This document shows, in pieces, positions 1 to 55,370 of a stretch of 55,370 nt of DNA. The stretch's first letter is position 1. Each line of letters starts with the position of its first letter. Under the pieces are notes generated by a model. The model made no database searches. It was not told the DNA's origin and saw only the letters and a program-made list of their open reading frames with translations. The position numbers and the translations under genes are program-made. The stretch is from an uncultured Prevotella sp. (GTDB taxonomy: Bacteria > Bacteroidota > Bacteroidia > Bacteroidales > Bacteroidaceae). The stretch is from the NCBI GenBank assembly GCA_947169685.1, contig CAMVQS010000009.1, forward strand, positions 1-55,370, given 5' to 3'.

Positions 1-414
1 AACAGCGTCCTGAATGATGAGTCCCGCCAGCATGAAGCCGAAGATGGCGGTGATGATGTAGTCGTAGCTGTCCAGTTGGAAACTCTCGGCGGTCTCTGCC
101 GTGAAGATTTGTTGCAGGGCAGTAATCTCTGCCAAGGGATTGATGGTAAGCAGACGCTCCTTCAGGACATCCACCTTCACCTCTCCTACGGTCTTTGTCG
201 TTGCCATCAGCTGGCGGTTGATGTTCGTGACAGACACACAATCGGAATCCACTATCGTCAACTGCCTGATACCTGAACGCACCAGACTCTCAGCACACCA
301 CGAGCCGACGCCGCCCACACCGAAGATGATGACACGCTTCCCAGCGATGCGGCTCATCGCCTCATCGCCCAGCAGGAGTTCTGCCCTGCGGAATATGGGT
401 TGTTCTGTGGTCAT
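1..414 (-). pseudogene. Internally deleted second copy of a TcdA-like E1 protein (runs off the window)
   Basis: Reading the minus strand from ATG at 414 gives 138 codons to the window edge with no stop. The first ~121 residues closely match the full tcdA product at 10228-11028, including the GVGGVGSW nucleotide-binding loop. The frame then jumps, without breaking, from YDYII to TAIFGFMLAG, which lies near the C-terminus of the full copy. About 126 residues (roughly 122-247 of the full copy) are missing, including all its later cysteines. It lies 17 bp behind the thioredoxin gene and probably shares its transcript. The ATP-binding half remains but the rest of the catalytic domain is gone, so it is probably not an active dehydratase. 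A contig artefact at this edge cannot be excluded. Confidence 0.75.
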
Positions 415-431
415 GAACTGTCGCGATGTCT

Positions 432-932
432 CTATTTAACAACCTTTGGTGTCCAGTTCTTGAAAAAGCGCAGCACTTTCTCCTGATTATATCCCTGTCC
501 CTCTTCCAAGAAGCTCGAATCCTGAATATGAATGACCTTACCGGCGTCATCGAGAACGACGAACACGGGGAAACCGAAACGACCACAATTGTTCAGTCGC
601 TTCATCAAGGCGGCCGCCTGCTTTTTCTTTTCCTCACTGCCCGACTTACGGGGATTGTAGTTCACATGGATATACACGAAGTTCTCGTCAATGAGCTTGC
701 TGATGGTCGTGTCGTTCGTAATGAAATCAGCAAAGCGCAGACACCAGGGACACCAGTTGCCACCCACCTGACAGATAACGAACTTACCTTCAGACTTTGC
801 CTTGACAACAGCCTGATCTATCTGCTCCATGGGGTTAATGTCTTCGTTATACACCTTTTTCAGCACCGTCTGCGCCTGAACGGATAATGATAAAAACAGG
901 GCAACAAGACCCAATAATACTTTTCTTTTCAT
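432..932 (-). CDS. Exported thioredoxin-fold protein (WCPWC active site)
   Basis: This is a 166-residue protein with an N-terminal signal peptide (MKRKVLLGLVALFLS, cleavage near VQAQ), followed by a thioredoxin domain with the redox motif GNWCPWCLRF and a cis-proline-like segment FGFPVFVV. The family (thioredoxin-like, Thioredoxin_7 type) acts in the periplasm on disulfides or as a reductase; the substrate is unknown. I chose ATG at 932, because a longer reading begins with TTG almost inside the promoter. A -7 box TACCTTTG lies 21 bp upstream. The truncated tcdA copy follows at 17 bp. The family call is firm; the physiological role is not. Confidence 0.85.
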   Translation of the reverse strand: MKRKVLLGLVALFLSLSVQAQTVLKKVYNEDINPMEQIDQAVVKAKSEGKFVICQVGGNWCPWCLRFADFITNDTTISKLIDENFVYIHVNYNPRKSGSEEKKKQAAALMKRLNNCGRFGFPVFVVLDDAGKVIHIQDSSFLEEGQGYNQEKVLRFFKNWTPKVVK

Positions 933-953
933 ATGCAATTCTGATTATGGGTG

Positions 954-961
954 CAAAGGTA
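954..961 (-). promoter_or_regulatory. -7 box TACCTTTG for the thioredoxin gene
   Basis: The minus strand reads TACCTTTGCACCC, matching the Bacteroidota consensus TAnnTTTG, 21 bp before the ATG at 932. No copy of the sulfur-module operator lies upstream. Confidence 0.75.
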
Positions 962-1040
962 CAAATAAGCGAGAACAATACAAAACAAAAAGCACTTTTT
1001 GTTTTTATTGTCGAGCGGAAGTACCTTTTTATTGCGGGAA

Positions 1041-1067
1041 TTAAAAACAGGCAGCCCCGAGGCTGCC
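1041..1067 (-). terminator. Rho-independent terminator of the 43-residue gene
   Basis: On the minus strand a 7-bp stem GGCAGCC/GGCTGCC with a 4-base loop is followed by TGTTTTTAA. It lies 26 bp past the stop at 1094. Nearly the same hairpin recurs at 11119-11146. Confidence 0.8.
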
Positions 1068-1093
1068 TTTCAAACGTGGTTGTGGAACTGCGC

Positions 1094-1225
1094 TTAGTTG
1101 TACCAGAGCTCTCCACCGAGCACCTGAGCGCCTACTATATAGGCTTTATCGCCTGCGGCCTGAGTTATATACTCTTTGTACTGCTGGCCGTTAACAGATT
1201 CTTTCGTTATCATAGACTTACCCAT
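1094..1225 (-). CDS. 43-residue microprotein in its own transcription unit
   Basis: The ORF begins ATGGGTAAGTCTATG after an A/T-rich stretch (TTTTAAAA) and ends in GGELWYN. It has no signal peptide, no membrane segment and no cysteine. I do not recognise the family. Support for a real gene comes from context: a consensus promoter box at 1268-1275, an upstream operator module shared with the sulfur cluster, and a clean terminator at 1041-1067, making a compact monocistronic unit. A longer reading from 1327 would start upstream of the promoter, so ATG at 1225 is preferred. ATG at 1213 is an alternative. The function is unknown; co-regulation with sulfur genes is an inference. Confidence 0.65.
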   Translation of the reverse strand: MGKSMITKESVNGQQYKEYITQAAGDKAYIVGAQVLGGELWYN

Positions 1226-1267
1226 TTTTAAAATAACAAATTCACAATGGCTAACGTTTTCATGGTG

Positions 1268-1325
1268 CAAAGTTACGGCGAAAAACCGAGATACGAAATA
1301 CCCTCGACATGGCATTTCGCTTACC
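1268..1325 (-). promoter_or_regulatory. Promoter plus shared operator module for the 43-residue gene
   Basis: The -7 box TAACTTTG is at 1268-1275. The operator GGTAAGCGAAATGCC (1311-1325, minus strand) begins exactly 50 bp upstream of the box. The same arrangement occurs at 7793-7850, 15694-15751 and 15760-15817. Confidence 0.75.
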
Positions 1326-1360
1326 ATATTTAAGGGATTTATTCAGCCAGAAGGCATTTA

Positions 1361-1391
1361 AATATGCGACACCCCACAGGAGTGCCGCATA
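1361..1391 (-). terminator. Imperfect hairpin after the SusCD/TlpA operon
   Basis: An imperfect inverted repeat (TATGCG ... CGCATA with internal CAC/GTG and GG/CC pairs) lies 31 bp past the stop at 1422. The T-rich tail is weak (TATTTAAATG), so termination here is plausible rather than clear. Confidence 0.45.
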
Positions 1392-1421
1392 CAAAAGAAA
1401 TATACTTATGGTAAAAACGCT

Positions 1422-1961
1422 TCATTCTCTCGTCAATTCTTCTAATAGTCTGCCAACTTTCTCAGACAGGACGGTAGATAGCAGTACCTTACCGTCTTTA
1501 CCAATGACGACCAGAGATGGTATCCACTTGATGCCATAGGCTTTCGAAATGGCTGTTTCCTTAAATTTCTTCAGTTCACTCACCTGCAGATATTCTATGC
1601 CATACTGCTTAACAGCATTTTGCCACGCCTCAACGTCGGTATCCATCGACACACCGACAAATTCCACGCCTTTCGGATGATATGTCTGATAGAGTTTCAC
1701 AACCTCAGGCGCATCTCGCCGGCAATCGGAACACCATGAAGCCCAGAAGTCAAGGACAACAATCCTGTCGGTTAGGGAACTCAGTCTGAATGTTTCACCT
1801 TCAGGTGTCTTCAGTTCAAAGTCGGGTGCCGCCGTCCCTGGCTTTACCAACTCTGTTGCATACTTGGCATCGAGGTCTTCTTCAACCTCCTGTGCCTTCA
1901 TTTCTGTTACTGCTCCCACAAAGAGCAGCACAGCCAGCATGATAGTCTCTCTTTTCATCAT
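1422..1961 (-). CDS. TlpA-family exported thioredoxin/peroxiredoxin-like protein
   Basis: The 179-residue protein has a signal peptide (about residues 1-24) and an AhpC/TSA-TlpA domain from about residue 42 (PGTAAPDFEL). The redox motif is WASWCSDCRRDAPEV and the cis-Pro site is KWIPSLVV. Such proteins reduce disulfides or handle thiols in the periplasm. It is the last gene of the operon PstS-like/SusC/SusD/TlpA, 11 bp behind susD. Being co-transcribed with an outer-membrane importer suggests it processes the imported compound, for example by reducing a disulfide or protecting a thiol. That role is inferred from context only. Confidence 0.85.
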   Translation of the reverse strand: MMKRETIMLAVLLFVGAVTEMKAQEVEEDLDAKYATELVKPGTAAPDFELKTPEGETFRLSSLTDRIVVLDFWASWCSDCRRDAPEVVKLYQTYHPKGVEFVGVSMDTDVEAWQNAVKQYGIEYLQVSELKKFKETAISKAYGIKWIPSLVVIGKDGKVLLSTVLSEKVGRLLEELTRE

Positions 1962-1972
1962 GGTTTCCGCTA

Positions 1973-3403
1973 TTAACGATTCTTATTTTCAACATCAAAC
2001 CACAGACGCGTGGTCAGTTCGTCTGCTCCTTGATGAACAACAGCATTGTTGTAGTTATCACCATTGAGCGACTGTTCGGTCGAAGGATAGAAGAAGCGAC
2101 GGGGGAACTCTCCTGTTGCCAGGGCTGAGTTAGGACCAGGCTGCAACTTGGGGTAGCCCAGACGGCGCCAGTCTGTGTAGGCATCAGGTCCCTGTCCATA
2201 GAAAGCAATCCATTTCTGCCAGCCTATACGCTCAGCCCATGCCGAAGCATCATACGCTACTGACGACTGTTTCAGATAATCGGCAGCATCAGTAATACCA
2301 AACTGCTGGAACGATGCGGTTACACCTTCATTATAAAGTGCTGCAGCATCAGCATTAATCAGTCCACGTGCAGCAGCCTCAGCAAAGGCAAAAAGCACTT
2401 CTGCATAAGTAAAGAACACTGCCGGAGACTCATCTGCCAAGAAACGGCTGCCAGGACGTGACAGACGATAGAATCCCTGATTATTGGCTGCATCGGCATT
2501 CAAGCCATTGGCAGCACCGGCGTAGTTGCTGACTGTCTCATCCTGTGGCAGCTGGGCAAACACGGCCAGTCGGGGGTCATTCAGTTCGAGCAGTTTATCG
2601 ACAAGCGTTTTCGATACGCGCTGGTCATCACGCGAAGCAAATGCCGAGGCCCATGGGTTCCACTGCGGAGAGGTAGCAAAGTTGAACTGGGCATTGTCGC
2701 CGTTGCTGCTGATGAGTGACGGGCGGTCGTTGTAGAGGCTTGTGATGATGGTTCCGGCTGTTGTGGCGTCGCGGTCTGCAATCTCCAGGGCAATCCTGAG
2801 GCGCAGGGAGCGGGCAAACTTCTTCCACTTCGAGATGTCGTTGTTGAAAATCAGATCGCCCTCAACGGCACCACCGTCAGGCTGCAGCTTTTCCTGAGCA
2901 TCATCGAGCTCTGCAAGCAGTCCGCGCAGCACGTCTTCCTGCGAGTCGTATGCCGGCGTGACGCTCTTTGCATATTCTGTATATGGAATGTCGCCATACA
3001 GATTAGTCAGCTGGAGGAATGTCCATGCTTGCAGAACCTGTGCAATGGCACGAAAGTTCTGGTTAGCCAGTTCCGACTGCTGGATGGTGCTGAGATCAGT
3101 CAACAGTGAGGAATATGCCGTGTTCCATGTTGAGGTGAACGACGTGTTGGTCACGTTATAGCAATCGGGCTCTGTATATTGAATCTTAGCCCAGTGCTGC
3201 ACCCACAGTAATGTGGAGTTGTAACTGGTGGCGTCGCCCCAGTACAGGTTTGCCGCGTGGTATTCTACTGCCGAAAGCAGATAGGCAGGCTGAGGATTCT
3301 CTGTGGCATTGGGATTCTTGTTGATGTCTGCCAGTTCATCATCGCAACTGACAAAAGTCAAGCCCAACAATAATATAGCAATGGAAAAATATGTTCTTTT
3401 CAT
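1973..3403 (-). CDS. SusD/RagB-like surface lipoprotein (nutrient binding)
   Basis: The 476-residue protein starts MKRTYFSIAILLLG and has a lipobox ending LTFVSC, so Cys19 should be lipidated. The N-terminal segment DINKNPN and the following LLSAVEYHAANLYWGD are typical of SusD-like_2 proteins, which cap a SusC channel and bind the substrate on the cell surface. ATG at 3403 was chosen over an upstream start at 3445 because it gives a proper lipoprotein signal and leaves 13 bp after the susC stop. The substrate cannot be read from the sequence. There is no adjacent glycoside hydrolase, which argues against a glycan utilisation locus. Confidence 0.9.
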   Translation of the reverse strand: MKRTYFSIAILLLGLTFVSCDDELADINKNPNATENPQPAYLLSAVEYHAANLYWGDATSYNSTLLWVQHWAKIQYTEPDCYNVTNTSFTSTWNTAYSSLLTDLSTIQQSELANQNFRAIAQVLQAWTFLQLTNLYGDIPYTEYAKSVTPAYDSQEDVLRGLLAELDDAQEKLQPDGGAVEGDLIFNNDISKWKKFARSLRLRIALEIADRDATTAGTIITSLYNDRPSLISSNGDNAQFNFATSPQWNPWASAFASRDDQRVSKTLVDKLLELNDPRLAVFAQLPQDETVSNYAGAANGLNADAANNQGFYRLSRPGSRFLADESPAVFFTYAEVLFAFAEAAARGLINADAAALYNEGVTASFQQFGITDAADYLKQSSVAYDASAWAERIGWQKWIAFYGQGPDAYTDWRRLGYPKLQPGPNSALATGEFPRRFFYPSTEQSLNGDNYNNAVVHQGADELTTRLWFDVENKNR

Positions 3404-3416
3404 AACGACTTGATTT

Positions 3417-6400
3417 TTAGAATTTAACATTGATGTTGATACCATAGGTGCGTGCAGTCGGCAGCGTATAGGCTTCTACGCCCTGGGCGTTTCCTGCGGT
3501 GATGGCAGCCTCGGGGTCGATGTTGTCGGCCTTCTTGTATATTGTCCAAAGGTTACGGGCTGTGAAGGAAACGCTTGCACCTTGCAATCCGATTAGTCCG
3601 TAGATGGACTTGGGAAGCTGATAAGCCAGCGACACCTCACGCAGTTTAACGAATGATGCATCGTAAACATTTGCTTCTGCAATGTTATAGAGGCGATGGT
3701 AGTAATTTTCGGCTGAAACAATCTTTGTATTAGCCTGTCCGCCTTCTGTCACACCTTCAACAATGATACCGTCCTGATAGACACGGGTCTGCTGTCCGTT
3801 GATGGTTGCATAATAGAGACCTGCCTCGCTGATGCTGTACTGGGGCTCGTCAATTTGTATGCGGTTGCCATTGTCAACATAGTACCACAGTCCCCCGTGT
3901 TCTGCATCTCGTCCGGGAAGAGTGCTCTCCAGTACACCTGTATAGCGTCCGGTCTTGTTGGTGTTCGAGAAGATGGAGCCTCCGAAGCTGGCATCAATCA
4001 GGAACGAGAACGACAGGTTCTTATACTTAAAGGTATTCTGAATGCCACCAATCCAGTTGGGCGAGAACTTACCAAGAATCTTCGATGTTGACGACACTTT
4101 TGGCAGTCCGTTGTCATCGACCACGATGTTTCCTGCAGCATCACGAGTGTAGGCTGAGCCAAAGAGGGTTCCGTATGCCTCTCCAACGGTGGCTAGAATC
4201 TGAATACCAGATGAATAGAGCTGATAGCTGGTAATGAGTCCTTCGTCATCAAGTTTAACCACTTCGCTATTGTTGTGTCCGTAGTTCACGTCAACATCCC
4301 ACTGGAACCTCTTGGTCTTGACAGGAGTCAGTCCGAGCTGGAGTTCGTAGCCCCTGTTACGGATGTGACCGGCATTGCGTACCTGACTGGTGTAGCCGCT
4401 GGCAGCAGTCGTAGCCAGACGCAGGATCTGGTCCTTACTGTCGGTCTGATACCATGAGAAGTCCAGTCGTACACGGTCGTCCAGCAGACGAGCCTCAATA
4501 CCTGCTTCCCAAGAAGTGGTCCGTTCGGGCTTAAGGTCAGGATTCTTTCCCTCGCCAGTGGTTGTCTGAAGAGGATTGCCGTTGAAGGCGGTTTCAGAAG
4601 TGAATACTGTAGCCAACTGATAAGGATCGGCATCGGAGCCTACCTGTGACCATCCTCCGCGTATCTTCAGGTAGTTCAGTGCCTGGCTTTGCAGTCCCAG
4701 GGCTTCAGTCAGCAGTACGCTACCCGTCACAGAAGGATAGAAATAGGAATTGTTGGCTGTAGGCAGTGTTGACGACCAGTCGTTTCGTCCGGTAATGTTC
4801 AGGAAGGCCCAGTCGTGGTAGCTGATCTGTACCGAGCCGTACAGTCCGTACTGACGCAGGCTATAGAAATAGTTGCTTGATGTCAGCTGGTCGCGCGAAT
4901 TCGTCAAGGTGTAGAGATCAGCTACAGCCAGACGCGGTGCCGCCTGATAGTTGTTCTCATATTGCTTGTTGCGCACATTGAAACCAATCAAGGCATCGAG
5001 CGAGAAGACGTCAGACAGTTTCTTTGTATAAGTGGCGGTCAGTTCCGTATTATTCTCCTGTACGGTATATGCATCTTCCTCGTATTTTCCGTAGGGCGTT
5101 CCGCTGGTTCCCCACTTCACCTGAGCCTTACGGCGGTCCTGATACCAGTCGGTGCTGGTACGAAAACGCAAGTCAAGACCGTCGATGATATGGAAGACGG
5201 CATGCAGGTCACCAATCAAGCGATGACGCTCCTGCGAGTAGGTATTATAATAAGCACTCCAATAAGGATTCGAATAGTAACTGGCATTCCAGTTTCGGGT
5301 GTAGTCCTCGCGCAGTGAGGCGTCATCCACCTGACGGCCAAACCAAAGGTACTGCAGCATCGTCGAGTTGGCACGATAGTTCGAGCCAGTGGCACCTGCT
5401 GTTCCAGGGATGTTGGGGGCTTTGTAGATGATATAGTTGGCTGTTGCTCCCACTGTCAGCCACTTGGCCAGATTGTAGTCAACATTGAGGTCAATATTCG
5501 ACTTGCGATTCGATGAACCCTCAACGATGCTTCGCTGATATTCGTGGTTAAAGCCAAGTCGGAACTGGAACTCGTCGCCCGAACGTGCGATAGACACGCC
5601 AGTATTCTGAGTCAGGCCGGTGCGGAAGTAATCCTTGACGTTGTCAGGATGCGAGATCCAGGGTGTAGCAATGCGATTACCATTTGCATCAAGCGGACTG
5701 TCAAACTGAGGAATCAGCAAACCGATGTCCAGTCGCGGTCCCCAACTCTCGTCCACGCCGTCATTCACACCTGCTCCTTTTCCGTTGACATAACTGAACT
5801 GTCCGCCGGCACCCTGTCCGAAGATATTTTGGAACTCAGGAAGATTTGCGGCAGTCGAGAACTGTGTTGAAGAATGGATGGTAATACCCAGACCCTTGCT
5901 GCCTCTACCTGTCTTTGTGGTGATGACAATCGCTCCGTGAGCAGCACGTGCACCATAGAGGGCTGCTGCATTCGGGCCTTTCAATACGGTGAGCGACTCA
6001 ATATCCTCAGGGTTCAAGTCCGCAATGGCGTTTTTCGGGTCACGGCCCTGTGTCTGGGCATTCAGTTGAGAGTTATCCACGGGAATACCGTCAACAATGA
6101 ACAATGGCTGATTTTCTCCGGCAATGGATGTCTCACCACGGATGACGATTCGGCTTGAACCGACATCACCCTGCGTGTTTGTGATACGAACACCTGCCAG
6201 CTTACCTTCAAGCGAGTTCAGCAGGTTGTTCGATTTGCTCTGTGTGAGATCATCATTTCCGATGCCTTGGGCGGCATAACCCAGGGCTTTTTTCTCACGC
6301 GAGATACCAAGAGCCGTCACCAACACCTCGTTCAGGTAGTTGGGGGCATCAATCAACCCAATCTCAGCCGACTCTTCGAAATCATACACATCCACTTCAA

Positions 6401-6644
6401 GCGGACGGTATCCTATATATTCCACCTTTAGGGTCAAGGGGGCTTCTTTCTTCGTCTGAAGTTTGAAGTGACCGTCAGCGTCGGTTACTACTCCCTTGTT
6501 TCTGTCACTTTTTACAATGACCGATGCACCAATCAGTGGTTCACCTGTGCGAACATCGGTAACATGACCTGTAATCAGGTTTTGTGCTATAGCCAACAGA
6601 GGGCTAATCGCAACGAACGTTGCAATAAATAATCTTTTCTTCAT
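3417..6644 (-). CDS. SusC/RagA-like TonB-dependent outer-membrane transporter
   Basis: The 1075-residue protein has a signal peptide (MKKRLFIATFVAISPLLAIAQ), a CarboxypepD_reg-like domain (GHVTDVRTGEPLIGASV), a plug domain (LNSLEGKLAGVRI, IVDGIPVDN, SLTVLKGPNAAALYGARAA) and a long C-terminal barrel ending in the aromatic-rich GININVKF. Such proteins import substrates across the outer membrane using TonB energy, paired with the SusD lipoprotein encoded 13 bp downstream. It sits 20 bp behind the PstS-like gene in one operon driven from 7793. Full length; I see no frameshift. The transported compound is unknown; a sulfur compound is inferred from the shared promoter module. Confidence 0.93.
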   Translation of the reverse strand: MKKRLFIATFVAISPLLAIAQNLITGHVTDVRTGEPLIGASVIVKSDRNKGVVTDADGHFKLQTKKEAPLTLKVEYIGYRPLEVDVYDFEESAEIGLIDAPNYLNEVLVTALGISREKKALGYAAQGIGNDDLTQSKSNNLLNSLEGKLAGVRITNTQGDVGSSRIVIRGETSIAGENQPLFIVDGIPVDNSQLNAQTQGRDPKNAIADLNPEDIESLTVLKGPNAAALYGARAAHGAIVITTKTGRGSKGLGITIHSSTQFSTAANLPEFQNIFGQGAGGQFSYVNGKGAGVNDGVDESWGPRLDIGLLIPQFDSPLDANGNRIATPWISHPDNVKDYFRTGLTQNTGVSIARSGDEFQFRLGFNHEYQRSIVEGSSNRKSNIDLNVDYNLAKWLTVGATANYIIYKAPNIPGTAGATGSNYRANSTMLQYLWFGRQVDDASLREDYTRNWNASYYSNPYWSAYYNTYSQERHRLIGDLHAVFHIIDGLDLRFRTSTDWYQDRRKAQVKWGTSGTPYGKYEEDAYTVQENNTELTATYTKKLSDVFSLDALIGFNVRNKQYENNYQAAPRLAVADLYTLTNSRDQLTSSNYFYSLRQYGLYGSVQISYHDWAFLNITGRNDWSSTLPTANNSYFYPSVTGSVLLTEALGLQSQALNYLKIRGGWSQVGSDADPYQLATVFTSETAFNGNPLQTTTGEGKNPDLKPERTTSWEAGIEARLLDDRVRLDFSWYQTDSKDQILRLATTAASGYTSQVRNAGHIRNRGYELQLGLTPVKTKRFQWDVDVNYGHNNSEVVKLDDEGLITSYQLYSSGIQILATVGEAYGTLFGSAYTRDAAGNIVVDDNGLPKVSSTSKILGKFSPNWIGGIQNTFKYKNLSFSFLIDASFGGSIFSNTNKTGRYTGVLESTLPGRDAEHGGLWYYVDNGNRIQIDEPQYSISEAGLYYATINGQQTRVYQDGIIVEGVTEGGQANTKIVSAENYYHRLYNIAEANVYDASFVKLREVSLAYQLPKSIYGLIGLQGASVSFTARNLWTIYKKADNIDPEAAITAGNAQGVEAYTLPTARTYGININVKF

Positions 6645-6664
6645 AAGTCTATGTCGTTTTTGGG

Positions 6665-7600
6665 TTATTTCTGTGCAGTAAGGATATTTTTTACATTGTC
6701 TATCTGTACCTGTGCGACGTTGTTATCCAGGTTCAGCAATCCGAATTCATGGTTGTACTCGATGCCAGTAGTCAGCACCCACAACAGGAACTGGTTTACG
6801 ACATCGTCAGTAGGGTCGAAGCTCACACCTATCTTCTCGACGGCCACCTCCTGAACCTTGTCTTTTTCCAAGGTGGCAATCAGTTCGTCGAGCGTTGCCT
6901 CGTTGGAAAAGCTGTCCTTGATACGCTTCTTGACATCGAGGCCGATAATGGTCAGGTCGCTCTTCAGGTGACGACTCTGCAGGTCGAAGATGTTGGGGAG
7001 TGCATTGAACGACACTCCCAGCGGATCTTTCTTTAGAGCGGTATTCAGAAACAGGTCGTCGCCTGAGATACGCCTGCCGCGGAAGCTGCTGTTCTCCACA
7101 CCGAGGTTGCGGGCAAACGACGAGGCTACTGATGAGGCGTTGCTGCCGCTATAGACAACGAGTTTTTCGAACTGGACATTTTTGTTCGTTTCCTCTTCAA
7201 AATCGTCATTGAAGAAATAAAGCTGCTTTAGCTTTTTCGAGTTCAGGTGCTTGCCTTCCAGCACTTTGGCAGCCTCACTGCCACTGGCTGTGACAGGCAG
7301 CACGGCGAACTCTCCGAAATAAACAACTGTATGGCTAAAGTCTTGGGTGTTGTTATCTTGATAATCGAATACGATGTTCAAATCTATGTTATCCTGATTC
7401 TGTTGACCCTTGGCAATCTGAAATTCTATGCCAGGCTGTGTTTTTGCATATTCAGATATCCACTTCTCTACCAACGGACGGGCAAATCGCGGTGCTTTCA
7501 CGTAGCGCACGCCACTTACATTGGCAGACGGCTCCTCAGCCCAAATACTGCTGATGCCGATACTCAGTAATACTGTTATTGCTAATGCTATTCTTTTCAT
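6665..7600 (-). CDS. PstS-like periplasmic binding-protein homologue
   Basis: The 311-residue protein has a signal peptide (MKRIALAITVLLSIGISSIWA). The mature part opens VRYVKAPRFARPLVEKW and contains PstS-like stretches (FGEFAVLPVT, YSGSNASSVASSFARNLG, DPLGVSFNALPNIFDL), suggesting a class II solute-binding fold. No ABC transporter genes are nearby; instead it is the first structural gene of a SusC/SusD/TlpA operon. It may bind an oxyanion or a small ligand handed over by SusCD. The call rests on weak overall resemblance, so the fold is moderately certain and the ligand unknown. Translation starts inside the overlapping leader ORF (7536-7745), which could affect its expression. Confidence 0.65.
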   Translation of the reverse strand: MKRIALAITVLLSIGISSIWAEEPSANVSGVRYVKAPRFARPLVEKWISEYAKTQPGIEFQIAKGQQNQDNIDLNIVFDYQDNNTQDFSHTVVYFGEFAVLPVTASGSEAAKVLEGKHLNSKKLKQLYFFNDDFEEETNKNVQFEKLVVYSGSNASSVASSFARNLGVENSSFRGRRISGDDLFLNTALKKDPLGVSFNALPNIFDLQSRHLKSDLTIIGLDVKKRIKDSFSNEATLDELIATLEKDKVQEVAVEKIGVSFDPTDDVVNQFLLWVLTTGIEYNHEFGLLNLDNNVAQVQIDNVKNILTAQK

Positions 7601-7745
7601 GTCGTTTCCTTTTTGTTTCGTTTATACCTATTATATATACACTCCCTTTCATCGTCATTGTCATCATCTGACAACCGCTCGAACTTGTTCGCTTGCCTAA
7701 GCAAGAACAGTACTCGCGCATTCGCATTCGATTCATTGTCTTCAT
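7536..7745 (-). CDS. Met/Cys-rich leader ORF upstream of the PstS-like/SusCD operon
   Basis: A 69-codon ORF starts at 7745, about 40 bases after the expected transcription start, with AAGGAG just before the ATG (very close spacing). Of the first 32 codons 8 are Met (1, 4, 7, 9, 27, 28, 30, 32) and 3 are Cys (13, 15, 25). The ORF runs 65 bases past the start of the next gene in another frame. The RNA has two small hairpins over the same stretch (7692-7705, stem CTTGC/GCAAG; 7658-7674, stem TTGTCA/TGACAA). This looks like a leader peptide for sulfur-amino-acid-dependent attenuation or translational coupling, though it could be a chance ORF. Confidence 0.5.
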   Translation of the reverse strand: MKTMNRMRMREYCSCLGKRTSSSGCQMMTMTMKGSVYIIGINETKRKRHEKNSISNNSITEYRHQQYLG

Positions 7746-7792
7746 AACTCCTTTTCTTTAATTTTAATCCTTATTTATATAGTTTCACGCTG

Positions 7793-7850
7793 CAAAGGTA
7801 CGCGTTTCCCCCCACACTGGCAATCGCCTGATTGTGGCATTTCGCATACC
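7793..7850 (-). promoter_or_regulatory. Promoter plus shared operator module for the SusCD operon
   Basis: The -7 box TACCTTTG is at 7793-7800. The operator GGTATGCGAAATGCC (7836-7850, minus strand) begins exactly 50 bp upstream. It is followed by CACAATCAGGCGATTG, nearly the same as the sequence after the operator of the dsrE-like gene. The 7601-7930 gap thus holds the leader ORF, this promoter and the terminator at 7872. Confidence 0.8.
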
Positions 7851-7871
7851 ACACATTTGGTATAGAACAAG

Positions 7872-7907
7872 AAATCGCTGACAAAAACAATTGTTTGTCA
7901 GCGATTT
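7872..7907. terminator. Perfect 14-bp hairpin after the HMA gene
   Basis: AAATCGCTGACAAA pairs perfectly with TTTGTCAGCGATTT across an 8-base loop, 24 bp past the HMA stop at 7931. A/T-rich arms on both sides mean it could act in either direction. It separates the HMA transcript from the SusCD promoter. Confidence 0.7.
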
Positions 7908-7930
7908 ACGTTATCAGGCTTACATTCTTT

Positions 7931-8221
7931 CTATTTCTTTTCTTTCCTTACTTCTGTGGCTTCGTAGTTGATTTTTCTGAAACCTTCCTTGATTTTCTCG
8001 ACTGTTGTCTTGTCGGCATCATACTCAATGATAACAGTCTTGGTCTTAAGATCGGTCTTGATAGACTTGATTCCCTTCTCGAAACGGAGGTTGTCCTTGA
8101 TCTTCTTTTCACAACCTACACAATGCATCTCGGGCTGTGTCTTCAGAACAACAGTCTTGATGTCTTTGGCGTTGCAGACGGCTGCTATTGCCAGTGCTAC
8201 TAAAAACAATTTTATTCTCAT
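7931..8221 (-). CDS. Exported heavy-metal-associated (HMA) domain protein
   Basis: The 96-residue protein has a signal peptide (MRIKLFLVALAIAAVCNA) and one HMA domain with the metal-binding motif MHCVGC (MxCxxC), followed by the usual beta-alpha-beta-beta-alpha-beta pattern (KGIKSIKTDLKTKTVIIEYD). Such proteins bind Cu(I), Hg(II) or similar soft metals, as MerP and CopZ do; here the place of action is the periplasm. It follows a TonB-dependent receptor gene by 25 bp and ends at a strong hairpin, so the two genes look like a metal uptake or handling unit. The metal cannot be assigned. Confidence 0.88.
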   Translation of the reverse strand: MRIKLFLVALAIAAVCNAKDIKTVVLKTQPEMHCVGCEKKIKDNLRFEKGIKSIKTDLKTKTVIIEYDADKTTVEKIKEGFRKINYEATEVRKEKK

Positions 8222-8246
8222 ACTTCTCTAAACGTTAAACTTTAAA

Positions 8247-10219
8247 CTATATTTCATTCCAATTTAGACGGACACCTATATAATATACAGCTCCATGTAT
8301 AGGTCCCCAGACCATGGTGGAATCAAAGTGACTGCCCCAAGGGTCACCGGCTCCAATGATGGGGTCCTTCTGTTTGAAATTCGTCATATTCTCACCACCG
8401 GCATAGATGCTCCAATGACGGAAGAAACGTGTCACTTGAGCACTCAGCTGTTCGTAGCCTTTGTAGCGTTCACTCCAAGAAGGCAGACCCTCGTTGGTGG
8501 TGTAGGCTGTTGGCATTCGTCCACCGCCATTCAGTTGCAGCGTTACATCAAACTGCCAAAGGCCTAGGCCTGGGGCATACGTGGCCGTCAACAGACCTTT
8601 ATATCTATTGGTGAGCGGCTTTTCGCGAAGGACTCCACCATAGGTTGATTTTACGTTGGTTCGACGATAAGTTGCCGTCAGCGTAAAACCCTCAAAGAAG
8701 GGGTATGTAGCTTCAACCTGCCAGGTATGCGAATAGCTGTCGCCATTGAGATTGGTAAAGTGTACGACATGAGGGTTGCTGTCGAGGTCGGTCACCGTCT
8801 GATGCAGGAAGTTTGTGTAATAGTACTCTGCATTCAGCCCCAGTATTCGCTCGCCAAGGGGGATGCTTATGGATGCACTAACGCCATAGTTCCAAGCCTC
8901 TTCCTGCTCCAAGTCATCATCAATGACAATGTTGCGTCCACTGGCCAAGAGGTAGTTGTTCTCTGCCAGCACATGACTGGTGCGATAGCCCTTGCCGATA
9001 GAGCCTCGCAGGGTAACGATGCTGTTTGGTGAGTATCTCAAGTGCATCCTCGGTGTGACAAAACTGCCGTAGATGTTGCTGTGATCCCAACGCAAGCCTC
9101 CCATCACCGTTAGTTGCTCACCGAGCTTGTAGGTATATTGGGCATAGACGCCAGGAGTTGTTTCGTCAGATTTTGAAATCTGCTCGTTTAGATAGTCGTG
9201 ATTCAGGCTGAGACCTGTTGAAAGACTATGGTGTTCGTTGATATCGGTTTCAAACAGCAGCGAGGCGTAACCGTTACGCTGGTCGGCCTTGTAGCTTTTT
9301 TGTCCGTATGTGGCATTCTCGTGGTGCAGCGACCCCGAGAGGATTAGCGCGATGTTCGTAGCATGCTCCTCGTTGAGGAAAAAGGCATTCTTGGTAAAAG
9401 CCTCATAACGTTCGTTGGTGATATCAATGACATAGGGGTGAGAGGAGAGTTGTGAGAAATCTGTCCACCTTCACGATGTTCCTTTAGCCCTTTGACAGAA
9501 GCCTGGAAGATGTAGCGGTCGCCCAGCCACGCCCAGCGGCTCTGCAGCGAACCCTGTCGCACCTTCGGCATATCCACGAAACCATCGCCATTGTCATCGT
9601 GGGCTTTGTCGAGTATTTCGTAATGTCCCAACAGGGCCGTGCTCCATCGTTCAGATAGCTTGAGGTTGCCACCGAGATTAGCCTCCAGTTTCCCTTTCGT
9701 ATTATAATAGATGTTCGCGTCCGCGAAAGGCGTGGCCTGTGGCTTCTTGAATTCAACATTAATCTGTCCTGTAATGCTCTCATAGCCATTTTTCACCGAC
9801 GAGGCACCCTTCGATACCTGTATGCTCTGCATCCAAGGGCCTGGGATATAGCTTAGCGAGAACGGTGCTGCCAGCCCCCGGTAGTTGGGGATATTTTCTG
9901 TCAGCATCTGCACATAGGTGCCAGAGAGTCCCAGCAGCTTGATCTGTTGGGCACCTGTCGCAGCATCGGCATAGTTCACATCGACAGAAGGATTTGTCGT
10001 GAAACTCTCGCCAAGATTACAACAAGCCGCACGCAGCAATTCCTTCGAACTAATCAGTTCCACGTTGCCAATGCTAGATTTCAACTTGCCAGATTGCTGA
10101 GCATTAACTGTCACCTCGCCGATTTTCTGCGTGTTGAGTGTATCTACATCATCCTCACTCTGTCCGAAAGCAGACAAAGCAAAGCAGAGCAGTAGATAGG
10201 TGCAGTTCAGTTTCTTCAT
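8247..10219 (-). pseudogene. TonB-dependent receptor gene broken by one frameshift
   Basis: The N-terminal part (start 10219, signal peptide MKKLNCTYLLLCFALSAFG, plug with GEVTVNAQQ and YESITGQINVEFKK) reads to about 9440. The barrel then continues in the next frame (YVIDITNERYEAF ... LNWNEI, ending 8247) with no further break. Adding one C to the CCCC run (9435-9438, minus strand) would restore a protein of about 657 residues. The slip lies at the end of a TCTCAC-like heptamer tract. No TonB-box-linked SusD is present. The neighbour is an HMA protein, so a metal or metallophore substrate is likely. Possible causes are a real mutation, phase variation or a sequencing error. Confidence 0.85.
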
Positions 10220-10227
10220 TTTGATGG

Positions 10228-11028
10228 CTATGGATTAACAGTATTCTGAATGACCAGGCCTGCCAACATGAAACCGAAGATAGCGGTGATATGGGCCAGG
10301 GTACCGTTGATTTGTGCTTTCGACGAGCACCATTCGTGGTTCAGTAGGTTGGGATCGCCAGGACCGTTCTTGGCTTTGGGACACATGCACAGCTCTGTGC
10401 CGCAAGTGGCGTTATGGCCTTTATTCTCCAAAAGTTCATCGGAGTAGACACACATGAATTTACGCTTAGGATACTGCCCGTCGCGCTTAAAACGCTTACG
10501 CAAGGCACGTGCCAGTGGGTCGCCCTGCACCTTCCAGAACTCAGCCGTTTTGATACGTGTGGGGTCGAGCTTCAGGGCGGCACCCATCGACGAGAAGAAC
10601 TTCGCCTTGGTTTTCGTTCCCATCAGAATGAGCAGTGCCTTGTCCTTCAGCGAGTCAATAGCATCGATGATATAGTCGTAGCTGCCTATATCGAAACTTT
10701 CGGCCGTCTCAGCAGTAAAGATCTGTTGCAGGGCAGTAATCTCTGCCGAGGGGTTAATGCTCAGCAGACGCTCTTTCAAGGCATCCACCTTCACCTGACC
10801 CACTGTCTTCGTCGTTGCCATCAGCTGGCGATTGATATTGGTAATGCATACTCGATCGGAATCGACAATCGTCAGATGCTTGATGCCGCTACGCACCATA
10901 CTCTCAGCACACCACGAGCCAACGCCGCCCACGCCAAAGATAATCACACTTTTACTGCTGAGTCGTTCCATAAGCTCATCGCCCAGCAGCAACTCTGTCC
11001 TACGGAATATTGCCTGTTCTATTGCCAT
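10228..11028 (-). CDS. tcdA: tRNA threonylcarbamoyladenosine dehydratase (TcdA/CsdL-like E1 enzyme)
   Basis: The 266-residue ThiF/E1-fold protein has a GVGGVGSW nucleotide loop (31-38), the DSDRVCITNINRQ segment that binds ATP, YDYIIDAID and a cysteine-rich stretch ATCGTELCMCPKAKNGPGDPN, and a hydrophobic C-terminal helix (AIFGFMLAGLVIQ). This layout matches TcdA, which uses ATP to cyclise t6A37 in ANN-decoding tRNAs. It starts at 11028 behind promoter 11070 and ends 8 bp before the TonB receptor gene, so all three genes to 7931 may be one transcript. A deleted paralogue occupies 1-414. It lacks the CxxC zinc pairs of MoeB, unlike the E1 at 14591. Confidence 0.88.
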   Translation of the reverse strand: MAIEQAIFRRTELLLGDELMERLSSKSVIIFGVGGVGSWCAESMVRSGIKHLTIVDSDRVCITNINRQLMATTKTVGQVKVDALKERLLSINPSAEITALQQIFTAETAESFDIGSYDYIIDAIDSLKDKALLILMGTKTKAKFFSSMGAALKLDPTRIKTAEFWKVQGDPLARALRKRFKRDGQYPKRKFMCVYSDELLENKGHNATCGTELCMCPKAKNGPGDPNLLNHEWCSSKAQINGTLAHITAIFGFMLAGLVIQNTVNP

Positions 11029-11069
11029 GCTTTCACCCTATATGTCATAAACAATTATAAAATCAGGTG

Positions 11070-11077
11070 CAAAGGTA
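11070..11077 (-). promoter_or_regulatory. -7 box TACCTTTG for tcdA
   Basis: TACCTTTGCACC on the minus strand, 41 bp before the ATG at 11028. Confidence 0.7.
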
Positions 11078-11118
11078 CAACTTTTCCACCAATTTTTTGT
11101 ATCTTCGCAACATAAATC

Positions 11119-11146
11119 ATAAAAAACAGGCAGCGCTGAGGCTGCC
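11119..11146 (-). terminator. Rho-independent terminator of the ATP-grasp/esterase/GNAT operon
   Basis: On the minus strand GGCAGC/GCTGCC forms a stem around a 6-base loop, followed by TGTTTTTTATG, 11 bp after the stop at 11158. It closely resembles the hairpin at 1041-1067. Confidence 0.85.
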
Positions 11147-11157
11147 TTACAGACGCT

Positions 11158-12105
11158 CTACAAGTCAAGTTTCATGTGTATGGTCGTCGCTAAATGCCCA
11201 GAATTTCCCAGTCGCGAGAGAAGTTCCGTAAAGCCGTGACGGGCATACATCTTCACGGCGTCAGCGAACTCAGGGAATGATTCGATATAGAGATGCTTAT
11301 AGCCAGCCTTCCGTGCCTCAGCTATAACGAGCCTGAACAGACGGGAGCCATAGCCTTTACCCCGTGCGAGGGGCGAGATATAGAACTTCACCAGTTCTGC
11401 ATAGCCTTCTGGCAGTCCCTCTGTCGGATAGAATCCGCAGCCGCCCATCACTTCGCCTTCAGCATCTATCACCCAATAGCCAGCCCCCTCCTTTTTCATC
11501 GTTTCACAGATATGCCATGTGCGTGCGTCGTCATAAACGGTATTCACCAAAGGAGCGCCATATTCCTCGAATACGGATCGTATCAGTCTTGCCAGCGGCT
11601 GTTGGTCTGCCATCTCTATAGGTCGTATCGTGGCTTTTACCACATCCAGGTTCAGCTCCATCAGAATGTCACATCGTTCGTAGGCATTTCCTTTGAGCGG
11701 AATCTCCTTGAAACCTAATTTGCGGTATAGCGCGATGGAAGCCTCCAGACGGGTGTTGCCTTCGAGAAAAATACGCTTTACGCCGTGACTTTTGGCATAG
11801 TCCAACAACGCCTCGCCGAGTTTCCGACCTATACCTTTCCCCTGTGCTTCTGGAGTCACGGCCATCTTCGCTAACTCATAGCAATCTGCTTCTGGGTGGG
11901 GTTTGAGAGCACAACAGCCAAGAACTTGACTATCAGCACTAATGGCCAGGAATATCTGCCCGCCGTTTCCGATAATGCTGTCATCAATGTGTGTAAAGGT
12001 GTTGAGGTCAGACTGCTCCAGCCTGAAATACGTCTCTATCCACTGTTTATTCAGTCGGATAAAGTCATCCTTATAGCGCGGTTCAAAAGTGACTATACGT
12101 ATCAT
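11158..12105 (-). CDS. Tandem two-domain GNAT N-acetyltransferase
   Basis: The 315-residue protein consists of two GNAT domains. The first (about 1-152) has the acetyl-CoA loop MAVTPEAQGKGIGRKL and ALYRKLGFKEIPL. The second (about 156-315) has FYISPLARGKGYGSRLF and MYARHGFTEL. GNAT enzymes transfer acetyl groups from acetyl-CoA to amines; the acceptor here is unknown. It begins 2 bp after the end of the esterase gene and is last in the operon before a strong terminator. The tandem arrangement may be a natural duplication or fusion. Family assignment is firm, substrate not. Confidence 0.88.
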   Translation of the reverse strand: MIRIVTFEPRYKDDFIRLNKQWIETYFRLEQSDLNTFTHIDDSIIGNGGQIFLAISADSQVLGCCALKPHPEADCYELAKMAVTPEAQGKGIGRKLGEALLDYAKSHGVKRIFLEGNTRLEASIALYRKLGFKEIPLKGNAYERCDILMELNLDVVKATIRPIEMADQQPLARLIRSVFEEYGAPLVNTVYDDARTWHICETMKKEGAGYWVIDAEGEVMGGCGFYPTEGLPEGYAELVKFYISPLARGKGYGSRLFRLVIAEARKAGYKHLYIESFPEFADAVKMYARHGFTELLSRLGNSGHLATTIHMKLDL

Positions 12106-12107
12106 TA

Positions 12108-12863
12108 TCAGATGACATAATCCGTATCAGGTGCGAGCAGTTTGTCGATGAAATAGACTATCTGCTTGCGCCACCAGGCCCAGTCGTGGGCGGAGTCGTA
12201 GCCCCAGTAGTCGATCCAAGCAGGAATGTTTTTCTCCTTGAGCAGGGCATCCATCTGGCGGGTGCTGTCGAGCAGTTCATCCTCCCACGATCCCTGACCT
12301 ACGCACATAATGATGCGGCGATGACGGTAAATGTCCCAATAGGGATGGTCGGCCGGCATCTGACGCAGGAAGTCGTAGGGCGAGTTGTTGTAGATAAGCG
12401 GGTCTTGATAGCTGGGGAAGAAGTAGCCCGCATAATAGAGTCCGCTCAGTGCCAGCAGCGTGTCGAAGAGGTCGGGACGGCGGAAGAAGAAGTTGCCGGC
12501 GTGGAAGCCACCCATGGAGCAGCCCGTGACGATAAAGGTCTCGTTGCTGAAATGGCGTACCTCGGGTATCAGTTCATCGACGATGTAGTGGTACCACCGC
12601 TCGTGCAGCTCAATGCGACGGTGATGGTCGCCCTGGATGTCCGACCACGTCTCACGGTCGATGCTGTCGGCACAAATCAGGCGTATCTGCCCACGGTCGA
12701 TGTAACTGGAGAGTACGCCCACCATGTCGAAGTCCTGATAGTCGTAGAAACGCCCATCCTGCGACGGGAAGACGAGCACGGGATGTCCCTTGTCGCCGTA
12801 GGTCTTGTATTCCATATCACGCCCAAGTGCGTTTGAGTATTTCTTCACGTAATTGATATTCAT
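12108..12863 (-). CDS. Putative esterase, alpha/beta hydrolase fold
   Basis: The 251-residue protein has the nucleophile elbow VTGCSMGGFHAGNF (GxSxG), an upstream VLVFPSQDG oxyanion-type loop and a late AHDWAWW histidine. This suits the esterase D/enterochelin esterase-like family (PF00756 type). There is no signal peptide, so it should be cytoplasmic. It overlaps the ATP-grasp gene start-to-stop (12860-12863), implying coupled translation and a joint job: the ATP-grasp enzyme forms an amide or ester that the hydrolase may edit or release. That link is inference; the fold is well supported. Confidence 0.85.
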   Translation of the reverse strand: MNINYVKKYSNALGRDMEYKTYGDKGHPVLVFPSQDGRFYDYQDFDMVGVLSSYIDRGQIRLICADSIDRETWSDIQGDHHRRIELHERWYHYIVDELIPEVRHFSNETFIVTGCSMGGFHAGNFFFRRPDLFDTLLALSGLYYAGYFFPSYQDPLIYNNSPYDFLRQMPADHPYWDIYRHRRIIMCVGQGSWEDELLDSTRQMDALLKEKNIPAWIDYWGYDSAHDWAWWRKQIVYFIDKLLAPDTDYVI

Positions 12864-14053
12864 TTCTTCAAGTGTACAAATTCAACAAATTCATTAACTT
12901 CCTCCATGCTTTCCAGACGCACCGTGTACATCTGCTGTCCCATGGCGGCAGAGAACAGTTCCGGCATGCGTTCGCACATCACCATACGGTCGCCGTAGCG
13001 TTTCAACACCTCGTCGTGCGAGTGGACGTACTGGTAGATGTCGCGACGGCTGGCAAAGGCGCAGTAGTGCTGCTGGCCGATGGCGGTATGACTCTTTCCG
13101 AAGGCCACCATGTCGGCCCATATCTTATAGACGTCGGTGCTGTGGGCATAGTTGATCATGTCGGGCGTATAACCGCCGGCAGGACGCATGTTTACCTCAA
13201 GTGCCACAAAGTCGCCCTGCTTGCCCAGACCCTCGCGGTCGCTATCCAAGCGGAAGAATTCCAGATGCACGAAGCGGTTCCATACGCCGAAGGCTTTCAC
13301 CGTGCGACGTCCCAGTTCTCGTAGCGGCTCAGGCATCTCCCTGTCCACATAATAGGAAAGGTCGAGCTTTTTGTTGACGATGTCCATGATGGAGGGTGGC
13401 CAGACGGTCATCGACTCGAAGATGGGTTCGCCCTCACGACTGATGACAGCATCGTAGGAACAGATCTCGCCCGTAATGAACTCCTCGACCACGTAGCGGT
13501 CATAGTTGGGTTCTGTCTCGTAGAACTGCTTCAGTTCTGCGTCATCGTGAATCTTATACGTTCCACTGGCTCCCACGCCTACATCGGGCTTGACGATGAT
13601 GGGATAGCCCGTCTTAATGGCAAACTGCTTGACGGCCTCTTCGCCCTCGGCGGCTCTGATCTGTCGCGCTGTAGGCACCTGGCCCTCGGCATAGTATCTC
13701 TTCATCTCCGACTTCTCCTTGATGGCACGGATGCGGTCGGTCTGTATGCCCGTCGTCACGTTGAAGTCCGTACGCAGCCGTGCGTCCTGCGCCAGCCAGT
13801 ACTCGTTGTTCGACTCAATCCAGTCGATGCGTCCGTAGCGGAAGGCCAGATAAGCCACGGCACGGTACACCTCATCGTAATTCTCCAGCGAACTCACACG
13901 GTAGTACTCCGTCAACGACTCCTTCAACTCATGCGGCAGACTCTCATACGGCGCGTCGGCAATGCCCAGCACCGTCACTCCATTCTGCTTCAGCCGCTGG
14001 CAGAAGTTCCAGTAGGTATGCGGGAAATGTGGTGATATAAATACAAAGTTCAT
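12860..14053 (-). CDS. ATP-grasp family ligase
   Basis: The 397-residue protein opens with a PreATP-grasp-like domain (MNFVFISPHFPHTYWNF). It then has the ATP-grasp core with GYPIIVKPDVGVGASGTYKI, YVVEEFITGEICSYDAV and the metal-binding end FVALEVNMRPAGGYTPD. Such enzymes ligate a carboxylate, via acyl-phosphate, to an amine or thiol. The substrate is not evident. A longer ORF reaches 14155, but the promoter at 14078-14085 lies inside it, so ATG at 14053 is the real start. It heads an operon with the esterase and double GNAT genes, a set that could make or modify a small peptide-like metabolite. Confidence 0.85.
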   Translation of the reverse strand: MNFVFISPHFPHTYWNFCQRLKQNGVTVLGIADAPYESLPHELKESLTEYYRVSSLENYDEVYRAVAYLAFRYGRIDWIESNNEYWLAQDARLRTDFNVTTGIQTDRIRAIKEKSEMKRYYAEGQVPTARQIRAAEGEEAVKQFAIKTGYPIIVKPDVGVGASGTYKIHDDAELKQFYETEPNYDRYVVEEFITGEICSYDAVISREGEPIFESMTVWPPSIMDIVNKKLDLSYYVDREMPEPLRELGRRTVKAFGVWNRFVHLEFFRLDSDREGLGKQGDFVALEVNMRPAGGYTPDMINYAHSTDVYKIWADMVAFGKSHTAIGQQHYCAFASRRDIYQYVHSHDEVLKRYGDRMVMCERMPELFSAAMGQQMYTVRLESMEEVNEFVEFVHLKK

Positions 14054-14077
14054 ATTTCTCTGCTTTCTAATCAGGTG

Positions 14078-14085
14078 CAAAGGTA
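14078..14085 (-). promoter_or_regulatory. -7 box TACCTTTG for the ATP-grasp operon
   Basis: TACCTTTGCACC on the minus strand, 24 bp before the ATG at 14053; this decides the start codon. Confidence 0.75.
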
Positions 14086-14171
14086 CTACTTTTTTAAAGA
14101 AAAACGATGCACCACACACAAACTTTAACCGACAAATAGTTTTGAGCGGGTGCATCGCGGATTAAACCGGT

Positions 14172-14561
14172 TTAGAGGTGTATCTCCTTATCCACCACCT
14201 CACCATTCAGAATCTTGAAGGAGTTTAGTTTCGGTTCTCCATCAAGCAGCGAGAGAATAGCGTAGCGGATAGTGGGATCATTGGCCAGACGAAGGTCTTC
14301 CTGTGAAGGACGCGAGGGCGAGGCTGGATGACTGTGCCAGTTGGCAAGTATCTTTAAGCCATGCTCTCGTGCATAGCGCAGGGCTGCAAACTGGTCCTTT
14401 GGTGCGAAGGAGAAGTGCTCCGACGAGTGGTCGATATTCTCCATCCAGTAGTTCTCAGTGACGTTGTCGTCCGTTCCCAAGAGATAGCCACACGACTCAT
14501 CGGGTGCATCCTTCTGAGCCTGGGCTATCAGTGTGTCTATAACGTTCTGTGGAATCTTCAT
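14172..14561 (-). CDS. JAMM/MPN metalloprotease that trims a ThiS-like carrier (HcyD/QbsD/Mec-like)
   Basis: The 129-residue protein carries a complete JAMM zinc signature: Glu22 in DESCGYLLG, then His76-Ser-His78, seven residues, Ser86 and Asp89 (HSHPASPSRPSQED). Stand-alone bacterial JAMM enzymes of this size cut residues off the end of ThiS-like sulfur carriers to expose Gly-Gly (QbsD, HcyD) or release a product (Mec). It lies 29 bp behind the MoeB-like gene and in the same transcript as the carrier, whose Gly-Gly is followed by Thr-Phe-Lys. ATG at 14561 is chosen; the longer ORF would extend into the moeB-like gene without an MPN counterpart. The role is well supported by motif plus context. 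Confidence 0.88.
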   Translation of the reverse strand: MKIPQNVIDTLIAQAQKDAPDESCGYLLGTDDNVTENYWMENIDHSSEHFSFAPKDQFAALRYAREHGLKILANWHSHPASPSRPSQEDLRLANDPTIRYAILSLLDGEPKLNSFKILNGEVVDKEIHL

Positions 14562-14590
14562 TCTGAAATTTAATGTATAATCTTTAATGT

Positions 14591-15394
14591 TTAATGTTTC
14601 AAGTCGCACGCGGCCTGTTCGTAATCTATCAAGTGGTCGATGGTCGGATGGTCGCCACAGATGGCGCACGAAGGACGCTGCTTCACGTTGATGGTACGGA
14701 ACTGCATCGTCTTGGCGTCAAACGTCAACAGACGGTTGGTTAACAACTCGCCGATACCCGTAAAATACTTCAGCGTCTCGGCAGCCTGGATGGTGCCCAA
14801 CATACCTGCAATAGCACCCAGCACACCAGCCTGCGAACACGTCGGAACGGCTCCCACAGGAGGTGGCTCTTTGAAGAAGCAACGGTAGCAGGCCGTACCA
14901 GGCAGATGCGTAAAGGTCTGTCCATTGAAGCGCAGAATGCCACCATGCGAGAACGGCTTGCCTGCCATTACGCACGCATCGTTGATGAGGAACTTCACGG
15001 GGAAGTTGTCGGTACCATCCACAATGAAGTCGTATTCCTTGATAATATCCAGCGCGTTCGACGAATCGAGAAACTCATAGTAGGTATCCACCTGCACATC
15101 AGGGTTGATGGCCTTGATCTTCTCCTCGGCACTCTTTACCTTTGGTACACCCACGTCTTTGGTGAAGTGAATCACCTGACGCTGCAGGTTGCTCAGATCC
15201 ACCACATCCGCATCCACGATGCCGATGCGCCCGATGCCTGCTGCTGCCAGATAGAGACTCACGGGAGCCCCCAAGCCGCCGGCACCTACCACGAGCACGT
15301 GTGCGTTCATTATCTTCTCTTGTCCCTCGACGCCCACATCCTGCAACAGGATATGTCGCGAGTATCGCTGTATCTGTTCTTCAGAAAAATCCAT
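14591..15394 (-). CDS. MoeB/HcyF-like E1 enzyme that adenylates a sulfur carrier
   Basis: The 267-residue ThiF-family protein has VVGAGGLGAP (36-43), the ATP-binding DLSNLQRQ (66-73), zinc cysteines 169/172 (CYRC) and 243/246 (CAIC), and the catalytic cysteine 186 in PTCSQAGVLG. It has no C-terminal rhodanese domain, so sulfur must come from another protein. This is the enzyme type that adenylates the C-terminal glycine of ThiS/MoaD-like proteins before thiocarboxylation. The ThiS-like carrier is encoded just upstream and the JAMM protease just downstream. No moaA/moaE or thiG/thiH occurs nearby, so molybdopterin and thiamine roles are less likely. Confidence 0.9.
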   Translation of the reverse strand: MDFSEEQIQRYSRHILLQDVGVEGQEKIMNAHVLVVGAGGLGAPVSLYLAAAGIGRIGIVDADVVDLSNLQRQVIHFTKDVGVPKVKSAEEKIKAINPDVQVDTYYEFLDSSNALDIIKEYDFIVDGTDNFPVKFLINDACVMAGKPFSHGGILRFNGQTFTHLPGTACYRCFFKEPPPVGAVPTCSQAGVLGAIAGMLGTIQAAETLKYFTGIGELLTNRLLTFDAKTMQFRTINVKQRPSCAICGDHPTIDHLIDYEQAACDLKH

Positions 15395-15441
15395 AATAAC
15401 TCTTCACTTTAAGCGGTAGCAAATTATTCACTCTTCACTCT

Positions 15442-15657
15442 TCACTTAAAAGTGCCTCCTCCCATGAAGTATAAGAAATCGACCTTGTCACCCTCTTTCA
15501 GCTGAATCTTCTCCCAGTCCTCGCGCTCGGCAAATTCCTCATTCACCTGCACGCTGACCATATCCGGCTGCACGACGTTATTCTGCTGAATCAGTTCACT
15601 CACGTTGAGCGGCAGGCTCACTTCCTGCGCGTCTCCATTTACATAAATCTTTGCCAT
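15442..15657 (-). CDS. ThiS-like sulfur carrier with a masked C-terminus (HcyS-like)
   Basis: The 71-residue beta-grasp protein starts MAKIYVNGDAQEVSL and ends DFLYFMGGGTFK. The Gly-Gly needed for adenylation (66-68) is followed by three extra residues, Thr-Phe-Lys, so it must be trimmed before use. A JAMM protease gene in the same operon supplies the likely trimming step. The MoeB-like gene follows after 47 bp. In Wolinella succinogenes a comparable set (HcyS, HcyD, HcyF, MetY) makes homocysteine from O-acetylhomoserine and protein thiocarboxylate; here a MetY-like gene lies on the divergent arm. No thiamine genes are present to support the usual ThiS role. Confidence 0.88.
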   Translation of the reverse strand: MAKIYVNGDAQEVSLPLNVSELIQQNNVVQPDMVSVQVNEEFAEREDWEKIQLKEGDKVDFLYFMGGGTFK

Positions 15658-15693
15658 ATCTTTGTCGGTTTAAAATGAATAAATTTCACGGTG

Positions 15694-15751
15694 CAAAATT
15701 ACTGCCTTTTGGGGAATGTCACAATCCCACACGGATGGTAAATCGCATACC
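15694..15751 (-). promoter_or_regulatory. Promoter plus shared operator module, sulfur-carrier arm
   Basis: The -7 box TAATTTTG is at 15694-15701. The operator variant GGTATGCGATTTACC (15737-15751, minus strand) begins exactly 50 bp upstream. It is the mirror image of the module at 15760-15817, so the 15658-15843 gap is a large imperfect inverted repeat. Confidence 0.8.
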
Positions 15752-15759
15752 ATATCAAG

Positions 15760-15817
15760 GGTATGCGAAATGCCACAAATGGGCGATTGTGGGGATGCCG
15801 AAAACCCCGTAATTTTG
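15760..15817 (+). promoter_or_regulatory. Promoter plus shared operator module, encapsulin arm
   Basis: The operator GGTATGCGAAATGCC is at 15760-15774 and the -7 box TAATTTTG at 15810-15817, 50 bp from start to start. The ATG of the DsrE-like gene follows 26 bp after the box. Confidence 0.8.
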
Positions 15818-15843
15818 CACCCAGAAATTAAACCGACAAAATT

Positions 15844-16323
15844 ATGGCAGAAAACAAGAAACTGAGCATCATCGCCTTCAGCGGCGATTTCGACAAGCTG
15901 ACGGCTGTATTTACATTAGGTACGGGCGCGGCAGCAGTAGGGTATGAGGTCAATATCTTCTTCACGTTCTGGGGACTCGATGCCATCAAGAAAAAGCAAG
16001 GCAGGAGTTTCACGGGCGGCAACTGGCTCACCAAGATCTTCGGATTTATGATGGGCGGTCTGAAGGTGACACCCACGTCGCGCTTTAACTTCCTCGGCGC
16101 AGGCCCCAAGATCTTCCGCTATCTGATGAAGAAGAACAACGTGGCAACACTCGAGGAACTCGTTGAGGCCGCCAAGGCATTAGGTATAAATATGTACGCA
16201 TGTGAGATGGCGATGCATGTGCTTGGCCTGAAGAAAGAGGACTTTATTCCTGAGGTGAAGGACGTGCTCGGCGTAGCCTCGTTCCTGAATCTCTCTGATG
16301 GTGGACAAACATTATTTATATAA
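15844..16323 (+). CDS. DsrE/DsrF-like sulfur relay protein
   Basis: The 159-residue protein resembles the DsrE_2/peroxiredoxin-like family: LSIIAFSGDFDKLTAVFTLG at the start, a hydrophobic glycine-rich middle (KIFGFMMGGLKV), and a single cysteine, Cys120, in NMYACEMAMHVLGL. In this family a conserved cysteine at this place carries a persulfide passed to or from TusA-like proteins. It is the first gene on the plus arm and overlaps nothing; the TusA-like gene follows after 10 bp. The leader carries TAAACCGACAA just before the ATG. Family and cysteine are seen; persulfide transfer here is inferred. Confidence 0.85.
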   Translation: MAENKKLSIIAFSGDFDKLTAVFTLGTGAAAVGYEVNIFFTFWGLDAIKKKQGRSFTGGNWLTKIFGFMMGGLKVTPTSRFNFLGAGPKIFRYLMKKNNVATLEELVEAAKALGINMYACEMAMHVLGLKKEDFIPEVKDVLGVASFLNLSDGGQTLFI

Positions 16324-16333
16324 ACCGACAACA

Positions 16334-16558
16334 ATGGCAAAAAAAGTTTTAGACATTACGAAGGAGCATTGCCCGATGACTTTCGTAAAAACAAAGATTG
16401 AACTATCAAAGCTCAATGAGGGCGACATTCTGGAAGTACTTCTCGCTGAAGGCGAGCCTCTCGACAACGTTCCCCGCAATGCTAAGGAGCAGGGGTATAA
16501 TGTGCTATCAGTGGAGCACGTCGAAGGAACAACTCATAAAGTGACGATTAAAAAATAA
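16334..16558 (+). CDS. TusA/SirA-like sulfur carrier
   Basis: The 74-residue protein has the family core LDITKEHCPMTFVKTKIEL, with the persulfide-forming Cys13 in a CPMT version of the usual CPxP motif, and the closing beta strand HKVTIKK. TusA-like proteins accept sulfane sulfur from a cysteine desulfurase and hand it to DsrE-type or E1-linked acceptors. ATG at 16334 is chosen: it follows TAAACCGACAA, whose TAA is the stop of the previous gene. A start at 16298 would overlap that gene. A 99-bp gap with three CCTTTAAC-like repeats separates it from the encapsulin gene. Confidence 0.9.
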   Translation: MAKKVLDITKEHCPMTFVKTKIELSKLNEGDILEVLLAEGEPLDNVPRNAKEQGYNVLSVEHVEGTTHKVTIKK

Positions 16559-16657
16559 TAATGTATAACCACGGAGCAAAGAAGTATTGTCCCTTTAACT
16601 TCTTAGTGAGCGAAGCGAACGATAACTTCTTCTAACTCCCTTTAACTCCTTTAAAAA

Positions 16658-18097
16658 ATGGCAGATTCTAATTTACAGCGCAGTGTGACCACTGCTACCG
16701 CCAGAAGGCTGGCGACGACAACGAAGACCGCCCCGCAGATGGGCAGTATCACCCCGAGATTACTCCTGAAGTTGCTGCCCTGGGTGCAGGTGTCTGGCGG
16801 AACATTCCGCGTGAACCGCACGAAGGTGGAACTCCGCAAGAATGACCGTCTCCCCATTCAGTATGTCAATGGACAGCCCTCGTTTACGGCGAAGAACCTG
16901 AAGGCCATCCCACTATTCTCTGAATTCGACGACGAAATCCTGAACCGTCTGGTGAGTTCGTTCGAGACGAAGGAAGTGGATGTCGATAAGTTGTTCGTGG
17001 AGGAAGGCAAGGACAAGCAGCGCTTCTTCATTGTGGCCAGCGGTCAGGCAGAGGTCATCAGCAAGGGCTCTCACGGCGAGGAACTGCGGATTGCTCTGCT
17101 TGGCGACGGCGAGTACTTTGGCGAGGCTGACCTGCTGGACGAGCAGGAATCAACCGTCAGCGTTCGCGCCATCACCCCCACCGTGTTCCTCGGCCTGAAG
17201 CTGAAGGAACTGGTGAAGTTCATCAAGGAGGTGCCCGACTTCCGCGAGACATTCAACAAGGCAGTTGACAAGCAGCTTCGCCTAAAGGCTTCTGTCAATG
17301 ACAACGGCGAGAAGCACATCGACCTGGTAAGCGGCCACGAGGAGGACAACATCATTCCCGAGACGTATATTGACTACGAGGAGAATCCAACGGAGTACAA
17401 TCTCAATACCCTACAGACGGTGGTACGTGTGCACACCCGCGTCAGCGATCTCTATAACAACCCCTACAACCAGTTGGAGGAGCAGTTGCGCCTGTCGATT
17501 GAGAGCATCAAGGAGCGTCAGGAGTGGGAGTTGATCAATAATAAGCAGTTCGGCCTTTTGGCAGCGGCCAATCCCGCTTATCGCATCACCACGCGCTATG
17601 GTGCTCCGACTCCCGACGACCTCGACGAACTGCTGAGCCTCGTCTGGAAGGAGCCCGCCTTCTTCGTGGCCCATCCGCGTGCCATCGCCGCCTTCGAGCG
17701 CGAGTGTACTTGGCGCGGTGTGCCTCCTGTGACAACAGATTTGTTCGGCACGAAGGTCATCCTGTGGCGCGGCGTACCCCTGATTCCAAGCGACAAGGTG
17801 GAGGTGGAAGGTCAGTATCTGACTGGTCGCGGCGTAGGCACCACGAAGATTATCCTCGTGCGTACCGGCGAGCAGAACCAGGGCGTCATCGGTCTGCACC
17901 AGAGTGGCATCCCCGGCGAGATTGCGCCCAGCCTGAGTGCTCGTCTGATGGGTCTCGACAAGTTTGGTGTGGCCTCATACCTGCTCACGAAATACTTCTC
18001 ACTGGCCGCCCTCACCGACGACGCCATCGCCGTCCTCGAGAATGTGGAGGTAGGCTATTATCACGATTATCAGCATCGAAATAAAGTAGAGAAATAA
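16658..18097 (+). CDS. Family 2 encapsulin shell protein with inserted cNMP-binding-like domain
   Basis: The 479-residue protein begins with the Family 2 signature N-arm (TATARRLATTTKTAPQMG, LLKLLPWVQVSGGTFRVNR). A cyclic-nucleotide-binding-like domain spans about 82-208, with the phosphate-cassette-like GDGEYFGEADLL. The HK97-fold shell domain follows (about 245-479: LYNNPYNQLEEQLRLSI, AAANPAYRITTRYG, VTTDLFGTKVILWRGVPL). Such proteins self-assemble into virus-like protein compartments. Families with this insert are called 2B; without it, 2A. The cargo gene overlaps the stop by one base. Whether the domain binds a nucleotide cannot be told: the usual arginine of the cassette is not obvious. 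Confidence 0.92.
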   Translation: MADSNLQRSVTTATARRLATTTKTAPQMGSITPRLLLKLLPWVQVSGGTFRVNRTKVELRKNDRLPIQYVNGQPSFTAKNLKAIPLFSEFDDEILNRLVSSFETKEVDVDKLFVEEGKDKQRFFIVASGQAEVISKGSHGEELRIALLGDGEYFGEADLLDEQESTVSVRAITPTVFLGLKLKELVKFIKEVPDFRETFNKAVDKQLRLKASVNDNGEKHIDLVSGHEEDNIIPETYIDYEENPTEYNLNTLQTVVRVHTRVSDLYNNPYNQLEEQLRLSIESIKERQEWELINNKQFGLLAAANPAYRITTRYGAPTPDDLDELLSLVWKEPAFFVAHPRAIAAFERECTWRGVPPVTTDLFGTKVILWRGVPLIPSDKVEVEGQYLTGRGVGTTKIILVRTGEQNQGVIGLHQSGIPGEIAPSLSARLMGLDKFGVASYLLTKYFSLAALTDDAIAVLENVEVGYYHDYQHRNKVEK

Positions 18098-19641
18098 TGG
18101 TAGATATCCAGAATATTAACGGCTACGGCATTGAAGACCCGGGCTTTGCGTTGCTTCGAGAGGTCGCCCAGAAATACTGTCCCGAGGAGGTCAGGGAGGC
18201 TCGTCAGAGTGTGCTGCCTGACTCAGCCCTGAACCTCACGGAGTTGGAGGCGGGCTTCAAGCAACTGCTGGGTGGCGGAAGCGGCTATGCCGACCTGCCG
18301 TACTTCGGCGACGCCGATGATACGCGCGGTTCGGTGAAGGTAGTGCCTCAGGATAACGGCTTCGGCATCGGTATCCCTGAGACGCAGAAACTGCGCGACC
18401 TGCACTACGAGGAGGCGGACACGCTGAACTCGGAGGAGATCAAGAAGGACTTCCCCGTGCTCCATCAGAAGGTGAACGGCCACGACCTCGTATGGCTCGA
18501 CAACGGTGCCACCACGCAGAAGCCGATTCAGGTCATCGACAAGATCAGCGACTACTACACCCACTATAACTCGAACATCCATCGCGGCGCCCACACGTTG
18601 GCAGCCCGTGCTACGGATGCCTACGAGGAGGCTCGTGAAAAAGTGCAGCGCTTCATCAACGCCGCCAGCAGCGAGGAGATTATCTTCGTGCGCGGCACCA
18701 CCGAGGGCATCAACCTTGTGGCGCAGACCTACGGACGGCAGTACCTGACGCCGGGCGACGAGGTCATCGTCAGCGAACTGGACCACCACGCCAACATCGT
18801 GCCCTGGCAGCAGGTCTCTCGCGAAAAGGGTGCCACGCTGAAGGCCATCCCCACGGACAAGAACGGCGACCTGATCCTCTCCGAGTTCGAGCGGATCATC
18901 ACACCCCGCACACGCTTTGTCAGCGTGGGCCATGTGAACAATACCTTCGGCACCATCAACGACGTGAAGCGCATCATCGACATCGCCCACGGGCACAACA
19001 TCCCCGTGCTCATCGACGGTGCACAGTCCATCGCCCACACACCTGTCGATGTGCAGCAACTCGGTGCCGACTTCTTCGTCTTCTCGGGCCACAAGATTTA
19101 CGGTCCCAACGGCATCGGCGTGGTCTATGGTCGCAAGAACCTGCTCGACAAGATGCAACCCTGGCAGGGTGGTGGCAACATGATCAAGGACGTGACCATC
19201 GAGCGTACGGAGTACAACGTGCCGCCCGCCCGCTTCGAGGCCGGTACGCCCAACGTGGCCGACGCCATCGGACTCGGTGCCGCCCTCGACTACGTGAGTC
19301 ATCTCGGCATCCGCAACATCGAGCACCACGAGCACCAACTGACGGAATATGCCCGCGAGCAACTGGCTCAGATTCCTGGCCTCACGCTCATTGGCAATCC
19401 CAAGAACCGTGTGTCGGTGGTGAGCTTCGTGCTTGACGGCATCCCCGTTCCCGAAACTGGTACGTTATTAGATAAGGAGGGCATCGCGGTGCGTGCTGGT
19501 CACCACTGCGCTCAGCCCGCCCTCCGAGCCCTCGGCTACGAGATGAGCGTCCGTCCCACCTTCGCCCTCTATAACACCCGCGAGGATGTGGATAAACTCG
19601 TGATTGCCGTGCGCAAGATCGTCGGCCAGCGCAGCAAATAG
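18097..19641 (+). CDS. SufS-like cysteine desulfurase with encapsulin-cargo N-terminal extension
   Basis: The 514-residue PLP enzyme is about 100 residues longer than ordinary SufS. The catalytic domain starts near 110 (LNSEEIKKDFPVL) and has the PLP lysine 333 (FSGHKIYGPNG) and catalytic cysteine 471 (RAGHHCAQPALR). Residues 1-108 are a low-complexity, Gly/Asp-rich arm (LLGGGSGYADLPYFGDADD, NGFGIGIPETQKLRDLHY) as found in desulfurase cargo of Family 2 encapsulins, where it targets the enzyme inside the shell. It starts at the last base of the shell gene stop (TAATG). It converts cysteine to alanine with an enzyme persulfide. Loading is inferred from this extension and the context. Confidence 0.92.
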   Translation: MVDIQNINGYGIEDPGFALLREVAQKYCPEEVREARQSVLPDSALNLTELEAGFKQLLGGGSGYADLPYFGDADDTRGSVKVVPQDNGFGIGIPETQKLRDLHYEEADTLNSEEIKKDFPVLHQKVNGHDLVWLDNGATTQKPIQVIDKISDYYTHYNSNIHRGAHTLAARATDAYEEAREKVQRFINAASSEEIIFVRGTTEGINLVAQTYGRQYLTPGDEVIVSELDHHANIVPWQQVSREKGATLKAIPTDKNGDLILSEFERIITPRTRFVSVGHVNNTFGTINDVKRIIDIAHGHNIPVLIDGAQSIAHTPVDVQQLGADFFVFSGHKIYGPNGIGVVYGRKNLLDKMQPWQGGGNMIKDVTIERTEYNVPPARFEAGTPNVADAIGLGAALDYVSHLGIRNIEHHEHQLTEYAREQLAQIPGLTLIGNPKNRVSVVSFVLDGIPVPETGTLLDKEGIAVRAGHHCAQPALRALGYEMSVRPTFALYNTREDVDKLVIAVRKIVGQRSK

Positions 19642-19676
19642 TCAAATTGTAAATGGTCAAATAGTAAAATAAAACC

Positions 19677-20909
19677 GTGCAATACGAAACGAAAGTATTA
19701 ACCACAAAGTATCAGAAACCTGACGCATACGGGGCCCTCTCGATGCCAGTGTATTACACGGCGGCATTCGAGTTCCCCGATGCCAAGGAGATGAGTGACG
19801 CCTTCTGCGGTCGCTCGATGGCGCCGTCGTATGCCCGTATCGCTAATCCCACGGTAACCTATTTGGAAGAGCGCGTCAGGCAGATAACTGGCGCACAGAG
19901 CGTGACGGCGCTGAACACGGGTATGGCGGCTATCCACTATGCCCTGACAGCGGTAAGCGCGGCAGGCTTGAACATCGTGGCCTCGAAACACCTGTTTGGC
20001 AATAGCGTCTCGCTGATTCGTGATACGTTAGGCAGTTTCGGTGTGGAGCCACGTTTTGTCGATTTCACGAAGCCCGAGGAGGTGGAGGCGCAGATTGACG
20101 ACAAGACCGCCGCGCTGTTCTTCGAGATTATCACCAATCCGCAGCTGTTCGTGGCTGACATCAAGGCGCTGTCAGAGATTGCCCATACAAAGGGCATGCC
20201 CCTGATAGCCGACACGACCATCGTGCCGTTCCCTGCCTTCCATGCAAATGAGTTTGGCGTGGATATCGAGGTAGTCAGCAGCACGAAGTATATCTCTGGC
20301 GGTGGCACAGGTCTCGGCGGTTTGCTCATCGATTACGGACGCTATGATTGGTCTCAGCATCCGTCGCCCGTCCTACAGGCCCGCACCAAGCGCGTTGGCA
20401 AGAAACTGGCATTTACGGCTCGTGTAAAGACAGAACTGGTGACGAATCTCGGTTCGCTGATGACGCCTCAGGCCGCCTATATGGAAACACTGGGTCTCGA
20501 CACCCTTGATATTCGTTTCCGTCGTCAGGCAGAGACCACTTTGTGGCTCGCTAAGCAATGCCAGGCGCTGCCCGAGATCAAACGTGTGAACTATACGGGT
20601 TTAGAAGATAATCCCTTCCATGAGTTGTCAGAGCAGCAATTTGGCCCCTTACCAGGTGCCGTCTTTACCATCGATCTCGCCTCAAAAGAAGCCGCCTGGG
20701 CGTTCATTGACAAACTGCAGGTCATCCGTCGCGCCACGAACCTCTTCGACCGCAAGTCGCTGGCCATCCATCCTGCCTCGACCATCTTCGGTCTCTTCAC
20801 CCCCGAGCAATGTGCCGAGATGTCCGTCCCCGACACGACCGTCCGCCTCAGCATCGGTCTCGAAGCTCCTGAGGATCTATTCGAAGATATCAAAACGGCG
20901 CTTCGCTGA
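19677..20909 (+). CDS. O-acetylhomoserine sulfhydrylase-like PLP enzyme (MetY family)
   Basis: The 410-residue Cys/Met-metabolism PLP enzyme has the PLP lysine 204 in VVSSTKYISGGGTG, the phosphate-binding NTGMAAIHYAL (80-90) and ADTTIVPFP with the ring-stacking region. The family makes homocysteine from O-acetylhomoserine and sulfide, or in Wolinella from a protein thiocarboxylate. The start is GTG at 19677, because an in-frame ATG upstream is closed by a stop. It lies 35 bp after the desulfurase gene. The gene ends in a 22-bp repeat array. Other members of the fold (cystathionine synthase or lyase, methionine gamma-lyase) cannot be excluded by eye. No metX is in the window. Confidence 0.82.
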   Translation: MQYETKVLTTKYQKPDAYGALSMPVYYTAAFEFPDAKEMSDAFCGRSMAPSYARIANPTVTYLEERVRQITGAQSVTALNTGMAAIHYALTAVSAAGLNIVASKHLFGNSVSLIRDTLGSFGVEPRFVDFTKPEEVEAQIDDKTAALFFEIITNPQLFVADIKALSEIAHTKGMPLIADTTIVPFPAFHANEFGVDIEVVSSTKYISGGGTGLGGLLIDYGRYDWSQHPSPVLQARTKRVGKKLAFTARVKTELVTNLGSLMTPQAAYMETLGLDTLDIRFRRQAETTLWLAKQCQALPEIKRVNYTGLEDNPFHELSEQQFGPLPGAVFTIDLASKEAAWAFIDKLQVIRRATNLFDRKSLAIHPASTIFGLFTPEQCAEMSVPDTTVRLSIGLEAPEDLFEDIKTALR

Positions 20910-20912
20910 ACG

Positions 20913-21088
20913 AAGGTGCCGAGTTGAAGGGATGAAGGTGCCGTTTCCTCGGGAGAGAAGTGCCGTTTCCTCGGGAGAGAAGTGCCGTTTCCTCGGGATA
21001 GGAGCGCCCGTGCCTAACAATAAGCACGCCCGTGCCTGATGTTAGGAGCGGGCGTGCCTGATATTAAGCACGGGCGTGCGTGACTTTG
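20913..21088. repeat. Tandem array with 22-bp period after the MetY-like gene
   Basis: Eight units begin every 22 bp (one 23). Three are near-identical (AGTGCCGTTTCCTCGGGAGA type), then four GC-rich units alternate AGCACGCCCGTGCC and GGAGCGGGCGTGCC, which can pair with each other as hairpins. It fills the first part of the 428-bp gene-free gap 20910-21337 and could serve as a terminator. It is not CRISPR: there are no unique spacers. Confidence 0.8.
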
Positions 21089-21132
21089 CTTATTATTTTA
21101 CTTTGTAACGCGCGTATTTCCAATCACTTCTG

Positions 21133-21140
21133 CAAAGATA
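21133..21140 (-). promoter_or_regulatory. Orphan -7 box TATCTTTG facing the 22-bp array
   Basis: The minus strand reads TATCTTTGCAG with no ORF downstream. It would transcribe the repeat array antisense to the end of the MetY-like gene. A matching box sits in the same place relative to the array at the window end (55246-55253). Confidence 0.4.
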
Positions 21141-21203
21141 CGAAAAAGCGAAAACATAACCAAATAAAAATGCATTTATTTTTATTGTATCGAACCGATA
21201 TAA

Positions 21204-21290
21204 ACCACATACTTGTTGCTCGTAAACCATATACTAACGATAGCTTACATACCGTGTAACGGGTCGAAACTCGCTATGTTTCTCCTTGAC
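21204..21290. repeat. Second, degenerate 22-bp-period array in opposite sense
   Basis: Three 22-bp units and a partial fourth (ACCACATACTTG.., ACCATATACTAA.., CATACCGTGTAACGGGTCG..). The third matches the minus-strand unit ATACCAAGTAACGGGTCG of the array at 55027-55114. The rest of the gap up to 21337 shows nothing else recognisable. Confidence 0.6.
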
Positions 21291-21337
21291 AATGGCAAGG
21301 GCTACGGTTTTCCAAAAATGAGTGTTACCTCTTATCT

Positions 21338-23740
21338 TCATTTTACATGAACTTTTTGTCCGTTTACTATATTCAATCCTTTCTGCAAGGAGCTGATGCG
21401 ATGTCCTTGAAGATTGTAGATATGACTTCTAAGAACTTCCTTCTCATTTCTTACTTCTTCTATTCCAGTCGTTTGTGTCTCAAATTCGCCTATGAAGGAC
21501 TCACAACTATTCTCCACCGTCACGGTGTAACAACCCTCTGGGTAGGCGGAGATATCGATGTTGAGAGCGACAATGTTGCCTGCTTCAATGGCTTTCTCAT
21601 AGACTTCTTTGCCTGTTTCGTCAGTAATGCTTATCAGATAGGTATCGAAGAGTGGGTCGAGGTTGATAGACAGTTGCAGATTGTTGTATTCACCCGATAA
21701 CGACAGCTCTGCCTCTCTCCTCATTGGAATTTTAGGCTGTGTCTTGACAGTATGGGTAAAGTCGAAACGTCTTCGGGCATTCATGGCCTCTGGGGTGGCT
21801 TCATCCTCGTATTCGTCGTTGAGGTAGATGACTTCATCCCCAACGTAACATGCCATCAAGAACCACGCCGGGTCAGCTAATTCTCCATCAATGACATTTG
21901 TTGTAGGGCCGTAAATACCTCCGACGCCTTCCAGCCAAGGGGTACTCAGGATGGTGTTTCCTGCGTCTGTTAGCATCTCGACGTCTCTATATACGCCTTT
22001 AAAACCTTCGACACCTCCCATCTGTTTGGAGCCTATCACATAAGATCGGTCATTAATCTGCAGGGTGACATTGGCATCGTGGGAGAAGTCGTACATCAGC
22101 TTAAACTGCTTGTTTGTCTCGTTGTAGGCGTACACCTTCTTGTCCTCCTCGTACCATGCTCCCACGTAGCTCAATGGATTTTGCGAAATAATAGCATATT
22201 CCAGATACTCTAGGTTGGCAAAACGCTGGCACATCATCTGCTTACAGGTTTTCCCGTCAATGATGGTGTCACGGTCGAAGTAGTAATACTCAACCAACTG
22301 CACTGGATTACCCGTGCTGGCGTTTCCTACTTTCCAAACCTTATTGTCTTCGATGAAGGGGCGATAATCATCCTGAGCGGGAAGAGCTACGATATTCCCA
22401 AAGTTTTTCCAAGGCTCGACGGCTTGGTATGTGCCGATAGATGCAATAGGCACATGGAGGATAGCATTGTAATTTGATTTTTCAAAAGCATTATTGCCAG
22501 TCTCTGGCACCTGTTCTGCATGGCAATAAATATTTTGTAGGTTTAAACAGTCATAGAATACATAATTTCCGATGCAGGTCAAGCCTTCCGGAATGGTGAT
22601 GGAAAGCAGACGATAACATTTTGCAAACGCATAATTACTAACAGAAGTTACGCTTTCGGGTATTGTCAGATTCGTTATTTCTTTACCGTTCAAATATAAA
22701 TGATAACGACTAAAAAATGCACCATCAAACTGGATGTTGCACCATGCTGCCAAATCTGAAATATGTATAGCTTTTAGTTTGTTGCAGTAGTAAAACACGT
22801 TATTTCCGATGTGTGTTACACTTGATGGAATAGTGATTGATTTTAGACTAGTGCAATCATTAAAGGCCAAATCTCCTATGCTCGTCACACTATTACCCAT
22901 GGTGACAGAGGTAAGATTGGTACATTCCCAGAATGCATCATTTCCTATGATTGTCACACCATTACCGATGTCAATAGAAGTAAGACCATAGCAACGAGAG
23001 AATGTATAATCTCCGATGCTAGTAACACTGTTGGGTATCGTGACAGAGGTAAGACTACGACAGCCAGTAAATGCATTGTTTCCGATGCTTGCCACACTAT
23101 TTCCAATGGTAATGGAGGTCAAATTAATGCAGCCCGCAAATGTATAATCCTCTATACTTGTAACACTATTAGGAATGGTGAATGAGGTAAAACTAGTGCA
23201 CCCATAGAATGCCCTTTCTCCAATGTTTGTCACACTTTGGGGGATGGAAATGGAGGTTAGGGCAGAGCATCCGTCAAATGCATATTTTCCAATATCAGTC
23301 ACACTATTGGGAATAGTAACCGAAGTAAGGCTTAAGCATCCGTTGAACGTAAATTTTCCAATACTTGTTATGCCATCAGGAATAATGACAGAGGTAAGAC
23401 TGCGGCACCCAAGGAATGCACAATCTCCTATACTTGTCACACTATTGGGTATGGTGATTGAGGTTAGTTCATGACAACCATCAAATGCACTAATTTCGAT
23501 GCATGTCACTTTAAGTGTTCGTTCCTCAAGAGCTACTTCTTCTGGAATGACCACAACTCCACGATATTCGTTATTATAGTGACCATACCAAACTCCAGCA
23601 AAAGTAACTGCGAGTTCCGTGTTGTCGTTGATGTAGTTATAATAAATCGTAACACCATCAGCATTGGGAACTTCAATGTCATGTGCTGACGCAATTACAC
23701 CAAGCAAGCATAAGACTGCGAGTAGGTAGTTCCTTATCAT
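21338..23740 (-). CDS. BspA-type leucine-rich-repeat surface/secreted protein
   Basis: The 800-residue protein has a signal peptide (MIRNYLLAVLCLLGVIASA). About 15 LRR_5 units run from about 60 to 430 with the consensus LTSVTIPNSVTSIGxxAFxGC. A non-repeat region follows, then a C-terminal motif IYNLQGHRISSLQKGLN near the end. That ending is common in exported Prevotella-type proteins and may be a sorting signal. BspA-like proteins bind host matrix proteins or act in adhesion; the target here is unknown. It lies 4 bp behind a paralogue of similar length, suggesting tandem duplication with divergence in one operon. Confidence 0.9.
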   Translation of the reverse strand: MIRNYLLAVLCLLGVIASAHDIEVPNADGVTIYYNYINDNTELAVTFAGVWYGHYNNEYRGVVVIPEEVALEERTLKVTCIEISAFDGCHELTSITIPNSVTSIGDCAFLGCRSLTSVIIPDGITSIGKFTFNGCLSLTSVTIPNSVTDIGKYAFDGCSALTSISIPQSVTNIGERAFYGCTSFTSFTIPNSVTSIEDYTFAGCINLTSITIGNSVASIGNNAFTGCRSLTSVTIPNSVTSIGDYTFSRCYGLTSIDIGNGVTIIGNDAFWECTNLTSVTMGNSVTSIGDLAFNDCTSLKSITIPSSVTHIGNNVFYYCNKLKAIHISDLAAWCNIQFDGAFFSRYHLYLNGKEITNLTIPESVTSVSNYAFAKCYRLLSITIPEGLTCIGNYVFYDCLNLQNIYCHAEQVPETGNNAFEKSNYNAILHVPIASIGTYQAVEPWKNFGNIVALPAQDDYRPFIEDNKVWKVGNASTGNPVQLVEYYYFDRDTIIDGKTCKQMMCQRFANLEYLEYAIISQNPLSYVGAWYEEDKKVYAYNETNKQFKLMYDFSHDANVTLQINDRSYVIGSKQMGGVEGFKGVYRDVEMLTDAGNTILSTPWLEGVGGIYGPTTNVIDGELADPAWFLMACYVGDEVIYLNDEYEDEATPEAMNARRRFDFTHTVKTQPKIPMRREAELSLSGEYNNLQLSINLDPLFDTYLISITDETGKEVYEKAIEAGNIVALNIDISAYPEGCYTVTVENSCESFIGEFETQTTGIEEVRNEKEVLRSHIYNLQGHRISSLQKGLNIVNGQKVHVK

Positions 23741-23744
23741 TTTC

Positions 23745-26090
23745 TTATTTAATTACTATCTTCTTCGTTGTGCCATCACTCATTCTAATGATGTTAAGAC
23801 CACGTTGAGGTGTTATAATATGCTTACCGTCAATAGAATAATAACTTTCGCCAGTCATCACATCATCTTTTATACCCTTTATTCCTGTTGGCGTAGGATC
23901 ATCGTCTGTCAGAGCTACAATAATACCGAAGTCCATCCATTGCTCTGTAGTGTTATATGCTTCCAAATAAGCTTCAGGCACATGAAGCGTAGCACTGTTA
24001 ATCCAAAATTCAAAAACCTCGTCACCAAGTTCAGGAACTTTTTCTGCATAGCAGTACATGTCAGTCATGTGAGAACATCCATAGAATGCACCTTCTTCAA
24101 TGTTTGTCACGCCATTACCTATAATAACTGTGGCCAGTTTCAGACAATTAGAAAACGTATAAGATCTAATACTTGTCACACTGTTTGGAATAGTGACTGA
24201 GGTGAGTTCAGAGCAGCCTGCGAAGGCAGAGGACCCAATATTCGTTACGCTGTTTGGAATATTGATAGCAGTTAAGCCTGAGCAACCCCAAAACGCACAT
24301 TCTCCAATCCCTGTCACACTATTAGGAATCACCGTATTCTGACATCCTTCTAATAATGTATTGCTGGCTGTTTCAATAATTGCGTTACAATCTTCACGAG
24401 AATCATATACCGTGTTTCCATTATCTACTTGAATAGTAGTTAAAACAAAGCAATTATTTAACACACGTGAACCTATACTTGTAACGCTACTGGGGATAGT
24501 AATGGACATTAAACTTGAGCAACCAAAGAACGCATAATCTCCGACTGTTGTTACACCATTGGGAATACTTATATCAGTAAGACCATAGCAATTGTAGAAC
24601 GCATGATTTCCTATGCTTTTCACGCTGTTTGGTATGCTGACAGAAGTTAAAGCCATGCAGCCACAAAACGAACTATATCCAATGGTCGTCACACCATCGG
24701 GAATACTAATAGAGGTTAAGCCGGTGCAACTATAGAACGCATTTTCTCCAATGGTTTCCACACTATTAGGAATCACCGTATTCTGACATCCAAACAATAA
24801 GGTGTTGTCTGCTGTTTTAATAATTGCATTACAGTTTTCACGAGAGTCATATACCGTATTTCCGCTTTCCACTTGAATAGTAGTCAAGCCGCTGCAACTA
24901 TGGAATGCATTTTCTCCAATACTCGTCACATTCTTGGGTATGTTGACAGAGGTAAGGCTTGTGCAGTTGTGGAACGCATCATCTCCAATGCTTGTCACAT
25001 TCATGGGTATGATGATAGAGGTAAGGCCGCCGCAGCCATAGAATGCATTATTTCCAATGGCAGTCACTTCTTCTCCTAAAACATACTCTTTCACTTGATA
25101 GCCAAAATATCTGGATAATGAGGAGCCCGCATTGTAGTTTTTTGACATGATTGCATTGCTGTTGATAACAACTTTGGTAAATCCGTTGCATCCGCCAAAT
25201 ACCCACTCTATGTCCGTCACACCACGGGGTATGGTAATTGAAGCCAAATTATAACACTCTTGGAATGCAAATTGTCCTATGCTCGTTAAATTGTCTGACA
25301 TTTTTACTGACGTTAGATTATGACAACCCTGGAATGCACTTTCACCTATACTTATTACGCTGTTGGACATCTGGACAGAAATAAGACTACTGCAATTATA
25401 GAATGCATCATATCCTATGCTCGTCACATCTTCTCCTAAAACATATTCTTCAACTTGAGTGCCGAAATAACGGGTAATTGGTGTTGGAGAGCCAAAATGA
25501 TTATCTTCTGATACTATCGCATTGTTGTTTAATATGACCTTTTTCAGATTACTACAACCATAGAATGCTTCTTCTCCAATAGATGTCACACTATTAGGTA
25601 TATTCACAGAGGTCAGCCCAGAACATCCATTAAATGCTTTTCCTCCGATGCTGGTCACACTATTAGGAACAATCGTGCCAGTACATCCCGATATAAGTGT
25701 ATTGCTGGCAGTTTCAATAACAGCATTACAATTCTCGCGAGAATCATACACTGGATTCCCTTCCTCTATAATTAAAGAGGTAAGACTAGTACAGCTTCCG
25801 AATATTCCAGCTTCAATGCTTGTCACGCTAGCCGGGATAGTCAAAGATGTCAAGTCTGTACTTCCTCTGAATGCATCACCTATCGTTGTCACACTATATT
25901 CTACTCCATCATAAGTTACTGATGATGGAATCACCACATCTCCACTATAATGATATTTGTAATGAAACACTACTTTTGCCGTTTTCGTATTGGCATCTAA
26001 GTCGTAATAGAATCCGTCTATTAACACTGAAGCACTAACTGCCAACGGCAGCATTGACAAGAATAACAAGAAAAATAAAATACGTTTCAT
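23745..26090 (-). CDS. BspA-type leucine-rich-repeat protein, tandem paralogue
   Basis: The 781-residue protein has a signal peptide (MKRILFFLLFLSMLPLAVSA). LRR_5 repeats cover most of the length (LTSVNIPNSVTSIGEEAFYGC type), interrupted several times by a non-LRR module carrying GNTVYDSRENCNAIIETA and by two copies of YFGTQVEEYVLGEDVTSIG-like text. It ends YYSIDGKHIITPQRGLNII, related to the ending of its downstream neighbour. It is separated from the upstream regulator gene by 38 bp and has no clear promoter of its own. Extracellular adhesion is the usual role of the family; specificity is unknown. Confidence 0.9.
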   Translation of the reverse strand: MKRILFFLLFLSMLPLAVSASVLIDGFYYDLDANTKTAKVVFHYKYHYSGDVVIPSSVTYDGVEYSVTTIGDAFRGSTDLTSLTIPASVTSIEAGIFGSCTSLTSLIIEEGNPVYDSRENCNAVIETASNTLISGCTGTIVPNSVTSIGGKAFNGCSGLTSVNIPNSVTSIGEEAFYGCSNLKKVILNNNAIVSEDNHFGSPTPITRYFGTQVEEYVLGEDVTSIGYDAFYNCSSLISVQMSNSVISIGESAFQGCHNLTSVKMSDNLTSIGQFAFQECYNLASITIPRGVTDIEWVFGGCNGFTKVVINSNAIMSKNYNAGSSLSRYFGYQVKEYVLGEEVTAIGNNAFYGCGGLTSIIIPMNVTSIGDDAFHNCTSLTSVNIPKNVTSIGENAFHSCSGLTTIQVESGNTVYDSRENCNAIIKTADNTLLFGCQNTVIPNSVETIGENAFYSCTGLTSISIPDGVTTIGYSSFCGCMALTSVSIPNSVKSIGNHAFYNCYGLTDISIPNGVTTVGDYAFFGCSSLMSITIPSSVTSIGSRVLNNCFVLTTIQVDNGNTVYDSREDCNAIIETASNTLLEGCQNTVIPNSVTGIGECAFWGCSGLTAINIPNSVTNIGSSAFAGCSELTSVTIPNSVTSIRSYTFSNCLKLATVIIGNGVTNIEEGAFYGCSHMTDMYCYAEKVPELGDEVFEFWINSATLHVPEAYLEAYNTTEQWMDFGIIVALTDDDPTPTGIKGIKDDVMTGESYYSIDGKHIITPQRGLNIIRMSDGTTKKIVIK

Positions 26091-26128
26091 AATTATCTGT
26101 TTTTTTTATATTAATTCCATTGTGATAT

Positions 26129-27517
26129 TTATTTGCTGGTAAGTATCTGTTCCAGCGTGATGTCGGGGTTGGTTTCTCCGAACACGTCTTTCTTCAGTTT
26201 CAGCTTGCGATGCTGGACGGCAGAAACAGTAATGCAGTAGATATTGCCGATGACGCGATTGCTAATGCCAAGCCGAGTGAGCAGACACAGCCGGATGTCA
26301 TCTTCCTGCATCTTGGGGTATTGCTCGCGGATATTGGCAAAGCGGTTATTGTCGATGGCGTTGAGTGTGCGTTCTATTTCGCTCCATTCGTGAGGACTGA
26401 GACAGACGAGCGAATCGCCGCTTTGGTTGAGCTTCTTCATCACCTCCGTACGCTCAAGAATGAAGTCCTTCAGGAATGCCACCACCTCGTTTGTCTGGTG
26501 CAGCAGGGTTTTCTGATGTTCTGCCTCTTGCTGCAGTTGACGTTGTGCCTGACGCTGTGCCTGCATCTTATACCGAACGACCAACACGATTGCTAAAATG
26601 ACAACAAGCGATGCAACAATTATAATCAGTAGCGTACGGCCATACATCTTTGATTGGTATTCCAATTGCTGGTTCTCCATTTCCTGACGCAACGTCTCCT
26701 GATAGTACTGGTCTTTCTGTTCCAGCGCCTTGTAATAGAAGTCCTCTATTTGCTCGAAGGCATGATCAACATCATCCTCTACTTGTGTGGCTCCCATCCG
26801 TCGGAGCGCAATCTTGGCAAGGTTGCTTTGCGCGATATATGCCATATGAACATCTTCGCCTGACTCTATCTGCCGATAGACGATTTCTGCCGAATCAAGC
26901 ATGTTGAGGTCGAGATAACTACGGGCCAGCACCTGTAGTGTGCCAGGCCTCAGATTGTCTGTCGCTGTTGCTTCCGCCCGATGAGCATAGTTGAGAGCCT
27001 GACGATAGTCTTCTTTTGCCCAGGCGATATTGGCAAGGCTGGTGAGTGTCTGGCACATCAGGTCTGTCATCTGGTTTTTCTTGGCGATGTCGTATGCTTT
27101 GTTGATAAAGCCGAGTGCTTCGTCGTATGAACCCTCTGCGGTATATGCCACTTGTGCAGCGTAAGTGCCTGCATAATCGAGCAGAATGACATAGTTACGT
27201 TCATCGTCAGGATGCTGCTCATAGATGGTCAGGGCTTTCTTCATCAGTTGTAATGCCTCCTCAGGGTTGCTCTGCGACAATGCTTTCGCCAATCGCTGAT
27301 GCGCGATATAGTGGGTATGCCAATCCTCTGACTCTTCCGCCAAATGGATGGTCTTTCGTAGTAAGGTCTCACCCAAACGGATGCTATCGTTGGACAAAGC
27401 ATCTTCAGCCTCCTCCAGACAAGCCTTCGCTGTTAGAAGATGTTGATCTTGCTGCTTGCAACTATAGGCTGCTAACAGAATGCATATAATAAATATGTAC
27501 CAAACTATTGAACGCAT
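26129..27517 (-). CDS. Membrane TPR sensor with C-terminal HTH-like domain
   Basis: The 462-residue protein has an N-terminal signal/lipobox (IIICILLAAYSC, approximate), TPR-like helices through about residue 280, a single membrane segment near 295-315, a coiled coil rich in Gln (QAQRQAQRQLQQ), then a C-terminal part (MQEDDIRLCLLTRLGISN..IYCITVSAVQHRKLKLKKD) resembling a LuxR/sigma-type helix-turn-helix. This architecture is frequent in Bacteroidota and is thought to couple an extracytoplasmic signal to transcription. It heads the operon with the two LRR genes, so it may control them. Promoter box at 27537-27544. Confidence 0.8.
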   Translation of the reverse strand: MRSIVWYIFIICILLAAYSCKQQDQHLLTAKACLEEAEDALSNDSIRLGETLLRKTIHLAEESEDWHTHYIAHQRLAKALSQSNPEEALQLMKKALTIYEQHPDDERNYVILLDYAGTYAAQVAYTAEGSYDEALGFINKAYDIAKKNQMTDLMCQTLTSLANIAWAKEDYRQALNYAHRAEATATDNLRPGTLQVLARSYLDLNMLDSAEIVYRQIESGEDVHMAYIAQSNLAKIALRRMGATQVEDDVDHAFEQIEDFYYKALEQKDQYYQETLRQEMENQQLEYQSKMYGRTLLIIIVASLVVILAIVLVVRYKMQAQRQAQRQLQQEAEHQKTLLHQTNEVVAFLKDFILERTEVMKKLNQSGDSLVCLSPHEWSEIERTLNAIDNNRFANIREQYPKMQEDDIRLCLLTRLGISNRVIGNIYCITVSAVQHRKLKLKKDVFGETNPDITLEQILTSK

Positions 27518-27536
27518 AATGATTGGTTTTCGGTTG

Positions 27537-27544
27537 CAAAGTTA
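27537..27544 (-). promoter_or_regulatory. -7 box TAACTTTG for the TPR/LRR operon
   Basis: TAACTTTGCAACC on the minus strand, 19 bp before the ATG at 27517. Confidence 0.7.
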
Positions 27545-27670
27545 CGACATTTATTCGAAAGACGCGTCAGTTGTCTATGGAAAATATATACACAAGTCAA
27601 TATCACAAATTAATACAAATCAAGCGGTTATACAAATCCAAGTATGTTGCCCTATGGAAAAAATACAGGA

Positions 27671-27705
27671 AGACCCCTTCAACCTCCCCTGTTTAAGGGA
27701 GGCTT
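27671..27705 (-). terminator. GC-rich palindrome just after the S41 gene
   Basis: GCCTCCCTTAAACAGGGGAGG forms a stem immediately after the stop at 27706. No good T-run follows on the minus strand. Its form (CCTCCC...GGGAGG) resembles the palindromes inside the lpd and beta-galactosidase genes. Confidence 0.5.
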
Positions 27706-28710
27706 TTATTGTACCAAGAGTTTCCGTGCGAACTCTATGATGGTGTCCTGGCCTCGCTGGAAGTCCTCGTCGGTGAGGTTGACGTAATAGTGGGGCTCGA
27801 TGCCGAACTCGGTGCTCTCTTGCTGTGCGTCGTACATGGGGCAGGCCGAGAAACGGACGTTCCAACCATTGGGCAGGCTCGAAGAGAAGGGCATGCCTGC
27901 TCCGCCGCCTGTACGGTCGCCCACCAGCTTGACGTCTGGCAATGCCTTCATATACATGGTGAACTCGTTGGCCGAGCTGAACACGCTGCGGTTGGTGAGC
28001 ACGCAGACGGGCTTGTGCCAGCGCAGACGGGAGGACGGCTCGAGGTACTGCGGTTCCATTTCAGAGAAGTCATTGTGGCCTGTACCCGTCTTGTGGCGCA
28101 TGTACCCCACGAGTACCTGCTCGTTGGTGAAACGTGCCGCCAGCTTCTCGGCATAGGTCAGCGTGCCGCCGCCATTGTTGCGTATGTCGATGATGAGACC
28201 ACGACAAAGGGCAAGATAGGAAAGCACGTCGTCGAGGTTGCCGTCACCAAAGCCGCTCTGAAAACTGGCGTAACGTATATAACCGATGTTGTCGTCGAGG
28301 ATGCGGTAGCGCAGCCCCCCTGCAATCTTGTAGTCTGTGCCGAGGTAACGCCGTTCGAGCGAGTCGCTGAAGTTCTTGGGGAAATCCTCCTGCCAGCTCC
28401 AATAGCGGGCATAGTCGTAGCTGGCTGAGAGGTTGACGTGACCGTCGCGCAGCTCACTGAGCATGTCGCCCAGCACTTCGAAGAGCTGTTCGCTGGTCAT
28501 CTGCTCGTTCACGCGTACCTTATATTTCTGATAGACGGCATTCCAGTCGAGCCCGTACTCCTGCTGCTTGTAGTCGAAGAAGCAGTAGTGCTCGTCGATG
28601 ATCTTCCAGAGGGCTTCGAAGTTTCCCTGCCTGGTATTGGGCTGCTCATCCTCGGTGACGCAGGAGGTGAGCGCCAGCAGCGTTATCAGTATGAGAACAT
28701 ATTTCCTCAT
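27706..28710 (-). CDS. S41-family serine protease, lipoprotein
   Basis: The 334-residue protein has a lipobox LLALTSC (Cys17), a short N-terminal helical part (NFEALWKIIDEHYCFFDYKQ) typical of S41 tail-specific proteases, the substrate strand GLIIDIRNNGGGTLT, and the catalytic serine in TNRSVFSSANEFTM followed by GDRTGGGAGMP. No PDZ domain is obvious, as in several Bacteroidota S41 lipoproteins. It overlaps the DUF3316 gene by 4 bp and is last in the transcript that starts near 32837. The substrate is unknown. Confidence 0.88.
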   Translation of the reverse strand: MRKYVLILITLLALTSCVTEDEQPNTRQGNFEALWKIIDEHYCFFDYKQQEYGLDWNAVYQKYKVRVNEQMTSEQLFEVLGDMLSELRDGHVNLSASYDYARYWSWQEDFPKNFSDSLERRYLGTDYKIAGGLRYRILDDNIGYIRYASFQSGFGDGNLDDVLSYLALCRGLIIDIRNNGGGTLTYAEKLAARFTNEQVLVGYMRHKTGTGHNDFSEMEPQYLEPSSRLRWHKPVCVLTNRSVFSSANEFTMYMKALPDVKLVGDRTGGGAGMPFSSSLPNGWNVRFSACPMYDAQQESTEFGIEPHYYVNLTDEDFQRGQDTIIEFARKLLVQ

Positions 28711-29510
28711 GGGCGGTAGTTGATGAGTTGGAAACGTCGCACAATGCCTATCATGACGTTGTGCGAATAGATGTGCTGCTTCAGGTTGTTGACCTTGGCC
28801 TGCTGGTAGTCGCCCAGGTAGCCGATGCGCATGGTAAACGAACGGCCGAGGCCGACGTTGAGCATGAGCTGCTGGCGGAAGGTGGGTGCCGAGACGAAGG
28901 TGGTAGGCACGATGTTGTGGTCGTAGTTGCCACGATTGAACATCTCGTAATAGGACTGTCCGTAGTTGGGCGAGAACATGATGCCCACAAGGGGCAGGTC
29001 AAGCTCGTAGCACAACTTCATGGGGCGGTTCCAAAGTGTGAACCTGTAGCTGGCGCGTGCTGACGGCATGAGGTTGAGGTGAGCGCGTGCCTGCGCAGGG
29101 TTGTTGGAGTTGCTGGTGTTGTAGATGAAGCCGGCACCGGCATTGATTAGGAATCCGAGGTGAGTGGTGAGAGGTGAGTGGTGAGATGTAAGGGTGTAGT
29201 AACGTCCCCAATAGAAGTCGTAGGCACCCTCGAGTTCCTTTTCGGTGTCGCTACGGTCGTGGAGCGAGGCAAAGCGTGCCTGGTGCTGCATGACGGTGTG
29301 CCAGCGACTGCCGTTCCGTTCGCGCTCGATGTCGGCCAGAAAAGTAAATCCTATTCCCGTAAATTTCTCCTGCGACAAATAGGTATCCAGGACATCTGCC
29401 GCCCCCACGCCAATCATGTGGCTGGTGGTGGAGAGCCTGAGCGAGTCGTTCTGTGCCTGCAACGTGCAGGCACAAAACAACGCTACGAATATGACAATGA
29501 GCCTATTCAT
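28707..29510 (-). CDS. DUF3316-like outer-membrane/secreted protein
   Basis: ATG at 29510 gives 267 residues: signal peptide (MNRLIVIFVALFCACTLQAQ) then a beta-rich protein with alternating aromatic strands (ARASYRFTLWNRPMKLCYEL, FTMRIGYLGDYQQAKVNN, MIGIVRRFQLINYRP), suggesting a small barrel. The closest family I recall is DUF3316, of unknown function. The start overlaps the parC stop (ATGAATAG). A heptamer tract at 29159-29186 is translated in frame as SHHSPLTTHL, an odd local insertion. The family call is moderate. Confidence 0.7.
   Translation of the reverse strand: MNRLIVIFVALFCACTLQAQNDSLRLSTTSHMIGVGAADVLDTYLSQEKFTGIGFTFLADIERERNGSRWHTVMQHQARFASLHDRSDTEKELEGAYDFYWGRYYTLTSHHSPLTTHLGFLINAGAGFIYNTSNSNNPAQARAHLNLMPSARASYRFTLWNRPMKLCYELDLPLVGIMFSPNYGQSYYEMFNRGNYDHNIVPTTFVSAPTFRQQLMLNVGLGRSFTMRIGYLGDYQQAKVNNLKQHIYSHNVMIGIVRRFQLINYRP
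29159..29186 (-). repeat. Heptamer tract inside the DUF3316-like gene
   Basis: Four heptamers, in coding sense TCTCACC ACTCACC TCTCACC ACTCACC, read in frame as SHHSPLTTHL. Confidence 0.8.
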
Positions 29511-32196
29511 CGGGGAAGAGACTGAGCTGTCCTGTTTCTTCATCGATAATAAGCGGTGGGGTGTCTGAGTTATCTGAATTCTCAGAGTATTCTGAGTTCT
29601 CTGAATTGTCGGAGTTTTCAGGTGCCTCTTCCTCCTCAGGCTCCTCTGGGAAGCGCAGGGGCTCCAACTCCTCGATACGCTCCACCTGGTAGGTGGTCAG
29701 ACGTTTGCCCTTGGCCTTATAGCCCTTGACGGCAATGAACTGCTCGACGTCAATCTCCTGCGACGGACGTACGGCATCGGCTCCACCAAAGGTGATGAGG
29801 ATGCGCGGATAGACTTGGTCGCTGAGCAGGATTTCCCTGGATTCGCTGTTCTCGCCCAGGTACGTCTGCTTCTTCTTCGAGGCCTCCATGAGGAAACGCT
29901 TGATGTAGGGGTAGTTGTCGTTGTCGGCATCGTAGAGCACAGCCGTCCACACCTTGTTGGCGTCGTACTTCTCGATGATGCGCAGGTTGTCCTCGAAGTG
30001 GTTGTTCAGGTCGAAGTTCGTCAAGTAATACTCACCATTGCTGAGGATGACCAGCAACTGTTCGTCATCGAAAAACTCACCCAAGAGGCGTCCGTGCTCG
30101 TCGTAGTTCAGACGGTTGACGTCGGGATCGTACCACACCTTGCGGCCGCCCAGCGTAGAGTGTCCGTGGCTCTTCAGACCGATGCGGTGAATGGGTTTCT
30201 TGGTGAGGGTGACGCCTCGTGCTGCGCGTCCCTTGATCATGACGTCGGCAAAATTACGTTCGAGGAAGATGCTCGACTTACGCGAGCTAATGGCAGCAGC
30301 GTCGAGCGTCACCTTGATGATTTCCGCCTCGCCGTTGGGGTTAGCCGTGAAGTACATAATCTTCGAGCCTGGCTCTCCTGTCGTCACGTCATACTCACGG
30401 TCGCGGGTGATGGCCGGGACATTGAAACGCTTGATGTAGTACGGGCCCTTCTTACCTGAACGATATACCACATTGTAGATGGTGCGCTGGTCGTTGCGCT
30501 TATAGATGCCCAACCACAGCACGTTCTTGCCCACAAACAGCTTCTCGGCCACACGTACCACCTTGAACTTTCCGTCGCGGTAGAAAATGATGATATCGTC
30601 GATGTCGGAGCAGTTGCAGACGTACTCGTCCTTCTTCAGACCTGTGCCGATAAAGCCCTCCTGACGGTTGATGTAGAGCTTCTGGTTGGCCTCGGCCACC
30701 TTCGCAGCCTCGATGGTGTCGAAGTTGCGTATCTCCGTCAGACGCGGATGGTCCTTGCCGTACTTGTCCTTGAGGAACAGGAACCACTTGGCGGTCACCT
30801 GTGTCAGGTGCTTCAGGTCGTGGTCTATCTCGTCAATCTCCCCCTTGATACGTGCCATCAGCTCGTCGGCCTTGTCTTTGTTGAACTTCAGGATGCGCTG
30901 CATCTTGATTTCCAGCAGCTTCAGGATATCGTCCTTCGTCACCTCACGAATCATCTGTGGGTAATAAGGCGTCAAGCGCTCGTCAATATGCTCACAGACA
31001 GCATCCACATTGGGTGCCTGTTCAAATTTCTTGTCTTTATAGATGCGCTCCTCTATGAAAATCTTTTCCAACGAACAGAAATGCAACTGTTCGAGCAGCT
31101 CGTTCTTACGGATTTCCAACTCCTGACGGATAAGGTCCTTCGTACGGTCGGCCGAGTGGCGCAGCACGTCGCTGACGGTGAGGAACTGCGGCTTGTCGTC
31201 GCTGATGACGCAGCAGTTGGGCGAAATATTGATTTCGCAATCGGTGAAGGCATAGAGCGCATCAATGGTCTTGTCGCTGCTGACGCCAGGCGCCAGATGT
31301 ACCTGAATCTCTACCTCGGCCGATGTCAGGTCTGTCACGTTACGCGCTTTAATCTTGCCCTTCTCAATGGCCTTGGTGATGCTCTCGCAGAGTGTGGAAA
31401 CAGTTTTCGAGTAAGGCAGCTCACGGATGACGAGCGTCTTCGGATCGAGCTTCTCAATCTTGGCACGCACCTTCAGCACGCCGCCGCGCTGTCCGTCGTT
31501 GTACTTGCTGACGTCGATGCTGCCACCCGTCTGGAAGTCAGGATAGAGGTGGAACTCCTCGCCATTCAGATAGCTGACGGCAGCGTCGCATATCTCGCAG
31601 AAGTTATGGGGCAGGATTTTTGATGACAGACCGACGGCAATACCCTCGGCACCCTGACTAAGCAGCAGCGGGAACTTCACGGGCAGCGTGATGGGCTCCT
31701 TGTTACGGCCATCGTACGAGAGCTGCCACTCCGTCGTCTTGGGGTTGAACACAGTGTCGAGTGCAAACTTCGAAAGACGTGCCTCGATGTATCGGGGTGC
31801 CGCTGCACGGTCACCTGTCAAGATGTTTCCCCAGTTTCCCTGTGTATCCACCAACAGGTCTTTCTGTCCCAGCTGCACCAATGCGTCGCCGATGGAGGCA
31901 TCACCGTGAGGGTGGAACTGCATGGTGTGTCCCACAATGTTTGCCACCTTGTTGTAACGTCCGTCATCCATGCGTTTCATGGAGTGCAGGATGCGTCGCT
32001 GCACAGGCTTCAAACCGTCCTCAATATGAGGCACGGCACGCTCCAGAATAACGTATGAAGCATAATCGAGAAACCAATTCTGGTACATGCCGCTCAGGTG
32101 GTGCACGGCAGCAGCGTCAAAGCGGTTCACGGGTTTATAGTCGGAGTGCAGTTCGGACTCCTCAGTCATGTTAGTGTCTTTTATTTCGTCGCTCAT
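29503..32196 (-). CDS. parC: DNA topoisomerase IV subunit A
   Basis: The 897-residue type IIA topoisomerase subunit cuts and rejoins DNA to separate daughter chromosomes. The N-terminal winged-helix domain contains DGLKPVQRRILHSM, the QFHPHGDASIGDAL quinolone region and the catalytic tyrosine 136 in RAAAPRYIEAR. The coiled-coil tower and a C-terminal beta-propeller-like domain without a clear GyrA box (QRRGGKG) follow, which favours ParC over GyrA. The last ~45 residues are acidic and repetitive (ENSDNSENSEYSENSDNS, 29563-29622). The gene shares a transcript with the upstream secreted protein; the short gap 32197-32221 is a heptamer tract. Confidence 0.9.
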   Translation of the reverse strand: MSDEIKDTNMTEESELHSDYKPVNRFDAAAVHHLSGMYQNWFLDYASYVILERAVPHIEDGLKPVQRRILHSMKRMDDGRYNKVANIVGHTMQFHPHGDASIGDALVQLGQKDLLVDTQGNWGNILTGDRAAAPRYIEARLSKFALDTVFNPKTTEWQLSYDGRNKEPITLPVKFPLLLSQGAEGIAVGLSSKILPHNFCEICDAAVSYLNGEEFHLYPDFQTGGSIDVSKYNDGQRGGVLKVRAKIEKLDPKTLVIRELPYSKTVSTLCESITKAIEKGKIKARNVTDLTSAEVEIQVHLAPGVSSDKTIDALYAFTDCEINISPNCCVISDDKPQFLTVSDVLRHSADRTKDLIRQELEIRKNELLEQLHFCSLEKIFIEERIYKDKKFEQAPNVDAVCEHIDERLTPYYPQMIREVTKDDILKLLEIKMQRILKFNKDKADELMARIKGEIDEIDHDLKHLTQVTAKWFLFLKDKYGKDHPRLTEIRNFDTIEAAKVAEANQKLYINRQEGFIGTGLKKDEYVCNCSDIDDIIIFYRDGKFKVVRVAEKLFVGKNVLWLGIYKRNDQRTIYNVVYRSGKKGPYYIKRFNVPAITRDREYDVTTGEPGSKIMYFTANPNGEAEIIKVTLDAAAISSRKSSIFLERNFADVMIKGRAARGVTLTKKPIHRIGLKSHGHSTLGGRKVWYDPDVNRLNYDEHGRLLGEFFDDEQLLVILSNGEYYLTNFDLNNHFEDNLRIIEKYDANKVWTAVLYDADNDNYPYIKRFLMEASKKKQTYLGENSESREILLSDQVYPRILITFGGADAVRPSQEIDVEQFIAVKGYKAKGKRLTTYQVERIEELEPLRFPEEPEEEEAPENSDNSENSEYSENSDNSDTPPLIIDEETGQLSLFPDE

Positions 32197-32221
32197 TTCT
32201 CTAAACTCTCAACTCTTAACT

Positions 32222-32818
32222 TTAAATATATTTATTCTTGTCGATACCCTCGAACATCTTGAGGAGATGTTGTGCACGCTCCTTCAAGCGGTCGGTCTCG
32301 CTGCTGTACAGTTCAGGAATGGTGGTGCCAGAGAACTCCGTTACCTCGGCCTTCTTTGCCGTGAAGCGCAGCAGACGCTTGCCGTCGAACCACATACGCA
32401 GCTCATAGGGTATCATATCATCACCAACCTCGGGCGTGACGGCATAGATGAACATCACCTGTCCCTTATCGTCGAAAAGATATTCCTCATAAAACTCACG
32501 CGCAGCAAAGTTGTACTTGGCCGTAGCCAGACGCAACCAATGGTAAGGATAGGGATTCCAATCCTCGTCCTCGTTCTGCTCCACCTCGTTGAAATACATG
32601 CGGATATCTTCTGTGTGCGGGCCCGTAGCCCGCAGGTTCTGCGCCACGCGCAGATGATAATACTCAGCAGGAATACCTTCGGAAGGAAAGTCATCGCTCA
32701 TCATGGAGATAGACTCCTTGACATCTGCATAGGCCTTACGGATGCTCTCAATGGTATGCTGTGCCCACCCCATTTGCGAGGCAAACATAAGCAGTAGTAA
32801 CAATGCGATTTTTTTCAT
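32222..32818 (-). CDS. Secreted protein of unknown function
   Basis: The 198-residue protein has a signal peptide (MKKIALLLLLMFASQMGWAQ) and a mature part rich in acidic and aromatic residues (EYYHLRVAQNLRATGPHTED, EDEDWNPYPYHWLRLATAKY, EEYLFDDKGQVMFIYA). I do not recognise a family. It is first in the transcript ahead of parC, driven by the box at 32837-32844. A periplasmic or surface location is likely. Confidence 0.75.
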   Translation of the reverse strand: MKKIALLLLLMFASQMGWAQHTIESIRKAYADVKESISMMSDDFPSEGIPAEYYHLRVAQNLRATGPHTEDIRMYFNEVEQNEDEDWNPYPYHWLRLATAKYNFAAREFYEEYLFDDKGQVMFIYAVTPEVGDDMIPYELRMWFDGKRLLRFTAKKAEVTEFSGTTIPELYSSETDRLKERAQHLLKMFEGIDKNKYI

Positions 32819-32836
32819 TATTGGTTATTTTGCTTG

Positions 32837-32844
32837 CAAAGTTA
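32837..32844 (-). promoter_or_regulatory. -7 box TAACTTTG for the secreted protein/parC operon
   Basis: TAACTTTGCAAGC on the minus strand, 18 bp before the ATG at 32818. Confidence 0.7.
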
Positions 32845-32853
32845 CAAAAAAAT

Positions 32854-32881
32854 CTCTAAACTCTAAACTCTAAACTCTAAA
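32854..32881. repeat. CTCTAAA heptamer tract in a divergent promoter region
   Basis: Four perfect CTCTAAA heptamers lie between the minus promoter at 32837 and the plus promoter at 32889, where they overlap the -33 regions. Confidence 0.9.
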
Positions 32882-32888
32882 CTTTTTA

Positions 32889-32896
32889 TATCTTTG
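32889..32896 (+). promoter_or_regulatory. -7 box TATCTTTG for the BaiN-like gene
   Basis: TATCTTTGCAAG lies 18 bp before ATG 32915 and rules out a start at the TTG at 32894. Confidence 0.7.
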
Positions 32897-32914
32897 CAAG
32901 TAAATTTATCATTC

Positions 32915-34105
32915 ATGATGCGAACAGCGATTATCGGAGGCGGTGCAGCAGGCTTTTTCTGCGCCATTAACCTCAAGGAGATGTGCCCAGGGATGGAGGT
33001 CACCATCCTTGAGCGCAGCCAGCGCGTGCTGGCCAAGGTAGAAGTGTCGGGAGGCGGACGCTGCAACTGCACTAACTCATTTGCTGACGTACGCGACCTC
33101 TCTGCCGTCTATCCCCGTGGCCATAGGCTTCTGAAACGGCTGTTCAAGGTTTTCAGCCCCAACGACGCCTACCGTTGGTGGGAGCAGCACGGCGTACGAC
33201 TGGTGACGCAGCCAGACCATTGTGTGTTCCCTGCCTCGCAGGACTCGCACAGCATCATTGACTGCCTGCTTAACGAGGCACGACGCCATGAGGTAAAAGT
33301 CCGTCTTGGCGAGAAGATAGCCTCCCTTGATCAACTCAGCGACTACGACTATGTGGTGGTGACAACGGGCGGTCAGCCCCGTACAGAAGGGCTGCAGTGG
33401 CTGGGGCTCGACGTGGAGCAGCCCGTGCCATCGCTCTTCACCTTCCGCATTGACGACGCCCAACTGACGTCACTCATGGGTACCGTCGTAGAAGGAGTCC
33501 ACGTACTGCTGCCAGGTACCAAGCTACGTGCAGAAGGGCCATTGCTTGTCACCCATTGGGGCATGAGCGGACCAGCCATCCTCAGGCTGTCCAGCTACGG
33601 AGCACGACTGCTGGCAGACAGCGGCTATCGGCATCCCTTCAGCGTTAATTGGACAGGACAGAAGGAGGCTGTTGTGTCGGAAGAGTTAAGTGACTTAACA
33701 GTTCAGCAGCCACAGAAGTTGCTACTGAACTTACGTCCCTTCGGTCTCCCCACGCGCCTTTGGGATTACCTGACACGAAAGGCACTTGGGGGACGTCAGC
33801 GCTCGCCTTGGGGAAGCTTGAACAAGAAAGAAATGAACCGTCTGGTCAACGTGCTCACCAACGACCAATATCAGATAGCAGGCCGTGCACCCTTCAAAGA
33901 CGAGTTTGTCACCTGTGGCGGCATTTCCCTGTCGGCCGTCAACCCCGCCACCCTTGAGAGCCGCACGCGTCCACACCTCTATTTCGCAGGCGAAGTGCTC
34001 GACATCGATGGAGTGACAGGCGGCTTCAATTTCCAAGCGGCATGGACCACCGCCTATGTCGTGGCCCAGTCCATTGCCGACGCAGCGACTACCAACAGAG
34101 AATGA
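32915..34105 (+). CDS. HI0933/BaiN-like flavoprotein, NAD(P)/FAD-dependent oxidoreductase
   Basis: The protein (396 residues from ATG 32915, or one less from 32918) has the FAD-binding dinucleotide loop AIIGGGAAGFFCAINL, the family motif KVEVSGGGRCNCTN, TTGGQPRTEG in the insert domain, and a closing FAD motif YFAGEVLDIDGVTGGFNFQ. This is the HI0933-like group (YhiN; BaiN in bile-acid degraders). The reaction in most members is unknown. It stands alone on the plus strand and its end overlaps the beta-galactosidase gene tail to tail (34089-34105). Confidence 0.88.
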   Translation: MMRTAIIGGGAAGFFCAINLKEMCPGMEVTILERSQRVLAKVEVSGGGRCNCTNSFADVRDLSAVYPRGHRLLKRLFKVFSPNDAYRWWEQHGVRLVTQPDHCVFPASQDSHSIIDCLLNEARRHEVKVRLGEKIASLDQLSDYDYVVVTTGGQPRTEGLQWLGLDVEQPVPSLFTFRIDDAQLTSLMGTVVEGVHVLLPGTKLRAEGPLLVTHWGMSGPAILRLSSYGARLLADSGYRHPFSVNWTGQKEAVVSEELSDLTVQQPQKLLLNLRPFGLPTRLWDYLTRKALGGRQRSPWGSLNKKEMNRLVNVLTNDQYQIAGRAPFKDEFVTCGGISLSAVNPATLESRTRPHLYFAGEVLDIDGVTGGFNFQAAWTTAYVVAQSIADAATTNRE

Positions 34106-36947
34106 AGCTGTAATGATAAGGCTTGCCAGCGTCGATGGTGTATTGAGGTAGCGTTCGCTGCCCCCAAGTATCAATACCGCCAACACCATGAACATTTAAA
34201 TCGATGTTCAGGTTCACAAAGCGTCCACGCTGTATCTCCTGCGGATGACGCACACCTTCAAGGTCTTCCTCGCCATAGTCCCAAGCACGGATGCAAAGCG
34301 GCTGCAACCCCTCGATGCGAAGATTTCTCTTTCCGTTGGAGATTGTAAACCAGCGTACATCCGTACGGCAGCCATTGTCCTGCGGATGGACATATTCCGT
34401 CTCAAATTCAGAAAGCGGCATCTGGTAGCGACCCAGGAAGGCACTGCGCTTGCGGTCGGGGTAGTTCTCCCAAGGACCTCGACCGTAATATTCGATATTG
34501 GTCATGTCGGCAGGCACACGCATACGCATACCAAACTTCGGCATCACAGGCTTATCGGTACCTGTGGGATGATAATCCACATCAACCAATATACGGCGCT
34601 CGTTGATGACAGTGTAATTCACCGTGACATCGCTGACCTCCCTCCACACGGCAGTGCGCTCGGCAAAGCGGGCAGCATGCTGGTTGTCGTTCTCGGGCTT
34701 CCAGAAGTAAGGTTCTAAGGGTGCCTGTAGTAACTCCTGTCCATCCACCACCCACGAAGTGAGGGCGTTGCCATCGATGATTATGTTCTTTGACCTTATG
34801 CCTTTGACCTCAGACCTTTGACCCCAATTATAGGGCTGTAACACAAACTGTTCGCTGGCCACCACAAAGCCCTTCTTTGCCCAAGGCTTGTTCTCCTTCA
34901 GACGAGCATAGACGTTCAGCAGGCACTCGCCATCAATGGTGACGGTGTCGCAGCTGATGTCGTACTCGCTGGGATCAGTAAACTGGTCGTGGTTGATAAT
35001 GCAGATAGCCCCCTCCATACCTCCCCGGGGGGAGGCTTCCCAGACAAACTGCAGGGGCTGATAAACGTGCTGCACCTCGTAATAATGGGGATGCGGCTTA
35101 CGGTCAGGAGCAACAAGGCCGTTGATGCAGAACGGTCCGTCGTTAGGCTTATCACCGAAGTCGCCGCCATAAAGGAAAGCCCCCCCTACGGCCCCCGAGG
35201 GGACTTCATTACCATGAGGCAGAACACTTGTGTCCCCCTCGGGGGAAGAAAGGGGGGCCAATCCTTGGTCCACCCAGTCCCATACGGCAGCACCGGCGAT
35301 ACTGCTGTCGTTATAGATAACATCCCAATACTCCTGGAAGTTACCCATGGAGTTGCCCATGGCGTGGGCATATTCGCGGGCAATGAGCGGTTTTTCCGTT
35401 TCCTTCTCAGCCTCGGCCTTCAGCACGGCGGGTGTGGGATAACCGAAGTCGTGCAGGGCAGAGTAGCGCGGATGACAGTCGTAGAAGGGCAGTCGTGTGG
35501 AGTCCAGACGGCACACGGTGTCATACATGGCCTGTATGTTGGGACCTACCCCACCCTCATTGCCTAAGCTCCAGAGGATGACGCAAGGATGATTAAAATC
35601 ACGTTTCACCAACGACTCTGCACGATCCACATGGGCACTTTCCCACGCTGTATCCTCACCCATCTCGTGGTTGGCATAGCCGTAACCATGCGTCTCCTGA
35701 TTGGCCTCATCCATCACGTAGATGCCCCATCGGTCGCAGAGCTCGTAGAGGTATTCACGGTCGGGATAGTGCGAGGTACGCAGAAAGTTGATATTAGCCT
35801 GCTTCATCAGGCGCAAGTCCTGCTCGTAAGTGGCATCATCAACAAAACGGCCCGTGATGGGATGGTGGTCGTGACGGTTCACGCCACGCAGCTTCACGTT
35901 CCTGCCGTTAATCTTAAACACCTCACCGACACATTCCACACGCTTCACACCAAGATGGTAGTCAAAATGTTCGTCACCCAGTTCGATGCTGAACGGATAA
36001 AGATTAGGTTTCTCGGCCGACCACAGTTTGGGGCTATTAATCAAGTAGGTGAGTTTTACGTGTGATGTATCTTTTGAATTGAGAATTGAGAGTTGAGAAT
36101 TGAGAGTTGTGTTTTCGATGTGGAAGGCCACCTTCACATTCTTTACCTTCTTTTTACCCATATTGCAGATGGCGATGTCAGCCGTTACCAGAGCTTGCGA
36201 AAAATCGGCGTTAGGCACCGCCGTCACATGATAGTCGGCAATATGTACCAAGGGGCGAACCCATAACTGTACAGGGCGGAAGATTCCTGACAGTCTCCAC
36301 ATGTCCTGGTCCTCCAGATAGCTGCCGTCACACCAGCGATACACCTCGACAGCCAGTTTGTTCTTGCCCTCACGGACGTATTTCGTTACATCAAACTCTG
36401 CCGGCGACATAGAGTTCTGGCTGTAGCCCACCTTCAGTCCGTTGACCCACACATAGAATGCCGAATGTACGCCTCCGAAGTGTAAGATGAGATTCTTTTG
36501 GAGCATCTCCTTCGTCACCTCGACAAACGTCACGTATGAACCCACAGGATTGCGGTTCTCGTATGCCGTCCAGTCTCGTGGTGGTTCGCTCGTCACGCTG
36601 GGGCGATTACGTTGGAAGGGATAGGTCATGTTCGTGTAGATAGGTGTGCCGAAGCCCTGAAGTTGCCAGTTACCAGGAACGGTAATCCTATTCCACTGGC
36701 TCACGTCATAGTCCTCGCGATAAAAGTCGGCTGGCCGTTCCTCGGGGTTACGACTCCAATGAAACAGCCACTGCCCGTCGAGCGATATAATTTCCTTACA
36801 CTCCTTCTGCTTTGAGGGCAGTTGCAACGTAGCGTGATAGGGCAGTTTGTTAATACCGAGTACGGCAGGATTCTCCCAGTCGTTTTCTTGCTGAGCCTGT
36901 ATCGTTAAACTCAGCATCAAGGCGATTGAAATTGAGATTCTCCTCAT
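34089..36947 (-). CDS. Beta-galactosidase, glycoside hydrolase family 2
   Basis: The protein has a signal peptide (MRRISISIALMLSLTIQAQ), GH2 jelly-roll and Ig-like domains, and a TIM barrel with LRTSHYPDREYLYEL, the acid/base glutamate in VILWSLGNEGG and the nucleophile in IAREYAHAMGNSMGNF. A LacZ-type C-terminal domain follows. It hydrolyses terminal beta-galactosides, probably in the periplasm. ATG at 36947 leads directly into the signal peptide; an in-frame ATG at 36962 overlaps the fucosidase stop. Four repeat-derived segments lie in frame at 34788-34823, 35007-35038, 35178-35259 and 36076-36110. The 35178 segment sits right after GAAVWDWVDQG near the active site. Confidence 0.92.
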   Translation of the reverse strand: MRRISISIALMLSLTIQAQQENDWENPAVLGINKLPYHATLQLPSKQKECKEIISLDGQWLFHWSRNPEERPADFYREDYDVSQWNRITVPGNWQLQGFGTPIYTNMTYPFQRNRPSVTSEPPRDWTAYENRNPVGSYVTFVEVTKEMLQKNLILHFGGVHSAFYVWVNGLKVGYSQNSMSPAEFDVTKYVREGKNKLAVEVYRWCDGSYLEDQDMWRLSGIFRPVQLWVRPLVHIADYHVTAVPNADFSQALVTADIAICNMGKKKVKNVKVAFHIENTTLNSQLSILNSKDTSHVKLTYLINSPKLWSAEKPNLYPFSIELGDEHFDYHLGVKRVECVGEVFKINGRNVKLRGVNRHDHHPITGRFVDDATYEQDLRLMKQANINFLRTSHYPDREYLYELCDRWGIYVMDEANQETHGYGYANHEMGEDTAWESAHVDRAESLVKRDFNHPCVILWSLGNEGGVGPNIQAMYDTVCRLDSTRLPFYDCHPRYSALHDFGYPTPAVLKAEAEKETEKPLIAREYAHAMGNSMGNFQEYWDVIYNDSSIAGAAVWDWVDQGLAPLSSPEGDTSVLPHGNEVPSGAVGGAFLYGGDFGDKPNDGPFCINGLVAPDRKPHPHYYEVQHVYQPLQFVWEASPRGGMEGAICIINHDQFTDPSEYDISCDTVTIDGECLLNVYARLKENKPWAKKGFVVASEQFVLQPYNWGQRSEVKGIRSKNIIIDGNALTSWVVDGQELLQAPLEPYFWKPENDNQHAARFAERTAVWREVSDVTVNYTVINERRILVDVDYHPTGTDKPVMPKFGMRMRVPADMTNIEYYGRGPWENYPDRKRSAFLGRYQMPLSEFETEYVHPQDNGCRTDVRWFTISNGKRNLRIEGLQPLCIRAWDYGEEDLEGVRHPQEIQRGRFVNLNIDLNVHGVGGIDTWGQRTLPQYTIDAGKPYHYSFILCW
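34788..34823 (-). repeat. 14-bp-period tract inside the beta-galactosidase gene
   Basis: Plus strand: CTTTGACCTTATGC, CTTTGACCTCAGAC, CTTTGACC. In coding sense it gives GQRSEVKGIRSKN, apparently an insertion in the C-terminal domain. Confidence 0.8.
35007..35038 (-). repeat. Short GC palindrome inside the beta-galactosidase gene
   Basis: A 32-bp palindrome, coding sense AAGCCTCCCCCCGGGGAGG then TATGGAGGGGGCT, read in frame as EASPRGGMEGA between FVW and ICIINHDQF, where GH2 enzymes usually have no such segment. Confidence 0.75.
35178..35259 (-). repeat. 82-bp palindromic element, copy in the beta-galactosidase gene
   Basis: Inverted ends (GGCCCCCCTT and the complement of AGCCCCCCC) enclose two GC hairpins (TCCCCCGAGGGGGA and TCCCCTCGGGGG). 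It is read in frame as LAPLSSPEGDTSVLPHGNEV then PSGAVGGA. A same-length, closely similar copy in gcvPA (51878-51959) is in the same orientation and reading frame. Confidence 0.9.
36076..36110 (-). repeat. Heptamer tract inside the beta-galactosidase gene
   Basis: Five heptamers GAATTGA/GAGTTGA (CTCTCAA type in coding sense), read in frame as TTLNSQLSILNS. Confidence 0.9.
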
Positions 36948-36958
36948 ATTTATTTCAT

Positions 36959-38719
36959 TCATTTGTCACATATTACTTCAATATCTCCGTACCCCATGCG
37001 TTCACCGTCAAAGAGTTGGTCGGCTTCGAAACGCAGAATCTTGGCCTTGACAGGAGCAAACTTGATGGTCTGCCAAATGGGGTTGTTGACGATGTTCGAG
37101 AACTCACCCGAAGCCAGCTTCGTCCAGTTTGCCCAGTCTGACGATGCCCAGAGGGTGTAGTGGGTAACCGTGCCCTCCTTGGTATTCTGCGGTGGCAAAT
37201 AGCGGAACGAGGTGATGGTCTGCTCGCTGTCCCAGTCAATGATCATCTGCTTGGGACTGATGAAGAAGATATGTAGGTTCGACGACAGTTTCTCACCGGC
37301 ATCAGGTATGTCTGCCGTCAGTTCCGGAGCCAAATAGACGGCGGTTTTCTTAATGATAGGCTCGCACTTGCTGTCAAGGATGGTGAAGCGCAGACGGGTA
37401 GCCGTGACGGTAGGGAAGCAGACGATGCGCCGATGGCCAATGGTGGTCAAACCATCACCGTTCTCCACGAGCTTATCTTTCAAAGGCTGCCATTTTCCAT
37501 CGACCTCTGCCTCAATACTGAACTTCTTGACCCGCTGTCCGTAGCGGATATCCTCTTCTGCCACGAAGCGGTTGAAAGCAGTAGGCTCTCCGAAGTTCAA
37601 CATGTAGCCATTCTCTAAACACTCCGCTCGACCCAAAGGGGCGCTTTCCTCAGAAAAAACACTACAGGCTATACTCTTACCGAACACCTCGTTAATCATT
37701 TTCTTGAAAGCGATGCCACGCAAGCTGTCATTCGGATGGATGCGACCGTTGGGGGCGATGGGGAAGTTGAGCAGCAGGCATGAGTTGCGCCCCACACTTT
37801 TATAATAGATATCCATCAGTTTCGACAGGCTCTTCACGTGTTCATCCTCCGTTTCGTGGTAGAACCACCCTGGTCGGATGCTGGTATTCGTCTCACCAGG
37901 ACACCACACATCGCCGTTCTCCACACCGTAGTGTAGCATGTGGAAGGGTGTGTCGCCCGTGCCAGGCATCAGGCTCCAGTTCATCTCGCCCACGTTGCCC
38001 GCCTCGGTGCCTACCCAGCGCAAGTCTCCTCGGTCGCCACCGTCGTTCCAGATAACGGCATTGGGCTGCAGCTCACGGATCATGCGGAAGGTCTCCGCCC
38101 ATCCGTAGTACGTCTTCCCGTCTATCTTACGTGTCTCGTTGGCACCGCCATACCAGCCGTCACCGCCGTTAGCGCCGTCAAACCACACCTCAAAGATGTC
38201 GCCATATTCTGTCAGCAGTTCGCGCAACTGGTTACGAAAATAAGTGACGTATTCCGGCCGTCCATAGTCCTTATGGTTACGATCCCAAGGCGAGAGATAG
38301 ACGGCAAGCTTCAGTCCCTCCTCCCTACAGGCATCAGCCAGTTCGCGCACCACGTCGCCCTTACCTTGTTTCCAAGGCGTGTTCTTGACAGAATACTCGG
38401 TGTATTTCGACGGCCACATGCAGAAGCCGCAATGATGCTTGGCAGTAAAGATAATGCCTTTCATGCCTGCCTGCTTGCAGACGCGTGCCCACTGTCGGCA
38501 GTCCAGATCCGAGGGGTTGAACAACTCCAGCGCCTCATTGCCATAGCCCCATTCCTCGTCGGTGTAAGTATTCAGCGAATAATGGATGAACGCATACATC
38601 TCCATGTCTTGCCAACGCAACTGGTTCTCCGACGGCACTGGGCCGCAGGGTTGATAACTCTGTGCAATGATAGCCAAGGCTGCACTACATAGGATAACGG
38701 TTGAGATTAGTCTTTTCAT
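36959..38719 (-). CDS. Alpha-L-fucosidase-like, glycoside hydrolase family 29
   Basis: The 586-residue protein has a signal peptide (MKRLISTVILCSAALAIIAQ), a GH29 barrel with MYAFIHYSLNTYTDEEW, GIIFTAKHHCGFCMWPSKY and the nucleophile aspartate in EVWFDGANGGDGWYGG. A C-terminal F5/8-type carbohydrate-binding domain follows (YTLWASSDWANWTKLASGEF). It removes fucose from host or plant glycans. ATG at 38719 is set by the promoter at 38750. The beta-galactosidase gene follows with overlap or a short gap, so the pair may act together on fucosylated galactosides such as mucin or milk oligosaccharides. No SusCD pair adjoins them. Confidence 0.9.
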   Translation of the reverse strand: MKRLISTVILCSAALAIIAQSYQPCGPVPSENQLRWQDMEMYAFIHYSLNTYTDEEWGYGNEALELFNPSDLDCRQWARVCKQAGMKGIIFTAKHHCGFCMWPSKYTEYSVKNTPWKQGKGDVVRELADACREEGLKLAVYLSPWDRNHKDYGRPEYVTYFRNQLRELLTEYGDIFEVWFDGANGGDGWYGGANETRKIDGKTYYGWAETFRMIRELQPNAVIWNDGGDRGDLRWVGTEAGNVGEMNWSLMPGTGDTPFHMLHYGVENGDVWCPGETNTSIRPGWFYHETEDEHVKSLSKLMDIYYKSVGRNSCLLLNFPIAPNGRIHPNDSLRGIAFKKMINEVFGKSIACSVFSEESAPLGRAECLENGYMLNFGEPTAFNRFVAEEDIRYGQRVKKFSIEAEVDGKWQPLKDKLVENGDGLTTIGHRRIVCFPTVTATRLRFTILDSKCEPIIKKTAVYLAPELTADIPDAGEKLSSNLHIFFISPKQMIIDWDSEQTITSFRYLPPQNTKEGTVTHYTLWASSDWANWTKLASGEFSNIVNNPIWQTIKFAPVKAKILRFEADQLFDGERMGYGDIEVICDK

Positions 38720-38749
38720 TTTAATAATCTTCCATAAGCATAATCTTTG

Positions 38750-38757
38750 CAAAGATA
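38750..38757 (-). promoter_or_regulatory. -7 box TATCTTTG for the fucosidase/galactosidase operon
   Basis: TATCTTTGCAAAG on the minus strand, 30 bp before the ATG at 38719. Confidence 0.7.
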
Positions 38758-38819
38758 CTCTTTTTTGCATGAAACACAAAAGAAATGTAAATAAATTTGC
38801 TTTTTTGCTCACTTAATCG

Positions 38820-38827
38820 TACCTTTG
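38820..38827 (+). promoter_or_regulatory. -7 box TACCTTTG for the glyS operon
   Basis: TACCTTTGTCCCC lies 29 bp before the ATG at 38857, and excludes the longer reading from 38797. Confidence 0.75.
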
Positions 38828-38856
38828 TCCCCAAATTTGCAAATTTAAGAAAGATT

Positions 38857-40398
38857 ATGGCACAAGAAGATGTATTTAAGAAAATTGTGAGCCACTGCAA
38901 GGAGTACGGATTCGTGTTCCCTTCCAGTGACATCTACGACGGTTTAGGCGCTGTGTATGACTACGGTCAGAACGGCGTGGAGTTGAAGAATAACATTAAG
39001 GAATACTGGTGGAAGTCGATGGTGCTGCTGCACGAGAACATCGTGGGCATTGACTCGGCCATCTTCATGCACCCCACAATATGGAAGGCCTCTGGACACG
39101 TGGATGCCTTCAATGATCCCCTCATTGACAACCGCGACTCGAAGAAGCGCTATCGTGCAGACGTGCTGATTGAAGATCAGATTGCCAAGTACGACGAGAA
39201 AATCAACAAAGAGGTGGAGAAAGCTCGCAAGCGTTTCGGCGAGAGCTTCGACGAAGCCAAGTACTTGGAAACCAGCGAACGCGTGAAGGAGACAAAGGAG
39301 AAGCGCGACGCGCTGCATGCCCGCTATGCTGCCGCTATGCAGGGACCGGATCTCGAGGAACTGAAGCAGATTATCCTTGACGAGGAGATTGTCTGCCCCA
39401 TCAGCGGTACTCGCAACTGGACCGATGTACGTCAGTTCAACCTGATGTTCTCCACGGAGATGGGTGCCTCGGCCGATGCCTCTATGAAGATCTACCTGCG
39501 TCCGGAGACGGCTCAGGGTATCTTTGTAAACTATCTGAACGTGCAGAAGACTGGCCGCATGAAGATTCCCTTCGGCATTGCACAGATTGGCAAGGCCTTC
39601 CGCAACGAGATTGTTGCCCGTCAGTTCATCTTCCGCATGAGGGAGTTTGAGCAGATGGAGATGCAGTTCTTCGTACAGCCCGGCACCGAGCTGGAGTGGT
39701 TCCCCAAGTGGAAGGAGACGCGCATGAAGTGGCACCAGAACCTGGGCTTCGGCGCAGAGAACTACCGTTTCCACGACCACGACAAGCTGGCTCACTATGC
39801 CAACGCTGCTACGGACATTGAGTTTAAGATGCCGTTTGGCTTCAAGGAGGTGGAGGGTATCCACTCCCGTACGAACTTCGACCTGTCGCAGCATGAGAAG
39901 TACTCTGGCAAGAGCATCAAGTACTTCGACCCGCAGACCAACGAGAGCTATACGCCGTTTGTCATTGAGACATCGATTGGCGTTGACCGTATGTTCCTCA
40001 GCATCATGTGCCACTCGTTCTGCGAGGAGCAGTTGGAGAACGGTGAGACGCGCGTCGTGCTGAAGCTGCCGGCAGCCCTGGCTCCTGTGAAGCTGGCCGT
40101 GATGCCGTTAGTGAAGAAAGACGGACTGCCCGAGAAGGCTCGCGAGATTATCAACGACCTGAAGTTCCACTTCAACTGCCAGTACGACGAGAAAGACTCT
40201 ATCGGCAAGCGCTATCGCCGTCAGGACGCCATCGGTACACCGTACTGCGTCACTGTGGATCACGACACATTGAATGACGGTTGCGTTACCCTACGTTTCC
40301 GCGACACCATGGAACAGGAGCGCGTGAAGATCAGCGACCTGGCATCTATCATCGAGGACAAGGTGAGCATCGCTTCATTACTGAAAAAACTGCAATAA
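38857..40398 (+). CDS. glyS: Glycine--tRNA ligase (class II, single chain)
   Basis: The 513-residue homodimeric type GlyRS has an N-terminal MAQEDVFKKIVSHCKEYGFV with SSDIYDGLGAVYDYG, and the class II motifs LRPETAQGIF (motif 1 region), FRNEIVARQFIFRMREFEQ (motif 2) and IGVDRMFL (motif 3). A C-terminal anticodon-binding domain follows (APVKLAVMPLVKK). It charges tRNA-Gly in the cytoplasm. The stop overlaps the FKBP start by one base (TAATG), so the two are translated in series. Single-chain GlyRS is often also named glyQS. Confidence 0.95.
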   Translation: MAQEDVFKKIVSHCKEYGFVFPSSDIYDGLGAVYDYGQNGVELKNNIKEYWWKSMVLLHENIVGIDSAIFMHPTIWKASGHVDAFNDPLIDNRDSKKRYRADVLIEDQIAKYDEKINKEVEKARKRFGESFDEAKYLETSERVKETKEKRDALHARYAAAMQGPDLEELKQIILDEEIVCPISGTRNWTDVRQFNLMFSTEMGASADASMKIYLRPETAQGIFVNYLNVQKTGRMKIPFGIAQIGKAFRNEIVARQFIFRMREFEQMEMQFFVQPGTELEWFPKWKETRMKWHQNLGFGAENYRFHDHDKLAHYANAATDIEFKMPFGFKEVEGIHSRTNFDLSQHEKYSGKSIKYFDPQTNESYTPFVIETSIGVDRMFLSIMCHSFCEEQLENGETRVVLKLPAALAPVKLAVMPLVKKDGLPEKAREIINDLKFHFNCQYDEKDSIGKRYRRQDAIGTPYCVTVDHDTLNDGCVTLRFRDTMEQERVKISDLASIIEDKVSIASLLKKLQ

Positions 40399-40958
40399 TG
40401 AAAAAATATCTGTTTATACTGGCAGTGCTGGCCGCAGGGCTCGTGTCCTGCTCTGAGTCGGATGACGCAACGGAGGAATTTGCCGACTGGCAGAACCGCA
40501 ACGAGACGTACTTCGAACAGGCCTACAACAGGCATGACGCCACGTCTATCATCAAGAAGTGGTCTCTGGACGCCTCTGCCACGAGCTACGCCCACACGGA
40601 TTGCATCCTCGTTGACGTTCTGCAGAGTGGTACAGGCACTTCCAGCCCGTACTATACGGACTATGTCAAGATCTATTACTCCGGACGCCTGATTCCCTCT
40701 GCCAGTTATCCTGCCGGCTACGTGTTTGACGGCACACCCTTCAGCGAACTGGACAAGGACGTCACCAAGCCCACAGAGATGAAGGTCAGCTCGTTTGTAG
40801 CAGGCTTCTCTACCGCCCTGCAGCACATGCACAAGGGCGACCGCTGGCGCGTTACCATTCCCTATCAGCTGGCTTACGGTACGACGGATAAAACCACCAT
40901 ACCAGCCTACAGCACACTCATCTTCGAGATTGAGCTGGTGGATTTTTATAGTGAGTAG
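40398..40958 (+). CDS. FKBP-type peptidyl-prolyl isomerase lipoprotein
   Basis: The 186-residue protein has a lipobox (MKKYLFILAVLAAGLVSC, Cys18) and a C-terminal FKBP domain (VKIYYSGRLIPS, GYVFDGTPFSEL, WRVTIPYQLAYGT, YSTLIFEIELVDF). It should speed proline isomerisation at the outer membrane or periplasm. Its linkage to glyS is a common arrangement in Bacteroidales. The ATG at 40398 shares a base with the glyS stop; earlier starts lie inside glyS. Confidence 0.9.
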   Translation: MKKYLFILAVLAAGLVSCSESDDATEEFADWQNRNETYFEQAYNRHDATSIIKKWSLDASATSYAHTDCILVDVLQSGTGTSSPYYTDYVKIYYSGRLIPSASYPAGYVFDGTPFSELDKDVTKPTEMKVSSFVAGFSTALQHMHKGDRWRVTIPYQLAYGTTDKTTIPAYSTLIFEIELVDFYSE

Positions 40959-40976
40959 TAGTTGAAGTTAGTGATT

Positions 40977-41783
40977 ATGCAAAAATACGCGGACTACATC
41001 AAGCAGATCGAGATTGATTCACTGTGGAGCGGAAAGAAACACATTCTGTGGACGCTCGACCCACACGTGAACGTGCTCAGCGGCATCAATGGTGTGGGAA
41101 AATCGACCATCCTGAACAAGGTGTTCAGGAGTGTCAACACCAACGGTGACATCATCAATCACCTGCTGAAAGGTGTACACATCATTGCAGAGCCGGAGAA
41201 CGCCACACATGTGCGCTTTGATATCATACGCTCGCTCGACTCTCCCGTGCTCGACCTGAACACAATGACGCATGTCGATTCGCGTATCACCTCGGCACTC
41301 GACTTCCAACTGTACCACCTGCAACGCAAGTACCTGGATTACCAAGTAAACATAGGCAACCGCATCATTGAGGAGCTGCAGAAGGGAAATGCCGACGCAG
41401 CCCAACAGTTGTCGAAACAGAAGTCACGCTTTCAGGACATTATCGATGACCTGTTCCAAGAGACGGGCAAGAAGATTGTGCGCACCGAGAACGAGATACG
41501 GTTCTCGCAGATAGGCGAAGTACTTGTGCCCTACCAGCTGTCAAGCGGTGAGAAACAGATGCTGGCCATCATGCTCACCGTACTGGTTGAAGACATGCAA
41601 CACTACGTGCTCTTCATGGACGAACCAGAAGTGTCGCTCCACATTGAGTGGCAGAAAAGACTCATTGACCTCATCCTTGAGTTAAACCCTAACGTGCAGA
41701 TTATTCTGACGACTCATTCGCCTGCCGTCATCATGAACGGCTGGATGGACAGCGTGACGGAAGTATCCGACATCACACTATGA
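40977..41783 (+). CDS. Small ABC/AAA-type ATPase paired with a DUF4435 protein
   Basis: The 268-residue protein has a Walker A GINGVGKSTILNK, an ABC-like signature YQLSSGEKQMLAIML, Walker B VLFMDEPEVSLHIEWQKRL and a switch histidine in ILTTHSPAVI. This is the AAA_21/OLD-like ATPase family without transmembrane parts. ATG at 40977 is used; a TTG-start reading adds five residues. The gene overlaps the DUF4435 gene by 4 bp (ATGA). ATPase+DUF4435 pairs include the phage-defence system PARIS (AriA/AriB), but this ATPase is short, so an unrelated housekeeping role is also possible. Confidence 0.85.
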   Translation: MQKYADYIKQIEIDSLWSGKKHILWTLDPHVNVLSGINGVGKSTILNKVFRSVNTNGDIINHLLKGVHIIAEPENATHVRFDIIRSLDSPVLDLNTMTHVDSRITSALDFQLYHLQRKYLDYQVNIGNRIIEELQKGNADAAQQLSKQKSRFQDIIDDLFQETGKKIVRTENEIRFSQIGEVLVPYQLSSGEKQMLAIMLTVLVEDMQHYVLFMDEPEVSLHIEWQKRLIDLILELNPNVQIILTTHSPAVIMNGWMDSVTEVSDITL

Positions 41784-42772
41784 GCAAGCGACTGCAGAGC
41801 AATATCACATCGGAATATTTCGAAGCGGCTAACGCCATGAAGCCGAAAAATAACCGAAAGCGCATCGTAGCCTATGTAGAAAGCTACGACGACATACTTT
41901 TCTGGCGTTCTGTACTCAATTCGTTTGAGACAGAACGCCTTTACTTTGAAATCATGCTGCCATCGCGGCGCAATAAGTTAGGACGGGGAAAGAAAGCCGT
42001 TCTCGTCGAAGGGCTCGGCCCTGCCATGATTGCCTGTGTGGATGCCGACTACGACTACCTGCTGCAAGGCGTCACGTCTCAGTCAAGGCAGGTGTTGCAG
42101 AACCCCTACGTGTTCCACACCTACGCCTACGCCATCGAGAACCTGCAATGCTATGCCCCATCGCTGCACGAGGTATGTGTTATGGTGACGCTCAACGACC
42201 ATCGCATCTTCGACTTCGAAGACTATCTGCGTCAGTACAGCGAGACCGTATTCCCCCTGTTCGTCTGGTCTGTCTGGGCCTATCGAACGGGCAACTACCA
42301 TGACTTCACGCTGACCGACATGGCACGCGTCATCGACCCTGGAGGCTTCAACTTCATGAGTCCACAGCCATCTCTCGACCACCTGCGAAAGAAGGTCAGT
42401 GCAAAAATCAGACAGTTGCAGACGGAATACCCGGAAAACAAAGAGGCTTACCTGAAGGTGAAAGAAGACGTCAAGGCACTTGGCGTCACCCCACAGACCA
42501 CTTACCTCTATCTGCAGGGACACTCGCTGTTCGACAATGTGCTGGTGCCTATTCTGTCAAAGGTGTGCAACCGCTTGCGCCTGGAACGGCAAGAAGAAAT
42601 ACAGCATTATTCACGCCACCACACACAGCGTACCAACGAGATGGCCTGCTACGAGCACTCGGTACAGGACATCCGTCAGATGCTGAAGAAAAACAGGGGC
42701 TTCCATGAGGCTGCAGAGTTCAAGCACATACAAGCAGACATAGCCCGTTTCCTGAATCAGGAAAGCACGTAG
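41780..42772 (+). CDS. DUF4435 protein with TOPRIM-like acidic motifs
   Basis: The 330-residue protein carries IVAYVESYDDILFWRSVL (TOPRIM-like Glu and Asp) and MIACVDADYDYLL (a DxDxD-type motif), with YAIENLQCYAPSL between this and the C-terminal helical part. DUF4435 proteins are proposed nucleases (AriB in PARIS cleaves tRNA when released from its ATPase). The 4-bp overlap with the ATPase gene suggests a toxin/effector with its controller. The end overlaps manA tail to tail (42757-42772). Fold assignment is by motif; activity is inferred. Confidence 0.8.
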   Translation: MSKRLQSNITSEYFEAANAMKPKNNRKRIVAYVESYDDILFWRSVLNSFETERLYFEIMLPSRRNKLGRGKKAVLVEGLGPAMIACVDADYDYLLQGVTSQSRQVLQNPYVFHTYAYAIENLQCYAPSLHEVCVMVTLNDHRIFDFEDYLRQYSETVFPLFVWSVWAYRTGNYHDFTLTDMARVIDPGGFNFMSPQPSLDHLRKKVSAKIRQLQTEYPENKEAYLKVKEDVKALGVTPQTTYLYLQGHSLFDNVLVPILSKVCNRLRLERQEEIQHYSRHHTQRTNEMACYEHSVQDIRQMLKKNRGFHEAAEFKHIQADIARFLNQEST

Positions 42773-43659
42773 GTTTCCAAGAACTTTATCTCACCCTCTA
42801 CGCGTACATTACTAACACAAGCAGGCAACAGTATGGTGTCGCCCCCGCGGAAAGTGACCTTTTCGTCATCGATGGTAAGGGAGCCATTGCCTTTCAGACC
42901 GATGAGCACGACAAAGCTGTCAAGCTCGGAATAGTCTATCAGCATGGGTTCGTCAAGGTCATAGACGGCGGTATTGAAGTAAGGACACTCCACCAATAGT
43001 TGGCCTTCGTTCTTCGTCGGCTCGTAATGCGTACGGTAGTCGGGCAGCACACGGTAGTCGATGCTCTCGGCAGCTTCCTTCGTATGCAGCTGACGCAGGT
43101 TGCCGTCCTTGTCACGGCGCTTGTAGTCGTAGATACGATAGGTGACATCGCTGGTCTGCTGAATCTCAATCAGCTGGCAACCATGACCGATGGCATGGAT
43201 GCGGCCAGCAGGAATGAAGAAGCAGTCGCCGTCCTTGACAGCATACTGTGCCAGTGCATCACAAATACTATCGTTCTCAACCATCTCTGTGTATTCCTCT
43301 GGAGTAATCTGTTGCTTGAGTCCGCTGTAAAGCTTTGCATCAGAAGCAGAATCCAGAATGTACCACATCTCGGTCTTGCCACGCGGCTTGCCCTGCCGAC
43401 GGGCTACCTCGTCTGTGGGGTGCACCTGAATGGAAAGATCCTTTTTGGCATCAATGAACTTGATGAGCAAGGGAAACTCGTCCCCAAAGCGCTGGTAGTT
43501 GGCCTTGCCAACCAGTCGGTCTTTCTGTTCTTTGACAAGTGTATTAATATTCTGGCCTTCGCACATGGTCTCGACACCTTCGACGCCGGAAATAAGCCAG
43601 TTCTCCGTCCCCCATATCAGGGTACGTAATAATGGAGTAAATTTGTAGTAGTTTTGCAT
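42757..43659 (-). CDS. manA: Type I mannose-6-phosphate isomerase
   Basis: The 300-residue cupin enzyme interconverts fructose-6-phosphate and mannose-6-phosphate. Zinc-binding and catalytic motifs include LSIQVHPTDEVA, GKTEMWYIL and FIPAGRIHAIGHG, followed by the short C-terminal cupin part (VTFRGGDTILLPACV). It is the short Bacteroidota version, about 300 residues, lacking the extra helical domain of the 390-residue E. coli enzyme. It follows trkH by 23 bp and is last in the dxs-trkA-trkH-manA run. Confidence 0.92.
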   Translation of the reverse strand: MQNYYKFTPLLRTLIWGTENWLISGVEGVETMCEGQNINTLVKEQKDRLVGKANYQRFGDEFPLLIKFIDAKKDLSIQVHPTDEVARRQGKPRGKTEMWYILDSASDAKLYSGLKQQITPEEYTEMVENDSICDALAQYAVKDGDCFFIPAGRIHAIGHGCQLIEIQQTSDVTYRIYDYKRRDKDGNLRQLHTKEAAESIDYRVLPDYRTHYEPTKNEGQLLVECPYFNTAVYDLDEPMLIDYSELDSFVVLIGLKGNGSLTIDDEKVTFRGGDTILLPACVSNVRVEGEIKFLETYVLS

Positions 43660-43682
43660 TTCAGTTCTTATTTGTCAATCAA

Positions 43683-45140
43683 TCAATTGTCTTTCCAATA
43701 ACTGCGAGTGAAGAGTACAAGTACAGAGAGAATTTCGAGACGGCCCATGAGCATCAGTGGGCAAAGAAGCCACTTGATCAAGTCTGGCAACATAGACCAC
43801 GACATGACCGGCCCGATCTGTGTGCCTAGTGTCGGACCCACATTGCTTACGCAACTCAAGGCTATCGTAATGGCATTGGTGTTATCGATGCCAGCAACAA
43901 TCATGATGGTGGCCGTTATCAATGTCATCAGTATGGTCAGTGTGAAGAAAGCAAATAATGCTATCAGCTTTGATTGCGGAATGTTCTGCCCGTTAACCTT
44001 TACAGGTAAGACAGCGTTAGGGTGCAGTATCTGCCTGAAATTGTTGCGTACCAACTTAAGCAACATCACACCGCGAACACACTTGAAACCTCCACTCGTA
44101 CTACCTGCGCATGCACCCAGATACATGACAACGCCCAATATCACCCAAGTTAGGTGCGGCCATGTGCCTGCATCGTCATTAAACATACCTGTGGTGGTCA
44201 TAAATGATACAACTTGGAACAAAGCGCACCTGAACGACCGTTCGAGGTCGTAGTCCATACGTGTTATCAGGAGATACGCTATCCATAGCGTGGCTCCTAT
44301 CACAACGCTGATATAGAGTTTGAATTCCGAGTTCTTGAATAGTGATTTTACCTTCATCTTAATCATAGTGAGATATAATAAGGTAAAGTTCACACCTGCC
44401 AGGAACTGGAAGAATATCGAGATATAGTCAATTGTAGCTGAATGGAAGAATTCCGTGCTCTCGTTGTGTATTGCAAACCCTCCCGTAGCCGTCGTAGTCA
44501 TCGAGTAGTTTATTGCCTCAAACCAATTCATACCGGCAACCCAGAACGCGAAAGCGCAAGCTAGGGTCAGCAGCAAGTAGATGCTCCAAATCCATTTGGC
44601 ATTTGTAGAGAGCTTGGGGTGCATCTTCGTGCGGATGGGGCCTGTAGCCTCTGCGGCAAAAACCTTTACACTACCACCAACTAACGAGGGGAGGATGGCA
44701 ATGGTGAAGAACACTATTCCCAAACCGCCAATCCATTGTGTCAGCGAACGCCAGAATAGGATGCCATGAGGCAATACCTCTACATCGTCAAGGATGGTAG
44801 CTCCTGTTGTGGTAAAGCCAGACACAGTCTCGAAGAAGGCATCTGTCAGGTTGTTGATGTAGCCGCCAATCATGTAGGGCAGCATGCCAAAGACGGAGAA
44901 GATTACCCACGTCCCTGTCACAACGAGGTAAGAATCGCGGCGGCTCATGTTTCTGCCGGCGTTCCGTCCGCAGTAGAGAAAGAGCATTCCGCCAATGAGG
45001 GTCAGTATCATAGACATCAGGAAAGCTATGCTGTCGTCTTCCCCATAGGCGTATGACATGATGACACACCACAGCATGAGGAAACTTTCCAGACAGAGCA
45101 GTTGTCCGATGATCTTTGATACCAAACTGAAATTTACCAT
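43683..45140 (-). CDS. trkH: Trk-type potassium transporter, membrane subunit
   Basis: The 485-residue integral membrane protein has the four-fold selectivity filter repeats of the Trk/Ktr family: FTTTGATILDDVE, TTTATGGFAIHN, FMTTTGMFNDD and CVSNVGPTLGTQIG. It takes up K+ and is gated by the cytoplasmic subunit TrkA, encoded just upstream with a 7-bp overlap (45134-45140). Full length for the family. Confidence 0.95.
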   Translation of the reverse strand: MVNFSLVSKIIGQLLCLESFLMLWCVIMSYAYGEDDSIAFLMSMILTLIGGMLFLYCGRNAGRNMSRRDSYLVVTGTWVIFSVFGMLPYMIGGYINNLTDAFFETVSGFTTTGATILDDVEVLPHGILFWRSLTQWIGGLGIVFFTIAILPSLVGGSVKVFAAEATGPIRTKMHPKLSTNAKWIWSIYLLLTLACAFAFWVAGMNWFEAINYSMTTTATGGFAIHNESTEFFHSATIDYISIFFQFLAGVNFTLLYLTMIKMKVKSLFKNSEFKLYISVVIGATLWIAYLLITRMDYDLERSFRCALFQVVSFMTTTGMFNDDAGTWPHLTWVILGVVMYLGACAGSTSGGFKCVRGVMLLKLVRNNFRQILHPNAVLPVKVNGQNIPQSKLIALFAFFTLTILMTLITATIMIVAGIDNTNAITIALSCVSNVGPTLGTQIGPVMSWSMLPDLIKWLLCPLMLMGRLEILSVLVLFTRSYWKDN

Positions 45141-46492
45141 AGGGTGTTGGCTTTAAAGAACTTTTCCACTTTCTTCAGGTTGTGCTCATGGCAGAACACC
45201 ATGACGCTGTCGCCTGCCATCACCTGAGTGTTACCATTGACCAGATAGCCCTGATCATTACGTACCAGTCCACCGATGGTCACACCAAACGGCAGACCGA
45301 GGTCCTTCACTGGTTTCTTGGTTACCTTGGAGCCTTCGGCAGCCACAAATTCTGCCACGTCGCTATCGACCATCATCAGCGACTGCATATTGCTCACCTC
45401 AGCGTCAAGCATCATCTGGAAGATGTGGCTGGCAGCAATGTTTTTCTTGTTGATAATCGTGCCGATATCCAGACTCTCGGCCATGCTGACATAGTCGAGG
45501 TTCTCAACCATAGCGATGGTCTTGCGCACACCCATCTTCTTCGCTGTCAGACAAGCCAGGATGTTAGCCTCAGCACTACCTGTCAAGGCTACGAAGGCCT
45601 GTGTATTGCGAATGCCCTCCTCTTCCAGGAGCGACAGGTTACGTCCGTCACCATGGATGACCATCACATCAGTATCGCTGAGCAAAGTGTTCAGGCGTTC
45701 ACAACGCCGTTCATCACTCTCAATAATCTTGATGTTCATGTAGTCAGGAGCCGTCAAAGCAGCGCGCACACTGGTCTTGCCGCCTCCCATGACAATGACG
45801 TTCTTCACGTCGGCATAGTGTTCCTTGCCCACAATCTTACGGATATAGGGGATATATTCACGAGTGGTCATAAAGTAGGCCAGGTCGTGCAGATGGAGCA
45901 CATCGTTACCACCAGGGATGATGGTCTCGTCACCATGTTTGATAGCTACAATATGATAGGGATCGTCAGGTCCGCAGAGGTCTTTCAGCGGCTGATTGAA
46001 GATTTCGCACGACTCACGCAGTTTGATGCCCAGCATGACCAGCGCGCCGTCATGTACATCCCAACGCTGACGTACCCACGAGAGTTTCAGACCATTGATG
46101 ATGTCCTTGGCTGCCAGCACCTCTGGATAGATGAGCGAGTCAATACCCAGGTTCTTGAAGAACGGTTCCATCTGCGGAGCCAGATACTCATAGTTGTCAA
46201 TACGTGCTACTGTCTTCTTAGCACCTAAGGCATGAGCCATGATGCAGGCATTGACGTTCTTACTCTCCTCTGGGGTCACCCCCACAAAGAGGTCAGCACC
46301 CTCGCAGCCAGCATCTTTTAAGGTTTTAATGCTAGTAGGCGAGCCTTGCATGGTCATCATGTCATAGCTGCTGTCAAGCCCGCCAAGACGTTCACTGTCC
46401 TCGTCAATCAGCACGCAATCCTGTTTCTCACGTGAGAGCAGTTTTGCCAGATGGGTTCCTACGGCTCCTGCGCCGCCAATAATAATCTTCAT
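45134..46492 (-). CDS. trkA: Trk system potassium uptake regulatory subunit
   Basis: The 452-residue protein contains two RCK_N/RCK_C tandems. The first NAD-binding loop is [17 protein letters not shown], the second [15 protein letters not shown], and each is followed by a C-terminal RCK domain ([18 protein letters not shown]). It forms the cytoplasmic ring that gates TrkH in response to nucleotide binding. It overlaps dxs (46489-46492) and trkH. Confidence 0.93.
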
Positions 46493-48360
46493 CCTATAAT
46501 TGCTTTCTTGATACTTTCCTTGTCAATGCCCACTATCTGCTGTAGCTCAGCCACCTTGCCGTGTTCAACAAAACGGTCGGGCAGTCCTAAGCGCGTTATC
46601 TGTGGACGGTAACCATGGTCTGACATCCATTCCACCACTGCCGAACCCAGTCCACCGTTACGTACACCGTCCTCAACAGTAACAATACGCTGGAACTTCT
46701 TGCCGACCTCATGCAGGATTTCCTCGTCAAGGGGCTTTAGGAAACGCATGTCGTAATGAGCAATGTTCTGTTCACCGATAGCCTCTTCCGCCGTATTTCC
46801 TATCGGACCAATAGAGAGAACGGCAACATCGTCACCGTCACGGAGCTTACGGCCACGTCCGACGGGCACTTTCTCCAACGGACAACGCCAATCCACCAGT
46901 ACACCATTGCCACGCGGATAACGGATGACAAACGGTCCCTTGTCAGGCAACTGAGCCGTAAACATCAGTCGTCGCAACTCATGTTCGTTCATGGGTGACG
47001 CTATGGTGAGGTTGGGGATAGGGCGCAGGGCGGCCAGGTCGAAGGCACCATGATGCGTGGGGCCGTCTTCACCTACCAAGCCCGCGCGGTCGAAACAGAG
47101 CACGACGGGCAGTTTGAGAATGGCCACGTCGTGTATGATGTTGTCAAAGGCACGCTGGGCGAAGGCCGAATAGATGTTACAGAAAGGCAGCAGTCCGTCC
47201 TTGGCCATACCAGCAGAGAAGGTCACGGCATGTCCCTCGGCAATACCCACGTCGAAGGTGCGCTCAGGCATCTCCTTCATCATGATGTTCAGGGAGCAGC
47301 CACTGGGCATGGCAGGCGTTACACCTACAATCTTGGGGTTCTGACGAGCCAGTTCAAGCAGGGTTTCACCAAACACATCCTGATATTTGGGCGGCTGGCC
47401 AGTGGTATCCTTGACGATGCGCTCACCCGTCTCGGGGTCGAACTTACCAGGAGCATGCCATATCTCTGCATGTTTCTCTGCAGGCTTGAAGCCCTTACCT
47501 TTGGTAGTGTGCAGATGTAGCAGTTTCGGACCCCTCATGTTCTTGAGCTGACGGAGTATGCGCACCAGTTCCTTGATGTCGTGACCGTCATACGGTCCGA
47601 AGTAGCGGATGTTCATGCCCTCAAAGATATTCTGCTGGTGTGATAAAGCAGACTTCAGGGCATTGTTCAGTCGGAGAATACCCTTCTTGCGGTTATCGCT
47701 TAGGAAACCACGGGCATGCAACCACTGCGATGCCTTGAAACGCAAGTCGTTATAGGTCTCATTGGTGTCAAGCTGTAGCAGGTATTTCTCCATGCCACCC
47801 ACAGCACGGTCAATGGACATATCGTTGTCATTGAGGATGATCAGCAGGTCGTTGGGGCTCGACGAGACATTATTCAGTCCCTCAAACGCCAAACCGCCCG
47901 ACATGGCTCCGTCGCCAATGACAGCCACCACCTTACGTTGCGCATTTTGCGACTTGGCAGCTACTGCCATGCCTAATGCCGCCGAGATACTGTTCGAAGC
48001 ATGTCCACAGGTAAACGTGTCATACTCACTCTCCAGGGGAGAAGGGAAAGGCATGATGCCATGCAGCTTACGATTGGTTGAGAACTGCTCACGCCGGCCC
48101 GTCAGAATCTTGTGTCCGTAAGCCTGATGCCCCACGTCCCACACGATACGGTCTTCCGGGGTATTGAAGACATAGTGCAAGGCAACCGTAATCTCCGCCA
48201 CACCTAAGCTTGATGCCAAGTGGCCGGGATTCACCGACAGCTCGTTGACAATGTCCTCGCGCAGCTCCTTACACACCTGTGGCAACTCGTCAACCGACAG
48301 CATGCGCAGGTCTTTCGGATATTTAATCTTGCTAAGCAAGTGCAGTTTCGTTTCTTCCAC
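46489..48360 (-). CDS. dxs: 1-deoxy-D-xylulose-5-phosphate synthase
   Basis: The 623-residue thiamine-diphosphate enzyme joins pyruvate and glyceraldehyde-3-phosphate in the first step of the MEP isoprenoid pathway. Motifs: [13 protein letters not shown], the ThDP motif [18 protein letters not shown] ... LNDNDMSID, the [15 protein letters not shown] loop, and RYPRGNGV. The start is GTG at 48360 ([12 protein letters not shown]): the longer TTG reading at 48390 lies inside the -7 box. It heads an operon with trkA, trkH and manA. Confidence 0.94.
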
Positions 48361-48387
48361 AGTAGTTAATATTAACTTAACAGGGGA

Positions 48388-48395
48388 CAAAGGTA
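48388..48395 (-). promoter_or_regulatory. -7 box TACCTTTG for dxs
   Basis: TACCTTTGTCCCC on the minus strand, 27 bp before the GTG at 48360; it settles the start. Confidence 0.7.
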
Positions 48396-48460
48396 ATTTA
48401 ATTTATGGAAAATGCCAAATAAAAAACACGAAAACGTTTGGAAGTTACATAAAATCTTTA

Positions 48461-48468
48461 TAAATTTG
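48461..48468 (+). promoter_or_regulatory. -7 box TAAATTTG for the lipoate ligase/gcv operon
   Basis: TAAATTTGCACAAC, 32 bp before the ATG at 48501. Confidence 0.6.
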
Positions 48469-48500
48469 CACAACAAATAAAAGAATTACTGACCTAAGCG

Positions 48501-49472
48501 ATGAAATATATACTGCTCCCTTCTGCTGAAAAGAGGCGATTGTCGTTCTATCTGGCTATGGAGGAATATGTGGCGCGTCATATCGACGAGCCCGATTGTT
48601 TCTTTATGTGGCAGGTGGAGCCCAGCGTCATTTTTGGGCGCAACCAGCTCATTGAAGCAGAGGTGAACCTGAATTTCTGCCGCAGCCACAACATCCAGAC
48701 TTTTCGTCGGAAGAGTGGCGGCGGTTGTGTGTATGCCGACATGAACAATGTGATGTTCAGCTACATCACCGATGAACAAAACGTGAACTTCACATTCAAC
48801 CGTTATATCATGATGATTGTCCACATGCTGCAGCGCTTGGGTGTCGATGCCCGTTCCTCAGGTCGTAACGACGTGATGATTGGTAACCGGAAGGTGAGCG
48901 GCAATGCGTTCTATAAGCTCCCTCATCGCAGCATCGTTCATGGTACCATGCTTTACGACACGAACATGGTGAACATGGTAGGTGCTATTACGCCTACCGA
49001 TACCAAGTTACTCTCGAAGGGCATTCAAAGCGTCCGCCAGCGTGTTGCCCTGCTCAAGGACTACATCACGCTGACTTTGCCTGAGTTCATGCAGTTTGTG
49101 CACGACACGCTGTGTGAGGAGGACCTGATGCTGACCGAGGACGACGTGCGTGCCATAGAAGAACTGGAGCAAGGATACCTGTCGCTTAGCTTTATCTATG
49201 GAAACAATCCCAAATATACGCTCATCAAACATCGCTACATCAAGCAGGTGGGCGACTTGGAGGCTCGTATCGAGCTGAAGAACAACATCATCCGCAGCAT
49301 CAACCTGATAGGCGACTACTTTCTCATTGGCGAGCTGGACAGTCAGCTGCTCGACAAGCTGAAAGGACTGCCTCTGGAACGCGCTGCCATCAGCCGTGCA
49401 CTACCAGACCGCATTGACGACATCATCAGAAACCTGTACAAAGAAGACTTTATTGATTTACTAACACTATAA
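48501..49472 (+). CDS. lplA: Lipoate--protein ligase A-type
   Basis: The 323-residue protein has the lipoate-binding RRKSGGGCVYADMNNVMFSY and the lysine loop NRKVSGNAFYKL, with FGRNQLIEAEVN before them and an extra C-terminal accessory domain. It attaches lipoate to the lysine of carrier proteins through lipoyl-AMP. As first gene ahead of gcvT-gcvH-gcvPA-gcvPB-lpd, its likely target is GcvH (Lys64). The stop and the gcvT ATG are adjacent (TAAATG). The operon thus encodes both the complex and its cofactor attachment. Confidence 0.9.
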   Translation: MKYILLPSAEKRRLSFYLAMEEYVARHIDEPDCFFMWQVEPSVIFGRNQLIEAEVNLNFCRSHNIQTFRRKSGGGCVYADMNNVMFSYITDEQNVNFTFNRYIMMIVHMLQRLGVDARSSGRNDVMIGNRKVSGNAFYKLPHRSIVHGTMLYDTNMVNMVGAITPTDTKLLSKGIQSVRQRVALLKDYITLTLPEFMQFVHDTLCEEDLMLTEDDVRAIEELEQGYLSLSFIYGNNPKYTLIKHRYIKQVGDLEARIELKNNIIRSINLIGDYFLIGELDSQLLDKLKGLPLERAAISRALPDRIDDIIRNLYKEDFIDLLTL

Positions 49473-50582
49473 ATGACTATGGAAACAAAAATAACTTGTC
49501 TGCACGACAAGCATGTAGCTCTGGGAGCGCAGATGTCGCCCTTCGCTGGCTACGACATGCCCATTCAGTATAAGGATATCACCACCGAGCACGAGGCTGT
49601 ACGCCAGCACGTCGGTGTGTTCGACGTCAGCCACATGGGCGAGGTGGACATCTGCGGCCATGCAGCAGCCCACTTCGTCAACCATATCTTCACGAACGAC
49701 GTCATGCCGATGAAGGTGGGACAGATTCTCTACGGCATGATGTGCTACGAGGACGGCGGTGTGGTCGATGACCTGCTGGTGTATAAGCGTTCCGACGAGC
49801 TCTACACGCTGGTCATTAATGCTGCGAACATCGACAAGGACATCGAGTGGATGCGCCAGAACCTCGACGGTTGGAATGCCGAGATACGCCCATGGGACGT
49901 GGATGAGTTCGGTCAGCTGGCCGTCCAGGGTCCTGAGTCGGAGCGTGTCATGGAGCAGGTGCTCAGCCTACCCTGTCGCGAACTGACGTTCTATACCTTC
50001 AAGGAACTGCCGTCGCCCGAGCCTGGTAACAAGCATAACATCATCGTCAGCCGCACAGGCTATACCGGTGAGGACGGCTTTGAAATCTATTGCGACCGCG
50101 ACTTCATCCGTATGTGCTGGGACAAGCTGATGGCAGCAGGTGTGCACCCCTGTGGCTTGGGCTGTCGCGACACCCTGCGCTTCGAGGTCGGCCTGCCGCT
50201 CTATGGCGACGAGCTCTCTGCAGACATCTCGCCCGTCATGGCCGGACTCTCTATGTTTGTCAAACTCGACAAGCCCGAATTCATCGGTCGCGAGGCACTG
50301 GCCCGTCAGAAGGCCGAGGGCGTGGCGCGCAAACTGGTGGGCTTGGAGATTCAGGACAAGGCCATTGCCCGCCATGGATGCCAGGTACTGAAGGACGGCG
50401 AGGTCATCGGCGAGGTCACCACAGGCTACCGTTCCATCTCTACGGGCAAGAGCGTCTGCATGGCACTCATCGATACGGTTTGGGCCAAGCTCGACAGCGA
50501 GGTGGAGGTGCAGGTGCGCAAGAAGACCTTCCCTGCCGTTGTGGTGAAAAAGCAGTTTTATAACAAGAACTATAAGAAATAA
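49473..50582 (+). CDS. gcvT: Glycine cleavage T protein (aminomethyltransferase)
   Basis: The 369-residue folate enzyme moves the methylene group from aminomethyl-lipoyl GcvH to tetrahydrofolate, releasing ammonia. Motifs: MSPFAGYDMPIQYKDI, GVFDVSHMGEV, CYEDGGVVDDLLVYK, SRTGYTGEDGFEIYC, RDTLRFEVGLPLYG and the late EVTTGYRSISTGKSV. An alternative start two codons in (MET) is possible. gcvH follows after 13 bp. Confidence 0.95.
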   Translation: MTMETKITCLHDKHVALGAQMSPFAGYDMPIQYKDITTEHEAVRQHVGVFDVSHMGEVDICGHAAAHFVNHIFTNDVMPMKVGQILYGMMCYEDGGVVDDLLVYKRSDELYTLVINAANIDKDIEWMRQNLDGWNAEIRPWDVDEFGQLAVQGPESERVMEQVLSLPCRELTFYTFKELPSPEPGNKHNIIVSRTGYTGEDGFEIYCDRDFIRMCWDKLMAAGVHPCGLGCRDTLRFEVGLPLYGDELSADISPVMAGLSMFVKLDKPEFIGREALARQKAEGVARKLVGLEIQDKAIARHGCQVLKDGEVIGEVTTGYRSISTGKSVCMALIDTVWAKLDSEVEVQVRKKTFPAVVVKKQFYNKNYKK

Positions 50583-50595
50583 ATCGTAAATAATC

Positions 50596-50972
50596 ATGGC
50601 AAAAGTATTAGAAGGACTCTACTACTCGGAGTCACACGAATTCGTAAGAGTAGAAGGAGATTTTGGTTTTGTGGGTATCACGGACTATGCACAGCATGCA
50701 CTGGGCAACGTGGTTTATGTTGATATGCCCGATGTGGATGACGAAGTGGAAGCCGGCGAGGAGTTTGGCGCCGTTGAGAGCGTCAAGGCTGCCAGCGACC
50801 TCATCTCGCCTGTCAGCGGCACGGTGGTTGAGGTGAACGAAGCCCTCGACGATGAGCCTGAACTGCTGAACCAGGATGCTTTCGAGAACTGGATCATCAA
50901 GGTGCAGCTCTCCGACAAGAGTGAACTCGACAACCTGATGGACGCTAAGGCTTACGCTGCTTTTACTGAAAA

Positions 50973-50976
<4 letters not shown>
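50596..50976 (+). CDS. gcvH: Glycine cleavage H protein (lipoyl carrier)
   Basis: The 126-residue carrier has the lipoylated Lys64 in AVESVKAASDLISPVSG, the opening YYSESHEFVRVEG and GITDYAQHALGNVVYVDMP. It shuttles the aminomethyl group between P, T and L proteins. It overlaps the gcvPA start by 4 bp. Confidence 0.96.
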
Positions 50977-52357
<1,381 letters not shown>

Positions 52358-52361
<4 letters not shown>

Positions 52362-53767
52362 ACAACAGATTATACGGAAACCTGATATTCGAGCTCTCCA
52401 AGGAGGGCCGTTGCGGCTGCTCGCTGCCCAAGAACCGTTTTGGCCACCACGAGCTGCCTGCGGACATGCAGCGTGCTGAGGCTGCTGCACTGCCAGAGTG
52501 TGATGAACTGACGGTGGTACGTCACTATACAAACCTCTCCAACAACAACTTCGGTGTTGATAACGGTTTCTATCCGCTCGGCTCCTGTACCATGAAGTAC
52601 AATCCGAAGATCAACGAGGAGGTGGCTGCCCTGCCGCAATTCCAGAACCTGCACCCCCTGCAGCCAGCCGACACCACACGTGGCGCACAGGCTGTCTGCA
52701 CGCTACTCAAGCGTTCGCTCTGCGCCCTGACGGGACTGGCTGACTTTACGCTCAAACCCTATGCCGGTGCCCACGGCGAGCTGACAGGCCTCATGATTAT
52801 CCGCCGCTACCACGAGGAGCGTGGCGACATGCAGCGCACAAAGGTCATCGTGCCTGACTCCGCCCACGGCACCAACCCTGCCTCGGCAGCCGTCTGCGGC
52901 CTCGACATCATCGAGGTGAAGTCCTACTACGACGGCACGGTGAACGTGGATGACCTCGAGCAGATTCTTGAGGAACACGGTCAGGAGGTGGCAGCCATGA
53001 TGATGACCAACCCCAACACGCTGGGACTCTTCGAGCCCAACATCCCTGACATTGCCGAGATGGTGCATAAGGCCGGTGGTCTGATGTACTACGACGGTGC
53101 CAACCTCAACCCCATGTTGGGTGTCTGTCGTCCTGGCGACATGGGCTTCGACGTCATGCATATCAACCTGCACAAGACGTTCTCCACGCCTCATGGCGGA
53201 GGAGGTCCCGGTAGCGGTCCTGTGGGTGTGCGCAAGGGATTGGAACACCTCTTCCCCAAGGTGTCGCCATACAACGGCAACTTCGCCGTCGAGATGCGTG
53301 CCTATGCCTATATCCTCACGCTGGGACGCGAACAGGTGAAGATGGTAGGCCCGTTGGCCACGCTCAACGCCAACTACATCAAGGAACGCCTGAAGGATGT
53401 CTATGAACTGCCCATCACGGGGCTCTGCAAACATGAATTCGTGTTCGACGGTCTGAAGGACAAATCGACGGGCGTCACCACGATGGACGTAGCCAAGCGC
53501 CTACTCGACTACGGCTATCATGCTCCCACGATATACTTCCCCCTCCTGTTCCACGAGTCGCTGATGATTGAGCCAACGGAGAACGAGTCGAAGGAGACGC
53601 TCGACGGCTTTATCGATGTGATGCATCGAATTGCACAGGAAGCCAAGGAGAATCCCAATCTTGTAAAGACGGCTCCCCACAACACGCCCATCAGCCGCGT
53701 CGATGACGTGGAGGCAGCAAAGCATCCCGTGGTAACCTATAAACAGATGTGCAATGATGCAAACTGA
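52358..53767 (+). CDS. gcvPB: Glycine dehydrogenase (decarboxylating) subunit 2
   Basis: The 469-residue C-terminal half of the split P protein contains the PLP-binding lysine in [21 protein letters not shown], with [24 protein letters not shown] and [13 protein letters not shown] before it. With GcvPA it decarboxylates glycine and loads the aminomethyl group on GcvH. It overlaps gcvPA by 4 bp and lpd by 14 bp. Confidence 0.95.
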
Positions 53768-55025
53768 TCTTCTCATCATCGGTGCCGGTCCAGGCGGTTA
53801 CCGCGCTGCCGAGTTAGCAGCCAAACACGGCCTGCAGGTGGTCATTGTGGAGCAGGATCAGGTGGGAGGTACCTGCCTGAACGTAGGTTGTATCCCAACC
53901 AAGTGCTATGTCCACAGCACCACCTTCGAGGAGGCCCGCGAACGAGTGGCACAGGTTGTTCCGCAACTCCGACAAGGCGTTGAGGGCATCCTCTCCCACC
54001 CCAACATCACCCTTCTGCGTGGTCATGCCTCGTTTGTTAGTCCAAACGAAGTTCTTGTGGGCGGTGATTCCGTCACCGCCTCTAACATCATCATCGCCAC
54101 AGGCAGCAAACCCAAGATGCCACCCCTACCCGACATCAACGACCCGCGTGTCGTCACCTCCACCGAGCTGCTGCAACTGGACACCCTGCCCAAGAAACTC
54201 TGCATCGTCGGTGCCGGTGTCATTGGCATGGAGTTTGCCTGCGTGTTCCACCGTTTCGGCTCCGAGGTGACCGTCATTGAATACCTCAAGGAATGCCTGC
54301 CCATGCTCGACAACGACGTGGCCAAACGCCTGCGTAAGTCGATGGAGAAGCGTGGCATTACCTTCCGCATGAAGACCGCAGTACAGTCGCTGGCCGACAT
54401 CGATGCCGACGTTATCCTCATGGCCACCGGCCGTCAGCCGAACACCGACGGCTTGAACCTCGAGGCAGCCGGCATCACCATAGATGCGCGTGGCAACATC
54501 GCGGTCGATGACAACTACCGTTGTGTATGCTGCGACTCAGTCGCAGCTAACCTCTTTGCCATTGGCGACGTCAACGGCCTTCAGCAGCTCGCTCATGCAG
54601 CCGAACACCAAGCCCTTTTGGTAGTGGAGCAAATACTTCAGCCCCCTCTCCTTTGGGAGAGGGCGGGGGGTGAGGCTCCCATTCCCGCCGCCATCTTCAC
54701 CGCTCCGGAGGCTGCCTGTGTAGGTCTCTCTGAGGATGCCTGCAAGGAGCAAGGTCTGAACTACGTCTGTGGCAAGGCTTTCCATCGCGCCAACGGCAAG
54801 GCGCTGGCTATGGGTGAGACAGAAGGAATGGTGAAGCTGCTGTGGTCAGCTGACGACGGTCGCATCCTTGGCTGTCACGCCTTTGGAGCCCATACTGCCG
54901 ACATTGTGCAGGAGGTCTCTGCCCTGATGTCTCGCGATACCACTGTAGAGCAGCTACGCCATATCGTCCATATTCACCCCACGCTGGGAGAACTGCTGCT
55001 TGCTGCTGCCGAGTCATCTTTGTGA
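53754..55025 (+). CDS. lpd: Dihydrolipoyl dehydrogenase (glycine cleavage L protein), with palindromic insertion
   Basis: The 423-residue flavoprotein reoxidises dihydrolipoyl GcvH with NAD+. Motifs: [17 protein letters not shown], redox disulfide Cys41/Cys46 ([14 protein letters not shown]), second dinucleotide loop [15 protein letters not shown] end LFAIGDVNG and the catalytic HIHPTLGEL. At 54640-54677 a palindromic repeat inserts [13 protein letters not shown] between VVEQIL and the [15 protein letters not shown] strand. The protein is slightly short for the family (about 450-470). It starts inside gcvPB; ATG 53754 or 53757 are both possible. It is the last gene of the operon. Confidence 0.93.
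54640..54677 (+). repeat. Short GC palindrome inside lpd
   Basis: AGCCCCCTCTCCTTTGGGAGA followed by GGGCGGGGGGTGAGGCT, with a central CCCTCTCC/GGGAGAGGG hairpin, read in frame as [13 protein letters not shown]. Confidence 0.85.
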
Positions 55026-55026
55026 G

Positions 55027-55114
55027 GTTCTACATACCGACTTACGACCCGTTACTTGGTATGTAAGCAGTCGTTACTCGCCATGTAAAGCCCCTTTACT
55101 CGGTATGTTTTTTT
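55027..55114. repeat. 22-bp-period array after the gcv operon, possible terminator
   Basis: Four 22-bp units (GTTCTACATACCGACTTACG.., CCGTTACTTGGTATGTAAGC.., TCGTTACTCGCCATGTAAAG.., CCTTTACTCGGTATG plus T-run). The outer ACATACCGA (55032-55040) and TCGGTATGT (55100-55108) pair perfectly and lead into a T-run, so the array can act as a terminator. Confidence 0.75.
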
Positions 55115-55124
55115 TATTATATAA

Positions 55125-55224
55125 TGACAGATGACGGATGACATATAGTAATATAAGATATTCCGCGTACGTACGCACGTACGCATAAGTTTTCCGGAAT
55201 TCATCTGTCATCCGTCATCTGTCA
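55125..55224. repeat. Perfect 19-bp inverted repeat with 62-bp centre
   Basis: TGACAGATGACGGATGACA (55125-55143) is exactly complementary to 55206-55224. The centre has an alternating CGTACGTACGCACGTACG stretch. No ORF lies inside; it may be a small non-autonomous element or a structured RNA. Confidence 0.85.
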
Positions 55225-55370
55225 CAACTTGTCCTTGGGAGGATGCAAAGATACAAAATTTTTAGGCCGATTCCAAATGTTTCGGCAATTATTTTTCCTT
55301 TTTCTTAAAAAAATAGGGTCACCTGCATAACTGCGTGTATTAGCCAAAGATCTTGACCAGTCTGAAGATA
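55225..55370. other. Right edge: orphan promoter box and possible end of a minus gene
   Basis: A -7 box TATCTTTG lies on the minus strand at 55246-55253, facing the inverted repeat and the 22-bp array, without an ORF behind it. From the edge the minus strand reads IFRLVKIFG then stop (about 55342-55369), which could be the C-terminus of a gene outside the window. Neither can be settled here. Confidence 0.3.

Follow-up and report, generated by a model that had tools for sequence, protein, structure and literature searches.

A Family 2B encapsulin locus of Prevotella combining a predicted desulfurase cargo with a sulfur carrier of predicted JAMM maturation: a candidate route from cysteine to homocysteine

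A stretch of 55,370 nucleotides from an uncultured Prevotella sp. (contig CAMVQS010000009.1 of assembly GCA_947169685.1), called the window here, carries two divergent gene arms at 14172–20909. One arm encodes a ThiS-like sulfur carrier, an E1 enzyme and a JAMM protease (the trio), and the other arm encodes a DsrE2-like protein, TusA, an encapsulin shell, a cysteine desulfurase and a MetY-like enzyme. According to comparisons of gene content and gene order, it is strongly supported that the shell–desulfurase system and the carrier trio belong together. We lean, with some reserve, to the reading that the eight genes form one sulfur route, in which the sulfur would pass from the encapsulated desulfurase through TusA and DsrE to a thiocarboxylate on the carrier, and then through MetY into homocysteine. 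The locus is related to shell and carrier systems that are already known, and its function is predicted.

The locus and the shell

All eight genes are matched by curated models, and the two arms have the contents that an earlier note had read from the DNA. The features are as follows.

14172..14561, minus strand: JAMM/JAB metalloprotease (HcyD-like), predicted trimmer of the carrier tail (Pfam Prok-JAB, 89 bits)
14591..15394, minus strand: E1/MoeB-like adenylyltransferase (Pfam ThiF, 274 bits)
15442..15657, minus strand: ThiS/HcyS-like sulfur carrier (Pfam ThiS, 47 bits)
15658..15843, no strand: divergent control region (sequence and repeats)
15844..16323, plus strand: DsrE2-like protein, candidate sulfur relay (Pfam DrsE_2, 141 bits)
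16334..16558, plus strand: TusA/SirA-like sulfurtransferase (Pfam TusA, 73 bits)
16658..18097, plus strand: Family 2B encapsulin shell protein with a cNMP-binding domain (NF041163, 568 bits)
18097..19641, plus strand: SufS-type cysteine desulfurase, predicted shell cargo (NF041166, 721.6 bits; Aminotran_5, 502 bits)
19677..20909, plus strand: MetY-like PLP sulfhydrylase with a GTG start (Pfam Cys_Met_Meta_PP, 283 bits)

The score of the shell protein on NF041163 (family 2B) exceeds the cut-off of 400 bits. Its SrpI-like domain (PF19307, 377 bits) and its cNMP_binding domain (PF00027, 53 bits) are both above the cut-offs, and its best PDB match is 9bje. These results confirm the Family 2 encapsulin of the earlier note and refine it to Family 2B with a cNMP-binding domain. 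The shell and desulfurase genes overlap by a single base, which ends the former and begins the latter. The best NCBIfam model of the desulfurase is that of the family 2A encapsulin cargo (NF041166), on which its score lies below the cut-off of 800 bits and the first 216 model positions have no match. An N-terminal extension is present, but at about 117 residues it is short beside the extensions (245–348 residues) seen in four relatives that belong to other classes or families. Lys333 and Cys471 are conserved in all 44 rows with a letter at these positions (46 rows in the alignment). From its family and the operon, the desulfurase is predicted to lie inside the Family 2B shell. G000:C38 encodes a separate SufS-like enzyme (49% identity). 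No relative of the shell was found in viral contigs by one pattern scan.

In the case of the desulfurase encapsulins of Families 2A and 2B, a shell is combined with a SufS-type cargo having an N-terminal extension, and Family 2B with a desulfurase has already been counted in 199 operons (PMC8049743, PMC8346489). The window likewise has a shell and an extended SufS-type enzyme, the predicted cargo. The partners named in the descriptions of these papers as most enriched are serine acetyltransferase and rhodanese (PMC8049743, PMC8346489); the window differs from these descriptions in that the partners of the shell are the carrier trio, TusA, DsrE and a MetY-like enzyme. The main text of PMC8346489 makes no mention of ThiF, MoeB, homocysteine or methionine. 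An encapsulin, a cysteine desulfurase and homocysteine were not found together in the literature searched (mostly open-access papers).

Co-occurrence and gene order

The sample covers 399 genomes from the window's family, 46 with the encapsulin and 353 without it. Shell matches numbered 48, and those of G496 and G690 (24–26% identity, cNMP part and surroundings only) were dropped; locus L062 is superseded by the longer L111. The E1 orthologue, defined by at least 76% identity with matches of 67% or less (G719 downward) excluded from the count, occurs in 44 of the 46 encapsulin genomes and in 5 of the 353 others (Fisher p about 2e-50, kinship uncorrected). The whole trio is located at the shell locus in 39/46 genomes, the window's own included. 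The co-occurrence proposed as a check in the earlier note is found in this family. Seven of 45 family loci are without a local trio; five of them have the E1 elsewhere in the genome, and no E1 orthologue was found anywhere in the incomplete assemblies G599 and G620. For 39 named loci, the sequence extends 6 kb or more to either side; the carrier is present in 35 of them, and L197, with the E1 and the JAMM protease, brings the count to 36. The trio was not found within the flanks of the named loci L144, L150 and L157. Three named isolates have the shell and the trio (Xylanibacter ruminicola D31d, Prevotella aff. ruminicola Tc2-24 and Prevotella sp. khp7). A one-genome accident or a bad metagenome assembly is ruled out by these isolates and the 46 family loci.

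The full gene set occurs in six gene orders. Some orders are interleaved, such as E1–DsrE–TusA–JAMM–shell, and when the layouts are mapped on the shell tree, at least 11 changes are needed. Four other families of the order contributed six flanked loci, and in 6/6 of these the carrier, DsrE and TusA are likewise found with the shell and the desulfurase. Adjacency of the two arms is therefore not confined to one genome, and several distinct orders rule out a chance arrangement.

The divergent control region contains the inverted repeat TCGCATACC-N8-GGTATGCGA at 15743–15768, and TAATTTTG elements at 15810–15817 (plus strand) and 15694–15701 (minus strand); we take TAnnTTTG to be the Bacteroidetes promoter element. 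The loci scanned for the core repeat were those sorted by hand into the window's layout (51 loci) and the other main layout (28 loci). The core repeat lies within the divergent gap in 40/51 of the former and in 1/28 of the latter, and base-shuffled loci gave 2 hits. The E1 association, the six orders with the full set, the carrier–shell pairing in four other families and the repeat in the shared control region together strongly indicate that the two systems belong together.

The carrier and the JAMM protease were not found in five shell loci of green-sulfur-like and flavobacterial-like genomes (L106–L110; inferred group labels). Therefore the trio does not appear to belong to Family 2 desulfurase loci in general. 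About 7 kb downstream, L108 and L110 encode a more distant E1 homologue (47–52% identity), and a tail-less ThiS-like protein is present in L108 and L109. Thus a looser, older tie of E1 and ThiS-like proteins to such loci is possible.

The proposed route and its acceptor

A homocysteine pathway of Wolinella succinogenes, formed by HcyS, HcyD, HcyF and MetY, was reportedly described by Krishnamoorthy and Begley in 2011. The window has the corresponding parts, a tailed ThiS-like carrier together with a JAMM protease, an E1 and a MetY enzyme of the 3ri6 clade, the three enzymes with intact active sites. The Wolinella pathway uses sulfide chemistry, and sulfite reductase in its cluster supplies the sulfate-derived sulfide. 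At the window locus, no sulfite reductase was found, and an encapsulin, a cysteine desulfurase, DsrE and TusA are present instead.

In the proposed route, the desulfurase would take the sulfur of cysteine as a persulfide by the established chemistry of the SufS family. Then TusA (Cys13 invariant in 49/49 relatives) and the DsrE2-like protein (Cys120 invariant in 46/46), with one such cysteine each, would relay the sulfur outward. Trimming by JAMM proteases and adenylation by E1 enzymes are known activities of these families. The JAMM protease would trim the variable tail of the carrier and expose the glycine end, the E1 would adenylate that end, and the sulfur would turn the adenylate into -COSH. 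In Wolinella, MetY joins the thiocarboxylate to activated homoserine, and JAMM frees homocysteine; after this model, the window's MetY would join carrier-COSH to activated homoserine, and its JAMM protease would release homocysteine. The net result would be a transsulfuration that carries sulfur from cysteine into homocysteine and bypasses cystathionine; the encapsulated desulfurase would take the place of the sulfate-derived sulfide used by the Wolinella-type operon.

The best PDB match of the MetY-like enzyme is 3ri6 (350 bits vs 262 for the next), presumably the Wolinella MetY enzyme, and the two form a clade with support of 100 in a quick tree with long-branch warnings. The PLP lysine is invariant in 43/43 relatives. 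The enzyme is present in 42/45 family loci and in 39/39 flanked named loci, and the homoserine-activating enzyme (HTS) in 13/13 genomes tested. The MetY-like enzymes of the loci form two lineages at mostly different positions, and they are separate from the paralogues of conventional MetY type that these genomes also encode. On the other side, enzymes of this clade occur without the trio or the shell (G394, G446 and G482), G783 has one with an E1 and no such carrier, and MetY is found in only one of the six flanked loci outside the family. The earlier note had read the two systems as one route with the carrier feeding MetY; their belonging together is strongly supported, and the step from the carrier to MetY is supported with less certainty. 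Further full-length Cys/Met PLP enzymes, one or more per genome, are encoded in 30/30 genomes tested, with or without the trio, and in the tree they mostly group with conventional MetY. Therefore the carrier route would not be the sole route to homocysteine.

It is also conceivable, but unlikely, that the shell, the desulfurase and the trio form one route to an acceptor other than MetY. CysK, for example, would remake cysteine from the stored sulfur, and MetY would use free sulfide or, together with MalY, serve as a cystathionine synthase. In the six flanked loci of other families, where MetY is rare, CysK is present in all six and serine acetyltransferase in four, and CysK is also present in many loci of the window's family. 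MetY-clade enzymes are paired with MalY in carrier-less genomes; a MalY-type C-S lyase adjoins the MetY-clade gene in the three loci read (L242, L243 and L245). The CysO/CysM/Mec pathway of Mycobacterium is a precedent, in which a carrier with a JAMM protease feeds a PLP enzyme to make cysteine and the E1 carries a rhodanese domain. The window shares the carrier, the JAMM protease and a PLP enzyme with this pathway, but its E1 is without rhodanese. The 60 best structure matches of the L088 CysK bear names such as cysteine synthase and O-acetylserine sulfhydrylase, and none is named CysM. The idea of a CysM-like CysK was dropped, with no sign of it among these names. Moreover, CysK is beside shells without this carrier too (L106–L108), and the near-constant MetY of the family loci argues for MetY as the acceptor.

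The sulfur source

Where the trio lies at the shell, sulfite reductase (PF01077) was found in 4/39 genomes, vs 5/10 genomes with the E1 elsewhere (p 0.011, kinship uncorrected, many genomes incomplete). It was not found in the genome that the window comes from (82% complete) or in a further 39 of the 46 encapsulin genomes, and neither it nor sulfate-assimilation genes are present at the window locus. Away from the shell, the trio is often near sulfate-assimilation genes, which is its published context, and such genes lie near the trio in L115, L116 and L120. Thus the sulfur source of the trio appears to have changed, being sulfate-linked away from the shell and the encapsulated cysteine desulfurase at the shell.

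The published context is that of the class 4e operons, which combine a ThiS/MoaD-like protein, JAB, a rhodanese-less E1, SirA/TusA and O-acetylhomoserine sulfhydrylase (Iyer, Burroughs and Aravind 2006, PMC1779556); Wolinella and Geobacter metallireducens are among the organisms listed there. The window is similar in its ThiS-like carrier, its JAB, its SirA/TusA, its E1 without rhodanese and its sulfhydrylase. It differs in that those operons, as described, carry sulfate-assimilation genes and the window locus carries none; the class 4e description itself mentions no encapsulin or desulfurase (PMC1779556).

The same context leaves room for a reading that we consider rather improbable, namely two separate systems co-located through a shared response to sulfur limitation, with the carrier using free sulfide and no sulfur flowing from the shell to the carrier. 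The sulfide chemistry of Wolinella would fit it. The trio and the shell are sometimes apart, four genomes have the trio at the shell in spite of a sulfite reductase, and this trio is also that of the published sulfate-type operons (PMC1779556). However, the set is retained through repeated rearrangement, partly in interleaved orders, and sulfite reductase is rare where the trio lies at the shell, in genomes of which many are incomplete. These features argue against two separate systems.

The carrier, the JAMM protease and the E1

The carrier ends with FLYFMGGG-TFK. The GGG is invariant in 48/48 relatives, and all of the 48 carriers checked have 1–40 residues beyond it; the tail is also present on 6/6 carriers from other families. 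The "masked" carrier of the earlier note is borne out by these tails. The predicted structure (a model from 25 sequences, mean pLDDT 87.6) shows a beta-grasp fold with a low-confidence C-terminal tail. The fold search gives ThiS proteins first, with Geobacter 3cwi as the best match; the source of 3cwi is Geobacter metallireducens. The catalytic residues of the JAMM protease (E..HSHx7SxxD) are invariant in 48/48 rows of relatives, and its nearest solved structures are 2kks and 2kcq, then JAMM1 5lda. The E1 (267 residues) consists of the ThiF domain alone according to Pfam, and its four zinc-type cysteines (CxxC..CxxC) and Cys186 are invariant in 48/48 relatives.

That the trio performs ubiquitin-like conjugation, tagging and regulating proteins such as the desulfurase or MetY and not delivering sulfur, is very improbable. 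The JAMM protease and the E1 do score on the archaeal desampylase and UbaA models, below both cut-offs, and an archaeal SAMP/JAMM pair is described as regulating an enzyme (PMC4443979). Against it, TusA and DsrE are in the cluster, the alternative context of the trio is sulfate assimilation, and the MetY clade is of the thiocarboxylate type.

The carrier is hardly the cell's thiamine ThiS, although no other ThiS-family protein was found in the genome of the window (82% complete) and the best fold match of the carrier is deposited as ThiS: ten near-complete shell genomes hold a second ThiS with a bare GG end beside ThiG, G412 (94% complete) and G494 (97%) have the carrier and no ThiG, and no ThiG hit was obtained in G000. 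Ordinary ThiS proteins of related genomes have the bare GG end in 15/15 cases, and the window carrier has neither this end nor a link to or co-occurrence with ThiG; the window E1 likewise differs from the E1 encoded in the thiamine operons of G465 and G759 (56–58% identity). Thiamine as the product of the carrier, which the earlier note had listed as an outcome against its proposal, is thus unlikely, and a thiamine role was rejected on the ThiS/ThiG counts and the carrier ends.

Conclusion

The broader picture, which we hold to be evenly balanced, is that the shell stores sulfur drawn from cysteine and has an outlet of its own, a protein thiocarboxylate matured by JAMM. Gut Prevotella would thereby have a cystathionine-free transsulfuration from cysteine to homocysteine, and the carrier module would be wired to sulfate reduction in certain relatives and to the shell in other ones. 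If this is true, encapsulin sulfur gets a named destination, homocysteine. The loci offer every member of a candidate acceptor chain, and its product is testable, since cultured strains carry them. They also offer a carrier module that appears to have switched its sulfur source from sulfate to cysteine, and a genomic test of the purpose of such desulfurase shells.

Gene set and control region

The cluster at 14172-20909 consists of two divergent arms with 186 bases between them, and curated family models recognise all eight of its genes.

Features of the cluster
14172-14561, minus strand: JAMM protease (HcyD-like)
14591-15394, minus strand: E1 (MoeB-like)
15442-15657, minus strand: carrier (ThiS/HcyS-like)
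15743-15768: inverted repeat resembling an operator, within the space that separates the carrier and DsrE genes
15844-16323, plus strand: DsrE2-like protein
16334-16558, plus strand: TusA
16658-18097, plus strand: encapsulin shell
18097-19641, plus strand: cysteine desulfurase
19677-20909, plus strand: MetY-like enzyme

The gene content that the earlier note had read in both arms is thus present. The shell, described there as a Family 2 encapsulin, is specified as Family 2B by its cNMP-binding domain, and its closest solved chain is 9bje. The desulfurase is extended as claimed, being SufS-like with an N-terminal extension of about 117 residues. When 23 genomes were tested, a second, separate SufS-like enzyme (49-54% identity to the shell-locus desulfurase) was found in 13 of the 13 shell genomes.

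In the 186-base gap, the inverted repeat TCGCATACC-N8-GGTATGCGA is located between two outward TAATTTTG elements. With one mismatch allowed, the core repeat is present in the carrier-DsrE gap of 40 of the 51 loci of the window's layout and in 1 of 28 with the other main layout; the control, 902,501 bases of base-shuffled loci, gave two matches. From the sequence we may fairly infer that a single regulator controls both arms, in the window's layout only. A LuxR-type gene is often found near the locus.

After the JAMM gene, an ATP-grasp ligase (12860-14155, minus strand) and a putative esterase (PF00756; 12108-12863, minus strand) are encoded. The pair recurs near the shell and the trio of carrier, E1 and JAMM protease (for example in loci L063, L064, L104, L185, L189 and L194), directly follows the desulfurase in loci L296-L298 of other families, and may be part of the shell-carrier system. 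A second E1-like protein is encoded at 10228-11028 (minus strand; best model TcdA, tRNA t6A cyclase, with a score below the cut-off), and a TcdA-like second E1 also lies beside the system in several loci. Two large leucine-rich repeat proteins, which we take to be BspA-like, adjoin the cluster (21338-26090, minus strand), and such a gene is also upstream of the shell in loci L080 and L081.

Co-occurrence and gene neighbourhoods

In the sample of 399 genomes of the window's family, Bacteroidaceae, a true shell orthologue (75-100% identity) was found in 46. An E1 orthologue (at least 76% identity) was found in 49, and 44 of these have the shell. E1 is therefore present in 44 of 46 shell genomes versus 5 of 353 shell-less genomes, with a significance inflated by the relatedness of the genomes. 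The shell occurs in 10 genera, with E1 alongside in nine. The pairing proposed in the earlier note extends beyond one genome. Of the two shell genomes without E1, G620 is 86% complete and its shell lies on a contig of 4 kb; in G599, which is 78% complete, the shell is 2 kb from a contig end.

The gene set is conserved. Among 45 family loci (the window's own excluded), the desulfurase and DsrE are each present in all 45, the MetY-like enzyme in 42 and the complete trio in 38. Of the seven loci lacking a local trio, five belong to genomes that carry it at another site, which in G589 is on the shell's own contig. The full set is arranged in six gene orders: the trio may lie upstream, either divergent (as in the window) or on the same strand, or it may follow the desulfurase; in one of the same-strand upstream groups DsrE and TusA lie between E1 and JAMM. 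The MetY position also shifts. On the shell tree at least 11 layout changes are required, two layouts without a local trio included.

Loci with organism names were also read; these are the best 80 of 453, and since every one reaches at least 95% shell identity they are close kin. In the 39 with at least 6 kb on either side, the desulfurase and MetY are always present and 36 have trio genes, with no carrier match in one of them. The full set is present in all three isolates, D31d (Xylanibacter ruminicola), Tc2-24 (Prevotella aff. ruminicola) and khp7 (Prevotella sp.). The desulfurase gene is split in two pieces in locus L083, and a shell match has an in-frame stop (G738:C51:27354-28781); these are either assembly errors or decaying copies.

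In the sample of 393 genomes of the order, Bacteroidales, the shell (E up to 1e-60) was found in 10, nine of them outside the window's family. Six flanked loci from four other families were counted, and three more were too short and stand outside these counts. Carrier, DsrE, TusA and CysK are present in six of six, E1 and JAMM in five, serine acetyltransferase in four and MetY in one. These results indicate that the shell-carrier tie extends further than the tie to MetY. Four of the six loci lie on contigs longer than 100 kb, which argues against misbinned fragments. Three Family 2B loci of what appears to be a green-sulfur-like group (L108-L110) have CysK and serine acetyltransferase. L108 and L110 also encode an E1 homologue some 7 kb downstream, and L108 and L109 a tail-less ThiS-like protein; perhaps the three represent an older, looser form of the pairing.

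Carrier tail and product

All 48 carriers (47 loci and the window) have a variable tail of 1 to 40 residues after FL(Y/F)FMGGG, and the carriers of other families are likewise tailed (6/6). A protease is therefore needed to expose the glycine end. The active sites are intact, and the JAMM residues are invariant across relatives. A ThiS-like fold is predicted for the carrier (mean pLDDT 87.6), with 3cwi of Geobacter metallireducens as its best match; this fits a sulfur carrier and gives no indication of the product.

Thiamine, the competing product considered in the earlier note, is improbable. The other ThiS proteins of related genomes end in KA(A/F)CGG with no residues beyond (15/15), and a second ThiS is located near ThiG in ten shell genomes. 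In G465 and G759, of the same genus as the window's genome (2.59 Mb, 82% complete), a separate E1 (56-58% identity) is encoded in the thiamine operon. ThiG was not found in the nearly complete genomes G412 and G494, where the tailed carrier is the sole ThiS-type protein.

The closest solved structure to the window-type MetY is 3ri6 (350 versus 262 bits for the next), as it is for the other MetY lineage (315 versus 246 bits). All 41 full-length MetY sequences of the family loci fall in the 3ri6 clade as these two lineages; the window type mostly follows the desulfurase, and the other is mostly upstream. In a quick tree with long branches, the clade is separated with support 100 from the conventional MetY-type paralogues that these genomes also encode. 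A homoserine-activating enzyme (HTS family) is present in 13 of 13 encapsulin genomes tested. These features favour the claim that the carrier feeds MetY; the scarcity of MetY in the other-family loci counts against it. Clade members also occur in the trio-less genomes G394, G446 and G482, and in G783, and a MalY-type lyase adjoins the gene in the three loci read. Thus, the clade alone is no proof of thiocarboxylate use. The tandem with a MalY/PatB-type lyase in L242, L243 and L245, from genomes without shell or tailed carrier, is likely an alternative cysteine-to-homocysteine route.

Sulfur source

Some trios are located away from a shell. Their neighbours often belong to sulfate assimilation. 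The translations read as sulfite reductase in L115 and L116, L115 having CysH and CysDN as well, and as siroheme genes in L119 and L120, with CysDN in L120; in all four genomes PF01077 is found no more than about 12 kb from E1. The published class 4e operons have the same sulfate-assimilation context (PMC1779556). Such genes were not seen in the stretches read near the off-shell trios L113, L117, L118 and L121. Where the trio is at the shell, sulfite reductase was found in 4 of 39 genomes; where E1 lies elsewhere, it was found in 5 of 10, many of all these genomes being incomplete. The ten include the sister genomes G414/G439 and G561/G589, and G783, in which E1 is present and the tailed carrier absent. 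In L114 (G429) the carrier, E1, TusA, JAMM, serine acetyltransferase and CysK are together and the shell is absent, possibly a cysteine-making version of the carrier module.

In the literature searched, no description of the two known systems so combined was found, in agreement with the earlier note. Given the conserved genes with their intact active sites, the tailed carrier and the products excluded on genomic grounds, the best reading is that shell, desulfurase and trio form a joint sulfur route. The desulfurase would be loaded into the shell as cargo, a persulfide relay would follow, a thiocarboxylate would be formed on the carrier, and homocysteine would be the product. As for the origin of the sulfur, the simplest reading is that the source was swapped, with cysteine in place of sulfate.
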